A stretch of DNA of 64,000 bases. Origin: Herbidospora sakaeratensis (lineage in GTDB: Bacteria > Actinomycetota > Actinomycetes > Streptosporangiales > Streptosporangiaceae). The DNA lies in the NCBI RefSeq assembly GCF_001570525.1, contig NZ_BBXC01000008.1, positions 783,247 through 847,246 of the forward strand. The letters are read 5' to 3'. A program made the translations under genes and the position numbers. Each line of letters begins with the position of its first letter. Position 1 is the stretch's first letter. Positions 1 through 64,000 of this stretch are shown here, in pieces. The notes beneath the pieces are model-generated. The model searched no databases. It was not told where the DNA came from and saw only the letters and a list, made by a program, of their open reading frames with translations.

Positions 1-118
1 GGACCGTCCCGCGCTTCCACTGGCGCTCTTCGGCCGCTCCAGGCCCGATAGGTGTGCCAAGCGCTCCTTACCGGAACGCGGCGCGGTTCCGCGGGCGGTC
101 TAGGGGAGGTAAATGCCG

Positions 119-172
119 ATGCAGGGCGGGATGTCCCGTCATACGCTGTTTGCGTGGACTTTGATCAGTTGA
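119..172 (+). CDS. possible short upstream ORF overlapping the start of the aminotransferase gene
   Basis: A strong ribosome-binding site, AGGGGAGG at 102-109, is followed by ATG at 113 and 119. Both open a frame that stops with TGA at 170-172 and would make 17-19 residues. The stop lies just past the proposed GTG start of the aminotransferase at 154, so the two could be translationally coupled. Nothing in the peptide is recognisable. It may only mean that the good RBS serves a frame that is not conserved. Confidence 0.2.
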   Translation: MQGGMSRHTLFAWTLIS

Positions 173-1257
173 CGGTGGAGCAGGCCCGGAAACGTGACGG
201 GACCAAGTGGACTCAGGCCGAGGGTGACGTCATCCCCGCCTGGGTGGCCGACATGGACTTCCCCGTCGCCGGCCCCATCCGGGACGCGATCATGCACCGG
301 GTCACCACCGACATGGGCTACCCCGACTGGCCCTGGGAGCAGCCGGGCCTCCCGCTGCCCGAGGTGTTCGCCGAGCGGATGGCCGCCCGTTACGGCTTCC
401 ATCCCGATCCCGTCCACGTCAGGACGTTCACCGATCTCAACCAGTCCCTCCAGGCCCTGCTCGACGTGCTCACCGAACCGGGTGAGGGGGTGCTCACCCA
501 TACGCCGACCTACAACGCCTTCCTGATGACGCTGGAGGCGATGAACCGGCCCCCGGTCCCGATTCCGCTGGTCCCCGACGGGGAGAGCTGGCGGGCGGAA
601 CTGCCGGCCGACCCGCGGGGCGCGCGGGTGCTGTTGCTGGTCAATCCGCACAATCCGACGGGGCGGTGCTTCACCCGTACAGAGCTGGAGGAGATCGCCG
701 AATACGCCGATCGGCACGATCTCACGGTCATCTCCGACGAGATCCACTGCGATCTCGTGTTCGCGCCGCACGAGCACATCCCCTTCGGGCTGCTCCGTCC
801 TAAGCGCACGGTGACGATCACTTCGGCCAGCAAGGCCTTCAACATGGGCGGGCTGCACTGCGCCATCGCGCACGTCGGCTCGGCGCGGGCCCGGGAGGCG
901 CTGGCCACGCGGCCGCCGGCTCTCTACGGGCAGCCGAGTGTGCTCGGGGTCGCGGCCACGGTGGCGGCCTGGCGGGAGTGTGACGCCTGGCTCGACGGGG
1001 TCGTGGCCGTGCTCGACCGTAATCGCAAGACGCTGGCTCAGCGGTTGCCGGCCGGGTGGAGTTACCGGGTGCCGGAGGCGACTTATCTGGCCTGGATCGA
1101 TACCGGCATTCCGGACGCCGCTGCCTTTCTGGAACGAGAAGCCCGGGTGAAGGTCGCGCCGGGGTCGATCTACGGCGCGTCCGACAGCTGGATCAGGCTT
1201 AATTTCGGCACGTCGGGGCCCATTCTGGAGGAGATTCTCGACAGAATACGAGGGTGA
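154..1257 (+). CDS. MalY/PatB-type PLP aminotransferase (C-S beta-lyase)
   Basis: Class I/II fold PLP enzyme of the MalY/PatB branch, which in characterised members cleaves cystathionine or cysteine conjugates to thiol, pyruvate and ammonia. Visible features: the family N-terminal signature VIPAWVADMDFP, an NPHNPTGR motif, an SDEIHCDL cofactor-binding stretch and the PLP lysine in SASKAFN. The C-terminal RLNFG contains the carboxylate-binding Arg. The 367-residue length from GTG 154 (protein beginning VDFDQLTVEQ) fits the family. An in-frame GTG at 52 would add 34 residues that look non-conserved. No good Shine-Dalgarno precedes 154; the strong one at 102-109 leads into another frame. The stop overlaps the next start in GTGA, implying coupling. 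The family assignment is firm; the physiological substrate is unknown. Confidence 0.85.
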   Translation: MDFDQLTVEQARKRDGTKWTQAEGDVIPAWVADMDFPVAGPIRDAIMHRVTTDMGYPDWPWEQPGLPLPEVFAERMAARYGFHPDPVHVRTFTDLNQSLQALLDVLTEPGEGVLTHTPTYNAFLMTLEAMNRPPVPIPLVPDGESWRAELPADPRGARVLLLVNPHNPTGRCFTRTELEEIAEYADRHDLTVISDEIHCDLVFAPHEHIPFGLLRPKRTVTITSASKAFNMGGLHCAIAHVGSARAREALATRPPALYGQPSVLGVAATVAAWRECDAWLDGVVAVLDRNRKTLAQRLPAGWSYRVPEATYLAWIDTGIPDAAAFLEREARVKVAPGSIYGASDSWIRLNFGTSGPILEEILDRIRG

Positions 1258-1856
1258 CCGACGTTTCTCACTATCTCGGGCTTCTCGCGGACGAATGGCC
1301 GTCGTCCCACTGGGGCACCATCACCTGGATCTCCGGCCTCGAGCCCGAGACCGCCCTCGACGTTCTCGGCGGCGAGCCCGAATCCGAGCTCTCCCTTTCC
1401 TTCGAAGACTGCCATTCCGCGGCCTTCAAGCATTTCCAGCTGCGCGGCGACTCCGGCAGCGAGATCCTGCTCGACCGGGCCGGTCCGTGGCTGGTCTGCA
1501 TCGAGCCCTGCGCGGACGGCGGCGCCATGACGGGCACGCTGCTGGAACTGTCGAGAAAGGGAACGGCTTTCTCGTTGCAATTCCATCCGCACGAATTCCA
1601 CACCTTCAGCTATGCCTCCGACGGAGAGGCGCTGGTGGTCGTTCGCCGGATCGGCGAGCCCTCGGTCGAAGGGCCGATCTCCCTCGAAGAGGTCGCCGGG
1701 GAGCTGTCGTCACTGGGCGGCGACGTCGAGCCCGGCGCCTGGGCCGCGCACGCGCTGCACATCGCCGAACGGCTGACCGGGTTCCGCCTCACCGCCGAAT
1801 GGCTGCGGGCCGAACACCCCTGTTTCATCAGCATGCGCCGAGCAGCGCGGGTTTGA
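1254..1856 (+). CDS. DUF6461-like hypothetical protein
   Basis: A 200-residue soluble protein starting at a GTG that overlaps the upstream stop codon (GTGA), so it is probably co-translated with the aminotransferase. It has no signal peptide or membrane segment. It begins with a stretch rich in Trp and acidic residues (WPSSHWGTITWI) and contains a conserved-looking core with LVCIEPCADGG. The overall pattern resembles the actinobacterial DUF6461 family of unknown function; this is from memory of family style, not a search. The 3' end overlaps the convergent gene by 29 bp. Confidence 0.65.
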   Translation: MTDVSHYLGLLADEWPSSHWGTITWISGLEPETALDVLGGEPESELSLSFEDCHSAAFKHFQLRGDSGSEILLDRAGPWLVCIEPCADGGAMTGTLLELSRKGTAFSLQFHPHEFHTFSYASDGEALVVVRRIGEPSVEGPISLEEVAGELSSLGGDVEPGAWAAHALHIAERLTGFRLTAEWLRAEHPCFISMRRAARV

Positions 1857-2832
1857 GTTCGTCCCACGCTCTCACCTCCTCCGCCAGGTCGGCCGACTTC
1901 AGCAGGGGCAGGGCCGACCGCACGACGTGGATCTGGCTTCTCAGCCTCCGGGCGAGCCGGATCTCGTCCGGGGAGCGGCCGGCCAGGCCACGGGCCTCGT
2001 CCAGAGAAGGGCTCGCGGCCAGCCAGCGGGTCACGGCCTCGTCCATCCCCTCGGTTTCGGCTCTTTCCACCAGCGCGGCGATCAGGGTGACGGCGGCGAG
2101 GTCGGGGGCGTCGAGGCCGCGTTCGGCCGCCTGGCGGTCGAGGGTGAGGCGGAGCCGGAACCAGTCCGGGTCATCCGCGGGGTGGTGGGCGACCGTTCGG
2201 CGGAGGTGGCTCCACCAGTCCTGGTCCGCGACGGATTCGCGCCGGTCGAGCCAGGCTGCGATCTGCGTTTCGTCGCGGGTGAGCAGGTGCCGGGCGTGAT
2301 CGGCGAACTCCTGGTCGCGGCCTTGGAACCGCAGGTAGACGTTGCGTCTCGTCGGTCCGAGGATCTTGAGGACGGTGCCGGGTGGTTCGTCCCACACCTC
2401 CGGGTCGAGCTGGACCAGGATGCCCATCCGCGCGGTCGGCTCCCAGTACTCCGCGGTGCCCTCGTTGATCGGAACGTCCTCGGTCAACGTGAACCCTCGC
2501 GCCTCCACGACCGCGCGGAGATCGGCGAAGTTCAGCCGGGTGGGGAAAGCGCCGTATCTCCCGGTCAGCGCCGGTTCGACGTCGCCGTGTTCGACGAGGT
2601 GGGGCAGGCGGTGGGCCTGAGGGCCGAAATAGACGCACTGCCACGGGTCGCGGCTCCGTCGACGCCACCACCCGAACTCGATCAGGCCGAAACTGTGGAT
2701 CATGTCCTTCGGCCGGTCGAGCGCGGGCCCCTCCCCGAAGACCTCCTCCACCTCCGCCGGCGTGCTCGTGTGGTCCAGGCCCAGCACGGTTCCGGTCGTC
2801 ACCAGGTCGGCGAAGAAATCAAGCCCGCTCAT
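1828..2832 (-). CDS. hypothetical protein
   Basis: I do not recognise this 334-residue soluble protein. The N-terminal half is mixed alpha/beta (GLDHTSTPAEVEEVFGEG, FGLIEFGWWRRR), reminiscent of small immunity-like folds. The C-terminal half is rich in Arg, Glu, Ala and Leu and looks all-helical. Start taken at ATG 2832 (protein MSGLDFFADL); an in-frame TTG at 2898 would add 22 residues of low-complexity character. It converges on and overlaps the preceding gene by 29 bp, with no room for a terminator. Confidence 0.6.
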   Translation of the reverse strand: MSGLDFFADLVTTGTVLGLDHTSTPAEVEEVFGEGPALDRPKDMIHSFGLIEFGWWRRRSRDPWQCVYFGPQAHRLPHLVEHGDVEPALTGRYGAFPTRLNFADLRAVVEARGFTLTEDVPINEGTAEYWEPTARMGILVQLDPEVWDEPPGTVLKILGPTRRNVYLRFQGRDQEFADHARHLLTRDETQIAAWLDRRESVADQDWWSHLRRTVAHHPADDPDWFRLRLTLDRQAAERGLDAPDLAAVTLIAALVERAETEGMDEAVTRWLAASPSLDEARGLAGRSPDEIRLARRLRSQIHVVRSALPLLKSADLAEEVRAWDELKPALLGAC

Positions 2833-2979
2833 CGGTCCGGATTTCGCCGAGCGGGACGTCGGGGGTTCTCCTGCGGGGTCTTTCGGCCCATACCTCAACG
2901 ATCCCAGCGCACCCCGAAGGCGGCCAACGGGTTATCCCGCTGACCGGCCGCGGGAAACGGCCGGTCAGCGGTCACCTCG

Positions 2980-4656
<1,677 letters not shown>

Positions 4657-4660
4657 TCAG

Positions 4661-4681
4661 GCATGCCTCACCGAGGCATGC
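4661..4681. promoter_or_regulatory. perfect inverted repeat upstream of the cellulase
   Basis: GCATGCCTC (4661-4669) and GAGGCATGC (4673-4681) are a perfect 9-bp inverted repeat with a 3-nt spacer, 53 bp upstream of the cellulase start. It has no T-tract on either strand, so an operator or a second transcription block after leuS is as plausible as a terminator. Confidence 0.45.
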
Positions 4682-4690
4682 CCGGACCGC

Positions 4691-4725
4691 ACGCCCGACG
4701 ATGTTCGAGATATCGGCTCGGGCGT
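4691..4725 (-). terminator. stem-loop downstream of leuS
   Basis: ACGCCCGA (4691-4698) pairs with TCGGGCGT (4718-4725), and CGAT/ATCG extend the stem inward. It lies 12 nt past the leuS stop on the minus strand. There is no U-tract, as is common in high-GC actinomycetes, so termination efficiency is uncertain. Confidence 0.55.
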
Positions 4726-4736
4726 CAATGCTGCTC

Positions 4737-7190
<2,454 letters not shown>

Positions 7191-7224
7191 GTATGATCTC
7201 CTGAGTTCATCGACACCTGCCCAT

Positions 7225-7255
7225 AAGAAAACCCCCCGGCGTGAAGCACGAGGGG
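7225..7255 (-). terminator. leuS leader intrinsic terminator (attenuator)
   Basis: On the minus strand the RNA reads CCCC-U-CGUG, loop CUU, CACG-CC-GGGG, followed by G-G and UUUUCUU. This is a compact intrinsic terminator with a real U-tract, unusual for this GC-rich genome, placed between the leader peptide stop and the leuS ribosome-binding site. Its 5' arm starts right after the competing 12-bp stem. Confidence 0.7.
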
Positions 7256-7256
7256 C

Positions 7257-7295
7257 GGCCGCGTCGAGGCTGCTGTCAGCTCGCTCGACGCGGCC
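7257..7295 (-). promoter_or_regulatory. leuS leader antiterminator hairpin
   Basis: Perfect 12-bp inverted repeat, GGCCGCGTCGAG at 7257-7268 and CTCGACGCGGCC at 7284-7295, with a 15-nt loop. The promoter-proximal arm lies inside codons 10-14 of the leader peptide, and the leader stop codon sits in the loop. A ribosome finishing the leader would open this stem; one stalled on the Leu codons (7300-7308) would leave it free to form next to the terminator arm. Confidence 0.65.
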
Positions 7296-7323
7296 CGGTA
7301 AGAAGCAGGTTCGCGGCACGCAT
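7276..7323 (-). CDS. leucine leader peptide of the leuS attenuator
   Basis: A 15-residue [18 protein letters not shown], with three consecutive Leu codons (CTG CTT CTT), sits 85 nt upstream of the leuS start on the same strand. The use of CTT, a rare codon at this GC content, fits a sensor of charged tRNA-Leu. No Shine-Dalgarno precedes the ATG, so translation may be leaderless. Mechanism inferred by analogy with classical amino-acid attenuators: low Leu-tRNA stalls the ribosome on the Leu codons, the 12-bp stem forms and the terminator is avoided. Confidence 0.7.
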
Positions 7324-7329
7324 AGGCCA

Positions 7330-7335
7330 AGGGTA
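7330..7335 (-). promoter_or_regulatory. candidate -10 box for leaderless leuS leader transcript
   Basis: TACCCT on the minus strand ends six bases before the leader-peptide ATG. This is the spacing expected if transcription starts at the A of the ATG. I see no convincing -35 box. Confidence 0.3.
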
Positions 7336-7642
7336 GCGCAGAACGCAAGGGGCTTAGACGAATAGGCGAGGATCTTACACCGAGAGTAAAGTGGTGATAT
7401 CGGATGGTGATAGATCCATTGTGACCTCGGTTGTCCCTTTCGTTTACCCTCATCTCGTGAACCCTGTCGACCCGAGGCATGGCCCGGACTTCCCGCAGGC
7501 GGACCTTCCGATGCAGGATCCGCCGACCGACCCCACGGGCGAATCGTTCAGGGGGCTCTTCTCCAGTTTGGCTGCGCCGCCCCCCAGCCCGCATGAGATC
7601 ATGCCAAGCACGTCTAATTCGGGCATGATCTCGGGAGGTTCC

Positions 7643-9418
7643 ATGCCCTCGGAGCACAGCGATCCACGGCGCGGCCCGGCCTGGCCGGAAGTCCCGCCAG
7701 CCTGGCCCGAGGTGCCGCCGCCCGCCGCCTCGTACCCGCCGAATCCGGTCGCCGCACCCCACGGCCGGCCTGAACCCGGCCCCTTCGGCGGCCCCGGCCC
7801 CTCGCCCGGCGGGTCGTTCCCGCCCAGCCCGGTCGCCGCGCGGCACGAGCCCCGGTCCGACCACCAGACCGGCCCGCAGAGCCCGCCGATCCCCCAGGCC
7901 CCGTTCCAGGAGCACCCGCCGTTCCCGGTGCCGCCTCCGCCGCCGCCCCCGGTGAGCCCGTTCGGCCCGGCCGACGACTACCCCGCCTTCGGCGCCGCTC
8001 AGGCCCAGGAGTTCCCGCCCGTCCGGGCCGGCAGCGGGCCGGTGTTCCCCCCTCCGATGAACCCGCCGGGCTTCCCCGAGCCGCAGCAGCCCGCACGGCA
8101 GCCCGCCCGCGCGAACACCGGTCCCGGCTTCCCCGAGCTCCCTCCGGAGGAGGGGCCCTGGGCCTCGGCGCCCAACGTCTTCCCGCGCGCCGACGACCGT
8201 AACCCGTCGTTCCCGCCCCGCCCGGTCGAGCCCGCGCCGCAACAGCAGCAGCAGCCGTTCTCCTACCAGGAGCCGGCCACCACGTTCGGCACCCCGCGCG
8301 GCCCGTTCGACCCGCGTGTGCCCCAGCCGCCGATGGACCAGCAGCCGTTCCCGCCCGCCCAGGCCCAGGCCGCGCCCGCCACCGACCGCACGGTCACGAT
8401 GGGCCCGCCCGGCCAGCCCGCGCCCCCGCAGCCGGCCCCGCCGATGAACCCGCCGATGAACCCGCCGATGAACCAGCCGGCGGCCCCGCAGCAGCCGCAA
8501 CAGCCGCAGCACGGGTACGGCGGCCCCACCACGGGCGAGCACCTGGTGCAGCAGCTCCCCGGCGACGACCCCTACAAGCCGTTCGTCACGGCGGGCCAGA
8601 TCAGCGGCCCGAAGACGCCCCCGGCGGCCCGGCAGCAGGAGCTGTGGGAGACCGTGTGGGGCGACGGTCAGCACACGACCGACGATGACGACGACGAGAA
8701 GGGCAAGCCGGTCTGGTTGTTCGCGCTCGTCGGCTCGGTGCTGGTCGCGCTGATCGTGGCGCTGCTGTGGGCGTTCCTGGCCGGGCCGCTCAGCTCGGCC
8801 GCCGAGACCACCGCCGCGCCGGCGGCCAAGCCCTCCGCCAAGCCGTCGGCCACCAAGCCGGCGGCGGCCGCGGCGTCGGGTGGCATCCCCGAGTACGACG
8901 GCGAGAAGTCGGCCGTCAAGGGGACCGTCACCGACGAGACCGCCGGGATCTCGGTCTCGCAGCTCGGCGGCCAGTGGAAGACCGACGCCGACACCCAGAC
9001 GGTCATGTCGACCTACGGCTACTCGACCCGCCAGTTCGTCAGCGCCGGGCTCACCTCCAAGGGCAAGCCGTGGTTCGCGACGGTCATGACGGGCAAGCTG
9101 CCCGCCGACCTGGCCTCGCAGTACAAGTCGCCGACCGACATGCGGCCGGTGCTGAACGGCGTGGTCTTCAAGGCGCGGCAGACGATCTTCCCGAGGCCCA
9201 ACAAGGTCTCGAAGGTCGGCGCGCAGAAGCTGCCCGACGGGCTCGGCCAGGCCGCCGCCTACAAGGTGACCGACGACGGCGGCGGGACCCTGGTCGTGGT
9301 GGCCGCGGTCAACACCGGCGCCGAGGTCCCGTCGATCGTCTACATGCAGGTTCCGGATCTGCGCGACGACCTGCTGCCCGACGTCAACACGATCCTCGAC
9401 TCGATCAAGAAGTCCTAG
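7643..9418 (+). CDS. proline-rich single-pass membrane protein with extracytoplasmic C-terminal domain
   Basis: A 591-residue protein. Residues 1-340 are a Pro/Gln-rich cytoplasmic region with repeats such as NPPMNPPMN and WPEVPP. A membrane segment follows an acidic/Lys patch (VWLFALVGSVLVALIVALLW, near 355-375), then an Ala/Lys/Pro/Ser tether and a roughly 180-residue outer domain (near 410-590). Start at ATG 7643 rests on GGGAGG at 7633-7638. The outer domain resembles the C-terminal domain encoded at 40,185-41,123: both have a K-x-G-(T/S)-V-x-D-E motif near the start and end in ...VP/IPD...D(V/I)NT(I/V)...IK. The function is unknown; a cell-envelope role is inferred from the topology. Confidence 0.75.
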   Translation: MPSEHSDPRRGPAWPEVPPAWPEVPPPAASYPPNPVAAPHGRPEPGPFGGPGPSPGGSFPPSPVAARHEPRSDHQTGPQSPPIPQAPFQEHPPFPVPPPPPPPVSPFGPADDYPAFGAAQAQEFPPVRAGSGPVFPPPMNPPGFPEPQQPARQPARANTGPGFPELPPEEGPWASAPNVFPRADDRNPSFPPRPVEPAPQQQQQPFSYQEPATTFGTPRGPFDPRVPQPPMDQQPFPPAQAQAAPATDRTVTMGPPGQPAPPQPAPPMNPPMNPPMNQPAAPQQPQQPQHGYGGPTTGEHLVQQLPGDDPYKPFVTAGQISGPKTPPAARQQELWETVWGDGQHTTDDDDDEKGKPVWLFALVGSVLVALIVALLWAFLAGPLSSAAETTAAPAAKPSAKPSATKPAAAAASGGIPEYDGEKSAVKGTVTDETAGISVSQLGGQWKTDADTQTVMSTYGYSTRQFVSAGLTSKGKPWFATVMTGKLPADLASQYKSPTDMRPVLNGVVFKARQTIFPRPNKVSKVGAQKLPDGLGQAAAYKVTDDGGGTLVVVAAVNTGAEVPSIVYMQVPDLRDDLLPDVNTILDSIKKS

Positions 9419-10671
9419 AACTCGCAGGTCATGTGCTTGGTCCCGTTGATGAAGCTGGAGAACAGCCGCTCGGGTGAGCCGCCCTCGATGGCGGGCACCC
9501 GGGTGAGCAGTTCCCGGAACATGACGGTGATCTCGCGGCGGGCCAGGTGGGCCCCGAGGCAGAAGTGGGGCCCGGGGCCGCCGAACCCGACGTGCGGGTT
9601 GGGGTTGCGGCCGATGTCGAAGCGCAGCGGGTCGTCGAAGACGGCGGCGTCGCGGTTGGCCGACCAGTAGTAGAGGACGACCTTCTCGCCCTTCTTGTAC
9701 TCGTTGCCGTTCATCACGTGGTCGCGGGTGACCTTGCGGCGCATGTAGTTGACCGGGCTGGCCAGCCGCACGATCTCCTCGACCGCGCCGGGCGCGAGGC
9801 CGTCGACGTCGGTGAGCCAGCGCGCCTTCTGGTCGGGGTTGGTCGTCAGCAGGCGCAGGCCGTACGAGATGGCGTTCCTGGTGGTCTCGTTGCCGGCCAC
9901 CACGAGCAGGATGAAGAACGAGCCGAGCTCCTGCAGCGTGAGGCGCTCACCGTCGATGTTGGCGTTGACCAGCGACGAGATGAGGTCGTTGGTGGGGTTC
10001 TGCTCCCGGTGGGCGGCCAGTTCGCCGACCATCTGCTGCAGTTCGAGGCCGGCGGTGAGCAGCGCGGTGCCGACCGCCTCGATGTCGCCGACGTATTCGG
10101 GGTCCTGCGCGCCGAGGATCATGTTCGAGCGGTCGAAGACGAACCGGTAGTCCTTCTCCGGGATGCCCATCATGTCGCAGATGATCTTCAGGGGCAGCCG
10201 GGCGGCGACCTCCTCGACGAAGTCGCAGCCGGGGCCCTTCTCCAGCAGGTCGTCGACGATCTTGGTGGCGGCGAGCGCCACGTCGTCCTCGAACTGCTTG
10301 ATCATCTTGGGCGTGAAGGCCCGGGAGACGATGCGGCGCAGGCGGGCGTGCCGGGGGTCGTCCATGCTGATCATCGAGCCGAAGTACTCGACGAACTCCG
10401 GCGGCATGTCCACGATGTTGGTCGCGCCGCCGTCACCCGAGCAGAAGACCTCGGGGGTGCGGCTGGCCTCCAGGATGTCCGCGTGCTTCACCAGCGCGTG
10501 GTAGCCCATGCCCTGGCTGGCGAAGGAGACCTGCGGCTCCTCGTAGAAGGCGGGTTTGTCGAGGTCGCGCAGCAACTGGAAGGAGTGTTCCCGGTCGGCC
10601 ATCGGCCGCTTCCAGAACTCCCAGTCGGACAGGTCGACATCGGCGGCCGAGGCGATCGGCGGCATCGTCAT
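9415..10671 (-). CDS. cytochrome P450
   Basis: Soluble bacterial P450 of 418 residues that hydroxylates a hydrophobic substrate with electrons from ferredoxin partners not seen here. Motifs: the I-helix oxygen-binding motif AGNETTRN, the ExxR pair in EEIVRLASP, and the haem-binding loop FGGPGPHFCLGAH with the axial Cys. The sequence style is that of the CYP124/125/142-like group acting on methyl-branched, sterol or terpenoid chains; the exact family needs alignment. RBS GGAGG lies 8 bases before ATG 10671. It sits 42 bp downstream of the GMC oxidoreductase in what looks like an operon. Its stop shares a CTAG with the stop of the convergent gene (9415-9418). Confidence 0.93.
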   Translation of the reverse strand: MTMPPIASAADVDLSDWEFWKRPMADREHSFQLLRDLDKPAFYEEPQVSFASQGMGYHALVKHADILEASRTPEVFCSGDGGATNIVDMPPEFVEYFGSMISMDDPRHARLRRIVSRAFTPKMIKQFEDDVALAATKIVDDLLEKGPGCDFVEEVAARLPLKIICDMMGIPEKDYRFVFDRSNMILGAQDPEYVGDIEAVGTALLTAGLELQQMVGELAAHREQNPTNDLISSLVNANIDGERLTLQELGSFFILLVVAGNETTRNAISYGLRLLTTNPDQKARWLTDVDGLAPGAVEEIVRLASPVNYMRRKVTRDHVMNGNEYKKGEKVVLYYWSANRDAAVFDDPLRFDIGRNPNPHVGFGGPGPHFCLGAHLARREITVMFRELLTRVPAIEGGSPERLFSSFINGTKHMTCEF

Positions 10672-10713
10672 GATGGAGCCTCCGGGGGAGGAAAACCAGA
10701 ATGGTATTCGGTA

Positions 10714-12255
10714 TCAATGCTGCCATATCAACTCTGCCGCGCGCTCGGCGATCATGACAACGGGGGCGTGGGTGTGGCCGCGGTTCAGCGTCGGCATGAC
10801 CGACGCGTCGACCACCCGCAGCCCCTCGACGCCGCGCACCCGCAGTTCCGGGTCGACGACCGACTCCTCGTCGGCGCCCATCCGGCAGGTCCCGGCCGGG
10901 TGGTAGAGCGTCTCCGACTTGTCGCGCACCCACTGGGCCATCTCGTCGTCGGTCTTCGGATCGGTGTACGGCTCGATCGTCCCGTCGACATAGGGCCCTA
11001 ACGCCTCGGCGGCGCCGACGCGCAGGCACGCCTTGAGCCCGTCGACGAGCCGGCACAGGTCGGCGGGCGCGGTCAGATAGCCGGGGTCGATGACCGGGTC
11101 GCGGCCGTCGAGCGTCACCCGGCCCCGCGACTCCGGCTGGAGCAGCACCGCCGCGACCGTCAGGCCGTGCCCGGCGGGTGGGGTGCGGCCGTGGTCGACG
11201 AACACGGCCGGCGCGAAGATGAGCTCGACGTCGGGCGCCGGTTCGGCGTCGGAGGTCCTGATGAAGGCGACCGCCTCGGCCACGTTCGAGGTCAGCATGC
11301 CCTTGCGGCCGACCAGGTAGCTGAGCAGGTTCGGCACCGTCTCGGCGCCGCTCATCGTGATGGGCTTCGGGCAGCGGAAGTAGGCGCCGGTGGCCAGGTG
11401 GTCCATCAGGTTGGCGCCGACGTTCGGCGAGGCGTGCACCAGCGTCACGTCGTTGCGGGCCAGCACGTCGGGGTCGCCGATGCCCGACAGCATCAGCAGG
11501 TGCGGCGAGCCGACCGCGCCCGCCGACAGGATCACCTCTTTGCGGGCGGCGACCCGCTCCCCCGAGCCGTATTCGACCGCGACCGCGCGGCCGTCCTCGA
11601 CCACGATCCGGTGCACGTGCGCGGCGGTCAGCACGGTGAGGTTGCCGCGCGACAGGGCCGGGCGGAGGTAGGCGTCGGCGCAGCTCCAGCGGTGTCCCCG
11701 GTCCTGGGTGACGGGGGTCGGGCCGTAGCCCTCGGTGGCGCCGCCGTTGAGCTCGTCGAGCCGTGTCATGCCGAGTTCGGCGCACGCCTTCAGGAACGCG
11801 CCGGTCGCCTCGTTGGGCGAGCGCAGCTCCGACACGTGGATCGGGCCGCTGGTGCCGTAGACGCCGCCGGCGTTGGAGCCGACGCGGTGCTCGGCCCGGC
11901 GGAAGTAGGGTTCGACCTCGTCGTACGACCAGCCCGGCAGGTCCCACTGGTCGTAGTCGAGCGGGTTGCCGCGCAGCCACATCATGGCGTTCATCGACGA
12001 GCTGCCGCCGAGCATGCGGCCCCTCGGCCAGTAGATCTCGCGGCCCGCCAGGCCCGGCTGGGCCGCGGTGGTGAAGTTCCAGTCGTAGCTGGTGCCGAAC
12101 AGTTTGCTGAAGGCCGCCGGCATGCGGACCTCCAGCTTGCGGTCGCTGCCGCCGGCCTCGATCAGGGCGACGGTGACCGACGCGTGCTCCGACAACCGGG
12201 CGGCCAGCACACAACCGGCCGAACCCGCTCCGACGATGACATAGTCGAACTCCAT
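10714..12255 (-). CDS. GMC-family FAD oxidoreductase (choline dehydrogenase-like)
   Basis: FAD-dependent alcohol oxidase/dehydrogenase of 513 residues. The N-terminal Rossmann motif is YVIVGAGSAGCVLAARLSE with a downstream ...LIEAGG. GMC signature 1 lies in GRMLGGSSSMNAMMWLRG, and the C-terminal catalytic His region is LYHPAGTCRMG with NRGHTHAP. Directly upstream of the P450 on the same strand and divergent from an acyl-CoA ligase. Together these would convert a terminal methyl group to alcohol, then aldehyde/acid, then acyl-CoA, which is an inference from gene content. Start ATG 12255. Confidence 0.92.
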   Translation of the reverse strand: MEFDYVIVGAGSAGCVLAARLSEHASVTVALIEAGGSDRKLEVRMPAAFSKLFGTSYDWNFTTAAQPGLAGREIYWPRGRMLGGSSSMNAMMWLRGNPLDYDQWDLPGWSYDEVEPYFRRAEHRVGSNAGGVYGTSGPIHVSELRSPNEATGAFLKACAELGMTRLDELNGGATEGYGPTPVTQDRGHRWSCADAYLRPALSRGNLTVLTAAHVHRIVVEDGRAVAVEYGSGERVAARKEVILSAGAVGSPHLLMLSGIGDPDVLARNDVTLVHASPNVGANLMDHLATGAYFRCPKPITMSGAETVPNLLSYLVGRKGMLTSNVAEAVAFIRTSDAEPAPDVELIFAPAVFVDHGRTPPAGHGLTVAAVLLQPESRGRVTLDGRDPVIDPGYLTAPADLCRLVDGLKACLRVGAAEALGPYVDGTIEPYTDPKTDDEMAQWVRDKSETLYHPAGTCRMGADEESVVDPELRVRGVEGLRVVDASVMPTLNRGHTHAPVVMIAERAAELIWQH

Positions 12256-12302
12256 CCCTCGTACTTACTCCTCCCATTCCGGCCCGTCCAGGTTTTAAGG
12301 TG

Positions 12303-12320
12303 ACCTACGTACCGGTAGGT
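12303..12320. promoter_or_regulatory. palindromic operator candidate in the divergent promoter
   Basis: ACCTAC (12303-12308) and GTAGGT (12315-12320) flank a 6-nt centre in the gap between the divergent GMC gene and the acyl-CoA ligase gene. The form resembles TetR-family operators of the TACCnnnnGGTA kind. No regulator gene is adjacent. Confidence 0.45.
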
Positions 12321-12407
12321 ATGTCGATCCCCCAAAAGCGAGACGCGGACGGCCGAAGGCCGGCTGCGGCTCGCGCCGGGAATCTGCCCCCAAACAAGGA
12401 GTGGGCC

Positions 12408-13931
12408 ATGCTCAACCTGTCGATCGTGCTGGAGGACAGCGCCCGCGAGGCGCCCGACCGCACCGCCGTCGTCTTCGGTGATCTGCGGTTGTCCTACTCG
12501 TTCGTCAACACCGTGGCCAACCAGGTGGCCAACCTGCTGGTGTCGCGCGGCGTCGGGCGGGGTGACAAGGTCGCCCTCGCGTGCCCGAACTCGCCCTACT
12601 TCCCTTTCGTCTACTTCGGCATCCTGAAGGCGGGCGCGACGGTCGTCCCGCTGAACGTGCTGCTGCAGGGCCGCGAGATCGCCTACCACCTCGACGACTC
12701 GCAGGCCAAGGCGTTCTTCTGCTTCGAGGGCACCCCCGAGTTGCCCCTCGGCGAGCGCGGCAGGGCCGGGTTCGAGGCGTCCGGCGCCGAGATGTTCTTC
12801 GTGCTGCCGGCGACGCCGCTGGCCACCGAGTCGGAGTTCGGCGAGACGCTCTGGGCCGCCCTCGGCGGGATGAGCGGCGAGTTCGAGCCGGTGCAGACCG
12901 ACCCGTCGGACACCGCGGTCATCCTCTACACGAGCGGCACCACCGGGCAGCCCAAGGGCGCCGAGCTCAGCCACCAGAACATGCTGCTCAACGCCATGGT
13001 GTCCGACACGATGTTCCCCTCGGCGGGTGAGGACGTCTACCTGGCGACGCTGCCGCTGTTCCACTCGTTCGGCCAGACCGTCGTCATGAACGGCGGCTTC
13101 CGGCGGCGGGCCACGCTGGTGCTGCTGCCCCGGTTCGAGCCGGTCGAGGCGCTGCGGCTGATGAACGCCGAGGGCGTCACCCTGTTCGCCGGGGTGCCCA
13201 CCATGTACTGGGCGCTGCTGACGACCGTCCACGCCGGTGGCGGGCAGGTGCCCACCACGCTGAAGACCGCCGTCTCGGGCGGCGCGGCGCTGCCGGTCGA
13301 GGTGCTGAAGGACTTCGAGACCACCTTCTCGGTGCCGATCCTCGAGGGGTACGGCCTGTCGGAGACCTCCCCCGTCGCCTCGTTCAACCAGCCGGGCAGG
13401 GTGACGAAGGCCGGCTCGATCGGCACCCCGATCTGGGGCGTCGAGATGAAGCTCGTCGACGCCGCCTGGAACACCGCCGAGGAGATCGGCGAGATCGCGA
13501 TCCGCGGCCACAACATCATGAAGGGCTACTACAACCGGCCCGAAGCGACCGCCGAGGTGATGAACGACGGCTGGTTCCGCACCGGCGACATCGCCACCCG
13601 CGACGAGGACGGCTACTACTTCATCGTCGACCGCGCCAAGGACATGATCATCCGCGGCGGGTTCAACGTCTATCCGCGCGAGATCGAGGAGGTGCTGATG
13701 ACCCACGAGGCCGTTTCGCTGGCCGCCGTCGTCGGCGTCGCCCACGAGTCGCACGGCGAGGAGATCAAGGCGTACGTCATCCTCAAGCCCGAGGCGACCG
13801 TCACCGAGGAAGCCCTGGTGGAGTGGGGCAAGGAGATGATGGCGCAGTACAAGTACCCGCGCGTCGTCGAGTTCCGCGACGCGCTCCCGATGACCGCGAC
13901 GGGCAAGATCCTCAAGCGTGAGCTGCGCTGA
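12408..13931 (+). CDS. long-chain acyl-CoA synthetase (AMP-dependent ligase)
   Basis: Adenylate-forming enzyme (ANL superfamily) activating a carboxylic acid to its CoA thioester with ATP. The 507-residue protein shows the P-loop ILYTSGTTGQPKGAELSH, the A5 region EGYGLSETSP, the A7 motif GWFRTGDIATRDEDGYYFIVDR and the A10 lysine in TATGKILKREL. The start at ATG 12408 has AAGGAG at 12396-12401; the frame is open further upstream but crosses the palindrome. It is divergent from the GMC/P450 pair and probably shares their regulation. The chain-length preference cannot be read from the sequence. Confidence 0.92.
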   Translation: MLNLSIVLEDSAREAPDRTAVVFGDLRLSYSFVNTVANQVANLLVSRGVGRGDKVALACPNSPYFPFVYFGILKAGATVVPLNVLLQGREIAYHLDDSQAKAFFCFEGTPELPLGERGRAGFEASGAEMFFVLPATPLATESEFGETLWAALGGMSGEFEPVQTDPSDTAVILYTSGTTGQPKGAELSHQNMLLNAMVSDTMFPSAGEDVYLATLPLFHSFGQTVVMNGGFRRRATLVLLPRFEPVEALRLMNAEGVTLFAGVPTMYWALLTTVHAGGGQVPTTLKTAVSGGAALPVEVLKDFETTFSVPILEGYGLSETSPVASFNQPGRVTKAGSIGTPIWGVEMKLVDAAWNTAEEIGEIAIRGHNIMKGYYNRPEATAEVMNDGWFRTGDIATRDEDGYYFIVDRAKDMIIRGGFNVYPREIEEVLMTHEAVSLAAVVGVAHESHGEEIKAYVILKPEATVTEEALVEWGKEMMAQYKYPRVVEFRDALPMTATGKILKRELR

Positions 13932-13942
13932 GACGCAGCGGA

Positions 13943-13975
13943 GGCCGCGCCGGTTCCGTTCCGGCGCGGCCGTTT
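13943..13975 (+). terminator. terminator of the acyl-CoA ligase gene
   Basis: Perfect 11-bp stem, GGCCGCGCCGG (13943-13953) and CCGGCGCGGCC (13961-13971), with a 7-nt loop. It starts 12 nt past the stop codon and is followed by GTTTAA. Confidence 0.8.
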
Positions 13976-14063
13976 AATGCCGGATTTTGGATGATTCCGC
14001 TGTGGCGAAGCGGGTAGGGAGGCGCGCGTGCCGCCGTAGTCGATGTCGGGGAGAGACAACTCC

Positions 14064-16616
14064 ATGCGCGCGCTCACCGGTTCGTTACTGCTGCTCGTGA
14101 CCGGCGCACTCATCACCGGATCGGTGATGGTGCCCGTGTCCACGGCCAGCACCAGTACACCCGCCAAACGCACGACACCGTATGTGAAGGGAATCCGGTA
14201 CGAAGCCGAGACGGCCGCCATATCCCGGGGCGTGGTCCAGAAACGCGTCTGGGGCTACAGCGGGCGTGGTTACGTCAACGGCGCCGACCGCCGCGGCAAC
14301 TTCGTCGAGTGGACGGTCACCCCGCTGAAAGCGGGCGACAACCACATCCACGTCCGCTATCTGACCAGCCGGACCCTCCAGGCCGACTTCGTCGTGAACG
14401 ACGAGGTCGTCGCCGAGGACGTGAAGTTCCGGCCGTCCCGCTGGTGGCGCACCCTCGCCCTGGCGGTCGACCTGCCCGAGGGCGAGTCGTCGATCCGGAT
14501 CGTCGCCACCACGAGGCGGGGCAACCCCCACCTCGACAGCATCACCCTCTACCCGGTCCCAACGCCGCCCACGGCCGCGCCCACGCCGGAACCCACCCCG
14601 GAGCCCACGCCGACCCCGTGCGTCGGCCCGATGGAGCCGGGTGGTGAGACGCCGCCTCCCGCGCCGGAGCCCAGCCCGCCCGGCGACGGCTGCGTCGTCC
14701 CGGAACCGTGCCCGACCTGGAGCCCGGACCCCACGCCACCGGCGCCCCCGTCGGAGACGCCGACCGCGATCCCATCGGAATCGCCTTCGGCGACCCCATC
14801 CGTGACGCCCTCCGAGACGCCCACCACCCTGGCGGATGTGGCCGCGCGCACGCAGACCGAGGCGACCACGGGCCCGCTGCCGCCGGCCCCGGAGCCCACG
14901 CCGACCGTGACCTGCACCCCGCCGCCGCCGTGCGACCTGGAGGTCATCCAGCCCATCGACACGGTGCCCGGCTTCCCGGAGACCACCGCGCCGCTTCCGG
15001 CCCCCGAGCCGATCCCGTCGGGCCTGCCGGAGGGCACCACCCCTGTCCCGACGCCGGACATCCCGACGCCGACCCCGTCGAGCGGGCCTTCGGGTTCGCC
15101 GGAGCCGACGCCGACCGTGACGGTCACGCCGACCGCGACGCCGACCTGCACTCCGCCGCCGCCGTGTCCCACCGTCCCGGTGGAGCCCCCGGTGACCGAG
15201 ACCGCGACGACGTTCACCACACCGGAACCGGCCCCGTCCGTGACACCGAGCGAGACGCCGACCGAGACGCCGACAGTGCCGCCGAACGAGACGCCCACCG
15301 GCATTCCGACCGTTTCCGAGACGCCGACGCCGACGCCGACCGTCACCCCGACGCCGACGCCGACCTGCACCACTCCCCCGGCCGAGACCCCTCCTGCGAC
15401 TCCGACGCCCGAGCCCACCCCTCCGGCCGAGACACCGCCCGTGGACCCGACCCCCACCGTTGAGCCGACGCCCACCGTTGAGCCGACGCCCACCGTTGAG
15501 CCGACGCCCACCGTTGAGCCGACGCCCACCGTTGAGCCGACGCCCACCGTTGAGCCGACGCCCACTGTGGAGCCGACGCCCACTGTGGAGCCCACGCCGA
15601 CGCCCACGCCCACCGCTCCCGGTGGCGGGGGTGGCGTGCCCGGGACGCCCGAGGTCGTATCCGAGCAGTGGACCGTCCCCTGGGACGTCGCCTGGTCGCC
15701 CGCGGGTGACGTCGCGCTGGTCACCGAGCGGGACAGCTTCAAGGTCTTCCGGGTGACCAAGGAGGGCGCCAAGACCGAGGCCGGCACGGTGCCGGAGTCG
15801 GTCGGGACCGGTGGTGAAGGCGGCCTGATGGGTGTGGCCTTCTCGCCGGGGTGGAACGGCGACGGCGACAAGGACGTGTTCTTCATGCACTCCTCGTCCG
15901 ACGGCAACCGCGTCGCGAAGATGCAGTACGACGGGACGACCCTCTCGGCGTACACGCCGATCCTGACCGGGATCAGGAAGAGCACCTACCACAACGGCGG
16001 CCGGCTGAAGTTCGGCCCCGACGGCTTCCTCTACGTCTCCACCGGAGACGCGCAGGAGACCAGCCTGTCGCAGGACCCGAACTCGCTGAACGGCAAGATC
16101 CTGCGCATCACCAAGACCGGCGAGGCGGCCGAGGGCAACCCGGACGGGTCCCGCGTCTACTCGCTCGGTCACCGCAACGCGCAGGGCCTGGCCTGGGACT
16201 CCGCGGGCCGTCTGTGGTCGGCCGAACTGGGCGCGAGCACGACCGACGAGCTCAACCTGATCGAGCCGGGCAAGAACTACGGCTGGCCGGCCTGCGAGGG
16301 CCCGTGTGACGAGCCCGGCATGACCGACCCGAAGAAGACCTGGTCGACGGCCGAGGCGTCGCCGAGCGGCATCGCGATCGTCGACGACGTCGTCTACATG
16401 GCGGCGCTGCGCGGCAAGCGGCTCTACGCGATCCCGCTCACCGGCACCGAGGCGGGCGACCCTGTCCCCTACTACGCCGACGCCTACGGCCGCCTGCGCG
16501 CGGTCGAACGGGTGCCCGACGAGCAGGCGATCTGGATCACCACCAGCAACGCCGACGACAACGGCGGCCAGCCCGACGGCGCCGACCGCATCGTCAAGGT
16601 GAACCTGAACTCGTAG
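14064..16616 (+). CDS. secreted carbohydrate-binding / glucose-sorbosone dehydrogenase fusion
   Basis: An 850-residue exported protein. Layout: signal peptide (about 1-30); a CBM6/35-like beta-sandwich (about 40-165, RYEAETAAISRGVV ... HLDSITLYP); a very long Pro/Thr/Glu linker (about 170-530) with several Cys-Pro-Pro-Pro-Pro-Cys blocks and the TVEPTP repeat; and a beta-propeller domain (about 535-850) of the GSDH family (PQQ-type soluble sugar dehydrogenases). Propeller motifs include PWDVAWSPAGDVALVTER, YHNGGRLKFGPDGFLYVSTGD, YSLGHRNAQGLAWD and GKNYGWPACEGP, which hold the conserved His, Asp and Arg of this family. Start at ATG 14064, with GGGGAGAG about 9 bases upstream, rather than the in-frame ATG 14043. 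It probably oxidises sugar on polysaccharide surfaces; PQQ dependence is inferred from the family. Confidence 0.85.
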   Translation: MRALTGSLLLLVTGALITGSVMVPVSTASTSTPAKRTTPYVKGIRYEAETAAISRGVVQKRVWGYSGRGYVNGADRRGNFVEWTVTPLKAGDNHIHVRYLTSRTLQADFVVNDEVVAEDVKFRPSRWWRTLALAVDLPEGESSIRIVATTRRGNPHLDSITLYPVPTPPTAAPTPEPTPEPTPTPCVGPMEPGGETPPPAPEPSPPGDGCVVPEPCPTWSPDPTPPAPPSETPTAIPSESPSATPSVTPSETPTTLADVAARTQTEATTGPLPPAPEPTPTVTCTPPPPCDLEVIQPIDTVPGFPETTAPLPAPEPIPSGLPEGTTPVPTPDIPTPTPSSGPSGSPEPTPTVTVTPTATPTCTPPPPCPTVPVEPPVTETATTFTTPEPAPSVTPSETPTETPTVPPNETPTGIPTVSETPTPTPTVTPTPTPTCTTPPAETPPATPTPEPTPPAETPPVDPTPTVEPTPTVEPTPTVEPTPTVEPTPTVEPTPTVEPTPTVEPTPTVEPTPTPTPTAPGGGGGVPGTPEVVSEQWTVPWDVAWSPAGDVALVTERDSFKVFRVTKEGAKTEAGTVPESVGTGGEGGLMGVAFSPGWNGDGDKDVFFMHSSSDGNRVAKMQYDGTTLSAYTPILTGIRKSTYHNGGRLKFGPDGFLYVSTGDAQETSLSQDPNSLNGKILRITKTGEAAEGNPDGSRVYSLGHRNAQGLAWDSAGRLWSAELGASTTDELNLIEPGKNYGWPACEGPCDEPGMTDPKKTWSTAEASPSGIAIVDDVVYMAALRGKRLYAIPLTGTEAGDPVPYYADAYGRLRAVERVPDEQAIWITTSNADDNGGQPDGADRIVKVNLNS
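15453..15596 (+). repeat. 18-bp in-frame tandem repeat, eight units
   Basis: Six exact copies of CCCACCGTTGAGCCGACG (15453-15560) and two variants with CCCACTGTGGAG (15561-15596), encoding repeated PTVEPT in the linker of the sugar dehydrogenase fusion. The exact units suggest recent expansion, so copy number may vary between strains. Confidence 0.95.
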
Positions 16617-16623
16617 GAGAAAG

Positions 16624-16663
16624 GAAGAAGACCCCCGGGCCGCGAAGCCCGGGGGTCTTCTTC
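16624..16663. terminator. bidirectional terminator
   Basis: Perfect 17-bp stem, GAAGAAGACCCCCGGGC (16624-16640) and its complement (16647-16663), around a 6-nt loop. It ends in T-rich sequence on both strands and lies between two convergent genes (stops at 16616 and 16672). Confidence 0.92.
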
Positions 16664-16671
16664 TTGCACGG

Positions 16672-17931
16672 TCAGGGCCAGTCGAGCGAGGGCCGGAGCG
16701 CGACACCGGACTTACGGTCGTCGCCGAGCTTGACGCCGAGCACCTGGTGGAGCTGGACCTTGTTGCGCTCGAAGCCGACGATGCAGCCGGCCATGTACAG
16801 ACGCCACACGCGGGCGGTGCCCTGGCCGACCTCGGCCACGGCCTCGTCCCAGTGGTCGTCGAGGTTCCTGCACCAGTCGCGGAGGGTCAGCGCGTAGTGC
16901 TCGCGCAGGTTCTCCTCGTGGCGGATCTCGTACCCGAGGTCCTCCATCTCGCGGACCAGCGTGCCGACCGACTCGAGTTCCCCGTCGGGGAAGACGTAGC
17001 GGTTGATGAAGCCGGTGCGGTTGATGGAGCGTTCTTTTCCGGACGGGCGGGTGATGCAGTGGTTGAGCAGCCTGCCGCCCGGCTTGAGTTTGTCGTACAG
17101 GAAGGAGAAGTAGCTCTTCAGCTGGTTGGCGCCGATGTGCTCCGTGAGACCGATGGAGCTGACCACATCGAAGTCGCCTTCCGGAACGTCGCGGTAGTCG
17201 GAGAATCGCACCTCAGCGAGGTCTCCGAGGCCTTCTTCCGCGATGGCCTTCTGCGCCCACTCGGCCTGCTGCTTCGACAGCGTCACGCCGAGCGCCTTCA
17301 CTCCGTACTCCTTGGCCGCGTGGCGGACCATGCTGCCCCAGCCGCAGCCCACGTCGAGCAGCCGCATGCCGGGCTTCAGGTCGAGCTTCTTGGCGACCAG
17401 GTCGAACTTGGCGAACTGGGCCTCCTCCAGCGAACTGTCCTGCTGCGGGTAGACCGCGCAGGTGTACGCCATCGAGGGGCCGAGCACCCATTCGTAGAAC
17501 GTGTTGGACACGTCGTAGTGGTGGTGGATGGCCTCGGCGTCACGCTGTTTGGCGTGCCGGCTGCCGAGTTTGGCCATCGCCGACTTCCGCACCTCCTGCG
17601 GGGGCAGCGGCACCCGCATGAGCAGCGGTTTGGGCCCGAGGGCCCGGATGGCGGCGACCTTCTCGGCGAGCGGCAGGTCGTTGATCGTCAGCGACCACAT
17701 CCGGTCGAGCAGGGTGTACATGTCGCCGTGCACGTCGAGGTGCCCGGAGACGTATGCCCTGGCCAGCCCCATTTCGCCGGGGGCCTGCGCGAGGTAGGCC
17801 ACCGCGATGGGCGACTTCACCTCGATCCGGACGTCGGCCATCGACGGGCCCGCCTTGCTCCCGTCGTAGGCGTGGAACTCGATGCCGGCTCCCGTGCCGA
17901 CGACCTTCTCGAAGATCTCGGCGAGTGTCAT
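16672..17931 (-). CDS. tmsB: SAM-dependent fatty-acyl methyltransferase, TmsB/BfaB-like (CFA synthase family)
   Basis: A 419-residue member of the cyclopropane fatty acid synthase family. It has the SAM-binding motif LLDVGCGWGS, the family motif HHHYDVSNTFYEWVLGPSMAYTC, and a downstream IGLTEHIG. On its own it would be called a CFA synthase. Next to a DHCR24-like FAD oxidoreductase (7-bp gap) it matches the TmsB/BfaB methyltransferase, which in other actinobacteria adds a methyl to C10 of oleoyl phospholipid as the first step to 10-methylstearic (tuberculostearic) acid. Start at ATG 17931 with GGAAGGTGA upstream. Second gene of the operon, ended by the strong shared terminator. Confidence 0.85.
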   Translation of the reverse strand: MTLAEIFEKVVGTGAGIEFHAYDGSKAGPSMADVRIEVKSPIAVAYLAQAPGEMGLARAYVSGHLDVHGDMYTLLDRMWSLTINDLPLAEKVAAIRALGPKPLLMRVPLPPQEVRKSAMAKLGSRHAKQRDAEAIHHHYDVSNTFYEWVLGPSMAYTCAVYPQQDSSLEEAQFAKFDLVAKKLDLKPGMRLLDVGCGWGSMVRHAAKEYGVKALGVTLSKQQAEWAQKAIAEEGLGDLAEVRFSDYRDVPEGDFDVVSSIGLTEHIGANQLKSYFSFLYDKLKPGGRLLNHCITRPSGKERSINRTGFINRYVFPDGELESVGTLVREMEDLGYEIRHEENLREHYALTLRDWCRNLDDHWDEAVAEVGQGTARVWRLYMAGCIVGFERNKVQLHQVLGVKLGDDRKSGVALRPSLDWP

Positions 17932-17938
17932 GCGTGCA

Positions 17939-19309
17939 TCACCTTCCCCGTACACACTTCTCATACAGGTCAAGGAGCCGACCTCCGGGGTCGTACGCCC
18001 GCTTGACCGGCCAGTAGGCCTCCCCGTTGTAGAACTCCCAGAACTCCTCGCGCTCGTAGTAGGACGACGAGTAGAGGGATTTGTGTCCTTCGAGCTGGTG
18101 GACGGCCTGCTCGATCGCACGGTTGTAGTAGCCGTCCTGCTGGCCCCGGGGCAGGGCCACCATGCCCCAGAATCCGAAGTTCACGTAGAGGCGACCGGTC
18201 TCCAGCGGATAGAGGGACCAGTCGCGCGTCGCCCTGAGCGGGCACATCCACACGGGGGTCATCCCGACGTGGTTGACATAGAAGTCCAGGAACTCGGCGC
18301 CGCGATCGATCGGCACCTCGATGTCCTGGATCACCGACTCCTGCGGGGGGTTGCCCCGCCAGCGGTCGATTCGGGCGGTGATGCCGTGCCGCTGGTCGAG
18401 CCCGACGAGCTTGCGGTAGACGTCGGACCGCATCCAGCGCTTCGGCATCAGGGAACGTACCAGCGGCTGCTGGACGCCGAACGCGCGGGAGCACCAGAAC
18501 CAGTCGGTGTCCCAGCGCCAGAGGTAGTCGCGGACGGTCAGCCAGTCGCGGCTGCGGCTGCGCATCGACTGCCAGTAGATGCGCATGCCGGTGTAGTCGG
18601 AGGCGTAGGGCGCCCGGTCGGCGAAGGTGCCGACGGTGACGTACATCTCGTCGCGCGAGTGGTAGGTGCCGTCGACGAAGTCGACCTTCTCGCCCTCGTG
18701 CTCCATCCGCTCGCAGATCTCCTGCATGGCCAGCATGCACTTGGCCGCGTCGGTGAAGCGCAGGTGCGTGAGTTTCACGTACGGCTTGACCGGCGCCAGC
18801 CTGATCTTGATGCGCAGGGCGTAGCCGAGCGTCCCGTAGGAGTTCGGGAAGGCGTTGAAGAGGTCGGCGTACTCGTTGTCCGCGCGGGCGACGAGGATGC
18901 GCCCGTCACCCGTGAGGATCTCCAGTTCCTCCACGGATTCGTGGGGCAGGCCGTCCTTGAAGCTCGTGGACTCGATGCCGAGTCCGGTGACCGCTCCCCC
19001 GAGCGTGATCGTCTTGAGCTGCGGCACCACGTAGGGCATCAGGCCGTGGGGCAGGGTGGCGTCGACGAGGTTCTCGTACGTCGTCATGCCCTGGACCTCG
19101 GCGGTCATCGTCTCCGGATCGACGTGGATGACCTGGTCGAGGTCGCGCGCCGAGAGCTTGGCGCCGCCCGCCGGCTCGCGGAAACGGAAGAGGTTCGTGG
19201 TGGCTTTGGCCAGGCGCGGGGCCGAGCCGTCGGGAATCGCCGCGTAGGAGTCGCGAATCTGCTCGACCGCTCTCCTATGGGTGGTCATACTGGTCATGCG
19301 CTCGGGCAT
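17939..19309 (-). CDS. tmsA: FAD-binding 10-methylene fatty acid reductase, TmsA/BfaA-like
   Basis: FAD-linked oxidoreductase of the DHCR24 (delta-24 sterol reductase)/FAD_binding_4 type, 456 residues. The N-terminal FAD domain shows the AEVQGMTTYENLVDATLPHGLMP and ITLGGAVTGLGIES signatures. The C-terminal half carries the substrate domain (RAYDPGGRLLDLYEKCV at the end). In the tms/bfa system the partner reduces the 10-methylene intermediate to the saturated 10-methyl chain. It lies directly upstream of the methyltransferase. Start taken as ATG 19309 behind GGGGGTGG; ATGs at 19297 and 19288 are alternatives. The role is inferred from the pairing and family. Confidence 0.82.
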   Translation of the reverse strand: MPERMTSMTTHRRAVEQIRDSYAAIPDGSAPRLAKATTNLFRFREPAGGAKLSARDLDQVIHVDPETMTAEVQGMTTYENLVDATLPHGLMPYVVPQLKTITLGGAVTGLGIESTSFKDGLPHESVEELEILTGDGRILVARADNEYADLFNAFPNSYGTLGYALRIKIRLAPVKPYVKLTHLRFTDAAKCMLAMQEICERMEHEGEKVDFVDGTYHSRDEMYVTVGTFADRAPYASDYTGMRIYWQSMRSRSRDWLTVRDYLWRWDTDWFWCSRAFGVQQPLVRSLMPKRWMRSDVYRKLVGLDQRHGITARIDRWRGNPPQESVIQDIEVPIDRGAEFLDFYVNHVGMTPVWMCPLRATRDWSLYPLETGRLYVNFGFWGMVALPRGQQDGYYNRAIEQAVHQLEGHKSLYSSSYYEREEFWEFYNGEAYWPVKRAYDPGGRLLDLYEKCVRGR

Positions 19310-19423
19310 GACGCCACCCCCATGTGTAGTCGTGATAGAGATCTTCCCAAGCGCACCATATCCCCCTAAACCCCCGCATACCAGACTCGACACGTTAAGC
19401 CCCGGGAAACTGTCCACAGCTGG

Positions 19424-20407
19424 TCAACGGCGTTTTACGACGGGATTCACCCCGTTCACCACGTTGATGACGGGCGCCCCGCCGACCGCCGCCGCGAGGT
19501 TCCCGACCACACACTGGACCAGCCGGGTCGTCGACTGCGGGGTCACCCCGGCGGCGTGCGGCGACAACAGGATCCGCTCGTCCGACCGCAGCGGGTCGTC
19601 GGGCGGCAGCGGCTCGGTCGTGAACACGTCGAGCGCCACCCCGGCGAGGTGGCCCGCCTCGATCAGCGCCTTCTCGTCGACGATCCCGCCCCGGGCCGCG
19701 TTGACCAGGAACGAGCCGGGCTTCATCATCGCCAGCCGGTTGGCGTCGAACAGGCCGCGCGTCGCGTCGGCCAGCGCGACGACGATCACCACGATGTCGC
19801 TGCCGGCGACCAGCCGGTCGAGGTCCTCGTAGACCGCGCCGTAGGTGTCCTGCTTGGCCGAACGCGACCAGTAGGCCACCTCGCAGCCCATCGCCCCGAA
19901 CATCCGGGCGCACGCGGCCCCTATCGGGCCGAACCCGACCAGGCCGACCTTGCACGACGAGAGCTCCCTCGGCTGGAGGGTGAGCTGCGGCCACTCGCCC
20001 GCCCGGACCGCGGCGTCGCCCTGGGCCAGCCGCCGGACCAGCGCGAACGCCGCCGCGACACACCATTCGGCGACCGCGATGGCGTTCACCCCGGCCGTGT
20101 TGGCCAGCGGCACCCCGGCGTCGGCCAGGGCGCCGAGGTCGTGCCCGTCGACCCCGACGGCGGGCTGCTGGACGAACGCCAGCTTCGGCGCGCGGGCCAC
20201 CGCCTCGGCGTCGAGGACGAGCTGGGAACTCCAGTCGCCGACGACGATCTCGGTCTCGGGGAGCAGGTCGAGCACGGCGGCCCGATCCCGGGTCTCGGGG
20301 GTGACGACGTCGATCCGGTCGCCCAGACCGGACAGGAGCCCGCGAACCGCGTCGGCGGGCAGCGGCGGCAGCGCCAGCAACCGCCAGGGACGCCCTAAGT
20401 CGGTCAT
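19424..20407 (-). CDS. D-isomer-specific 2-hydroxyacid dehydrogenase
   Basis: NAD(P)-dependent dehydrogenase of 327 residues reducing a 2-keto acid or oxidising a D-2-hydroxy acid. Visible: the nucleotide-binding Rossmann motif VGLVGFGPIGAACARMFGAMG, the catalytic Arg in NAARGGIVDEKAL, the Glu in LDVFTTEPLPPDDPL, and the catalytic His in LLSPHAAGVT. ATG 20407 is the only sensible start, because the frame upstream runs antisense through the next gene. Divergent from the racemase gene. The substrate is unknown. Confidence 0.9.
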   Translation of the reverse strand: MTDLGRPWRLLALPPLPADAVRGLLSGLGDRIDVVTPETRDRAAVLDLLPETEIVVGDWSSQLVLDAEAVARAPKLAFVQQPAVGVDGHDLGALADAGVPLANTAGVNAIAVAEWCVAAAFALVRRLAQGDAAVRAGEWPQLTLQPRELSSCKVGLVGFGPIGAACARMFGAMGCEVAYWSRSAKQDTYGAVYEDLDRLVAGSDIVVIVVALADATRGLFDANRLAMMKPGSFLVNAARGGIVDEKALIEAGHLAGVALDVFTTEPLPPDDPLRSDERILLSPHAAGVTPQSTTRLVQCVVGNLAAAVGGAPVINVVNGVNPVVKRR

Positions 20408-20492
20408 GCGCTCAGCCTGCCATGCCGCGTCCGACACGCCACGACCGGGTTGCGAGTCGTTGCCGAATGTTGTTCTACTGAGCTTCGTGACC

Positions 20493-24213
<3,721 letters not shown>

Positions 24214-24276
24214 TTCCACGGGCCGTGCGGGTAGTGGCGAGAGTCTTCCACCACGAACTCTGAGGAGAAGGCTCTG

Positions 24277-24918
24277 ATGTACGAAACGCCCACGCACGGC
24301 CCGGCCATGCCTCTGGCGGACCGGCGCCTGCTCGTCAGCTACGACCGCTACACCGCCGCCCAGAAGACCGTCGACACGCTCTCGGACGCCGGCTTCCCGG
24401 TCCAGGAACTCGCCATCGTCGGCACCGACCTCCGCACGGAGGAGAAGGTCACCGGCCGCTTAACCAACGGCCGGGCGGCCTTGACCGGGGCCGTCAGCGG
24501 CGGCGTCTTCGGCCTGGTCGTCGGCCTGTTCCTGGGCCTGTTCACGACCACGTCCACCTCGTTCGTGGCGCTGGTGCTCTGGTCGATCCTGTGGGGCGCC
24601 GTCGCCGGTGCGGCGTTCGGCTTCACCAGCCACATGTTCCAGGGCGGGGTGCGCGACTTCACCTCCCGCAACTCGATCGTGGCCGGACGCTACGACGTCC
24701 TGGTGACGGCCGGCGTCTGGGAGCGGGCGCAGACCATCCTCCAGGGCGGCCTCGCCCCGGCCGACACGGTCGTCGTCGAGCGCCCGCCGAGCGCGGGCCC
24801 GGTGCCGCCCGCGACCTCCGACGTCCCCACCACCGACGGCACCACCGCCGAGCACGAGATCCCGGCCCAGCGCAGGGCCGAGGACGCCGACGCGGAAACG
24901 GGCACCAAGCACCGGTGA
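24277..24918 (+). CDS. general stress protein 17M-like (YflT) domain membrane protein
   Basis: A 213-residue protein. The N-terminal 17M-like domain (RRLLVSYDRYTAAQKTVDTLSDAGFP) is followed by a Gly-rich hydrophobic region with two probable membrane segments (near 70-115), then a soluble tail rich in Pro, Thr and Glu. RBS GAGGAGAAGG precedes ATG 24277. Similar proteins are induced by general stress in other Gram-positives; here that is only a family inference. Confidence 0.75.
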   Translation: MYETPTHGPAMPLADRRLLVSYDRYTAAQKTVDTLSDAGFPVQELAIVGTDLRTEEKVTGRLTNGRAALTGAVSGGVFGLVVGLFLGLFTTTSTSFVALVLWSILWGAVAGAAFGFTSHMFQGGVRDFTSRNSIVAGRYDVLVTAGVWERAQTILQGGLAPADTVVVERPPSAGPVPPATSDVPTTDGTTAEHEIPAQRRAEDADAETGTKHR

Positions 24919-25064
24919 CCTTCCTCGGCGGAGGGCTCGGGGGTGCCGGTAGGCTCGTGCGGTCCGGCCCGCAGAGCGGTCGGCGGCCGGTCGGGGGCGG
25001 CGCGTCACTCCGGCCGGCGTGTCCGGGCGAACCGAGCGGCGCGCCATGAACCAAGGAGACCCAC

Positions 25065-25439
25065 GTGGCACTCGAGAAGCCAGAGATCGACTTTCCGGAG
25101 GGCAACGCGCCCGCCGACCTGGAGATCGTCGACCTGGTGGTCGGCGACGGTCCTGAGGCCAAGCCGGGGCACACCGTGACCGTGCACTACGTCGGCGTCG
25201 CCTTCTCCACCGGCGAGGAGTTCGACGCCTCGTGGAACCGCGGCGACACCTTCCAGTTCCCCCTCGGCGGCGGCCGGGTCATCGCCGGCTGGGACCAGGG
25301 CGTGGCCGGCATGAAGGTCGGCGGACGCCGCCGCCTCACCATCCCGCCGCACCTGGGCTACGGCAACCGGGGCGCCGGCCGGGCCATCAAGCCCGGAGAG
25401 ACCCTGATCTTCGTCGTCGACCTGCTCGGCGTGAGCTGA
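25065..25439 (+). CDS. FKBP-type peptidyl-prolyl cis-trans isomerase
   Basis: A 124-residue cytoplasmic FKBP with no signal peptide. Key binding-pocket residues are visible: [54 protein letters not shown] and [11 protein letters not shown] start at 25065 with AAGGAG upstream. It probably assists folding; single-domain FKBPs of this kind are common in actinomycetes. It is followed by its own terminator. Confidence 0.95.
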
Positions 25440-25454
25440 CGTTCGCCCGTTCGT

Positions 25455-25488
25455 CACGGCCCGGTTCCCGCGAGGGTGCCGGGCCGTG
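25455..25488 (+). terminator. terminator of the FKBP gene
   Basis: Perfect 10-bp stem, CACGGCCCGG (25455-25464) and CCGGGCCGTG (25479-25488), with a 14-nt loop and no U-tract. It starts 15 nt past the stop and lies before the DNA ligase gene. Confidence 0.65.
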
Positions 25489-25521
25489 GCATTGGAAGGT
25501 CGGGTACGGCAGGATTACGGT

Positions 25522-27042
25522 GTGTTGCTGATCGATCTTGCCAGGACCTCCGCGGCCGTCGCCGCCGACTCGGCCCGGCTGGCGAAGATCCGCCACCTGG
25601 CCGAACTGCTCGCCCGGGTGGGCCCTGACGAGGCCGAGATCGCCATCGCCTACCTGTCGGGCGAGCTCCCCCAGCGCCAGATCGGGGTCGGCTGGCGCTC
25701 CCTCCAGGATCTTCCCGAACCCCGGCTGGCCGCCACGGCCACCCTCACCCAGATCGACGCCTTCCTCGAACGCATCAAGGCCCAGTCGGGCCCGGGTTCG
25801 CAGGCCGCCCGGCGCGGCCTCGTCACCGACCTGTTCGGCGCGGCGACCCGCCAGGAGCAGACCTTCCTGAGCCGCCTGCTGACGGGCGAGCTCCGCCAGG
25901 GCGCGCTCGACGGCGTGATGATCGAGGCCATCGCCAAGGCGGCCGACGTGCCTTCGGCCGAGGTGCGCCGGGCCCTGATGCTGCGCGGCTGGTTGCCCGC
26001 CGTGGGGGCGGCCGCGCTGGCCGGCGGCGTGACGGCGCTGCGCGACTTCCACCTGGAGGTCGGCCGCCCGGTCGCCCCGATGCTGGCCCAGAGCGCGCCG
26101 ACCGTGACGGCCGCCCTGGAGAAGATCGGCGGCCCGGCCGCGATCGAGTGGAAGCTCGACGGCATCCGCGTCCAGGCCCACCGGTCGGGCGACGAGGTGC
26201 GCGTGTTCACCCGCACCCTCGACGACATCACCGAGCAGGTGCCCGAACTCGTCGAGGCGGTCCGCGGCCTGTCGGCGACCGACATCGTGCTCGACGGCGA
26301 GGTCATCGCGCTGCGCGACGACGCGAGCCCGCTGCCGTTCCAGGTGACCTCCAGCCGGGTGGCGACCAAGGTCGGGCCGCGCGAGGTGCCGCTGAGCGTC
26401 TTCTTCTTCGACGCCCTGCGCGTCGACGGCGCCGACCTGCTCGACCTGCCCGACGCCGACCGCCACGCGGCCCTCACGGCCGCCGTGCCGCCGTCGCTGA
26501 TCACGCCCCGGCTGGTCACCGCCGACGCCGAGGAGGGCGAGGAGTTCTTCGCCGAGGCGGTCCGCAAGGGCCACGAGGGCGTGGTGGTCAAGGCCCCCGC
26601 GACGGTCTACGCGGCCGGGCGGCGCGGGGCGGGCTGGATCAAGGTGAAGCCCCGGCACACCCTCGACCTGGTCGTGCTGGCGGTCGAGTGGGGCCACGGG
26701 CGGCGCGAGGGGAAGTTGTCGAACCTGCACCTGGGGGCGTACGACCCCGAGACGGGCGGGTTCGTGATGCTCGGCAAGACCTTCAAGGGCCTGACCGACG
26801 AACTGCTGGCGTGGCAGACCGAACGTTTCCTCGAACTCGCCGACGGCCCCACCACCGAATGGACGGTGTCCCTGAAGCCGGAGCAGGTCGTCGAGATCGC
26901 CTTCGACGGGGTGCAGCGGTCGACGCGCTACGAGGGCGGCATGGCGCTGCGGTTCGCGCGGGTGCTGCGCTATCGGCCCGACAAGCGCGCGGAGGACGCC
27001 GACACGGTCTCGGCGGTCCGCGCGCTGCTGCCCCCTACTTGA
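25522..27042 (+). CDS. ligB: ATP-dependent DNA ligase, LigB type
   Basis: Seals nicks in duplex DNA through a lysyl-AMP intermediate. The 506-residue protein has an N-terminal helical DNA-binding domain (about 1-175), the adenylation domain with the motif I lysine in [10 protein letters not shown] (K211), motif III-like [12 protein letters not shown], motif [10 protein letters not shown] and motif V WIKVKP, then the OB domain. The domain order matches mycobacterial LigB (a non-essential accessory ligase) and not the short LigC/LigD ligases. Start at GTG 25522 with AGGA upstream; the extension to 25486 overlaps the FKBP terminator and is unlikely. Confidence 0.93.
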
Positions 27043-27625
27043 TGAGCCGGACGGTCAGCGGGTAGCGGAAGTCGCCGTCGGCCAGCGCCGACGCGCCGCC
27101 GACGACCGACAACACGATGCCGAGGACCCAGAACAGCGGCACCAGCACGATGCCCACGACGGTGAACGGCAGCAGGATCGTGGCGCCGAAGACCGTCAGG
27201 TGGAAGTTGAGCGCCTCCATGGCGTGCCGCCGGACGTAGGGCGAGGTGCGGCCGGCGGTCAGCAGCATGATGAGCGGGCCGACGACGAACAGGCCGGTCA
27301 GCGTGATGAGGTGGGCGGCGGCGCCGGCCACGCGGTCGGTCCCGTCGGCGGCGCGGGCCGGTTCGTCGTGGGGCTTGGGGTAGGCCGTCATCGCGGGCGC
27401 GCGGTTGTAGAGGTCGGCCATGATGGGCGCCAGTTCGGCGTGGGTCTGGGCGGTCATCGCGTGGTCGAGCCGCAGGTCCATCTCGTCCTTGTCGAGGCGC
27501 CCCTCGGCGTAGGCCGCCTTGACGTGTTCGACCACCTGGTCGCGGTCGGCGTCGCTCACGCGGAGGTGGGCCGGTGGTGGGACGGGCCGGTGCCCCGGCG
27601 CTGCGGGTGAGAACGACGTCGCCAT
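27035..27625 (-). CDS. DUF1707/DUF4870 membrane protein
   Basis: A 196-residue protein. The N-terminal DUF1707 domain (about 20-75: [19 protein letters not shown] ... [18 protein letters not shown]) is joined to a DUF4870-type membrane domain with three hydrophobic segments (near 100-180). Start at ATG 27625, preceded by AAGGGCAGGG. Both domains are common and uncharacterised in actinomycetes. Convergent with ligB, overlapping it by 8 bp. Confidence 0.8.
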
Positions 27626-27770
27626 GAAACCCTGCCCTTCTCCGAAGAAGCGTCTCTTTCCGAGTCTGCCTCCTCCCATCCTGGCCGACACCGGCGCGGC
27701 GCAGAATCGGGGATGACCCCGACGCGTCCCGGAGATCCCTCAGGGGGACGCGCTCTGCCCGATCGGACGG

Positions 27771-27776
27771 TATACA
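27771..27776 (+). promoter_or_regulatory. candidate -10 box of a leaderless gene
   Basis: TATACA ends six bases before the ATG at 27783, which has no properly spaced Shine-Dalgarno. This spacing is typical of leaderless actinobacterial transcripts. No clear -35 box. Confidence 0.35.
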
Positions 27777-27782
27777 AGGGGT

Positions 27783-28124
27783 ATGAGATGGCGTGACCGC
27801 TACGGACTACGGCGTAACCGGGGTCCGAAAGTGCAGCGTTTCGACCGGGAGGCCACCGATCAGGACATCGAGTCGCTGATCGAGTTCGCCAAGTCCCGCA
27901 TCGGCGTGGAGTTCTACGTCGAACCGGAAACCTTCGCCACCGACACCACCGCCGTCGCGGTCGCCCACGACGGCGAATGGACACGCCGCCGCGTGGGCTC
28001 CCCCGCCGTCATCAAGAAGGTCGCCCGCGACCTGCGGCTGCCCGTCTACGACGTGCAGCTGACCGGCTACCCGGCCCGGATGAGGGCCTACAACGAACGC
28101 CGCCGTCAGGCCGACGGGGTCTAG
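27783..28124 (+). CDS. conserved actinobacterial hypothetical protein
   Basis: A 113-residue basic protein without membrane segments, rich in Arg and Asp (FDREATDQDIESLIEFAKSR, RRVGSPAVIKKVARDLRLP). I recognise no domain with a known function. Probably translated from a leaderless mRNA (see the -10 box). Its TAG stop shares a CTAG with the stop of the convergent DUF4192 gene. Confidence 0.6.
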   Translation: MRWRDRYGLRRNRGPKVQRFDREATDQDIESLIEFAKSRIGVEFYVEPETFATDTTAVAVAHDGEWTRRRVGSPAVIKKVARDLRLPVYDVQLTGYPARMRAYNERRRQADGV

Positions 28125-29143
28125 TCGCCGATCCTCCGCAGCAGCGGGGTGAACCAGCTCATCAGCGGCGGGCCCATCTCACGGTCGAGCTGTTCGGGGG
28201 TCGGCATGCGGTCGCCGACGTCGCCGGGGGTGAGCAGCCGGGCGATGGCCTCGGTGAGGATCAGCGCCATCGTGTAGCGCGGCTCGGCCGCGAGCGCCCG
28301 GTCGAGCGCCATCGACGCCAGCGCGCAGTCGCCCGTCCGCCAGGCCGCGGCCGCCAGCAGCGCCGCCGCCGGGGTGACCAGCCGCGGCGACAGCCGCCGG
28401 GTCAGATCACGCCACAACGCCAGGTGGGCGGGGTGGTCGTCGATGAGGGTCCACGCCTCGTCGCGGACCCGGATCATCCAGAGCGCCAGCCCCAGCCGCG
28501 CGGCGTCGTCGTCGGACAACCGCCCGCCGCGCTCGTAGCACTCGACCGCCGACCGCACCCGGGCGAGGCCGTCGGCCAGGTAGCCGGCCGGGTCGGTCTT
28601 CTCCACCCAGCGCCACACCTCGCGCTCGGCCCGCCCGGTCGCGCGGTCCATCGCCGCGCGGGCGGCGCCGGTGACGGGCGCGACGGTCAGTTCCAGCGCC
28701 GCGCGGTCGGGCAGCGCGACCATGCCGCGCACCACCGCCTCGGCCGCGACGGGATGGGCCGCGGCGTCGTAGTCGATCCCTGTCGGCGGGCACGGGTGCA
28801 GGTGGGACCAGTAGCGGCCCTCGTGGGTGCGTAACGCGTCGTGGACGGCGACGCCGGCCGCCGTCAGGAAACGCACCGCGTCGTCGAGGGCGGGCGCGGT
28901 CAGGGCCGCTTCGCCGAAGGCGGCGAGCACGGTCGCGCCGGCCTTCTCACGCGCGAGCAGCGGGCGCAGGTCGTCGAGGGCGCCGGGGAGCAGCGGCAGG
29001 TCCCAGCGGGTCGCGACGCGGACGGCGGCGTGTTCCAGGCCGATGACGACGAGACTGTCGGCGGGGTGGAAACCGAGCAGGTAGGGGATGGCCGCCAGGA
29101 TGTCGGCCGGGGACGACAGGCGGAGCCGGTGGGCGATGGGCAT
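28121..29143 (-). CDS. DUF4192 domain protein
   Basis: A 340-residue soluble protein opening with LRLSSPADILAAIPYLLGFHPADSLVVIGL, the hallmark of actinobacterial DUF4192 proteins, followed by alternating strands and helices and a helical C-terminus. Function unknown. The ATG at 29143 fits the family start; the frame continues upstream only as antisense of the next gene. Confidence 0.85.
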   Translation of the reverse strand: MPIAHRLRLSSPADILAAIPYLLGFHPADSLVVIGLEHAAVRVATRWDLPLLPGALDDLRPLLAREKAGATVLAAFGEAALTAPALDDAVRFLTAAGVAVHDALRTHEGRYWSHLHPCPPTGIDYDAAAHPVAAEAVVRGMVALPDRAALELTVAPVTGAARAAMDRATGRAEREVWRWVEKTDPAGYLADGLARVRSAVECYERGGRLSDDDAARLGLALWMIRVRDEAWTLIDDHPAHLALWRDLTRRLSPRLVTPAAALLAAAAWRTGDCALASMALDRALAAEPRYTMALILTEAIARLLTPGDVGDRMPTPEQLDREMGPPLMSWFTPLLRRIGD

Positions 29144-29284
29144 GGGGCGATCGTGGCGGCGTACGGGGCATGAGAAACGGACCTGGATCCGGTTGTGGAA
29201 AACCGTGTTCGCTGTGGGCATAGCTCTGGAAACCGCAAAACGAACCGCGCGGCATGGGACGGTTGTGCGTCGAGGGGAGCAGCG

Positions 29285-30067
29285 TTGACGGGCATGCGAG
29301 ATGTTCCGGTCACCGACGGATGGTCCGGCCACGAGCGGGCCCGGCTGGAGAGCCTGCTGGCCGGGGAGACGGTCATCGTCAGCATGAACCGCCGCCGCGG
29401 GCATCCCAACCTGATCGCGTGGGCGCGGACCGCGGGCCTCTACGTCCGCATCGACACCCGCAGCGACTGGGCCAACCCCCACGAGAAGGACGACGTGCTG
29501 CGCGGCGAGCAGCTGCGGCGCTTCGAGTCCTACCTGACCGAGCGGCCCGAGCTGCTGGCCCGCGTCACCGAGTTGCGCGGCAAGGCCCTCGGCTGCTGGT
29601 GCGTGCCCGGGCCGTGCCACGGGCAGGTGCTCAAACGGCTCGCCGGCGGCGTGGTGGCCATGCCGTCGTTGTCGCCCACCGAGCGGGCCGCGCTGGCCGA
29701 GGCCGAGGCCGAGATCGAGGCGGCCGGACTCGGCGGCCTGGGCCGGGTCGGCCACGCCCTGACCCGCATCCGCGACCTGCGGCTCTACCGGGCCGCGTAC
29801 GCGGGCTTCGACGACTACTGCCGGCAGCGCTGGGGCTTCACCCGCCACCACGCCAACCGCCAGATCGCCACCGCCGGGCTGATGGCCAACATGGGCCGCA
29901 AGCCGGAACCTCGCCTGACGGCCGTACGCGACCTGATGGGCGAGCTCGAGGGCGAGCCCACCCCCGAGGCGATCCGCCGGTGGATCGGCCTCGTCGACGA
30001 GGGGATCGCGGAGCTACAGGCGGTGCGGCGGCGGCTGGAAGGCCGGCTGCCCCGGCCCCTGAACTAG
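29285..30067 (+). CDS. DUF4326 domain protein
   Basis: A 260-residue protein whose first half (about 20-115) matches DUF4326: VIVSMNRRRGHPNLIAWAR, RIDTRSDWANPH, and the Cys-rich LGCWCVPGPCHGQVLKRLA. The second half contains a helical region (RIRDLRLYRAAYAGFDDYCRQRWGFTRHHANRQI) typical of plasmid/phage-like DNA-associated proteins. GAGGGGAGC lies 5-6 bases before TTG 29285, so I start there; ATG 29294 is the alternative. Overlaps the convergent EI24 gene by 54 bp. Confidence 0.7.
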   Translation: MTGMRDVPVTDGWSGHERARLESLLAGETVIVSMNRRRGHPNLIAWARTAGLYVRIDTRSDWANPHEKDDVLRGEQLRRFESYLTERPELLARVTELRGKALGCWCVPGPCHGQVLKRLAGGVVAMPSLSPTERAALAEAEAEIEAAGLGGLGRVGHALTRIRDLRLYRAAYAGFDDYCRQRWGFTRHHANRQIATAGLMANMGRKPEPRLTAVRDLMGELEGEPTPEAIRRWIGLVDEGIAELQAVRRRLEGRLPRPLN

Positions 30068-30820
30068 CATCCGGTCGCGCACCATGATCGCCGCCCCGGC
30101 GACCGCGCACGGCATCGCCGCGATGGCGAGGAACGGCACGAGGAACGTCACGAAGACGGCGACGCCGAACCCGAGCGACATGCCCCGGTTCGCCTTGAGC
30201 ACGGCGAACCGGAACCTGCGCCGCACCCCGCGCCGCTCCATGGCGAGCGCGGTGAGCTCGACGGTCAGGAAATATCCGGACACGAGCGCCCCGATGACCG
30301 GCACGACCGTCTGCCCCACGAACGGCACGAACCCGAGGACGAACAGCGGGATCGTGAACATGAGCACGTAGCCGAGGGTGACCAGGCTGTCTTTGATCGA
30401 CCGCAGGATGCCGAGCACGAGCGGCGTGTCGTCGTGGTGCACGGGCCCGCCGAGACTCTCCTCGACCTGCTCGGAGATCTTCTCGTAGAACGGCTCCCCG
30501 ATCGCCAGCGAGACAGCCGTGAACAACACGATCGAGAGCAGCGCCCCGACGATGACGAGCAGGACCCCGACGAGCGTGCGGAAGAGGTCGCGCCACCCCC
30601 AGTCGTCGGCGAACGGCGTCATCCACGCCGCGACGTCGGCCGCGTTGACCGCCAGCAGCACGAGCAGCCCCGCGAACAGCGCGAACGCGATCAACGCCGG
30701 GATCAGCCCGAACAACCACCAGCGCGGATGCCGGGCCATCCACCCGATCCCCCGCAGGTAGCACCCGACACCATCGAAGAACCCACCGGCCTGCCTGCGC
30801 ACCGGCCCACCACCGACCAT
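30014..30820 (-). CDS. EI24/CysZ-like membrane protein
   Basis: A 268-residue integral membrane protein of the EI24 (DUF540/CysZ-like) family. Four or five membrane segments are visible (near 37-60, 85-110, 150-175, 205-240), together with MARHPRWWLFGLIPALI at the N-terminus and GEPFYEKISEQVEE between segments. Family members include the sulfate permease CysZ, but many actinobacterial homologues are uncharacterised. The C-terminus overlaps the opposite gene by 54 bp, an unusually long tail overlap. Confidence 0.8.
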   Translation of the reverse strand: MVGGGPVRRQAGGFFDGVGCYLRGIGWMARHPRWWLFGLIPALIAFALFAGLLVLLAVNAADVAAWMTPFADDWGWRDLFRTLVGVLLVIVGALLSIVLFTAVSLAIGEPFYEKISEQVEESLGGPVHHDDTPLVLGILRSIKDSLVTLGYVLMFTIPLFVLGFVPFVGQTVVPVIGALVSGYFLTVELTALAMERRGVRRRFRFAVLKANRGMSLGFGVAVFVTFLVPFLAIAAMPCAVAGAAIMVRDRMLVQGPGQPAFQPPPHRL

Positions 30821-30857
30821 GAGGGCGAGGCTAGCGAATCCGTGGTCTGACCGCGAT

Positions 30858-31454
30858 CTACCGGCTTGTCCAGAGCTGGGTGACCTCGACGTCGAGTTCG
30901 GCGAGCAGCCGGCGTACGAGAGGGAGCGAGATGCCCAGCACGTTGCCGTGGTCGCCCTCGATGCCGTCCACGAACCAGCCTCCCAGCCCGTCGAGGGTGA
31001 ACGCCCCCGCGACCCTGAGCGGTTCGCCGCTCGCCACGTAGGCCGCGATCTCCGCGTCCGACGGCGTGCCGAAGCGCACGGTCGTGGCGCAGGTCTCGGC
31101 GGCCTCGCGGCCGGTGGCGACGTCGATGACGCTGTGGCCGGTCAGCAGGCGTCCGGTTCGTCCTCGCATGGAGAGCCACCGTTCCGTAGCCTCGCCGGTC
31201 GACGCGGGTTTCCCGTAGGCCACCCCGTCGAGCTCCAGGACGGAGTCGCAGCCGATCACCAGGGCGGGGCCCGTGATCGTGTCGGCGACCGCTCTGGCCT
31301 TGGCTTTCGCCAGCACGAGGGCGAGGTCGGACGGGGTCGGGGCGGTGATCGCCTCTTCGTCGACGCCGCTGACGATGACTTTGGGCTCCAGCCCGGCGGC
31401 GCGCAGAACGCCGAGGCGGGCCGGGGAGGCGGAGGCGAGAATGAGCTCGGTCAC
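30858..31454 (-). CDS. maf: Maf-type nucleoside triphosphate pyrophosphatase
   Basis: Housekeeping pyrophosphatase of 198 residues that removes dTTP/UTP or modified nucleotides from the pool. Shows [19 protein letters not shown] at the N-terminus, [12 protein letters not shown] with the catalytic Asp, and the C-terminal signature [26 protein letters not shown] 31454 with AAGGTGGG upstream gives the expected V-T-E-L-I-L start. Confidence 0.93.
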
Positions 31455-31562
31455 GTCAGCCCACCTTAGTCCCGAAGTCGTTTTCATCGTTTGTCAACCG
31501 ATATGCGGGCTGATGGTCATGAGGGGTACCTTGTCCGGGTTGATCGGCGGCGGGGAGGCCAC

Positions 31563-33416
31563 GTGGCGAAGGCGAGTGTGCGCGAGAGGGCGCGGTACTG
31601 GTTCGACAACACCATGTCCCGGGGGACCGGGGCACTGATCGGCTGGCTGGCCGCGTTCTGCGCCGCGCTGGTCGTCGGGGCCGCGATGCTCGCCGTCTGG
31701 CTGACGCCCGGCGAGGTCAAGAACGGGGTGCCGGGGGCGCTCTGGGCCTCGCTGATGCGTACGCTCAGCCCGGGGAAGATCGCCTCCGACCAGGGCACCG
31801 CGCCCTATCTGGCCATCATGCTCACCGCCTCGCTGGGCGGGCTGTTCTTCGTGTCGCTGTTCGTCGGCCTGCTCTCGGCCGGCCTCAAGACGAAGGTCGA
31901 AGACCTGCGCAAGGGCCGGTCGCGCATCATCGAGTCGCAGCACACCGTCATCCTGGGCTGGTCTGACCAGGTCTTCACGATCGTCGCCGAGCTCGTGAAG
32001 GCCCGGGAGCAGAAGTCGGTCATCGCGATCCTCGCCGACAAGGACAAGGTCTCGATGGAGGACGACCTGCGCGACCGCATCCCCGACACCGGGCGGGTCC
32101 GGGTCGTCTGCCGCACCGGCCGGCCGACCGAGTCGGCCCACCTCGACCTCATGAACCTCGGCGCGGCCAAGTCGATCGTCGTGTTGTCGCCCTCCGGCGA
32201 CGACCCCGACGCCCACGTCATCAAGACGCTGCTCGCCCTGGCCAAGCGCCGGGGCCAGCATCCGCCGGTCGTGGCGGCCATCGCCGACTCGGGCAACATG
32301 GCCGCCGCGCGGCTGGCGGGCGGGCCGGGCGTGCACCTGGTCGACTCCGACGACACGGCCGCGCGGCTCATCGTGCAGTCGTCGCGCCAGTCCGGCATGT
32401 CGGTGGTCTGCATGGACCTGCTCAACTTCGACGACGGCGAGATCTACCTGCGCAGGGCGTCCTCGCTGAAGGGCCGGACCTACGGCCAGGCGCTCAGCGC
32501 GTTCGAGAACGCCACGCTCATCGGCCTGAAGCGGGCGACGGGGGTCGAGCTCAACCCGCCCACCGAGACGGTCATCGCCGAGGGCGACGACGTCATCGTC
32601 ATCGCCCAGGACGACTCCACGATCAGTCTCGCGGCGCGGCCGGCCGCCGTCGACGAGACGGCGATCGTGAGCGCGGGCCGTACCAGGCTGGAGCCCGAGC
32701 GCACACTGGTGCTCGGATGGAACGGCCGCGCGGGCACGATCGTGCGCTATCTCGACGGTTACGTCGCACCGGGGTCGGTGCTCGACGTGGCGGCGGGGCA
32801 TCCCGAGGCTGGCGCCGGGCTCGGCGGGCTGCGCAACCTCACGCTGAACGTGAAGGAGTGCGAGACCACCGACCGCTACGCGCTCGAATCGCTCAGCGTC
32901 GGCCTCTACCAGCACGTCATCGTCCTGTCGGACGACCGCTTCGAGCCCCACCACGCCGACACGCGCACGCTCATGTCGCTGCTGCAACTGCGCGACATGC
33001 AGACCGTCATGCACGAGCGGTACTCGATCGTCAGTGAGATGCACGACGAGAACAACCGCGAACTCGCCGAGGTCACCGAGGCCGACGACATCGTCATCAG
33101 CGACACCGTCATCGGCCTGCTGCTCGCGCAGCTGGCCGAGAACCGGCACCTGTCGGAGGTCTTCGGCTACCTCTTCGACTCGCGCGGTTCGGAGATCTAC
33201 CCGAGGCCGGCGAGCGACTACGTCACCGAGGGCCGTCCCGTCACGTTCGCGACGGTGATCGAGTCGGCCCGCCGCAGAGGCGAGACGGCCATCGGCTACC
33301 GGCGGGCCGATCGCGTCAGCGAGGCGCCCCACTTCGGTGTCGTGCTCAACCCCGCCAAGTCGGCCGAGCTCGAGTTCGCGGCCGGTGACAAGGTGATAGT
33401 GCTGGCGGAGCGTTAG
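31563..33416 (+). CDS. CASTOR/POLLUX-related ion channel protein
   Basis: A 617-residue membrane protein with two N-terminal membrane helices (near 25-50 and 80-110) separated by a pore-like loop, followed by tandem RCK/TrkA-N-type Rossmann domains. The first starts at TVILGWSDQVFTIVAEL, the second at TLVLGWNGRAGTIVRYL. This is the architecture of plant CASTOR/POLLUX (DMI1) channels and their bacterial relatives. Ion selectivity cannot be read; the RCK domains suggest gating by ligand or Ca2+. GTG 31563 has GGGGAGG five bases upstream. Confidence 0.87.
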   Translation: MAKASVRERARYWFDNTMSRGTGALIGWLAAFCAALVVGAAMLAVWLTPGEVKNGVPGALWASLMRTLSPGKIASDQGTAPYLAIMLTASLGGLFFVSLFVGLLSAGLKTKVEDLRKGRSRIIESQHTVILGWSDQVFTIVAELVKAREQKSVIAILADKDKVSMEDDLRDRIPDTGRVRVVCRTGRPTESAHLDLMNLGAAKSIVVLSPSGDDPDAHVIKTLLALAKRRGQHPPVVAAIADSGNMAAARLAGGPGVHLVDSDDTAARLIVQSSRQSGMSVVCMDLLNFDDGEIYLRRASSLKGRTYGQALSAFENATLIGLKRATGVELNPPTETVIAEGDDVIVIAQDDSTISLAARPAAVDETAIVSAGRTRLEPERTLVLGWNGRAGTIVRYLDGYVAPGSVLDVAAGHPEAGAGLGGLRNLTLNVKECETTDRYALESLSVGLYQHVIVLSDDRFEPHHADTRTLMSLLQLRDMQTVMHERYSIVSEMHDENNRELAEVTEADDIVISDTVIGLLLAQLAENRHLSEVFGYLFDSRGSEIYPRPASDYVTEGRPVTFATVIESARRRGETAIGYRRADRVSEAPHFGVVLNPAKSAELEFAAGDKVIVLAER

Positions 33417-34006
33417 ACGCGCTGGCCCCGCTGCGGCTTGTTCTTCGGCTTGGCACCACCCTGCGCCTGAGCGCCACCGAAGATCTTGCCGAGGACACCG
33501 CTGAGCATGTCGCCGAAGCTGCTCGTGCTCATCGCCGACTCCTGGCGGCGGAGCTCACGGGCCATGGCCGTGGCGTCCATGTGGTTGGCGTCGATCCGCT
33601 GGGCCATCATGGCCATCGCCATCGGCGCGACCATGGCCATCATCTTCATGATGGCGCCCGAGTTCATGCCCATGAACTGGGCGATGCCCTCGGCGGCCTG
33701 ACGGCTGCCGGGGACTCCGAGGACGTGGGCCAGGATGCGCTGGCCGTCCTGGTCGTTCGCCAGGGCGGCGATGTCCCGGAAGGGCTCGGCGGACGAGTGG
33801 TCGTCCATGGCGGCACGCAGCGACTGGGCCCCCTTGGGCTCGCCGCAGTTGCGGGCCATGCCGCAGATGACGGTGGCCAGACAGGCCTGGATGGCCGGCT
33901 TGGCCGACTCGGCGTCGGTCCCCAGGAGGGACGCCATCTGCTGGATCCCCTGCGGGCCCAGCTTGGAGATGATCTCTTCGTGCATCGACTGACTCGACTG
34001 ACTCAC
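33413..34006 (-). CDS. DUF937-like hypothetical protein
   Basis: A 197-residue soluble protein with a helical N-terminus (MHEEIISKLGPQGIQQMASLLGTDAESAKPAI) like DUF937 proteins, a Met/Ala-rich central segment (GAIMKMMAMVAPMAMAMMAQ) and a basic Gly/Pro-rich tail. GTG start at 34006. Convergent with the channel gene, sharing the stop region TTAG. Confidence 0.65.
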   Translation of the reverse strand: MSQSSQSMHEEIISKLGPQGIQQMASLLGTDAESAKPAIQACLATVICGMARNCGEPKGAQSLRAAMDDHSSAEPFRDIAALANDQDGQRILAHVLGVPGSRQAAEGIAQFMGMNSGAIMKMMAMVAPMAMAMMAQRIDANHMDATAMARELRRQESAMSTSSFGDMLSGVLGKIFGGAQAQGGAKPKNKPQRGQRV

Positions 34007-34097
34007 GGTCGGTTCTCCCCCGTTTCAGAAGTGTTCCGCGAGTGATCTGCCCTGCCCGATTTAGGGGTAATGCCTGCTTTGCACCAAAAGACCGCTT

Positions 34098-34727
34098 TTA
34101 GCTACCGAGGCCCGCCTGTCTCGCCCGCACCACCGCCTGGGCGCGGTCGGCCACCTGGAGCTTGGCGAAGACGTTCGTCAGGTGGTTCTTCACGGTCTTC
34201 AGGCTGAGGAACAGGGCCCGGGCGATCTCGGCGTTGCTCTTGCCGTTGGCCAGCAGGTCGAGGATCTCGCGCTCCCGCTGGGTCAGCTCGGGGAAGGGAC
34301 CGGTGCCGGGGCCGGTCGTCAGGAAACGGCGGATGCGCCTGGCCACGGCGGGGCCGTACACCGCCTCACCTCGGGCGACCGCGGCGACGGCGGCGAGGAA
34401 GTCCTCGCCGGCCGTTCCCTTCAGCACGTAGCCGCGGGCGCCGGCGCGCAGCGCGGCGAAGACGGAGGCGTCGTCCTCGGACATGGTCAGCACCAGGATG
34501 CCCAGGTCGGGGCGCTGGTCGACCAGCCGCCTGGTGGCCTCCAGGCCGCCCACGCCCGGCATGACCAGGTCCATCACGACGACGTCGGGGTTCAGCGACA
34601 GGGCCAGCGCGACGGCCTCCTCGCCGTCGGAGGCCTCGCCGACGACCTCGGCGCCGGCCACCTGCTCCAGGAGGGCGCGCAGGCCGTGCCTGAGGAGGGG
34701 ATGGTCGTCGGCGAGGAGTACTTTCAC
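34098..34727 (-). CDS. NarL/FixJ-type response regulator
   Basis: A 209-residue transcription regulator: receiver domain (1-120; ADDHP acid pocket, phospho-acceptor D53 in VVVMDLVMPG, conserved Thr in LVLTMSED and Lys in YVLKG) and a C-terminal LuxR-type HTH (about 147-205; LTQREREILDLLANGKSNAEIA). Its GTG overlaps the TGA of the kinase gene in GTGA, so the two are translationally coupled. It probably binds repeated GGGACC sites upstream of the kinase (see 36665-36692), an inference. Confidence 0.93.
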   Translation of the reverse strand: MKVLLADDHPLLRHGLRALLEQVAGAEVVGEASDGEEAVALALSLNPDVVVMDLVMPGVGGLEATRRLVDQRPDLGILVLTMSEDDASVFAALRAGARGYVLKGTAGEDFLAAVAAVARGEAVYGPAVARRIRRFLTTGPGTGPFPELTQREREILDLLANGKSNAEIARALFLSLKTVKNHLTNVFAKLQVADRAQAVVRARQAGLGS

Positions 34728-36628
34728 AGCGGGAGCACCGCCTTCACTGTCGTGCCGTTCCCCGAGGTCCGGCGCAGGGTGCCGCCGAGTTCGGCCGCGC
34801 GGTCGCGCATGCTGCCGCTGCCGACCCCCTCGACCAGCGGGTCGGGGAGGCCGCAGCCGTCGTCGGCGACGGTCACCGTCAATTCTCCGGCCTCGGCGGT
34901 GGCGCTGATGTCGATGCGGCCGGCCCGCGCGTGCTTGAGGGCGTTGGCCAGCGCCTCCTGGACGATCCGGTAGGCCGCCACCTCCACCGCCGCCGACAGT
35001 TCCGGCAGCTCCGACACGGTGACGGTGACCTGGGGGCCGATCGTGTCCAGCGCCAGGTCCTCCAGCGCGCCGGCCAGGCCCAGTTCGTCCAGCGCGGGTG
35101 GCCGCAGGCCCTGGACGATCCGCCGGACGTCCGCGACCAGCGTCTGGGTCAGCTCGCGCACGTTCCGCACCTCCTCGCCGGGAGAGGCCGCCTCGATCAG
35201 GTAGAGGCCGATGCCGATCGCGGCCAGCCCCGGGCCGAGGCCGTCGTGCAGGTCGCGGCGCAGGCGGCGGCGCTCCTCCTCGCGGGCCCTGACCAGGTCG
35301 GCGCGCGACTCGCGCACCTCGCGCGCCAGCCGCGCCGCCGCCAGCGCGACCGCCAGGTGCCGGGCCAGGTCGGTGAGCACGGCCAGGTCGGCGCGCGACA
35401 GCGGCTCCCCCGGCGAGCGCGGGGCCGCTCTCAGCTCGCCCTCGTGCCGCCCGCTCGCCGTCAGCGGGAGCTGTACGGCTTCGCCCACCCTCCGGCCGGT
35501 CTCGGACACGGTCACGCCGCCGGCCGACACCACCGCCACCCACGGCAACCGCAGGGTCGAGGCGACCGTTTCGGCCGCGTCGTCGAGGAGCCGAGTGGGG
35601 TCGGCGGCGGCCTCCAGGCGTACACCCAGCTGGTTGAGCGCGGTGACCGGGTCGCCGCGCTGGCCGAACAACCACCGGCCCACCGCCTTCTGCAGCGCGG
35701 CCCGCAGCGGCGCGAACGCGACCGCGACCACAGCGGTGGCCACGAGGGTCTCGGTCGAGGCCACCAGCGCGTGGGCGGTGGCGACGACGCCGAGGTAGAC
35801 GGCCAGCAGCAGGCCGGTGAGGAGCGTGTAGACGAGGGTCCGGCGCAGCAGGACCTCGATGTCGAACAACCGGTAACGGAAGATCGACACGGCCGTGGCT
35901 ACGGGCACCAGCGGCAGCGCCACCGCCAGCAGCACCACCCCGATCTCCGGCTGGGCGGCCAGCAGCGAGTCGGCGACCACCGCCGCCGCGAGCGTCACCA
36001 CGGCCGCGAAGACCGGCAGCAGCCGCCGCAGGTCCCGCCGCAGCCGGGTGGCCAGCGCCGCCGCGCCGCCGACGCCCAGCACCGTCACGACGACCGCGAA
36101 CGCGGTGGTGGCGTGCGGCTCGGTCGGGATGAACCCGAAGGGGTTCGGCCGCTCGGCGCCCCAGACCCAGACGCGGTCGCGCAGCATGAGCACGACGTGC
36201 AGCGCCGCGAGCGCGCCGATCATGAGGCCGGCCGGCAGCCGCCAGCGGCGCGACGGGAGGCGGCCGTCGGGCAGGTAGAGCGGCAGCAGCAGCAACGACC
36301 CGAACCCGGTCAGGAAGACCCAGTTGGTGATCCAGGTGGCCGCGAGCGTGCCCGGCCACCCGTGCGCCTCCCCGAAGGCGGCGTAACCGCCCGCGAGCGC
36401 CTGGAGCGCCATGCCCGCGCCGCCGAGGCAGAACAACCAGCCGACGGGGTGCCGGGGCCGCGCGGCGGCGATGAGCGCGCCGGTCAGCGGATAGGTCAGG
36501 CCGACGACGGCGTCCAGGACGAGGTAGTCGGTGTCGGCCAGCTCGACTCCGGCGGTCAGCACGACGCCGACCACGACGGCGACCGCGCAGAGCACGGGCA
36601 CGATCCAGGGCCATCGGACGGTCGGCAT
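34724..36628 (-). CDS. membrane sensor histidine kinase (HisKA_3 type)
   Basis: A 634-residue kinase with about ten N-terminal membrane segments (1-330), a GAF-like region (about 375-470) and a dimerisation/phosphorylation helix [22 protein letters not shown] whose His is the phosphorylation site. The HATPase_c domain shows N in EALANALKHA and VADDGCGLP. This layout (7TMR-like sensor, LuxR partner) is typical of NarL-family systems. Start at ATG 36628. The signal is unknown. Confidence 0.92.
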   Translation of the reverse strand: MPTVRWPWIVPVLCAVAVVVGVVLTAGVELADTDYLVLDAVVGLTYPLTGALIAAARPRHPVGWLFCLGGAGMALQALAGGYAAFGEAHGWPGTLAATWITNWVFLTGFGSLLLLPLYLPDGRLPSRRWRLPAGLMIGALAALHVVLMLRDRVWVWGAERPNPFGFIPTEPHATTAFAVVVTVLGVGGAAALATRLRRDLRRLLPVFAAVVTLAAAVVADSLLAAQPEIGVVLLAVALPLVPVATAVSIFRYRLFDIEVLLRRTLVYTLLTGLLLAVYLGVVATAHALVASTETLVATAVVAVAFAPLRAALQKAVGRWLFGQRGDPVTALNQLGVRLEAAADPTRLLDDAAETVASTLRLPWVAVVSAGGVTVSETGRRVGEAVQLPLTASGRHEGELRAAPRSPGEPLSRADLAVLTDLARHLAVALAAARLAREVRESRADLVRAREEERRRLRRDLHDGLGPGLAAIGIGLYLIEAASPGEEVRNVRELTQTLVADVRRIVQGLRPPALDELGLAGALEDLALDTIGPQVTVTVSELPELSAAVEVAAYRIVQEALANALKHARAGRIDISATAEAGELTVTVADDGCGLPDPLVEGVGSGSMRDRAAELGGTLRRTSGNGTTVKAVLPL

Positions 36629-36664
36629 GGGGCAATTGTGGGGGTGTCCGCAGGTGGAGGGAAT

Positions 36665-36692
36665 GGGACCAGGGTCCCGGTCACCCGGGACC
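36665..36692. promoter_or_regulatory. nested GGGACC/GGTCCC repeats upstream of the two-component genes
   Basis: GGGACC (36665-36670) and GGTCCC (36673-36678) form an inverted repeat with a 2-nt spacer. GGTCCCGG (36673-36680) and CCGGGACC (36685-36692) form a second with a 4-nt spacer. They lie 37 bp upstream of the kinase start and in the divergent region before the CPBP gene, as expected for an autoregulatory operator. Confidence 0.45.
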
Positions 36693-37662
36693 TGCCACGG
36701 AACGGGATATCTCGACGCGGCCCGGCGGCGGATCCCGCTCACCGGATCCGAAGGCGTGCCGTTGTTCGGCCCGCGACGTGCGGCTCTTCGGGACTTCGGG
36801 ACTTCGACGGGACCGTGCGTTCAGGCGCCCGGGACCGCTCGCCGAGTGCACTTGTCTCCGTGAAGACCGACACCTCCCGGCAGATCGCCACGTTCGCGCT
36901 CGTGCTGCCCGTTCTCGTGCTCCCCGCCGTCGCCTACGCCGTCTCCCAGGGGGTCGATCTCGATCGTGTCGGGGAGGCGCCGATTCCCGCGCAGATCGCC
37001 CTCTACGGGCAGGCGCTCGCCCCGGCGCTCGCGGCCGCCGTCGCCTTCCGGGGGCGCGGGTTCCCGTGGGGGTTCGGGAAGGCCCCGCCGACGACGTTGC
37101 TGACGGCGTGGGCGATCCCCGTCATCGGGGCCGGGGTCGCCTACGGGACCGGGTGGCTCACCGGGCTGGCCTCGTTCAGTGCTCAGGGGTTGCCCATGCC
37201 GCCGGTGCTCACGCTGCTCGTCGGGCTGGTGCCGGGGTTGGTCCCCTATCTGGTGCTGGCGCTGGGCGAGCAGCTCGGGTGGAGTTCGCTGCTCGTCACG
37301 CGGCTCGGGGAGCGGCACTCCGCCGACGTCGTCGCGGTGATCGTCGGGCTCGCGTGGGCGCTGTTCCACGTGCCGCTGATGCTGTTCGTCCCGGGGGCGG
37401 TGGATCCCGGCGTGCCGATGGCCTACGCGCTGTTCTGGTTCGCCGTGCAGTCGGTCGTGCTGGCGTTTCCGCTGGTCTGGTTCCGGCTCAGGACGGGGTC
37501 GATCTGGCCGGTGCTGGTCCTGCACGCCACGTTCAACGCCGCCACCTACTTCGTCGGCCAGGCCATGACGCAGCCGCGGGCGCCCTGGCTGCTGGGCGAG
37601 GGCGGGGTGCTGACGACCGCCGGGATCGCCGTGGCGGTGGCGGCGACCGCCCGGTGGTGGCG

Positions 37663-39606
<1,944 letters not shown>

Positions 39607-39633
39607 GTCGGCTCCTCGGCTCTATGGCAGGCG

Positions 39634-40128
39634 TCAGTGGTGGCGGGCCGCCTCGATGGCCTCCTTGAGCTGGTTCTCGGCCTCCTGGGTCAGGGACGTG
39701 TGGATGATGCGCCCGCCCATGGGCGCGACCTGGGGCAGCACCTTGTCGCGGGTGCTGTCCTCGACGAGCAGGAACAGGGCCGCGCCGCCCGGCCTGAGGC
39801 CCTCGGCGACGTCCTTCATGAACTTGTCGTCGACCCCGATGTCGGTCTTGGCGCCGACCAGGGCGCCGGTCGCGGCGCCGACGGCCGCGCCGACCAGCGG
39901 CATGAAGAAGATGAGGCCGATCAGGCCGCCCCACAGGGCGCCGCCCGCCGCGCCGGTCGCGGCCATGTTGACGGCCGGCTTCATCTTGATCTTGCCCTCG
40001 GTCGTGTGCTCGACGATGGCGGCGTCGGTGAGCGTGATCAGATGCTCCTGCTGGAGCTGGAACAGCTTGTCCCGCACCTGTACGGCGGTGCCGAGGTCGT
40101 CATACGCGATGGCGATCAACGTAGCCAT
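39634..40128 (-). CDS. DUF1269 family membrane protein
   Basis: A 164-residue protein matching the DUF1269 pattern: N-terminal MATLIAIAYDDLGTAVQVRDKL, a Gly/Ala-rich hydrophobic hairpin (AATGAAGGALWGGLIGLIFFMPLVGAAVGAATGALVG, written here as its two halves near 54-90), then an alpha/beta tail with VLPQVAPMGGRIIHTSL. Function unknown. It lies 27 bp upstream of ftsH on the same strand, so the two may be co-transcribed. Confidence 0.8.
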   Translation of the reverse strand: MATLIAIAYDDLGTAVQVRDKLFQLQQEHLITLTDAAIVEHTTEGKIKMKPAVNMAATGAAGGALWGGLIGLIFFMPLVGAAVGAATGALVGAKTDIGVDDKFMKDVAEGLRPGGAALFLLVEDSTRDKVLPQVAPMGGRIIHTSLTQEAENQLKEAIEAARHH

Positions 40129-40184
40129 GATGGAGCTCCCCCCGAAGTCCAGATAAGGGGATATTTCCCCAGATGGGACCGGGT

Positions 40185-41123
40185 CTAAAGCACCTTGATC
40201 TTGCCCATCACCGTGTTGATGTCGCGGTAGCTCTTCTTCTGGCTGTCGGGGATGCTGATGAAGACCAGCGCGGGCTTGGCGCCGGGCACGTCCACGAGCG
40301 CGATGGCGGCGGCCGACTTCCGCTTGTCGCCCTTGATCGTGTAGCTGACGTCGTAGCCGAGCACCCAGGCCGGACGGTCGTCGATCTCGGTCAGGTCGGC
40401 CGACGTCCACTTGATGGTGGCGCCGGCGGGGTGGTGGTTGAGCGTCCAGCGGGCGGCCAGGAAGGCGGTGTCCTTCAGGTCGTCCTGCACCTCGATCGGC
40501 ACCGGGCAGGAGACCAGCAGGCCCCGGTAGGCCGAGCCCTTGACCTTGGGCAGCAGCTGGCGGGACGCGAACGGCGAGGCCGAGGCCAGGTCCCAGTCGC
40601 CGGCGAAGCGGGGGAAGGCCACGCCCGACCGTTCGTCCTTGACCGAACCGCGGATCTTGGCGCTCCTGCCCGCGAAGGCGCGCAGCTTCTCCTGGCCGTC
40701 GGGCAGTTCGGGCACCCGGGGGTCGTCGAGCGCGTCGGTCATCGCGGTCGAGAGCGGGCTGACCGAAGGGGACGGGCTCGGGAGCGGCGGGGTGGGCGAG
40801 GGCGGCGCGGCGGTCGTCGCGGCGACCGTCACCGGGTCGGCTTTCGGCGCGGGCGCGGCGGCGGCCTCACCGGGGTCGTTGCGGGTGAGGACGACTCCCG
40901 CGGCCACCACGCCGAGGGCGGCGACGACCGTCACGACGGCGGCGGTCCGGTAGACGAGCCGCATGGGCAGATCGCCCAGACCTTTGGTCGACGGCGGGGG
41001 TGGCGGGTCCGGGATCGTGATCTTCGGTAACGGGCTGGTCTCCGCTTCCGCCGCAACGTACGAAGGAGTGGCCTTCGTCCCATAGTCCCCAGGTGGCACG
41101 TCGGCGAGCGTACGGCAAAACAC
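40185..41123 (-). CDS. single-pass membrane protein with extracytoplasmic domain, paralogue of 7643-9418
   Basis: A 312-residue protein: short Pro-rich cytoplasmic part, one membrane helix (near 58-80, TAAVVTVVAALGVVAAGVVL), a Pro/Ser/Thr tether and an outer domain (near 145-312). The outer domain shares a pattern with the protein at 7643-9418: KIRGSVKDERSGV near the start, a central Trp-rich part, and a tail PALVFISIPDSQKKSYRDINTVMGKIKVL spread over two strands. The start is uncertain: GTG 41123 or GTG 41099, neither with a good RBS. Function unknown; it may be a cell-envelope protein. Confidence 0.7.
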   Translation of the reverse strand: MFCRTLADVPPGDYGTKATPSYVAAEAETSPLPKITIPDPPPPPSTKGLGDLPMRLVYRTAAVVTVVAALGVVAAGVVLTRNDPGEAAAAPAPKADPVTVAATTAAPPSPTPPLPSPSPSVSPLSTAMTDALDDPRVPELPDGQEKLRAFAGRSAKIRGSVKDERSGVAFPRFAGDWDLASASPFASRQLLPKVKGSAYRGLLVSCPVPIEVQDDLKDTAFLAARWTLNHHPAGATIKWTSADLTEIDDRPAWVLGYDVSYTIKGDKRKSAAAIALVDVPGAKPALVFISIPDSQKKSYRDINTVMGKIKVL

Positions 41124-41185
41124 GGCAATTCGGGTGCGATAGCCATCACACTTCGGGAACGAGGTTTGCGGCTCATAATGACTGG

Positions 41186-42172
41186 GTGCAGGTAGAGCTC
41201 CGGTTCGCCCCGGGATCGGCGATCCATCACGATCTTTCCGCCGTGCGCCAGGACGGCCGCTGTCTCTGGGTCGCCGGAGACGAGTGGGCGGGGGTCGAAC
41301 GCCTCACGTGGCGCGACGGCGCCTTCCAGGACCATCGCACCTTCCGGCTGGCCGAGTTCGTCGACCTGCCCGCCGGTCCCGACGACGAGGCCGACATCGA
41401 GGGCCTGGCCCGCGCCGACGGCTGGCTCTGGGCCGTCGGCTCCCACAGCCTCAAGCGCAAGCGGGTCAAGCCCGGCCAGAACGGCGACAAGGCCCGCAAG
41501 CGGCTGGCCACGGTCGTCCGCGAGGAGAACCGCTTCACGCTCGTCCGCCTCCCCCTCGTCGAGCGCGACGGCCTGCCCGAACCGGTGCGGGCCGACGGCG
41601 CGCGGCGGGCCGCCATCCTCAGCGGGCCCGGGCGCAACCTGGCCGACATGCTCGAACACGACCCCCACCTGGCGCCGTTCCTGCGGCTTCCGGGCAAGGA
41701 CAACGGCGTCGACGTCGAGGGCATCGCGGTCGTCGGCGAGCGGGTGTTCGTCGGCCTGCGCGGGCCGGTGCTGCGCGGCTGGGCGGTCATCCTGGAGATC
41801 CGCCCCGAGCCCGACCCCCACGACCCCGGCCGGCTGCGTTTCGCCCCGGTCGGCGACGCGCGTTACCGCACCCACTTCGTCGACCTCGACGGCCTGGGCA
41901 TCCGCGACCTGTGCCCGATCGGCGACGAGGTGCTGATCCTGGCCGGGCCCACGATGACCCACGACGGCCCGGTGAAGATCGTGCGCTGGACGCCCGGCAA
42001 CGGCTTCGCCGACCCGCCGATCCACGTCGCCGACCTCACGACGGGCGTCAGGGACGACCGCCCCGAGGGCCTGGCGGTGCTGGGCGACGGGCGGCTGATG
42101 ATCGTCCACGACAGCCCCTCGCCCCTGCGGCTCACGCCCGAGGGGGTCTGGGCCGACGTGCTCACCATCTGA
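41186..42172 (+). CDS. DUF3616 domain protein
   Basis: A 328-residue protein with repeated beta-rich blocks: GRCLWVAGDEWAGVERL, ADIEGLARADGWLWAVGSHS, DVEGIAVVGERVFVGLRGPV and DRPEGLAVLGDGRLMIVHD. Together they suggest a DUF3616 beta-propeller-like protein related to SdiA/YncE-style domains. No signal peptide, so probably cytoplasmic. GTG 41186 chosen as the start; the 5' part of the longer frame overlaps the divergent gene. Confidence 0.75.
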   Translation: MQVELRFAPGSAIHHDLSAVRQDGRCLWVAGDEWAGVERLTWRDGAFQDHRTFRLAEFVDLPAGPDDEADIEGLARADGWLWAVGSHSLKRKRVKPGQNGDKARKRLATVVREENRFTLVRLPLVERDGLPEPVRADGARRAAILSGPGRNLADMLEHDPHLAPFLRLPGKDNGVDVEGIAVVGERVFVGLRGPVLRGWAVILEIRPEPDPHDPGRLRFAPVGDARYRTHFVDLDGLGIRDLCPIGDEVLILAGPTMTHDGPVKIVRWTPGNGFADPPIHVADLTTGVRDDRPEGLAVLGDGRLMIVHDSPSPLRLTPEGVWADVLTI

Positions 42173-42201
42173 CGTGATTCGTATGCGCCTTTACAGCCGC
42201 T

Positions 42202-42234
42202 GAACACGATCGTCATAGTGTTCCTATCGTGTTC
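42202..42234. promoter_or_regulatory. 9-bp inverted repeat before the LacI-like membrane protein
   Basis: GAACACGAT (42202-42210) and ATCGTGTTC (42226-42234) are perfect complements separated by 15 nt, 28 bp upstream of the proposed start of the next gene and 30 bp past the previous stop. It could be a terminator of the DUF3616 gene or an operator. Confidence 0.5.
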
Positions 42235-42262
42235 CTCCTGACATTTCGTGCCGGGAGCCGAG

Positions 42263-43339
42263 TTGAAGCGCAGGAGCAGCGTTCGCGCCGATCTGTTCAA
42301 AGAACTCGCCATATCCCTCATCAGCGGGCTCATCCTCGCGGCGGGAGCGAGTCTGCTGCCCGTCGCGCGTCCCGGGAGCGTGCTCGGCTCCATCCCCCTG
42401 TGGGTGTACGTCGCGACCGCGGCGACCCTCGCGGCGCTGCTGGCGTTCCTCGTCGCCAACCGTCTGCGGCGCGGCCGTCAGGCCTTCGTCATGATCTCGG
42501 CGATCGCCGAGACACGATGGCTCGCCGACCTGCTCTCCGACCTGTCGCGCGCCCTCGACCGCCATGGCGTCGACCTGGTCGTGAAACTGCCCGTCCACGA
42601 CCACACCGGGCGCAGTCAGCTCCAGTGCCTCGACTCCCTGCGGCGTGAACGCCGGTCCTACATGGGCGGCTTCATGGTCGTCGACCAACTCCACCGGATG
42701 CCGCAGGAGTTGTCGGAGGCCTGCCGTCACCTCAGGCATCCCGTGGTGTTCCTCGACCGGGATCCCTTCGCGGACGAGGCGGACTTCCCGCCGCGCACCG
42801 CATTCGTGGGCACCGATCCCGCGGAGATCGGCGAGATGGTGGCGAACCTGCTGGCCAAGCACCTGATCGAGCGCGGCGTCCGGAGTCCCTCGGTGCTCGT
42901 CATCGCCGGTGACGCGCAGGGCCCCCGAGCGGAACGTTTCGAGACCCGGTTCCGCGAGCTGATGCCCTCGGCGCGCATCGAGACGAGCACCCAGGGCCAG
43001 TTCGTCCGCGAACGCGCCCGGGAGATCACCCTCGCCCGCCTCGCCCGCGGCGGTCCGGCTCCCGACGCCATCTTCTGCACCAACGACGAGATGGCGCTGG
43101 GCGCCGCCGACGCGGTTCAGTCCCGCTCTCCGGCGGCCGACCCGATGATCATCGGGGTCGACGGCATTCCAGAGGCGCTGGCGGCCATCGGCCTGGGCAC
43201 CGGACCCTTCCGGGGCACGGCGGTCCAGGACACCCGCCGGATGGCGGAGGTCGCCGTCGACGCCCTGATGCGCCTGCGCGCGGGAGAGCGGCCTCCCACG
43301 AGACTCCTGGTGCCCACGTCTCTCTATCCGCTGAGCTGA
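42263..43339 (+). CDS. membrane-tethered LacI/periplasmic-binding-fold protein without HTH
   Basis: A 358-residue protein: a short basic N-terminus, two membrane helices (near 15-35 and 45-65 with a short loop), a basic RLRRGRQ, then a complete periplasmic-binding-protein-like fold (about 70-358) of the LacI C-terminal kind (FFVMISAIAETRWLADLLSDL-like first strand, PVVFLDRDPF, GTDPAEIGEMVANLLAKHLIERG, DAIFCTNDEMALGAADAV, IIGVDGIPEAL). The LacI helix-turn-helix is absent and replaced by the membrane hairpin. Positive residues after helix 2 suggest the binding domain faces the cytoplasm. TTG 42263 is chosen because GGGAG lies five bases upstream; GTG 42248 is an alternative. Confidence 0.75.
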   Translation: MKRRSSVRADLFKELAISLISGLILAAGASLLPVARPGSVLGSIPLWVYVATAATLAALLAFLVANRLRRGRQAFVMISAIAETRWLADLLSDLSRALDRHGVDLVVKLPVHDHTGRSQLQCLDSLRRERRSYMGGFMVVDQLHRMPQELSEACRHLRHPVVFLDRDPFADEADFPPRTAFVGTDPAEIGEMVANLLAKHLIERGVRSPSVLVIAGDAQGPRAERFETRFRELMPSARIETSTQGQFVRERAREITLARLARGGPAPDAIFCTNDEMALGAADAVQSRSPAADPMIIGVDGIPEALAAIGLGTGPFRGTAVQDTRRMAEVAVDALMRLRAGERPPTRLLVPTSLYPLS

Positions 43340-43346
43340 CCTGGGC

Positions 43347-44039
43347 TCACGTGTTTCTCAGCGGGCCCCGGATCGCCGGGCGGAAGCCGCCCTCGCGCAA
43401 CCACGGCGCGGTGGCCACGACCGTCACCGAGCCCGGCGCGATCTCGGTGAAGCCCGCGTCACGGACCGCCGGCAGGTCGGCCTCGGCCAGCTTGGCCCAG
43501 TCGTAGGGACTGGCGGTCCGCACCGACACGGCGAACCCGGTCTCGGCCCACGCCGCCCGGTCGGACGGCGCGGTCGCCCACCACGCCAGCTGGGCGGCGT
43601 GGCCGGCCTGGGCCATCGCCTTGCCGGCGGTCATCTCCAGGTGGGGGTTGATCCACAACACGCAGGGCGCGCCGGGCGGTCCCGGCGGTTCGGGGTCGTC
43701 GAGGTCGGTGCCCGACACCTGCAGCCGCGACAGGTCTTTGGGCCAGCCGTCGAGCGGGACCGGCGGGTGGACGCGGACCAGCGCGCTCCCGGCCGACACC
43801 GTCTCGCCGGGCAGCTGGAGCACCCGCGTCCATTCGGCCCCGCGGGCCCGGCGCACCACCTTGCGGATGCCGTGGCTCTCCCAGCCCCGGACCGCCTGGG
43901 CCCACTCGCCCTCGCCGCCCGAGCGGTGGTCGCTGACCATGCGCAGCACGGCCAGCGCCGCGGCTTCAAGCGCGTCGGTACGCCGTGGCGGGGTCGCCCG
44001 TTCGATCCGGACCACCAGCGGCAGCACGTATTGGCTCAC
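43347..44039 (-). CDS. Pth2-like peptidyl-tRNA hydrolase domain protein
   Basis: A 230-residue protein whose second half carries the Pth2 signature: TAGKAMAQAGHAAQLAWW (compare G-K-x-A-A-Q-x-x-H-A of archaeal/eukaryotic Pth2), then TGFAVSVRTASPYDWAKLAEADLPAVRDAGFTEI split over two helices and PGSVTVVATAPWL. The N-terminal half is specific to actinobacteria. GTG 44039 overlaps the stop of the MFS gene in GTGA, so it is coupled to the pump gene. It may act on peptidyl- or N-blocked aminoacyl-tRNA; this is a family inference. Confidence 0.75.
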   Translation of the reverse strand: MSQYVLPLVVRIERATPPRRTDALEAAALAVLRMVSDHRSGGEGEWAQAVRGWESHGIRKVVRRARGAEWTRVLQLPGETVSAGSALVRVHPPVPLDGWPKDLSRLQVSGTDLDDPEPPGPPGAPCVLWINPHLEMTAGKAMAQAGHAAQLAWWATAPSDRAAWAETGFAVSVRTASPYDWAKLAEADLPAVRDAGFTEIAPGSVTVVATAPWLREGGFRPAIRGPLRNT

Positions 44040-45310
44040 CGGCCAATACTGCCAGCCCCGCGCGCGATCCGTATCGACATGACGGCGGCGAGTGCGCACA
44101 GGCCGCCCGACACGTACCAGGCGAGGTCGTAGGTGCCGAGGTGGTCGCGGGTCACCCCGGCCAGGGTCGCGGCGAAGGCCGCGCCGATCTGGTGGGAGGC
44201 GAACACCCAGCCGAACACGATCGGCCCGTCGTCGCCGTAGATCTTGCGGCAGAGCGCCACCGTCGGCGGCACCGTGGCGACCCAGTCGAGGCCGTAGAAG
44301 ACGATGAACACGATCATGCTGGGGTGGGCGGAGTCGCCGAACAGCTGCGGCAGGATCAGCAGCGACGCACCCCGCAGGGCGTAGTAGACGCCCAGCAGCA
44401 CCCGCGCGTCGATGCGGTCGCTCAGCCAGCCCGACAGGATCGTGCCGGCGATGTCGAAGATCCCGATGACGGCCAGCAGGCTCGCCGCGACCGGCTCGGC
44501 CATGCCGTGGTCGTGGGCGGCCGGGATGAAGTGGGTGCCGACCAGGCCGTTGGTGGACGCGCCGCAGATGGCGAACCCGCCGGCCAGATACCAGAACGAC
44601 CGGGTCCGGGCGGCCTCCCGCAGGCTCCGCAGGGCGCGCGTGGCCGGTCCGACCGTGGCGGGCGCGGGGGGCGGCGGGGGCTCGGTGGCGCCGTACGGGA
44701 GCAGCCCCACGTCGGCGGGGTGGTCGCGCAGCAGGAAGAAGACGAGCGGGACCACCGCCAGCGCCGAGGCCGCCACGACCAGCGCGGCGGTCCGCCAGCC
44801 GCTTCCCTCGACCAGCAGCGCCAGCACCGGCAGGAAGATGAGCTGCCCGGTCGCTCCTCCGGCGGTCAGGATGCCGGTGACCAGGCCCCGGCTGCGCACG
44901 AACCACCGCTGGGTCAGCGTCGCGGCGAAGACCAGCGCCATCGAGCCGGTGCCCAGGCCGACGAGCACGCCCCAGCAGAGCACGAGCTGCCAGCTCGCGG
45001 TCATGAAGACGGTCACGCCGCTGCCGAGGGCGACCAGCGCCAGGGCGTAGGTGACGACCCGGCGCATGCCGAAGCGGTCCATCAGGGCGGCGGCGAAGGG
45101 GGCGGTCAGGCCGTAGAACATCAGGTTGATCGACACGGCGAACCCGATGGTGCCGCGCGACCAGCCGAACTCCTCCTGCAACGGCGTGATCAGCACGCCG
45201 GGCGTGGCCCGGAACCCGGCCGCGCCGATGATCGCGATCAGGGCGATGCCGCCCACGATCCAGGCCCGGTGCACGCGTGCGGGCCGGGTCACCCCCCGAG
45301 TGATGGTCAT
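44036..45310 (-). CDS. MFS transporter
   Basis: A 424-residue major facilitator with twelve predicted membrane segments. The loop 2-3 motif appears as MDRFGMRRVVTYALALVALG, an LSDRIDAR-type motif lies in the second half (GWLSDRIDARVLLGVYYALRG), and a long cytoplasmic loop sits in the middle. The sequence style is that of the monocarboxylate/oxalate-formate antiporter-like group. Start at ATG 45310 with AGGA 8 bases upstream; ATG 45319 is an alternative. Divergent from a GlxA-type regulator that probably controls it. Confidence 0.88.
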   Translation of the reverse strand: MTITRGVTRPARVHRAWIVGGIALIAIIGAAGFRATPGVLITPLQEEFGWSRGTIGFAVSINLMFYGLTAPFAAALMDRFGMRRVVTYALALVALGSGVTVFMTASWQLVLCWGVLVGLGTGSMALVFAATLTQRWFVRSRGLVTGILTAGGATGQLIFLPVLALLVEGSGWRTAALVVAASALAVVPLVFFLLRDHPADVGLLPYGATEPPPPPAPATVGPATRALRSLREAARTRSFWYLAGGFAICGASTNGLVGTHFIPAAHDHGMAEPVAASLLAVIGIFDIAGTILSGWLSDRIDARVLLGVYYALRGASLLILPQLFGDSAHPSMIVFIVFYGLDWVATVPPTVALCRKIYGDDGPIVFGWVFASHQIGAAFAATLAGVTRDHLGTYDLAWYVSGGLCALAAVMSIRIARGAGSIGR

Positions 45311-45332
45311 GCCGGACATCCTGCCGACCAGG

Positions 45333-45361
45333 GGCTTAACCCCACCAGTGGCCCATAAGCC
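45333..45361. promoter_or_regulatory. inverted repeat between MFS and GlxA-type regulator genes
   Basis: GGCTTA (45333-45338) and TAAGCC (45356-45361) with a 17-nt spacer lie in the 72-bp divergent intergenic region. A second short palindrome, GGGGCTTAACCCC (45331-45343), overlaps it. Candidate operator for the AraC-type regulator. Confidence 0.35.
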
Positions 45362-45382
45362 AATATGTGAAAGAATCGGGCC

Positions 45383-46378
45383 ATGCCCCATCGTGTCGCC
45401 ATGCTGGTCCTCGACGACTTCGCGACCATGGACGTCGGCATCCCCGGCCAGTTCTTCGGCATCGCCGAAGACGCCGACCGGCGGAAACTCTACGACGTCA
45501 GGACCTGCACGCCCGACGGCGGGCCGGTCCGCTGCGCCGCGGGCTACGCCATCGTGCCCGACCACGACCTGTCGCTCCTCGACGACGCCGACACGGTGAT
45601 CATCCCGGGCGTGCACGGCGGGCCGCCGTTCGAGGGCTCCCTCGACCCCCGGGTGGCCGAGGCGCTGCGGGCCGTCCACACCCGCAAGCGCATCGTGTCG
45701 ATCTGCACCGGCGCGTTCGTGCTGGCGGCGGCCGGGCTGCTCGACGGCCGCCCGGCGACCACCCACTGGCGCAACGCGAACCGGTTCCGGCGGCTCTACC
45801 CCGGCGTGCTGCTCAACCCCGAGGTGCTGTTCGTCGACGACGGCGACATCCTCACCTCGGCCGGCGTCGCGGCCGGCACCGACCTGGCCCTGCACATCAT
45901 CAGGTCCGACTTCGGCACCGAGGTCGCCAACCGGGTGGCCCGCCGCTGCGTGACCGCGCCGTTCCGCGAGGGCGGCCAGGCCCAGTTCATCGAACGCCCG
46001 CTGCCGCCCGCCCAGGGGGCCTCGACCGAGTCGACCCGGGCCTGGATGTTGTCACGGCTGGCCGAGCCGCTCGACCTCACCGCGCTGGCCGCGCACGCCC
46101 GCATGAGCGTGCGCACCTTCACCCGCCGGTTCCGCGAGGAGACGGGCCTGTCACCCGCCCGCTGGCTCAACCGGCAGCGGGTCGAGCACGCCCGCCGGCT
46201 GCTGGAGACGACCGGGCTGCCGGTCGACGAGGTGGCCAGGGAGGCCGGGTTCGGCACGGCGGTGTCGCTGCGCCAGCACCTGCACGCGGCGGTCGGGGTC
46301 TCCCCCATCGCCTACCGGCAGACGTTCCGGCCTCAGGCCGCCCTGCGCAGCACCACCAGCGCGACGTCGTCTTCGTGA
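45383..46378 (+). CDS. GlxA-family AraC-type transcriptional regulator
   Basis: A 331-residue regulator: N-terminal DJ-1/PfpI-like domain (about 1-190; IVSICTGAFVLAAAGLLDGRPATTHW with the nucleophile-elbow Cys) and a C-terminal AraC HTH pair (about 220-315; LTALAAHARMSVRTFTRRFREETGLSPARWL and AGFGTAVSLRQHL). It is paralogous to the regulator at 52489-53652, sharing MPHRVA at the start. Divergent from the MFS pump. The last 46 bp overlap the convergent phosphatase gene. Confidence 0.92.
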   Translation: MPHRVAMLVLDDFATMDVGIPGQFFGIAEDADRRKLYDVRTCTPDGGPVRCAAGYAIVPDHDLSLLDDADTVIIPGVHGGPPFEGSLDPRVAEALRAVHTRKRIVSICTGAFVLAAAGLLDGRPATTHWRNANRFRRLYPGVLLNPEVLFVDDGDILTSAGVAAGTDLALHIIRSDFGTEVANRVARRCVTAPFREGGQAQFIERPLPPAQGASTESTRAWMLSRLAEPLDLTALAAHARMSVRTFTRRFREETGLSPARWLNRQRVEHARRLLETTGLPVDEVAREAGFGTAVSLRQHLHAAVGVSPIAYRQTFRPQAALRSTTSATSSS

Positions 46379-47874
46379 TCGGGGCGCATCATCGCGTCGA
46401 TCACCCGGTCGCAGTAGGCCTCCAGGTCGTCCTCTACGGCGTCCGACAACTCCTGGAGGCGGGCCATGCCCTCCTGGAGGGTCAGGTCGCGGCGCTCCAC
46501 CAGCCCGTCGGTGACCAGCACCAGCGACTCCCCCGGTTCGAGCGTGAACCGCGCCTCGCCGGGCCGGTGCAGGCGGGCGCCGAGCAGCGGCCCGGGCATG
46601 CTCAGATAGTCGGCACGCCGCTCCGAGACCAGCAGCGGCGGCAGGTGCCCCGCGTTGCACATCACGATCTCGCCGGTCGACGGCGTGAGCAGCAGCAGCG
46701 CGACCGTGGCCAGCTCACGCGGCAGGAACCGCAACATCAGCAGGTTGACCTGCCGCAGGATCTCGTCGAGGGGATGGCCCTCGCTGGCGTAGGCGCGCAC
46801 GGCGTGCCGGATCTCGGCCATCACGGTCGCGGCGTGCAGCGAGTGGCCCATGACGTCGCCGATCGCGACCATGAGCTTGCCGCCGATCTCGATGACCTCG
46901 TAGAAGTCGCCGCCGATCTCGGCCTTCGCGCTGGCCGGCACGTAGCGGGCGGCCAGCTCGACCCCCGCGACCGAGGGCAGTGACCGGGGCAGCAGGGCCC
47001 GCTGCAGGGTGAGCGCGATGCGCCGCTCCTCGTCGATCGACCGCAGCGCCTCCACCGCCAGCGCCACCCCCATCGAGAGCTGGCTGAGCACGTGGGCGTC
47101 GTCGTCGCCGAAGGCCAGCGCCGCCTCGACCAGCACGCCGACGGGCGGCCGTCCCTGCACCCGGGCCAGCGCGACCTTCACCTCTTCCCCGACCACCGAC
47201 GGCGCCAGCACCCCGGCCCAGTCGGACCCGGGGGTGGTGCGCATCGTCGGCCCGCGCGGCACCCCGCCGGGGTCGAGCAGCGGCGAGTCGCCCGCCACCG
47301 TCCCGCCGGAGTCGCAGGTGACGTAGCGGCTGCCCTCCTCGGTCGGCGCGAACACGGTCGCGGGGCCGCCGAACATGCGGACCGCGCCGTCGGCCGCCGC
47401 CCGGAGCAGCTCGTCGAGGGTGCCGGCCATGTTGAGGGCCAGGGTGGTGTCCGAGAGCCCGGCCAGCCGTCCGGCCAGCCGTTCGGCCTGGCGGCGGGCG
47501 CGGGCGTAGCGCAGGGTGGCGTTGACCGTGGCCAGCAGCACCTCGGGTTCGACCGGTTCGATCAGGTAGCCGTCGGCGCCGCGGGCGAGCCCCTGCGTCC
47601 GGTCGCCGACCCCGACCGCCGAGGCGGTCAGGTGGATCACCGGCACGGCCGCGCTGACCGGGTCGGCCTTGATCCGCTCGCACACCTCGAACCCCGACAT
47701 GTCGGGCATGCGGACGTCGAGCAGCACCAGGTCGGGCAGCGACTCCTTGATGAGGCTGAGCGCCTCGCCGCCCGAGGCGGCCTCGACGACCGCGTACCCG
47801 GAGTGCTGGAGCCAGGTGGCGATGACGTAGCGGTTGGCGCTGATGTCGTCGACGACGAGGATTCGTTCAGGCAT
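46333..47874 (-). CDS. receiver-GAF-SpoIIE (PP2C) phosphatase
   Basis: A 513-residue output phosphatase: receiver domain (1-125; VVDDISANR, phospho-acceptor Asp in LVLLDVRMPDMSGF, T in HLTAS), a GAF-like domain (about 150-300) and a SpoIIE/PP2C domain (about 310-510; EIGGDFYEVIEI, GDVMGHSLHAA, NAGHLPPLL, DGLVERR). Phosphorylation of the receiver by the hybrid kinase upstream would switch dephosphorylation of an anti-anti-sigma factor. Last gene of the six-gene stressosome operon; start ATG 47874, overlapping the kinase gene by 8 bp. Confidence 0.9.
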   Translation of the reverse strand: MPERILVVDDISANRYVIATWLQHSGYAVVEAASGGEALSLIKESLPDLVLLDVRMPDMSGFEVCERIKADPVSAAVPVIHLTASAVGVGDRTQGLARGADGYLIEPVEPEVLLATVNATLRYARARRQAERLAGRLAGLSDTTLALNMAGTLDELLRAAADGAVRMFGGPATVFAPTEEGSRYVTCDSGGTVAGDSPLLDPGGVPRGPTMRTTPGSDWAGVLAPSVVGEEVKVALARVQGRPPVGVLVEAALAFGDDDAHVLSQLSMGVALAVEALRSIDEERRIALTLQRALLPRSLPSVAGVELAARYVPASAKAEIGGDFYEVIEIGGKLMVAIGDVMGHSLHAATVMAEIRHAVRAYASEGHPLDEILRQVNLLMLRFLPRELATVALLLLTPSTGEIVMCNAGHLPPLLVSERRADYLSMPGPLLGARLHRPGEARFTLEPGESLVLVTDGLVERRDLTLQEGMARLQELSDAVEDDLEAYCDRVIDAMMRPDHEDDVALVVLRRAA

Positions 47875-49507
47875 CGCGTTTTCCGATCTCACCGACCGCC
47901 CGGAGCAACTCCCCCCGGGTCAGGCGTGACTTGTCCAGGGCCACGCCGTCGATCCCGCCCGTGTCGGCCGAGGTGACCACGATGACGGGCGTGGCGGCCA
48001 GGGCGGGGTCGGCGCGCAGTTCCCCGATGACCTCCTCGCCGGTCAGGCCCGGCATGCGCAGGTCGAGCAGCAGCAGGTCGGGACGGGCCCGGCGGACGGC
48101 CGCGAGGGCGGCGTAGCCGTCGGGGGCGTCCTCGATCTCCTCGGCGACCCCGTGCAGCAGGCCGCGCAGCATGGTGCGGAAGGCCGCGTCGTCGTCGGCG
48201 ACGACCACCCGGCCCAGGTGGAGGCGGTCGAGGCGCGGGAGGCGTACCTCGAAGACCGTGCCCTCCCCCACCACGCTGCGGACCGTCATCTCGCCCCCGA
48301 GGATGGCGACCAGGCTCCGGGCGTAGGGCAGGCCCAGGCCGGTGCCCGTCACCGACGCCTGGATGGGGCCTCTGACCTGGTGGAACTCCTCGAAGATGCG
48401 CTCGATCTCCTCTTCGGGGATGCCGATGCCGGTGTCGGCGACCCGCAGCAGCACGTGGTCGCCGTCGGCGTGGGCGCCGACCCTGACCTCGCCCCGCTCG
48501 GTGAACTTCAGGCCGTTGGTGAGCAGGTTGCGCAGCACGTGGGTGAGCATCAGCTCGTCGGTCTGCAGGATCTCCACGCCGTCGGGGTCGTCGACGACCA
48601 GCGTGACCCCCTCGCGCGCCATCGGCCCCAGGGTCTCCTTGAGGCGGCGCAGCAGGCCGCGCAGCGACACGTCGACGACCTCGGGTTCGAGCCGGCCCGA
48701 CTCGGCCTTGGCCAGGTCGAGCAGCTCGTTGACGAGGTTGAGCAGGTCGCGGCCCGACTCCCGGATCAGCTCGGCCTGGCGGCGCTTCTCGTCGTCGAGG
48801 GGTTCGCCGAGGTCGAGCAGCATGCGGGCCAGGCCCAGGATCGAGCTGGCCGGGGCGCGCAGCTCGTGGCTGACGCTGGCCAGGAACCGGGTCTTGGCCT
48901 CGTTGGCCTCGCGCAGCCGGGCCGACTTGTCCTCCAGCTCGGCGTAGAGGGCCACCACGCCCTGGTTGGTGCGTTCGAGCTCCTCCGACAGCTGGGTGTA
49001 GAGGGCCATCACGCCCCGGTTGGTCTCCTCCAGCTCGTCGCGCTGCGACTGGACGTCCTCCAGCGCCGCCATCAGGTCCTGGTTCTGGGCCCGCAGTTCG
49101 TCGAGCGGGCTCGTCTTGGCCAGACCGGCCAGGGTGGCGCGCAGGTCGCGCAGCCATTCGCCGGTGTAACGCCCGGGGGGCAACCCCTTGCTCAGGATGA
49201 CGTCCTCCCCCTCGCGTGTGACCTCGTCGACCAGGCGGGCCGCCGCCGCGAAGCCGGGCGCGGCGGGGCTCAGCGGGCCGTAGCCGCGCACCCTGACGCG
49301 GAGCGGCCCGTCGATGGAGAAGGCGATTCTCGCGCCTCCGGCCTGGTTGAGCACCTCCCGGCCGACCTCGCTGAGCGCGGTCGCCAGGCGCACCTGGTCC
49401 TGCTGGTCGAGGCCGGCGGCGCCGGCGACCACACGGGCGTGCTGCCGCAGTGTGAACACGTCGCCCTCGCCCCTGACCTCGATCGACAACAGCTCGCCCG
49501 ACGTCAT
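47867..49507 (-). CDS. hybrid sensor histidine kinase/response regulator with N-terminal RsbT-like ATPase fold
   Basis: A 546-residue cytoplasmic protein. Order: degenerate HATPase-like domain (about 1-115), coiled coil (about 130-205, with ALYTQLSEELERTNQGVVALY repeated twice in related form), HisKA with His in ASVSHELRAPASSI, HATPase_c (NLLTNGLKF, DTGIGIPEEE, GTGLGL) and a C-terminal receiver (Asp in LLLLDLRMPGLTG). No membrane segment, so it senses a cytoplasmic cue, probably from the stressosome. Its ATG overlaps the previous stop (ATGA). Confidence 0.9.
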   Translation of the reverse strand: MTSGELLSIEVRGEGDVFTLRQHARVVAGAAGLDQQDQVRLATALSEVGREVLNQAGGARIAFSIDGPLRVRVRGYGPLSPAAPGFAAAARLVDEVTREGEDVILSKGLPPGRYTGEWLRDLRATLAGLAKTSPLDELRAQNQDLMAALEDVQSQRDELEETNRGVMALYTQLSEELERTNQGVVALYAELEDKSARLREANEAKTRFLASVSHELRAPASSILGLARMLLDLGEPLDDEKRRQAELIRESGRDLLNLVNELLDLAKAESGRLEPEVVDVSLRGLLRRLKETLGPMAREGVTLVVDDPDGVEILQTDELMLTHVLRNLLTNGLKFTERGEVRVGAHADGDHVLLRVADTGIGIPEEEIERIFEEFHQVRGPIQASVTGTGLGLPYARSLVAILGGEMTVRSVVGEGTVFEVRLPRLDRLHLGRVVVADDDAAFRTMLRGLLHGVAEEIEDAPDGYAALAAVRRARPDLLLLDLRMPGLTGEEVIGELRADPALAATPVIVVTSADTGGIDGVALDKSRLTRGELLRAVGEIGKRDA

Positions 49508-50466
49508 GACGGCATCCTGGCGACCAGCACGCCGGCGTCGTCGCGGCGGACGCCGAGATCCCGGAGGAGGGTCCCGGCGATCACCAGGGGACGGCGGGTG
49601 ACCAGGCCCGGATAGTCGCCGAAGGTCCAGCGCTGCCGCAGTCCGTCGGTGTGCATGACGATCAGTGCCCCGGGAGGCAGGGGGTAGTCGTACTGTCTGA
49701 TGGCCGCCGCGCGGTGCCCCGCGATGCCCGGCAGGGAGACCAGCCCGCGGTGGTCGCCCCGGTGGACGACCGTCGCCGCGATGTTGCCCAGCCCGGCGAA
49801 GGTGAGGGCGCCGCCGTCGGCCTGCGCGATGGCCACCGCCACGCCCCGGGTGTGCGAGATCTCCCCGTGGACGTGCTTCACGAGCTGGACGGGCGGCCCC
49901 GCGGGGGCCTCCTCGAAGGCCCGGACCGCCGCGCCCGCCGCCGAGGCGGCCAGCGGCCCGTGCCCGAGCCCGTCGCAGAGCATCAGGGTGATCGTCTCGC
50001 CGTCGGTGCGCCAGGCGTAGGCGTCTCCGCCGGAGTCCTCGCCCGGCATCGGCCGGGTCAGGCCCGCGACGTCGAGGGGACCGGTCTCCCCGATCCGGAC
50101 CGCGAAGACGGTGCCGAAGCCCGGCCGTGAGTAGACGTCGGACCAGTCGGACAGGCGCCGGATGGCGCCCAGCCCGATGCCCAGCCCGCCCCGGCTCGAG
50201 AGCCCCTCGACCGGCGGCGGGTCGAAGCCCGGCCCCGAGTCGAGGGCGACGATCTCGACGCGTCCCGGGCCCCGCCGGACCAGGATGCGCCCGCTGCCCG
50301 CGTGCCGCTGCACGTTGGCCGCCAGCTCGGCCGCCACGATGGCGACCTCGGCGACCCGCTGCTCCGGCAGCCCCGCCGCCGCCGCCCGGTCGGAGGCCGC
50401 GCGGCGGACCGCGCCGACCGCGCTCTCCTCCGTGACGTCGATCCAGACGTCGGTCAGCGGGCCCAC
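49504..50466 (-). CDS. RsbT/W-like ATPase fused to RsbX-type PP2C phosphatase
   Basis: A 320-residue fusion: HATPase_c_2 domain (about 1-130; VAAELAANVQRHA, LDSGPGFDP, GLGIGLGAIRR) followed by a short PP2C/SpoIIE domain (about 140-320; MLCDGLGHGPLA, LGNIAATVVH, MHTDGL). In RsbRST loci of other bacteria RsbX-like phosphatases reset the stressosome by dephosphorylating RsbR and RsbS. Here the same polypeptide carries a kinase-like fold, so both directions could be combined. Overlaps rsbT by 13 bp. Confidence 0.88.
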   Translation of the reverse strand: MGPLTDVWIDVTEESAVGAVRRAASDRAAAAGLPEQRVAEVAIVAAELAANVQRHAGSGRILVRRGPGRVEIVALDSGPGFDPPPVEGLSSRGGLGIGLGAIRRLSDWSDVYSRPGFGTVFAVRIGETGPLDVAGLTRPMPGEDSGGDAYAWRTDGETITLMLCDGLGHGPLAASAAGAAVRAFEEAPAGPPVQLVKHVHGEISHTRGVAVAIAQADGGALTFAGLGNIAATVVHRGDHRGLVSLPGIAGHRAAAIRQYDYPLPPGALIVMHTDGLRQRWTFGDYPGLVTRRPLVIAGTLLRDLGVRRDDAGVLVARMPS

Positions 50467-50852
50467 TTGACCACCGTCACGGTGGTTCCGTCGCCGGGAG
50501 CGGTCTCGATGGCGAACTCGTCGACGAGCCGGCGGGCCCCGCCGAGCCCGAGCCCCATACCCGAGCCGCTGGTGAAGCCGTCGGTCAGCGCCTGCGCGAC
50601 GTCGGCGATGCCCGGCCCCTTGTCGCGGAAGACCGCCCGCACGCCCTTGCGGAGCCCGTTCTGGACCTGTTCGACGACGGCGCCGCCGCCCCCGCCGTAG
50701 GTGAGGGTGTTGCGGGCCAGCTCGCTGGCCGCCGTCACCAGCTTGGTCTGGTCGACGAGCGACAACTTCGCGTCGACGGCCGCCGCGCGCACCGCCTGGC
50801 GGACCCGGACGACGTCGGCGTCGCCGGCGATGGGAAGTTCCTGGACGGTCAT
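50454..50852 (-). CDS. rsbT: serine/threonine kinase RsbT (stressosome switch kinase)
   Basis: A 132-residue GHKL kinase with the RsbT signatures ASELARNTLTYGGGG, FRDKGPGIADV and SGSGMGLGLGGARRLVDEF. In the stressosome it phosphorylates RsbS and RsbR on stress, is released, and activates a downstream partner; here that is probably the fused phosphatase/kinase modules next in the operon. Its ATG overlaps rsbS by 4 bp (ATGA). Confidence 0.93.
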   Translation of the reverse strand: MTVQELPIAGDADVVRVRQAVRAAAVDAKLSLVDQTKLVTAASELARNTLTYGGGGGAVVEQVQNGLRKGVRAVFRDKGPGIADVAQALTDGFTSGSGMGLGLGGARRLVDEFAIETAPGDGTTVTVVKWAR

Positions 50853-51214
50853 CTCGCCGAGCCGCCGGCCAGGCTGAGCAGCCGCATGCCGCGCTCCACG
50901 TCGAGCGCCGTCTTGATCCCGTCGAGGGAGAGCCCGAGCTCGACCAGGGTGATCGCGACGGCCGGGCGCATGCCCACGACCACCGTGTCGGCGTCGAGCA
51001 CCCGCGACAGGGCCGCCATCGTGGCCAGCATCCGCCCGGTGAACGAGTCGACGATGTCGAGGGCGGTGATGTCGATCACGACGCCCCGCGCCCCGGTCTC
51101 GACGATCCGGTCGGCCAGGTCCTCCTGCAGCGCGACGACCATGTCGTCGCGCAGGTCGACCTGGATGGAGACCAGCAGCATCTGGCCGATCTTGAGAATG
51201 GGGAGGCGTTCCAT
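50849..51214 (-). CDS. rsbS: stressosome scaffold protein RsbS (STAS)
   Basis: A 121-residue STAS-domain protein. The phosphorylatable Ser is S57 in DIVDSFTGRM, matching S59 of the Bacillus protein. It has KIGQMLLVSIQVDL at the N-terminus and no input domain. Together with RsbR it forms the stressosome core that sequesters RsbT. The ATG at 51214 overlaps the rsbR stop in TGATG. Confidence 0.93.
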   Translation of the reverse strand: MERLPILKIGQMLLVSIQVDLRDDMVVALQEDLADRIVETGARGVVIDITALDIVDSFTGRMLATMAALSRVLDADTVVVGMRPAVAITLVELGLSLDGIKTALDVERGMRLLSLAGGSAR

Positions 51215-52053
51215 CACAGGCCGCGCTTGGACATCTCGGCCGTGACGTCGACCCCGATGCGGCCCAGGGCGAGCAGCAGCGCGTCGGCCAGCGTGGCCTT
51301 GGTGGCGATGTCGCCGAACTCGATGCCGAGCGCCACGATCGTCTGCGCGATCTGCGGCCGGATGCCCGAGATGATGCACTCGGCGCCCATCAGCCGGGCC
51401 GCCACGATCGTCTTCAGCAGGTGCTGGGCGACCTGCGTGTCGACCGCCGGGACGCCGGTGATGTCGATGATCGCGTACTCGCTGCCGGTGTCGACCAGCG
51501 TCTGCAGCAGCTTCTCCATGACGACCTGGGCGCGCGCCGAGTCGAGCGTGCCGACCAGCGGCAGCGCGACCACGCCCTGCCAGAGCTTGACCACCGGGGT
51601 GGCCAGTTCGAGCAGCTGCTCGGCCTGGTTGGAGATCACCTCTTCGCGGGCCTTCGTGTAGGTCTCGAAGGTGAACAGCCCGAGCTCGTCGATCACGTCG
51701 GAGAAGGCCGTGAACTCCGGCCCCACCCCGACCGACTCCCGCACCGCCTTCTTGAGCGCGAAGACGCTGATCGCCGTCTCACGCGGGCTGAACCCCTGCA
51801 GGGCCCGTCCCCGGGACAGGTCGACCAGCAGCGCCCGGACCTCGCCGTAGGCGGACGAGCGGGTGTCGGCCCCGTCGGCCGCGCTCATCGACGACAACAC
51901 GGCGTCGAGGATCTCCCGGAGCTCCTTGTCGAGCTCGATCTCCGAGATCCGCCCGCGCAACGACGCCGCCACGTCGGCCCGCCAACGGCGGACGAGGTCT
52001 TCCTCCGCCGCCCGGCACCGATCGATAAGGTCACCGAAAGGTTCCGAGGTCAT
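51214..52053 (-). CDS. rsbR: stressosome sensor RsbR (RsbRD N-terminal domain + STAS)
   Basis: A 279-residue protein. The N-terminal all-helical RsbRD-type sensor domain (about 1-145; EEDLVRRWRADVAASLRGRI) is joined to a C-terminal STAS domain (about 155-270) with candidate phospho-Thr residues in IDITGVPAVDT and DIATKATLADAL. First gene of the operon; ATG 52053 follows GGAGGGG. The N-terminal domain decides the signal, which is unknown. Confidence 0.92.
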   Translation of the reverse strand: MTSEPFGDLIDRCRAAEEDLVRRWRADVAASLRGRISEIELDKELREILDAVLSSMSAADGADTRSSAYGEVRALLVDLSRGRALQGFSPRETAISVFALKKAVRESVGVGPEFTAFSDVIDELGLFTFETYTKAREEVISNQAEQLLELATPVVKLWQGVVALPLVGTLDSARAQVVMEKLLQTLVDTGSEYAIIDITGVPAVDTQVAQHLLKTIVAARLMGAECIISGIRPQIAQTIVALGIEFGDIATKATLADALLLALGRIGVDVTAEMSKRGL

Positions 52054-52186
52054 GTGCCCCTCCAAGTCGTACCGGATACGCATTATTCGCGACCCCCACC
52101 CTAGAGAAGTCGCCGGGACTGCGACATGTTTCTGAATAGAGGCCTCTCTGTGGTAGGTCTTATGCGGTTACGAACAGAGGGAGATC

Positions 52187-52531
52187 ATGGACAACCTCCG
52201 GGTTCACGTGGCTCCGTCGGGGGCCTACGCCGTGATCACCGTGGCCGGGGACGTCGACGCCACCACCACAGGGCAACTGCACGAGGCCGTCACCCGGGCC
52301 CGGGAGATCTCGGCCCACCTGGTGCTCGACCTGGCCGGCATGACCTTCATGGACAGCGCCGGCATCCGCGTGCTCCTCGACGCCTTCCACCACACCCAGA
52401 CCGAGGGCGGCAGCGTCGCCCTGACCGGCCCCCGGCCCTCACCCCGGAAGGTGATGGAACTGGTCGGCCTGGCCGACCACATCCCTATCTACGACTCGCC
52501 CGCTGAGGCTGTCGCCGCCGGCCCGGCCTGA
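52187..52531 (+). CDS. STAS-domain anti-anti-sigma factor (RsbV/SpoIIAA-like)
   Basis: A 114-residue STAS protein with the regulatory Ser in MTFMDSAGIRVLLDA (the DSAG motif). When dephosphorylated, such proteins bind an anti-sigma kinase and release a sigma factor. It is divergent from the stressosome operon, which encodes two PP2C domains that could act on it; that link is an inference. RBS GAGGGAGA before ATG 52187. The 3' end overlaps the small convergent gene at 52485-52664 by 47 bp. Confidence 0.92.
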   Translation: MDNLRVHVAPSGAYAVITVAGDVDATTTGQLHEAVTRAREISAHLVLDLAGMTFMDSAGIRVLLDAFHHTQTEGGSVALTGPRPSPRKVMELVGLADHIPIYDSPAEAVAAGPA

Positions 52532-52664
52532 ACCGGGCGTTCTCCTCGGCCTCCCTGGCCTTCCGCCGCCGCCTGCCGAGGAACCATCCGGCCCCGAGCA
52601 CGGCCAGGCCGAGCGGGGTCTTCGACAACCAGCGGGTCGCGAACACCTGCAGAATTCTCTTCAT
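52485..52664 (-). CDS. 59-residue DUF6203-like small membrane protein
   Basis: A small gene in a different frame from the regulator tail that covers the same DNA. The protein starts MKRILQVFATRWLSKTPLGL, continues with one hydrophobic segment (AVLGAGWFLG) and a basic RRRRKAREAEENARFRPG tail. It resembles the short DUF6203 proteins of Streptosporangiales as I remember them. The ATG at 52664 has AGGGGCGG five bases upstream, a better RBS than most genes here. Overlaps the STAS gene tail by 47 bp and lies almost wholly inside the GlxA frame. Confidence 0.65.
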   Translation of the reverse strand: MKRILQVFATRWLSKTPLGLAVLGAGWFLGRRRRKAREAEENARFRPGRRRQPQRASRR

Positions 52665-53652
52665 GTGTACCGCCCCTGCCCTGAATCTCCGCAGGTAGAC
52701 CCGACGACACGAGATGGAACGCCCTCCTGTACGCCGAGGGCGAGGTCTTCATCGCACGGGTGAAGTGGTGCCGGAAGGTGACCGGGCTGTCGAACCCGCA
52801 GGCGGCCGCGACCTCCTCGACGGGAGTGCCGGTCCCCTCCAGGAGGGGCAGACTCGCGGCGACCCGCTGCGCGATCACCCATTTGAGCGGGCTGGTGCCC
52901 GACTTGCGGGCGAAGTGCCGCAGGAACGACCGTTCCGACATGGCGGCCTCCCGGGCCATCTCCCGCACGGAGATCGGCCGCCCCAGCCTCTGGAGGGCCC
53001 ACTCCATGGCGCGCCCGACGGCGTCCTCCTCGGTCGGGGTGACCGGCGTCTCGATGAACTGCGCCTGCCCGCCCTCCCGGTGCGGCGCGACGACCAGGCG
53101 ACGGGCGACGGCGTTGGCGACCGTGGGACCGTGGTCGGTCCTGACGAGGTGAAGCAGCAGATCGAGCCCCGCCGCGCTGCCCGCGCTGGTCAGGACATCG
53201 CCGTGGTCGACGTAGAGCACGTCGGGCGTGACGGTGACGGCGGGGAAGCGGGCCTTGAGCAGGGGGGCGTACCGCCAATGGGTGGTGGCCTCCCGCCCGT
53301 CGAGCAGCCCGGCGGCGGCCAGCGCGAACGCGCCCGAACAGATCGAGACGACCCTCGCCCCTCTGTCGTGGGCGGCCCGGAGGGCCTCGACGAGCGCGGG
53401 CGAGACCTGCCGGCGCACGTCGCGCACCCCCGGGATGACGACCGTGCCGGCCCCCTCGAAGGCGTCGAGGCCGTGGGACGGGGTGATCGTGAACCCGCCG
53501 ACGGCCCGCAGCGGTGACGTGGTCTCGGCGCAGACGGTCAGGTCGTACCACTCGACGCCGTCGGGCCGGGCGACGCTGAAGATCTCGACGACGCACCCGA
53601 GCTCGAACGGGGCCATTCCGTCGAAGGCCAGGACGGCGACACGATGGGGCAT
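52489..53652 (-). CDS. GlxA-family AraC-type transcriptional regulator with abnormal C-terminal tail
   Basis: A 387-residue regulator: DJ-1/PfpI-like domain (1-190; VVSICSGAFALAAAGLLDGREATTHW) and AraC HTH pair (about 215-310; MSERSFLRHFARKSGTSPLKWV and CGFDSPVTFRHHF). The family normally ends soon after AYRRAF (near 312). Here the frame stays open for about 70 more residues of Arg/Gly/Ala-rich, non-conserved sequence that overlaps a plausible small gene in another frame. A lost stop codon or a recent indel is likely. Divergent from the rhodanese gene. ATG 53652 lacks a clear RBS. Confidence 0.85.
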   Translation of the reverse strand: MPHRVAVLAFDGMAPFELGCVVEIFSVARPDGVEWYDLTVCAETTSPLRAVGGFTITPSHGLDAFEGAGTVVIPGVRDVRRQVSPALVEALRAAHDRGARVVSICSGAFALAAAGLLDGREATTHWRYAPLLKARFPAVTVTPDVLYVDHGDVLTSAGSAAGLDLLLHLVRTDHGPTVANAVARRLVVAPHREGGQAQFIETPVTPTEEDAVGRAMEWALQRLGRPISVREMAREAAMSERSFLRHFARKSGTSPLKWVIAQRVAASLPLLEGTGTPVEEVAAACGFDSPVTFRHHFTRAMKTSPSAYRRAFHLVSSGLPAEIQGRGGTHEENSAGVRDPLVVEDPARPGRARGRMVPRQAAAEGQGGRGERPVQAGPAATASAGES

Positions 53653-53706
53653 GGCGGAATCTTAACGAAAGGGGGCGTTTCCGCCACTCCTACCGGTGTG
53701 GGGTGG

Positions 53707-53725
53707 TGCGGCAGGCTTTGCCGCA
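53707..53725. promoter_or_regulatory. 7-bp inverted repeat at the rhodanese start codon
   Basis: TGCGGCA (53707-53713) and TGCCGCA (53719-53725) with a 5-nt spacer end on the first base of the rhodanese ATG, where a Shine-Dalgarno would be expected but is missing. It could be an operator or a hairpin controlling initiation. Confidence 0.35.
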
Positions 53726-54216
53726 TGTCAGCGATTCTGCGTACCCCAGCCGCCTCCCCCGCCGTCGCCTTCGCCCACTTCGCGGGCCGGTTGGCGGTGG
53801 AGACCGACGTGGCCGACGTGGCCCGCGACCTGGCCGAGGGGGTGAGCGGGGTGGTCGTGGTGGACGTCCGCAGCAAGGAGAGCTGGGACCAGGGGCACGT
53901 GCCAGGGGCGGTGCACATTCCGGTCAGCGAGATCGCCTCGGCGACGTTGCCGTTCGACCAGGTGATCGTCGTCTACTGCTGGAGCCCGGGGTGCAACGGG
54001 GCCCAGCAGGGCGGAGCCGCTTTTGCGCGGCTGGGGTATCGGGTCAAGGAGATGATCGGGGGGTTCGAGTACTGGGCCAAGGAGGGGTTCCCGGTCGAGC
54101 TGAGGGACGGGACGGTTCGGCGGCGGGCGGTGGATCCCCTGGTCGGGAACCTGTCAGCGGAGGGTGCCGAAGGTCCAGTGGGGGGCGTAGGGGTGGGGGT
54201 GGCCGGCGGGGGTTGA
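53725..54216 (+). CDS. rhodanese-like domain protein
   Basis: A 163-residue protein: rhodanese fold (about 30-130) with VVVVDVRSKESWDQGHVPGAVHIP, the active-site loop YCWSPGCNGAQQGG with Cys at the expected position, and LGYRVKEMIGGFEYWAKEGFP. Such proteins transfer or carry sulfane sulfur. The divergent GlxA-type regulator is the likely controller. The C-terminus becomes Gly/Val-rich. No clear RBS before ATG 53725. Confidence 0.88.
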   Translation: MSAILRTPAASPAVAFAHFAGRLAVETDVADVARDLAEGVSGVVVVDVRSKESWDQGHVPGAVHIPVSEIASATLPFDQVIVVYCWSPGCNGAQQGGAAFARLGYRVKEMIGGFEYWAKEGFPVELRDGTVRRRAVDPLVGNLSAEGAEGPVGGVGVGVAGGG

Positions 54217-54294
54217 GCGTTGCCTGTAGGTGGTGTGGTGACGGGGGAGGTCGCGGAGCAGGGCTGCGATGCGGGTTTTGACGGTGGTCGTCAT
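54154..54294 (-). CDS. possible 46-residue small basic protein
   Basis: ATG 54294 is preceded by GAAGGA five bases upstream and opens a frame MTTTVKTRIAALLRDLPRHH... rich in His, Arg and Pro, ending TLR at 54154. It overlaps the rhodanese 3' end by 63 bp. I recognise nothing in it; the good RBS is the only argument for it. Confidence 0.35.
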   Translation of the reverse strand: MTTTVKTRIAALLRDLPRHHTTYRQRSTPAGHPHPYAPHWTFGTLR

Positions 54295-54525
54295 GGGGGT
54301 CCTTCGGTGGTCACGGGGCGCCGGCTCTGGCCGGTCTTCTGGCGCGGCGCCGGTCTGTCGGCTGTCGCGCGGTCTCCCGTCTGGGCGGCGGGGACTTAGG
54401 TAGAGGATGCGGGGCCTGACTTGGGGCGGGTTTGGTCTCCGCTTGATGAGGACTGGGAGGGCCGGTCGGGGCGCTTCCCCGTCCCAGGCACCCTCCTCAG
54501 TCCGATAGACTCGTCTCACACCTTC

Positions 54526-54598
54526 GGGGCTATAGCGCAGCTGGTAGCGCACCTCCATGGCATGGAGGGGGTCAGGGGTTCGAATCCCCTTAGCTCCA
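54526..54598 (+). tRNA. tRNA-Ala (anticodon GGC)
   Basis: Seventy-three nucleotides forming a full cloverleaf: acceptor GGGGCTA/TAGCTCC with one G-T pair, D-arm GCGCAGCTGGTAGCGC, anticodon stem CCTCC/GGAGG with loop ATGGCAT (anticodon GGC, reading GCC), and T-arm AGGGGTTCGAATCCCCT. CCA is not encoded. Its 3' end begins the first copy of a repeat family found three more times downstream. Confidence 0.95.
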
Positions 54599-54857
54599 CG
54601 GGTAACGGGATGGCTCGTGGTTGTTGGCCCTTCGGGACCAACTGTCACGAGTCATTTCCCGTTTCTGCACACGGGGGGACGACCCCCCGAACCCCCCGAT
54701 ACGAGAGGGCTGTCGCCCCCTCGCGCTCCCCCGGCCGCTTTGCGGCCCTGCGTCGCTTTGCTCCGGGTCGCTTCGCTCCTGGCGAAGGGCTTCGCCCCTC
54801 GCGCTCCCCGATAGGGCCTCGCTCCGCTCGGACTGATCTCGCTTCGCTCGTTATTGG
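54590..54857 (+). repeat. hairpin-rich dispersed repeat, copy 1 (starts in tRNA-Ala)
   Basis: Starts with TTAGCTCCAC of the tRNA 3' end. Next comes a hairpin (GGCTCGTG ... CACGAGTC around a CCCTTCGGG tip) that could terminate the tRNA transcript, then GCACACGGGGGGACGACCCCCC, GAGAGGGCT...GCCCCCTCGCGCTCCC, and short TTCGCTC motifs, ending TTCGCTCGTTATTGG. No coding signal. Confidence 0.85.
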
Positions 54858-55071
54858 CTTTCAAGCCACATCCGCTCACGCTTCAGGGAGATATCTTTTA
54901 TTGACGAAAGCCGCCGCGTGCAATATTTCGTCATCATCAAACCTTGCATGAACGCCTGATCGGGGGACTCTCGACCATTCCTCGTCGGGCCTACGACTCA
55001 ACCTATTCCACGTCTTCATTTATGTTTTACACATAGCGATAACCTCGGACAGTTTCGCGAGCCCGTGGCCA
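54858..55071. other. AT-richer intergenic stretch with no gene seen
   Basis: Base composition drops clearly below that of the surroundings (TTTTATTGACG, TTTATGTTTTACACATAGCG). I see no gene, only a weak TGCAA...TTGCA pair near 54920-54950. The composition suggests transferred DNA. Confidence 0.4.
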
Positions 55072-55608
55072 TCAACCCCCTAGAGGCTCGTAGGCGAGGT
55101 CCGATTCGTTGAGCAGAGTGAAATCAGGAAGTGCGAGGGCCTCCAGCAACCGACTCAGTGCCTCCTCTGTTGAAGGGATCCGCAGACTGAGGAGTTCGGC
55201 AAGGCGGGCACGGGACGCGTTGATATCTGCATGATCGAACTCGGTTTCCAGCGCGGCTGTGGCTGATGCCATTGCCACTGCTCCATGAGGGGAGAACGCC
55301 AGGCAGTCTCTCCAGTACGGGACACACACGATCAGTTCGAGTGTGGAGGTCAGATCGTGGCCTATCACGCCGGCCTGACCTTCCGAGTCGGCGAACAGGA
55401 CGGGACGGTTGTCCGCAGCCTGGCCGCAGAGGAAGAAGGTTCCGCCGGAACCGTCACCGGCGATTGGCTCAAGGGGAGTACCGGACTCCAGGTGGACCGG
55501 CTCCACCGGATCGGTACGGGTGATGTCGAAGTCGAAAGGCCAGGCCAGTAGGGCTGCGGCATCCGGAGTGCGGTGGATGCGGTCCAGAAGGGAATCTTGG
55601 TGCGGCAT
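55072..55608 (-). CDS. hypothetical protein, possibly immunity-like
   Basis: A 178-residue acidic soluble protein with EPIAGDGSGGTFFLCG, RPVLFADSEGQAGVIG and LELIVCVPYWRDCLAF. The pattern recalls SMI1/SUKH-style immunity proteins that accumulate in accessory islands, but no toxin gene is next to it. Starts at ATG 55608. It lies between repeat copies 1 and 2. The function is not known. Confidence 0.65.
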   Translation of the reverse strand: MPHQDSLLDRIHRTPDAAALLAWPFDFDITRTDPVEPVHLESGTPLEPIAGDGSGGTFFLCGQAADNRPVLFADSEGQAGVIGHDLTSTLELIVCVPYWRDCLAFSPHGAVAMASATAALETEFDHADINASRARLAELLSLRIPSTEEALSRLLEALALPDFTLLNESDLAYEPLGG

Positions 55609-55783
55609 GGGGGGACGGTAACAGGCTTGGGCGAGGGCCGACGCACGGAAAGATCACGTGTGGGGAGATCGCCTGTTGAGTCGACGTCATCTGGATATCA
55701 GTCCAAAAATCCGTCATGGTCTGATGCTGAACTTCACACCTCTCACGATCGTCGAGGTCCGATCGTGTTCGAGTAAGCCAGCG

Positions 55784-56055
55784 TTAGCTCCACTGGTGAA
55801 TGGATGGCCCGTGGTTGTCGCCCCTTCGGGGCACCTGCCACGGGCCATTCACCATTTGCGCACACGGGGGGACGACCCCCCGAACCCCCCGACACGAGAG
55901 GGCTTCGCCCCCTCGCGCTCCCACTGGTCCGCTTTCGCGGCCCTGGCGTCGCTGTCGCTCCGGGTCGCTTCGCTCCTGGCGAAGGGCTCCGCCCCTCGCG
56001 CTCCCTGGACGGGCCTCGCTTCGCTCGGTTCGATCTCGCTTCGCTCGGTTACTGG
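55784..56055 (+). repeat. hairpin-rich dispersed repeat, copy 2
   Basis: Starts TTAGCTCCACTGGTGAATG. It then has a very stable hairpin: TGGCCCGTGG and CCACGGGCCA flank an inner GCCCC-TTCG-GGGC tip (a UUCG tetraloop). The GCACACGGGGGGACGACCCCCC block and TTCGCTC-rich segments follow as in copy 1. Nearly identical to copy 3 over its first 110 bases. Confidence 0.85.
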
Positions 56056-56116
56056 GCTCAACACCGGTTCAGGCAGGGGAAGGGCGGCTCGACCCCAGCC
56101 GGACAGGTCTCGGCCG

Positions 56117-56563
56117 TCAGCCTTGCACCTCACCAGGAAGGTCTGAGGACTCGTCAGCTTCTCCGGAGCTCGTTCGCCCTTCGACGCACTCCAGATTCAG
56201 CGCCCGAAGCTTCTTGGCGATCTCGGTCGCATCGTCGACTTTGCCGGTGGTGACGGCAATGACCAATTCTTCAGCGGCGTCGGCATCGGTGCCCACGAGG
56301 GTCTCGCCGTTGAGTTCCAGGAAAACGACGGCGCAGGTCCAGCCCAGCCGTTTGTTGCCGTCAACCAGAGGGTGGCCGATGATCAGGCTCTGCATCAGGG
56401 CCGCTGCCTTGGTCCACACATCGGCGTACGCGTCCTGGCCGAAGACACTGGTCTGCGGGCGTAGAACGGCCGCGTGCAGGAGACCACCGTCACGCAGCCC
56501 GACCGAAGGCAGGATTTCCTCGGCGATGGCCAGAACGTCGGTCGTGGTCAGATAGACCGTCAT
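56117..56563 (-). CDS. doc: Doc-type (Fic family) toxin
   Basis: A 148-residue death-on-curing toxin. The Fic motif reads HPLVDGNKRLGW, with the His and the GNKR of the Doc subgroup, and the N-terminal YLTTTDVLAIAEEIL is typical. Doc phosphorylates elongation factor Tu and blocks translation in characterised systems. Its ATG overlaps the antitoxin stop by 4 bp (ATGA), the usual antitoxin-first order. It sits between two repeat copies in the tRNA-proximal island. Confidence 0.92.
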   Translation of the reverse strand: MTVYLTTTDVLAIAEEILPSVGLRDGGLLHAAVLRPQTSVFGQDAYADVWTKAAALMQSLIIGHPLVDGNKRLGWTCAVVFLELNGETLVGTDADAAEELVIAVTTGKVDDATEIAKKLRALNLECVEGRTSSGEADESSDLPGEVQG

Positions 56564-56760
56564 TGGGACAGACGGCGCAGAAGTTCCGCGTCCCGCTGGG
56601 CGACTTTACGGGCGATGGCCCGCACCGCGCTCGTCTGACGGCGGGCCAAGTGCTCCTCGATCGCGATCACGATCTCGGTGTTCAGGCTGTTGCCGTCCTC
56701 TTCGGCCACGGCCCGCAGCCGACCATGAACCTCATCAGGCAGCCTCAGTCGAAGTTCCAT
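56560..56760 (-). CDS. ribbon-helix-helix antitoxin of the Doc pair
   Basis: A 66-residue protein with an N-terminal Arc/RHH fold (MELRLRLPDEVHGRLRAVAE ... SLNTEIVIAIEEHL) that should bind DNA as a dimer and autoregulate the operon. The C-terminal tail (RKVAQRDAELLRRLSQ) would neutralise the toxin. ATG 56760; GGAGG lies about 12 bases upstream, a little far. The operator at 56768-56788 overlaps this leader. Confidence 0.85.
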   Translation of the reverse strand: MELRLRLPDEVHGRLRAVAEEDGNSLNTEIVIAIEEHLARRQTSAVRAIARKVAQRDAELLRRLSQ

Positions 56761-56767
56761 TCCATGA

Positions 56768-56788
56768 TGATACCTCCAAGCGGTATCA
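56768..56788. promoter_or_regulatory. operator of the doc toxin-antitoxin operon
   Basis: TGATACC (56768-56774) and GGTATCA (56782-56788) form a perfect inverted repeat with a 7-nt spacer immediately upstream of the antitoxin start. It is well placed for RHH autorepression. Confidence 0.6.
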
Positions 56789-56841
56789 AATAGTGGGGTC
56801 ACCTCGGACGCGGCGAAGTGCCGGGTTCGACCAAGCGAGCG

Positions 56842-56994
56842 TTAGCTCCACTGGTGAATGAATGGCCCGTGGTTGTTGCCCCTTCGGGGCACCTGCCACG
56901 GGCCATTCACCTTTTGCGCACACGGGGGGACGCCCCCCCGATACGAGAGGGCTTCGCCCCCTCGCGCTCCCTGGACTGGCCTCGCTTCGCTCGA
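56842..56994 (+). repeat. hairpin-rich dispersed repeat, copy 3 (shortened)
   Basis: Same start as copy 2 (TTAGCTCCACTGGTGAATG) and the same UUCG-tipped hairpin. It lacks the middle CGAACCCCCCG and the GCTTTCGCGGCC...CTCCTGGCG segments, so it is a shorter version, ending CTCGCTTCGCTCG. Confidence 0.85.
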
Positions 56995-57661
56995 TCGTCT
57001 GGATCGAAGGTCTCCATCGGCTACACGTCAATGCTTTGGTCGGCTTTGGCGCCGGACCGGAACTCGGAGCCGAGCTTGTCTTGCTCGTAATGTGAACAAC
57101 CATGTCAGGCGCAATAACTTTTGCGACCCATTTTCGGCCTGCCTATTCAACTTCATTGAGCGAGCGGAGCCCTATCGCGTCCGCGAATACTGGGTCCATT
57201 CGCTGGAGGGTCGTATATCGTAGATGGCAGGATCCGCTTTTCAGAAGTTACGGGTGGACGCCCCCTGTCCACGGTCAACTATAGCGCCCTAAGTCGTTGG
57301 GCTCTTCTTTCTCTATGGCGATTGATGGGCGCGCGGAGCCAAACAGGAGGCAACGGCTCTTCCAACGATCACGGGCTTGAGCCGGTGATACGGGCGACGG
57401 AATCGGGATGGTTGCGATCGCCACTCATGTTCGAGACGAACGATTGACGGACTTCGCAAGGGACTTGGTCATCTTCGAGGTTCCGCTGGGTTGCGGGGCG
57501 CCCCTGCACGGAGCGACATCACCGGAGGGACGGTCTCTGTCGTGTGAATTTCCGTGTGAGCTCCCCCTTTCCGCATTCGGTAATACGACGTACTCCGGCG
57601 GTGACGGCACCGTTGTACTCCTGGCGTGACAACCGTCGCATTTCCCAGGAAGGCAACAATC
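56995..57661. other. intergenic stretch, possible gene remnant, otherwise nothing recognised
   Basis: No convincing gene. One plus-strand frame ends at 57223 with a protein-like stretch (FIERAEPYRVREYWVHSLEG), perhaps the tail of a decayed gene. A short frame at 57408-57629 has no recognisable features. The last 60 bases contain the promoter region of the next gene. Confidence 0.3.
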
Positions 57662-58213
57662 GTGACAATCAAGAACGGTCTCCGCGCGCTGGCAATGGGA
57701 GCTCTGCTCGCCATCCCCCTCGCGGCCGTCAGCGCCACGCCCGCGATGGCCGCCACCAATGTGGTGGCGTCCGGCGGGCAGTTGTTCGTCAGCGCGGGGT
57801 TCGCCGGCGACGACATCTCCATCAACGTCGAAGACGGTTTCCTCGTCGTCAGGAACTTCAACGACGCCATCTTCGCGGGCAGCGTCACCTGCACGAACGT
57901 CGACCCCCGCACGGTCCGGTGCGCTGGCACGGGCATCACCAAGATGCTGGTGCGCACCAACACGGGGGCCGACACGGTGCGGAACAACACCGCCCTCCCG
58001 ACCCAGGCCTTTCTCGGGCCGGACGGCGACCTCTACTACGGCGGCTCGGCCCGCGACCTCGTCTCAGGCGAGGGCGGCAACGACCTCATGGACGGCAACG
58101 GGGGCAACGACGTCCTGATGGGCGACGAGGGCGGATTCGACCAGGTCTTCGGCGGTCCGGGCACCGACCTGTGCACGGCCGAGAACGAGACCACCTGCGA
58201 GGGGGACGCATAA
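57662..58213 (+). CDS. secreted RTX-like calcium-binding protein
   Basis: A 183-residue exported protein. Sec signal peptide (about 1-32; ALAMGALLAIPLAAVSATPAMA), a beta-rich middle, and a C-terminal run of haemolysin-type nonapeptide repeats (GEGGNDLMDGNGGNDVLMGDEGG) that should bind Ca2+, closed by a Cys pair. GTG 57662 has AGGAAGG about 9 bases upstream; the GTG at 57626 would lengthen the signal peptide. Unlike true RTX toxins it has no catalytic domain. Function unknown. Confidence 0.8.
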   Translation: MTIKNGLRALAMGALLAIPLAAVSATPAMAATNVVASGGQLFVSAGFAGDDISINVEDGFLVVRNFNDAIFAGSVTCTNVDPRTVRCAGTGITKMLVRTNTGADTVRNNTALPTQAFLGPDGDLYYGGSARDLVSGEGGNDLMDGNGGNDVLMGDEGGFDQVFGGPGTDLCTAENETTCEGDA

Positions 58214-58407
58214 CACCGAAGGACATCGGGCTGGACCGGCTCCCCGGGTCGCCGAGGGCAGGCGGCCTCGCTTGAACCGGGCTGTCGGCCGATCTCGTCG
58301 CCGCCCCGGGGTTCGCGCGGCTCGACCCGCAGTGTGGCGTGTTCACTCCGGGCCAGACGCCATCATTCATGAGACATCTCGATCCGGCTGATCCAAGTGA
58401 ACGAGCG

Positions 58408-58587
58408 TCAGCTCCACTCTCGGAACGGCTCGTGGTTGACGCCCTTGGGGCGGCTGTCACGAGCTGTTCCTCGTTTACACCGAGCTCGCCCCCTCGCGCT
58501 CCCCTGCGCCGCATTCGCGTCCCGGCGTCGCTCCGTTCCGAGGTCGCTCTCGCTCCCTGACAGGGCCTCGCTTCGCTCGTTATTGGG
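58408..58587 (+). repeat. hairpin-rich dispersed repeat, copy 4 (diverged)
   Basis: Starts TCAGCTCCACTC. The hairpin GGCTCGTGG...CACGAGC around a CCCTTGGGG tip corresponds to copy 1, followed by CGCCCCCTCGCGCTCCC and CTTCGCTCGTTATTGGG, the same end as copy 1. Confidence 0.75.
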
Positions 58588-58606
58588 TCCCAGGTCAGGC
58601 GCGCGT

Positions 58607-59407
58607 TTACTCAGACGATTTGTCATGACTGACGTTTGGGACTTCGTCGTTCTCGACGTACTTACGGCCAGGCCATCGCCATGCGTTGCCGCGACGTCGG
58701 GAAAATGAAAGCATCAGTTCAGGCGGAATGATCGCTGTCCGGCGAGCGTGGACTGTTCGCGGGAGGCGACGGGCGAACTCGGCCTCGTCCTCGAAATCCC
58801 AGTCGTCGCCGTGAGGTGACGCCGGGTGCTCCGTCTCGATGCCGGGGAGCAAGGGAAACCTGCTGTGTGCTCCCTTCGACTCCGCGCGTTCATACAGGTC
58901 GTCTCGGCCGGTCGCTTTCTTATAGGCGTGGAGGGCGGCGTACTGCATCAGTTCGAACTCGGGATATTCGTCGTACGCCCACGGGTCCCGGCGGGTCTTG
59001 GTGATCCTGATCAGCCGGAAGGCTCCTCCCCTCGACCAGGACGTATGCCGGTGGCCGTGGAAGAAGAACTGTTCGAGTTCGAGGAGACGGCGGACTTGCG
59101 GGAGGTCGATCAAGGCGTCCGGGTCGTCGGCGACGGACTCGTAGGCGTTGCGGCCCAGGCTGATCAACCAGGAAACGAAATATTCGAACCCATTGGTGCC
59201 AGGCAGGCCCAGAGTCGACCAGGCCGACGCCCACATGTCGTATGAGCAGGCGCGATTGGCCATCGCGATCCATTGGCATCTGAAGTCGACCATCTCTTCG
59301 GCAGGTAGGGCGACGAGGCGATCTTCCAGAACACGAAGCCGCTCGGCGCGGTTCCTGGACTCGCGCGCGGAGTCTTCGATCAGATCCCAGAAGCCGTTGA
59401 CGTCCAT
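58607..59407 (-). CDS. DUF4240 domain protein
   Basis: A 266-residue soluble protein. The N-terminal half matches DUF4240 (MDVNGFWDLIEDSARESR, PAEEMVDFRCQWIAMANRACSYDMW with the domain's Trp/Tyr pattern, GTNGFEYFVSWLISLGRNAY). The C-terminal part (DWDFEDEAEFARRLPR) is poorly conserved. ATG 59407 gives the normal family start. Function unknown; related proteins often occur in accessory regions. Confidence 0.8.
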   Translation of the reverse strand: MDVNGFWDLIEDSARESRNRAERLRVLEDRLVALPAEEMVDFRCQWIAMANRACSYDMWASAWSTLGLPGTNGFEYFVSWLISLGRNAYESVADDPDALIDLPQVRRLLELEQFFFHGHRHTSWSRGGAFRLIRITKTRRDPWAYDEYPEFELMQYAALHAYKKATGRDDLYERAESKGAHSRFPLLPGIETEHPASPHGDDWDFEDEAEFARRLPRTVHARRTAIIPPELMLSFSRRRGNAWRWPGRKYVENDEVPNVSHDKSSE

Positions 59408-59638
59408 GAGAGGAGATTGTGCAGGAAACCCCGCGCGAAGCCGGCCCGTGGAAACGAACCACGTTTTGCGTAATCTGCGGGAATGGCCGTCCATTTCGCC
59501 CTCGAACTCCCTCGCTTCGCTCGATTGCCGTTGTGCAGGTAGATCCGAATAGCGCCGTACCCCGCCTTCGGTGCACACTGCGCGCGGGTCCGAGGTTCCG
59601 CGCGCAGCAGCACCACGATTCGCGTCACGCCCGATCGT

Positions 59639-60301
59639 CTACCTCGGCGGCCGCGGCGTCGTCGGCAGGCAGGCGCGCACGCCTCCTTCCGCCCCCCGGT
59701 TGAAGAAGGCGATGCGTTGCTCGGCGGAGCCGTGGTCGCCGACGTCGGTCCACGGGGTGCGGTCGCCCATGCGGCGCAGGGCGGCGCGGAGTTCGGCCAC
59801 GTCGCCGTCCTCGAAGAGGAGCGTCTTCTGGGCCGCGGCGCCGAACAGTACGGCGCCGGCGAAGCAGTCGGCCTGGAGTTCCTGGGCGCGGGGTACCAGG
59901 GAGCGCTGGATCCTGGCCTGGACGGCGTGGCCCCACTCGTGGGCGATGACGAGGTAGACCCAGGCGTCACCGGAACGGTAGCCGCTGGCCATGAGGTCGA
60001 AGTCCCAGGCGATGAAGTCGCCGGGCACGCAGTAGAAGGCGTTGCCGAAGCCGGTGCGGCTACCGCCGCAGGCCGGCGGCTGCCGTACGCCCCGCCGGAA
60101 GGAGCCGAAGACCTTGGGGGGCTGATAGGCGCCGGTGAAGAAGCTGGACCAGTTGCGGGCCCAGTAAGCGTTCGTCACGTTGATCGCGGTGGTCATGTCG
60201 GCGTTGATGTCGTCGGGAACGCGCGGCGCCGCGTTCGCCGGGGCGGCTATGAGCAGGGACGATGTCAGGAGTGCGGCAAGGGCCGCCGATCGGATGCGCA
60301 T
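59639..60301 (-). CDS. secreted neutral zinc metallopeptidase-like protein
   Basis: A 220-residue exported protein: Sec signal peptide (about 1-25, SLLIAAPANA-AP) and a YpfJ-type neutral zinc peptidase domain with the HEWGH zinc motif in LVIAHEWGHAVQ, the downstream third-ligand region QELQADCFAGA, and two Cys that could be linked. ATG 60301 gives the clean signal peptide; ATG 60337 is an alternative. It is on the same strand as, and 116 bp downstream of, the radical SAM gene, so it could be part of the RiPP operon (for example as a leader protease) or unrelated. Confidence 0.8.
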   Translation of the reverse strand: MRIRSAALAALLTSSLLIAAPANAAPRVPDDINADMTTAINVTNAYWARNWSSFFTGAYQPPKVFGSFRRGVRQPPACGGSRTGFGNAFYCVPGDFIAWDFDLMASGYRSGDAWVYLVIAHEWGHAVQARIQRSLVPRAQELQADCFAGAVLFGAAAQKTLLFEDGDVAELRAALRRMGDRTPWTDVGDHGSAEQRIAFFNRGAEGGVRACLPTTPRPPR

Positions 60302-60417
60302 GGAGGTCCCGGTGTCCGTGGGGGAATGGGACTCCATTGGAAACGACCTCGCGCAGAGGCGAATGTGGCGTTTTTCATAGATGCGCGAACGATGTCAGAT
60401 GCGCATCGATGGTTTCA

Positions 60418-61437
60418 CTACAACACGGGGAATTCGGGGCGGCGGCTGATTCGTTCGCGGACGGCGGTGGTGCCGAAACGCTGGTCGATGAGGCGTGCCG
60501 CCTCGGCCCACTGCTTCATGGTCTTCACCCCGCTCAGGGCGTTCGTGACGAAGGGGTCGCTCCATCGGGCCTTCGCGCGTTTCCACAACACGTCGGGGGG
60601 ATCGCTGAGAACGTTTCCCACCGTTCCCTCGTAGATGGGCATCGCCCGCACCTCTCCGTCCGGTTCGATTTGCAGGACGTTGAAGACGATGCCGCGGGCC
60701 ACCAATTCGGGGTGCATCTGCAGGATGCGGTTGTCGGTCGTGCCCACCGTCACCGAGGCGGGTGCGAGGGCTCGTAGCCGCTGGGCGTGGCCCGGGTCGT
60801 TCAACTGCTTGATCTGTTCCTCGGTGAGCAGTTCGTGTTCGTCGAATCGTGCACGGCTTGCCAGGCCTCCCGGTACGGCCGCTCCGAAGGCGACGAATCG
60901 GAGATGGCCGAACCGGGGCGCGATGGTCTCGCAGAACAGCTCCATCTGCTGGAAGTTGCTCTGCAACAGGATGCAGTCGATGCCGAAGTTGAGGGGTCGC
61001 TCCGCGCCGACCTCGTCCAGAATCGTCAGCGCGCGCATCGCGCGGGAGAACGAGCCCTGCCTGCCGCGGATGCGGTCGTGCACCTCGGGGGTCGCGCCGT
61101 CGACGCTGACCACGATCTTGTCGCAGACGTCGGCCAGTTTCCGGGCGGTGTCGTGGTCCATCAGCCAGCCGCTGGTGTAGACGGCGACCTTCAGGCCGGC
61201 GGCGGCCATGCGTTCGATGACCTGGATCAGGTTCGGGATCAGCAGCGGTTCGCCTCCGGCGATCGAGACCCCGTGCGGCCGCATGGCGGCGATGGCCTCG
61301 GCGACGCGCAGCATGCCGTCCTCGCTCAATCGTCGTGCGGGCCGCCGGCCCGACTCCGAATAGCAGTGGACGCACCGCAGCGGGCAAGCGTAGGTGATGT
61401 CCCAGATCACCTCGTCGGGGCCTTCGTGACTTTCCAT
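60418..61437 (-). CDS. radical SAM enzyme of the RiPP cluster (no SPASM)
   Basis: A 339-residue radical S-adenosylmethionine enzyme. The [4Fe-4S] motif is CPLRCVHC within VIWDITYACPLRC; SIAGGEPLL is the SAM-contacting GGE motif, and VSVDGATPEVHDRIRG is the usual middle signature. The C-terminal third has no Cys cluster, so no SPASM or twitch auxiliary cluster is present. The ATG at 61437 has AAGGAG seven bases upstream and overlaps the peptidase stop by 31 bp. It probably installs a radical modification (for example a C-C or thioether link, epimerisation or methylation) on the precursor encoded at 63204. The exact chemistry is unknown. Confidence 0.9.
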   Translation of the reverse strand: MESHEGPDEVIWDITYACPLRCVHCYSESGRRPARRLSEDGMLRVAEAIAAMRPHGVSIAGGEPLLIPNLIQVIERMAAAGLKVAVYTSGWLMDHDTARKLADVCDKIVVSVDGATPEVHDRIRGRQGSFSRAMRALTILDEVGAERPLNFGIDCILLQSNFQQMELFCETIAPRFGHLRFVAFGAAVPGGLASRARFDEHELLTEEQIKQLNDPGHAQRLRALAPASVTVGTTDNRILQMHPELVARGIVFNVLQIEPDGEVRAMPIYEGTVGNVLSDPPDVLWKRAKARWSDPFVTNALSGVKTMKQWAEAARLIDQRFGTTAVRERISRRPEFPVL

Positions 61438-63131
61438 TTCGTTTCTCCTTGAGCTGCAGTCGGTTGATCGCCGGGGGTGAGCAGGAAGTCCACGACCTCG
61501 TCGAGCAGGGCCCGGCCGCCCCGGCTGGTCAGCGGGTAGTGCGCTCCGCCGGCTATCTCGCGGTAGACGAACCGGCGGTTCGCCGTCAGCCGCTGTGCCA
61601 GGGCGCGCGAGTGCTCCACCGGGATGACGTGGTCCCGCTCGCCGTGGATGACCATGGTGGGCGCCTGGATCCGGGGGCCCAGGCGGAGCAGGTCTCGTGG
61701 GCCGAGGTCGTCGTCGAGGTCGGTACGGCCGCCCAGCCGGTCGAGCAGCGACCGCACTGCGGGCGAGCCGTCGGCGTACAGGCGGGAGCCCGACAGGAAG
61801 GGGCCGACCACCACGCACCTCGACCACGTCGGCGGGTCGGCGGCGGCGGCCAGCAGGGCCAGGAACGCGCCGTACGACGCGCCGAACAGCAGGGGCGCCC
61901 TGCCGACGGCGGCGGCGAGGTGGCGGATGTCGGCCAGATCGGGGCCGCCCCACTGGTCCACGATGGCGGCTCGATGCGCGGGCCCGTAGCCGGTGCTGCC
62001 GCGCTGGTTGGGCGCGATCACGCTGATTCCGGCCTGGGCGAAACGCTGGAGGGTGGGGTCGAAGCCGAGGTCCCAGGCGGCTTCGGGGCCGCCGTGCAGC
62101 GCGATGAGCACGTGTTCGGCTCGCCGCCAGTCGGGACCGTAGACGACGGCCTCCATCGTCCCGGCGGGCCCGTCGAAGCGTTCGAGCCGGGCGTCGCACC
62201 AGGGCGTGTCGTGTCCGTCCGCCCACTCCGCGACCCCGGACGGGTCGACGGCGAGCACGCCGGAGGGATGCGCGGGGGCGGAGTAGCCGAAGCGCAGCGT
62301 GTCCTTGGTCCAGGCGCTCGCGAACCCGATCACCCCTGGTGGAATCGGCTGCTCGCGCACCTGGTCGGCACGCCGCTCGTGGATCAGCAGGCGGGAACGT
62401 GCTCCGTCGGTGACCTTCAGCGCGAGCCGGTCCCCCGACGGGTCGACGGCCAGCGGCGACACGGCGCCCCTGATGTCGTTCAGTTCGCGCGGCAGGTGAA
62501 CATGCGGGTCGCCGGGGGTGAGCCAGCCCAGCCGCACGCCGTCCGTGACCAGCACGTCCCCCGTCGCGGGGGACGACAGCAGGACCGCGCCCCCGTCGTG
62601 GGCGAACGGGGTCACGGCTCCGCTCGTCAGATCCAGGACGACGGCCCGGCGTTCGCCGTCGACGATCTGATCGGCCGCGAGCCGGCGGCCGTCAGGCGTG
62701 AGGCGGCACTCCTTCGTGATCATCCCCGGCAGGCCCAGGACCGGTTCGAGGCCCTCGCCGGTGAGCCGCTGGATGACCGTGTTGCCGTTCGTGTACGCCA
62801 CCAGCATGGCCGCCACGTCCGGATCGGGGCTTGGAAAGGCGCGCAACCTCTCGGCTCGCACCGTGGCCACCCGATGCGCGACGTGGCCGCCGTCGGACGG
62901 GGTGATGACGGTGACCTCATGGGCGCCGGATCCGGGCCGCAGCAGGACGATCTCTCCGTCCTCCGCCGGAGTCACCTGCGCCGGTAACCCGGTCGTGGCG
63001 ACCCGCCGGACGTCCGCGTGCCCCCGCTCGAACGACCACGCCTCAACGGCGATCCGGCCGTCGCCGTCGATGGTCAGGCAGGCGGCGTGGTCCCCCCGCG
63101 CGGAGAATCGCAGGCTGACTCGATGAACCAT
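61407..63131 (-). CDS. S9 family peptidase (prolyl oligopeptidase type)
   Basis: A 574-residue cytoplasmic serine peptidase: an N-terminal seven-bladed propeller-like region (about 1-315) and an alpha/beta-hydrolase domain (about 325-560) with Ser in LLFGASYGAFLALL, Asp in HGERDHVIP and His in GGAHYPL. Prolyl oligopeptidases cut after Pro, and in class III lanthipeptide pathways (flavipeptin) such an enzyme removes the leader. Here the precursor has Pro at positions 12, 16 and 23. ATG 63131 follows AAGGGGGCGAC. Separated from the precursor by a strong hairpin. Confidence 0.9.
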   Translation of the reverse strand: MVHRVSLRFSARGDHAACLTIDGDGRIAVEAWSFERGHADVRRVATTGLPAQVTPAEDGEIVLLRPGSGAHEVTVITPSDGGHVAHRVATVRAERLRAFPSPDPDVAAMLVAYTNGNTVIQRLTGEGLEPVLGLPGMITKECRLTPDGRRLAADQIVDGERRAVVLDLTSGAVTPFAHDGGAVLLSSPATGDVLVTDGVRLGWLTPGDPHVHLPRELNDIRGAVSPLAVDPSGDRLALKVTDGARSRLLIHERRADQVREQPIPPGVIGFASAWTKDTLRFGYSAPAHPSGVLAVDPSGVAEWADGHDTPWCDARLERFDGPAGTMEAVVYGPDWRRAEHVLIALHGGPEAAWDLGFDPTLQRFAQAGISVIAPNQRGSTGYGPAHRAAIVDQWGGPDLADIRHLAAAVGRAPLLFGASYGAFLALLAAAADPPTWSRCVVVGPFLSGSRLYADGSPAVRSLLDRLGGRTDLDDDLGPRDLLRLGPRIQAPTMVIHGERDHVIPVEHSRALAQRLTANRRFVYREIAGGAHYPLTSRGGRALLDEVVDFLLTPGDQPTAAQGETKWKVTKAPTR

Positions 63132-63157
63132 GTCGCCCCCTTCGATGGATTCAGGAG

Positions 63158-63189
63158 GTGCCGGTCTCTCCCGAGCGAGAGACCGGCAC
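63158..63189 (-). promoter_or_regulatory. strong hairpin between precursor and peptidase genes
   Basis: Perfect 13-bp stem, GTGCCGGTCTCTC (63158-63170) and GAGAGACCGGCAC (63177-63189), with a 6-nt loop and no U-tract. Placed 14 nt past the precursor stop, it probably acts as a partial terminator or mRNA-end stabiliser that keeps precursor transcript in excess, as in other RiPP operons. Confidence 0.7.
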
Positions 63190-63203
63190 GATAAGAATTC
63201 CGG

Positions 63204-63326
63204 CTAGATCGTCGAACCCTGGTATTCACAGGTGATGATCAGACACGTCGCGAAGCACGGGTAAAGGCCCACACCCGTGGGGTCTTCAGCCGGCAGCGTG
63301 TCCAACGCCATGATGTCGATCTCCAT
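63204..63326 (-). CDS. RiPP precursor peptide (lanthipeptide-like)
   Basis: A 40-residue peptide. The leader is MEIDIMALDTLPAEDP (1-16) and the predicted core is TGVGLYPCFATCLIITCEY plus QGSTI (17-40), with three Cys (24, 28, 33) and Ser/Thr at 17, 27, 32, 38 and 39. The leader style (acidic, LPxxDP before the core) resembles class IV venezuelin-type and class III AmfS-type precursors. The ATG overlaps the cyclase stop in TGATG, and the RBS GGGAGGTGAT, seven bases upstream, is close to ideal. The 3' hairpin favours excess precursor. Cleavage after Pro16 by the S9 peptidase would release the core; this is inferred. Confidence 0.85.
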   Translation of the reverse strand: MEIDIMALDTLPAEDPTGVGLYPCFATCLIITCEYQGSTI

Positions 63327-64000
63327 CAGAAATCACCTCCCTCCCTGCTGAGATTCGGAACCGCGCCGCGAAAGCGGGCAACGGGGAACCATGGCCGCGG
63401 ACCGCCGTGCCGCAGCCGAATGAGAAAGCACAGAACCCCGGAAAGGCCGTTGCCGAAGTAGGCGTAGCTGTCGGTGCCGGACACATCGGGGAGCACCTGG
63501 CGGCCGTTCACGTGAAAACGCCGCAGATGAGCTACTCGGACGAGCTCGTGCGCCCATTCGCGATAACGCGGATTCCCGGTGGCCTCGGCCAGGTCGAGCA
63601 GGAACTCACCACCGCCGGCCAGGCCGCAACATTGGCCGAGCATCGTCGACCATTGAGATCGGCGAATCGCCGTGGCGGCCTGGTCGAGCAGCGGGTGAAT
63701 GTCTTTGTCGCCGGTCTGTCGCCACATCTGGAGCAGGAAGGCCGCCACGCCGCTCGATCCGCTGCACCAGCGGGTGTGCGGGGTTTCGTCGCCGGGGCCG
63801 ACGCCCCAGTAGGCGGCGTCGTCCTCTATCCGCGCGGCCGACACGAGCGTGTCAGCCGCCTCGGCCGCGAGGTCGACGTACAGGCTGTCGTCGAGTGCCC
63901 GCCCTGCGGCGAGCAGGAAGGCCGCGATGCCCGCCGTCCCATGGGCGAAGCCGTAGTGGACGACGCCCGCCAGGGAAGAGGTGAAATCCCGCGGGATCGG
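63326..64000 (-). CDS. LanC-type lanthionine cyclase domain (partial, runs off the right edge)
   Basis: 224 C-terminal residues are visible; the frame is open to base 64000, so the start lies outside. LanC repeats are seen as YGFAHGTAGIAAFLLA, TRWCSGSSGVAAFLL, CCGLAGGGEFLLDLAE and FGNGLSGVLCFLIRL. The Cys of WCSG and both Cys of CCG stand where zinc ligands are found, with Cys-Cys in place of the usual Cys-His. Zinc binding argues against class III LanKC and for a class IV LanL, class II LanM or stand-alone LanC. The domain adds Cys thiols to dehydrated Ser/Thr of the precursor. Its stop overlaps the precursor start. Confidence 0.88.
   Translation of the reverse strand, partial: PIPRDFTSSLAGVVHYGFAHGTAGIAAFLLAAGRALDDSLYVDLAAEAADTLVSAARIEDDAAYWGVGPGDETPHTRWCSGSSGVAAFLLQMWRQTGDKDIHPLLDQAATAIRRSQWSTMLGQCCGLAGGGEFLLDLAEATGNPRYREWAHELVRVAHLRRFHVNGRQVLPDVSGTDSYAYFGNGLSGVLCFLIRLRHGGPRPWFPVARFRGAVPNLSREGGDF

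What the first reader, a model, noticed from the sequence alone, without database searches (positions are those of the whole stretch)
60418..64000. Lanthipeptide-type RiPP cluster combining LanC cyclase, precursor, prolyl oligopeptidase and radical SAM enzyme
Four tightly packed minus-strand genes (1-nt and 31-nt overlaps, one hairpin-bearing gap) encode a zinc-type LanC domain, a 40-residue Cys/Thr-rich precursor, an S9 peptidase and a radical SAM enzyme. Class III/IV lanthipeptide clusters with a prolyl oligopeptidase are known. A radical SAM enzyme beside them would add a second, carbon-centred modification and, as far as I know, is not a described combination. The rest of the cluster continues past the right edge.
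Basis: partly seen in the sequence, partly recalled or inferred. Interest (0 to 1): 0.9.

Follow-up and report, generated by a model that had tools for sequence, protein, structure and literature searches.

The report
Radical-SAM-tailored class IV lanthipeptide gene cluster
The window holds a small bacterial gene set that makes a ring-containing peptide and adds an extra radical-enzyme step, and across many related clusters that extra enzyme goes together with one short spot in the peptide, an aromatic residue followed by proline, which points to where it acts.

Summary
Observation confirmed. The cyclase gene runs past the window edge and is a complete 900-aa class IV synthetase LanL. The precursor is an ALQxL class IV lanthipeptide. 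Gene order: lanL-lanA-S9 peptidase-rSAM. Two other genera carry the same four genes. The rSAM belongs to a family mostly encoded near lanthipeptide synthetases: 62 of 76 named loci, class III as well as class IV.

New result: rSAM clusters have precursors with an aromatic residue plus Pro before the first core Cys (YP here; WP, FP, HP elsewhere): 30 of 30 class IV and 30 of 30 class III clusters with a precursor found by script. Without the rSAM: 0 of 24 and 0 of 13, and 0 of 11 later class IV clusters. A both-strand check found one exception, L065. On synthetase trees independent contrasts agree 6 of 6 and 4 of 4. So the rSAM most likely modifies the aromatic-Pro site. Only its three radical-SAM cysteines are invariant (73 of 73). 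The chemistry is unproven: ring-to-neighbour cross-link (about 0.35) or epimerisation (about 0.25).

The parts
63326..64000 (-). 3' end of lanL (class IV lanthionine synthetase, 900 aa); the rest lies beyond the window, at G000:C8 up to 849274 (L005:4573-7275)
   Evidence: RamC_N, Pkinase, LANC_like; NF038150 1088.9 bits (cut-off 650)
63204..63326 (-). lanA precursor, 40 aa, MEIDIMALDTLPAEDPTGVGLYPCFATCLIITCEYQGSTI
   Evidence: NF038157 (ALQxL family class IV lanthipeptide) 27.3 bits, cut-off 19; 90-98% identical in two other genera
63255..63263 (-). Tyr22-Pro23-Cys24 codons: the aromatic-Pro-Cys motif that tracks the rSAM; proposed site of action
   Evidence: read
63158..63189 (-). 13-bp hairpin between precursor and peptidase genes, without a T run after it; role (mRNA stability or partial termination) is a guess
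   Evidence: z -2.8; z -4.4 and -5.4 for the gaps of L037 and L038
61407..63131 (-). S9 (prolyl-oligopeptidase family) serine peptidase, 574 aa, likely leader removal
   Evidence: Peptidase_S9 52.4 bits; GASYG nucleophile motif in the sequence
60418..61437 (-). radical SAM enzyme, 339 aa, CxxxCxxC at residues 18-25, no conserved auxiliary-cluster cysteines

Best explanation
A minimal class IV lanthipeptide cluster with a second modifying enzyme. LanL binds the leader (MEIDIMALDTLP...), phosphorylates and eliminates Ser/Thr of the core and adds Cys to make (methyl)lanthionine rings; the S9 peptidase helps remove the leader. The radical SAM enzyme modifies the Tyr22-Pro23(-Cys24) site at the start of the core. 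Shown here: gene content, family membership, conservation, and the repeated, phylogenetically independent coupling of rSAM presence to an aromatic-Pro motif in two synthetase classes with different leaders. Inferred: that the motif is the substrate site, and the roles of LanL and S9 (from their families). Since W, Y, F and H all occur there and no aliphatic residue does, and the position after Pro (C, P, D, E, Q in 74 distinct peptides) is never Gly, the most likely chemistry is a bond between the aromatic ring and a neighbouring residue (a three-residue-cyclophane-like cross-link, about 0.35); epimerisation of the aromatic residue is next (about 0.25). The stated confidence is for the cluster type plus the site of action, not for the bond type; it was lowered from 0.80 to 0.78 after the exception L065 was found.
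For: LanL complete and above the curated cut-off; precursor above cut-off. rSAM family within about 10 kb of LanL or LanKC in 62 of 76 named loci and in 26 of 30 loci fetched from the same GTDB family. Precursors picked by leader motif, purines upstream, Cys and Ser/Thr: [YWFH]P upstream of the first core Cys in 30/30 class IV and 30/30 class III rSAM+ clusters with a precursor found, against 0/24 and 0/13 without rSAM (Fisher 7e-16 and 2.7e-11, not corrected for relatedness); 0/11 in later class IV loci found by LanL, none of which has the rSAM. Independent contrasts 6/6 and 4/4. Near-identical class III peptides differ just there: with rSAM ...ALTAHPCYSHVTSYAGTC (L141, L148), without ...AQQAGCYSHVTSYKGTC (L225). 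S9 and ABC genes occur in class IV clusters without the motif, so they do not explain it. Residue counts.
Against: No product has been seen. In the review read in passages (PMC8326336) C-C bond-forming rSAM enzymes need auxiliary clusters, for which this family has no conserved cysteines, so a cross-link would be unusual. One rSAM+ class IV cluster is an exception: in L065 the only leader-like peptide beside LanL (L065:1095-1220, divergent strand), and two more about 7 kb upstream (L122), lack the motif. Three peptides in multi-precursor rSAM+ clusters also lack it (L149 LRSC; L196 and L058, one cluster, LMAC), though their sister peptides have it. In 14 of 76 named loci no LanL/LanKC was found (one of them beside YcaO-TfuA). 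Under a looser rule ([YWFH]P anywhere in the first 25 core residues) two rSAM- clusters, L102 and L106, scored (CFPKVSC, after the first Cys); the rule 'before the first Cys' was fixed after seeing this. rSAM and precursor may travel as a cassette, so independent events are far fewer than the raw counts.
Confidence: 0.78

Rival explanations
1. The rSAM is a peptide epimerase that inverts the aromatic residue, giving D-aromatic-L-Pro, a strong turn at the start of the core. Redox-neutral, needing no auxiliary cluster.
For: Only the radical SAM cluster ligands are invariant; proteusin epimerases carry only that cluster (PMC8326336 passages). D-aromatic-Pro is a good turn former (recalled).
Against: Known peptide epimerases use a conserved Cys as H donor; here no Cys outside CxxxCxxC is invariant (C169 in 61/73, C155 in 44/73). 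The motif is strictly aromatic, whereas the substrates named in the passages seen are Val and Ile; that epimerases are not limited to aromatic residues is recalled.
Confidence: 0.25
2. The rSAM makes a thioether from the Cys after Pro to a carbon of the aromatic residue or Pro (sactipeptide- or ranthipeptide-like), so this Cys is not used for a lanthionine.
For: Cys directly follows Pro in 69 of 74 distinct motif precursors; the best solved fold match is the RiPP maturase SkfB, TM 0.66 by query length.
Against: Five class IV precursors have WP with four or seven residues before the next Cys. Proposed thioether mechanisms use auxiliary clusters, for which no conserved cysteines exist here. A first Cys at the matching place is common in clusters without rSAM.
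Confidence: 0.12
3. The aromatic-Pro motif serves leader cleavage, export or the product's target, and is merely co-inherited with an rSAM that acts elsewhere in the core.
For: The motif lies at the start of the core, near where leaders are cut; cassettes can move together; L065 has the rSAM but no motif peptide was found.
Against: Many clusters without rSAM have related S9 and ABC genes but no motif; class III rSAM+ loci give no match to this S9 yet have the motif. I saw no other feature shared by the class III and IV cores (by eye).
Confidence: 0.1
4. The rSAM is a neighbour with another job (cofactor or sugar metabolism).
For: Some homologues lie beside unrelated genes such as a helicase or a penicillin amidase homologue.
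Against: Gene overlap of 31 nt, the same four genes in two other genera, and a synthetase in 62 of 76 neighbourhoods.
Confidence: 0.03

Closest known systems
Class IV lanthipeptides (venezuelin and SflA named in PMC9576775, passage; LanL)
   Same: LanL architecture and ALQxL precursor
   Different: Walker 2020 states that no secondary modification had been reported for class IV (PMC7268733, passage); here an rSAM is coupled to a core motif
Class III lanthipeptides with an S9 peptidase (flavipeptin/FlaP, noursin/NorP)
   Same: S9 peptidase with synthetase and precursor (PMC10885120 and PMC10206099, passages)
   Different: Class III synthetase; the His cross-link of noursin is made by NorKC itself (PMC11002830, passage); the nor cluster as listed has no rSAM
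Triceptides / three-residue cyclophane-forming rSAM enzymes (XncB, OscB, MscB and relatives)
   Same: Aromatic residue linked to residue i+2; Trp and Phe in the passage seen (PMC11002830), Tyr and His from a paper title in reference lists
   Different: Described with SPASM/twitch domains; here no conserved auxiliary cysteines, Pro fixed at position 2, and a lanthionine synthetase partner
Proteusin epimerases (PoyD, OspD)
   Same: Single radical SAM cluster
   Different: Strictly conserved donor Cys and a C-terminal RRE; no such Cys here, no RRE reported by Pfam
SkfB, DesII, SuiB, viperin structures
   Same: Among the best fold matches to the model
   Different: 12-20% identity, other substrates

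Membership tests
Class IV lanthionine synthetase (LanL) | NF038150 score over the curated cut-off | tested here: met
   1088.9 bits, cut-off 650
Class IV lanthionine synthetase (LanL) | N-terminal (lyase-like), kinase and LanC domains in one protein | tested here: met
   RamC_N 18-202, Pkinase 229-477, LANC_like 535-879; the lyase part was not mapped on its own
Class IV lanthionine synthetase (LanL) | Zinc ligands in the cyclase | tested here: inconclusive
   WCSG and QCCG motifs are in the sequence; no structure-based alignment was made
ALQxL class IV lanthipeptide precursor | NF038157 score over cut-off | tested here: met
   27.3 bits, cut-off 19
Prolyl-oligopeptidase LanP | S9 catalytic domain | tested here: met
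   PF00326 52.4 bits, cut-off 22.6; PF12146 scores slightly higher (53.1)
Prolyl-oligopeptidase LanP | Leader cleavage after Pro | not testable with these tools
   no assay; the precursor has Pro12 and Pro16
Radical SAM superfamily | CxxxCxxC and Radical_SAM domain | tested here: met
   PF04055 85.2 bits; the three Cys invariant in 73 of 73 rows
Triceptide maturase (3-CyFE) | SPASM/twitch domain with auxiliary-cluster cysteines | tested here: not met
   no further Cys invariant in 73 rows
Triceptide maturase (3-CyFE) | Aromatic ring to C-beta cross-link at i, i+2 | not testable with these tools
   motif compatible, product unknown
Peptide rSAM epimerase | Strictly conserved donor Cys | tested here: not met
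   C169 61/73, C155 44/73
Mycofactocin maturase MftC | TIGR03962 over cut-off | tested here: not met
   117 bits, cut-off 265

The most novel reading that the evidence does not exclude
A single-cluster radical SAM enzyme family with a cysteine-less SPASM-like tail makes a new bond or rearrangement at aromatic-Pro sites and serves both class III and class IV lanthipeptides independently of the leader, defining a widespread group of doubly modified lanthipeptides with chemistry not yet described.
Probability: 0.35. Interest if true: 0.87.

Novelty: new variant of a known kind. Interest (0 to 1): 0.73.

Why it matters
As of Walker 2020 class IV lanthipeptides had no reported secondary modification. 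Here a tailoring enzyme that has come and gone several times is tied to a short core motif in two synthetase classes with different leaders, which suggests core-directed, leader-independent radical chemistry. That gives about sixty ready-made enzyme-substrate pairs and natural negative controls, so site and chemistry can be tested directly, and a simple mining rule: aromatic-Pro before the first Cys predicts the rSAM.

Tried and rejected
Rejected: stand-alone LanC-like protein (the gene is a full LanL); S9 peptidase or ABC exporter as cause of the motif (present in clusters without it); cytochrome P450 as cause (present in L225 without the motif and in L146 and L148 with it); plasmid carriage (tblastn of the precursor against plasmids, no match); membership in a named NCBIfam rSAM family (all 25 shown of 72 hits are below cut-off); PHROGs gave generic rSAM and other weak matches. 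The Zn_peptidase gene downstream of the rSAM (59639-60337) has no match in the other 153 loci searched, so it is not counted as part of the cluster.

Led nowhere: class III synthetase matches occur in 181 of 297 genomes of the family, so most serve only as distant class III controls. A class-wide draw for the precursor family gave 8 of 394 genomes, 6 of them of the window's own family. The 14 named loci without LanL/LanKC were only partly annotated (nine proteins).

Rows dropped or handled by hand. rSAM- loci were chosen as such: L096-L128 from contigs with a precursor hit and no rSAM hit there, L225-L238 from LanKC hits away from rSAM places. One search worked on 130 of 154 loci after removing duplicates; L122 fell out there because its LanL is that of L065. 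Two pairs (L058/L196, L059/L157) are still one cluster fetched twice, so the stricter class IV count is 28 of 28. Seven loci of the control set gave no usable own synthetase row (L111, L116, L123, L125, L127, L128, and L122 as above). The search looked on the synthetase strand only; a few hits are plainly spurious (L005 MRIVHND..., L195 MNSTVG...). rSAM+ rows with none found (9 of 69): L153 and L053 have the motif on a wider or both-strand look, L160 and L167 by eye; L065 has only non-motif peptides, L187 none, L174, L184 and L197 end at a contig end. With these added: class IV 32 of 33, class III 32 of 32. L143 has a motif peptide but no synthetase was found. rSAM- rows with none found: L100, L109 and L227 have only non-motif peptides. 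In the trees L184, L197 and L174 were left out as too short.

Literature: 10 searches listed no paper whose title or start of abstract describes this pairing; of the papers listed only passages of eight were read. The library lacks most subscription journals, so this is weak evidence of novelty.
Full report
What is there. The contig goes on; L005 shows that gene complete, 900 aa, with RamC_N, kinase and LanC domains. It scores 1088.9 bits for class IV synthetase LanL (cut-off 650) and 458.3 for the class III model, under its cut-off of 575. The precursor passes NF038157, the ALQxL class IV lanthipeptide leader. The ABC exporters of related clusters have no match at E 1e-3 in L005 or in window 50001-64000. 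The eight neighbouring ORFs tested look unrelated, for example Zn_peptidase, DUF4240, Excalibur, DUF6000, epoxide hydrolase and WYL regulator.

Is it a unit. Acrocarpospora pleiomorpha (L129; L037 is the same contig) and Thermocatellispora tengchongensis (L130; L038) carry the same four genes in order, 83-98% identical by protein. None of the six other genomes of the window's own genus has the rSAM at E 1e-30, which suggests horizontal arrival or repeated loss. A strong hairpin lies between the precursor and S9 genes in all three.

The rSAM family. 30 of 341 genomes of the same GTDB family, the window's included, have a homologue at E 1e-40 or better. A scan of one genome per species with a 20-sequence alignment confirmed 110 relatives and kept 76 named loci: 73 from Actinomycetota, one from Hyalangium and two from Microvirga. 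A class IV or class III synthetase was found within about 10 kb in 62 of the 76, and in 26 of the 30 loci fetched from the window's family (the two sets overlap). One rSAM family thus serves two synthetase classes with different leaders; on its tree class III and IV need 3 changes, at least 1 forced by starred branches for class III. Four class IV clusters carry two copies (L166, L171, L177, L180).

The motif. Reading the precursors suggested one shared feature: an aromatic residue and Pro just before the first core Cys (LYPC, LWPC, LFPC, AHPC), or WP with the Cys a few residues on. I then chose precursors by leader motif, upstream purines, Cys and Ser/Thr, alike in rSAM+ and rSAM- clusters. 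A first loose score (anywhere in 25 core residues) also flagged rSAM- L102 and L106, where FP lies after the first Cys; the rule used is 'before the first core Cys'. rSAM+: 30 of 30 class IV and 30 of 30 class III clusters with a precursor found. rSAM-: 0 of 24 and 0 of 13. Eleven class IV loci found later by LanL alone had no rSAM in the 19.5 kb fetched, and 0 of 11 had the motif (L250 and L251 are near-copies, and L260 scores a little better with LanKC than with LanL). Looking on both strands and by eye at the misses gives 32 of 33 class IV and 32 of 32 class III. The exception, L065, has LanL, S9, ABC and rSAM genes but only peptides without the motif, one beside LanL and two about 7 kb off. 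In 74 distinct motif peptides the aromatic residue is W 42, Y 13, H 11, F 8, and the residue after Pro is Cys in 69. In 40 class IV peptides without rSAM, Pro precedes the first Cys in 9 and aromatic-Pro in none.

Relatedness. The synthetase trees mix rSAM+ and rSAM- rows: class IV needs 11 changes of the rSAM label, at least 7 on starred branches (59 rows); class III needs 5, at least 4 (47 rows). Pairs on non-overlapping starred paths agree with the motif in 6 of 6 (p 0.031) and 4 of 4 (p 0.125); together 10 of 10, sign test about 0.002 by my arithmetic. L065 carried no motif state in that test. The nearest contrast is in class III: L141 and L148 with rSAM read ...ALTAHPCYSHVTSYAGTC, while L225 without it (LanKC 74% identical to the L041 query) reads ...AQQAGCYSHVTSYKGTC.

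The enzyme. Among 73 rSAM rows from clusters with a synthetase (two are duplicates) only Cys 18, 22 and 25 are invariant; C169 is Cys in 61 and C155 in 44. The tail keeps EPDGxxRAxxxYEGxVGN, which recalls a SPASM domain (recall), without cysteines. The model is confident (pLDDT 84.6, pTM 0.86); SkfB, DesII, SuiB and viperin are among the best solved folds. Pfam reports no RRE and the radical SAM motif starts at residue 18; with two leader types this favours core recognition (inference).

Mechanism. LanL dehydrates and cyclises, the rSAM acts at Tyr22-Pro23, the S9 peptidase takes part in leader removal; the order is not known. A need for an aromatic side chain of any of four kinds speaks for chemistry on or at the ring; known ring-to-C-beta cross-linkers accept such residues (PMC11002830 passage; titles). 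Against it, C-C bond-forming enzymes are said to need auxiliary clusters, proposed as electron sinks (PMC8326336 passages), and no ligands for them are conserved here. Epimerisation fits a single cluster but not the lack of an invariant donor Cys. I therefore commit to the site with confidence and to the bond type only weakly.

Known and new. Walker et al. 2020 name radical SAM among enzymes present in lanthipeptide clusters and state that class IV had no reported secondary modification (PMC7268733 passages; its supplementary tables were not seen). [quoted passage not shown] The ten searches made listed no description of this rSAM family, its spread over classes III and IV, or the aromatic-Pro rule; subscription papers are mostly missing from the library.

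Noticed in passing
window 54620-54860, with weaker copies at 55784-56055, 56842-56971 and 58486-58571: A GC-rich intergenic repeat of about 240 nt with 27 matches, some partial, over the genome; one copy follows a tRNA-Ala gene at 54526-54599.
   Followed up: partly
window 56117-56802: A Fic/DOC-family gene next to an Arc-like ribbon-helix-helix gene: a possible toxin-antitoxin pair.
   Followed up: no
L065 1095-1220, and L122 8540-8824: The exception: an rSAM+ class IV cluster whose leader-like peptides lack aromatic-Pro (GLAAC, ARCC).
   Followed up: partly
L166, L171, L177, L180: Two diverged rSAM copies in one class IV cluster, with very short cores (such as LFPCKCTC, LFPCCGTC): perhaps two successive steps.
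   Followed up: no
L173, L175, L176, L178 and similar Streptomyces loci: Class III rSAM+ clusters show a second stretch matching LanL/LanKC about 3 kb downstream, and often two precursors.
   Followed up: no
Precursors of L164, L173, L175, L176, L178, L183, L186, L188, L189, L191: Peptides such as ...LWPCANSYHST have a single Cys that precedes the Ser/Thr following WPC; any lanthionine with these would run opposite to the usual direction (direction recalled).
   Followed up: no
L199 (6789-10010) and L066 (10347-12668): Homologues of the same rSAM family beside a YcaO-TfuA protein and beside a LanB-like dehydratase N-terminal domain: the family may serve other peptide classes.
   Followed up: partly
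L143 9678-9797: A LYPC precursor and rSAM with no synthetase found in the fetched 21 kb.
   Followed up: no
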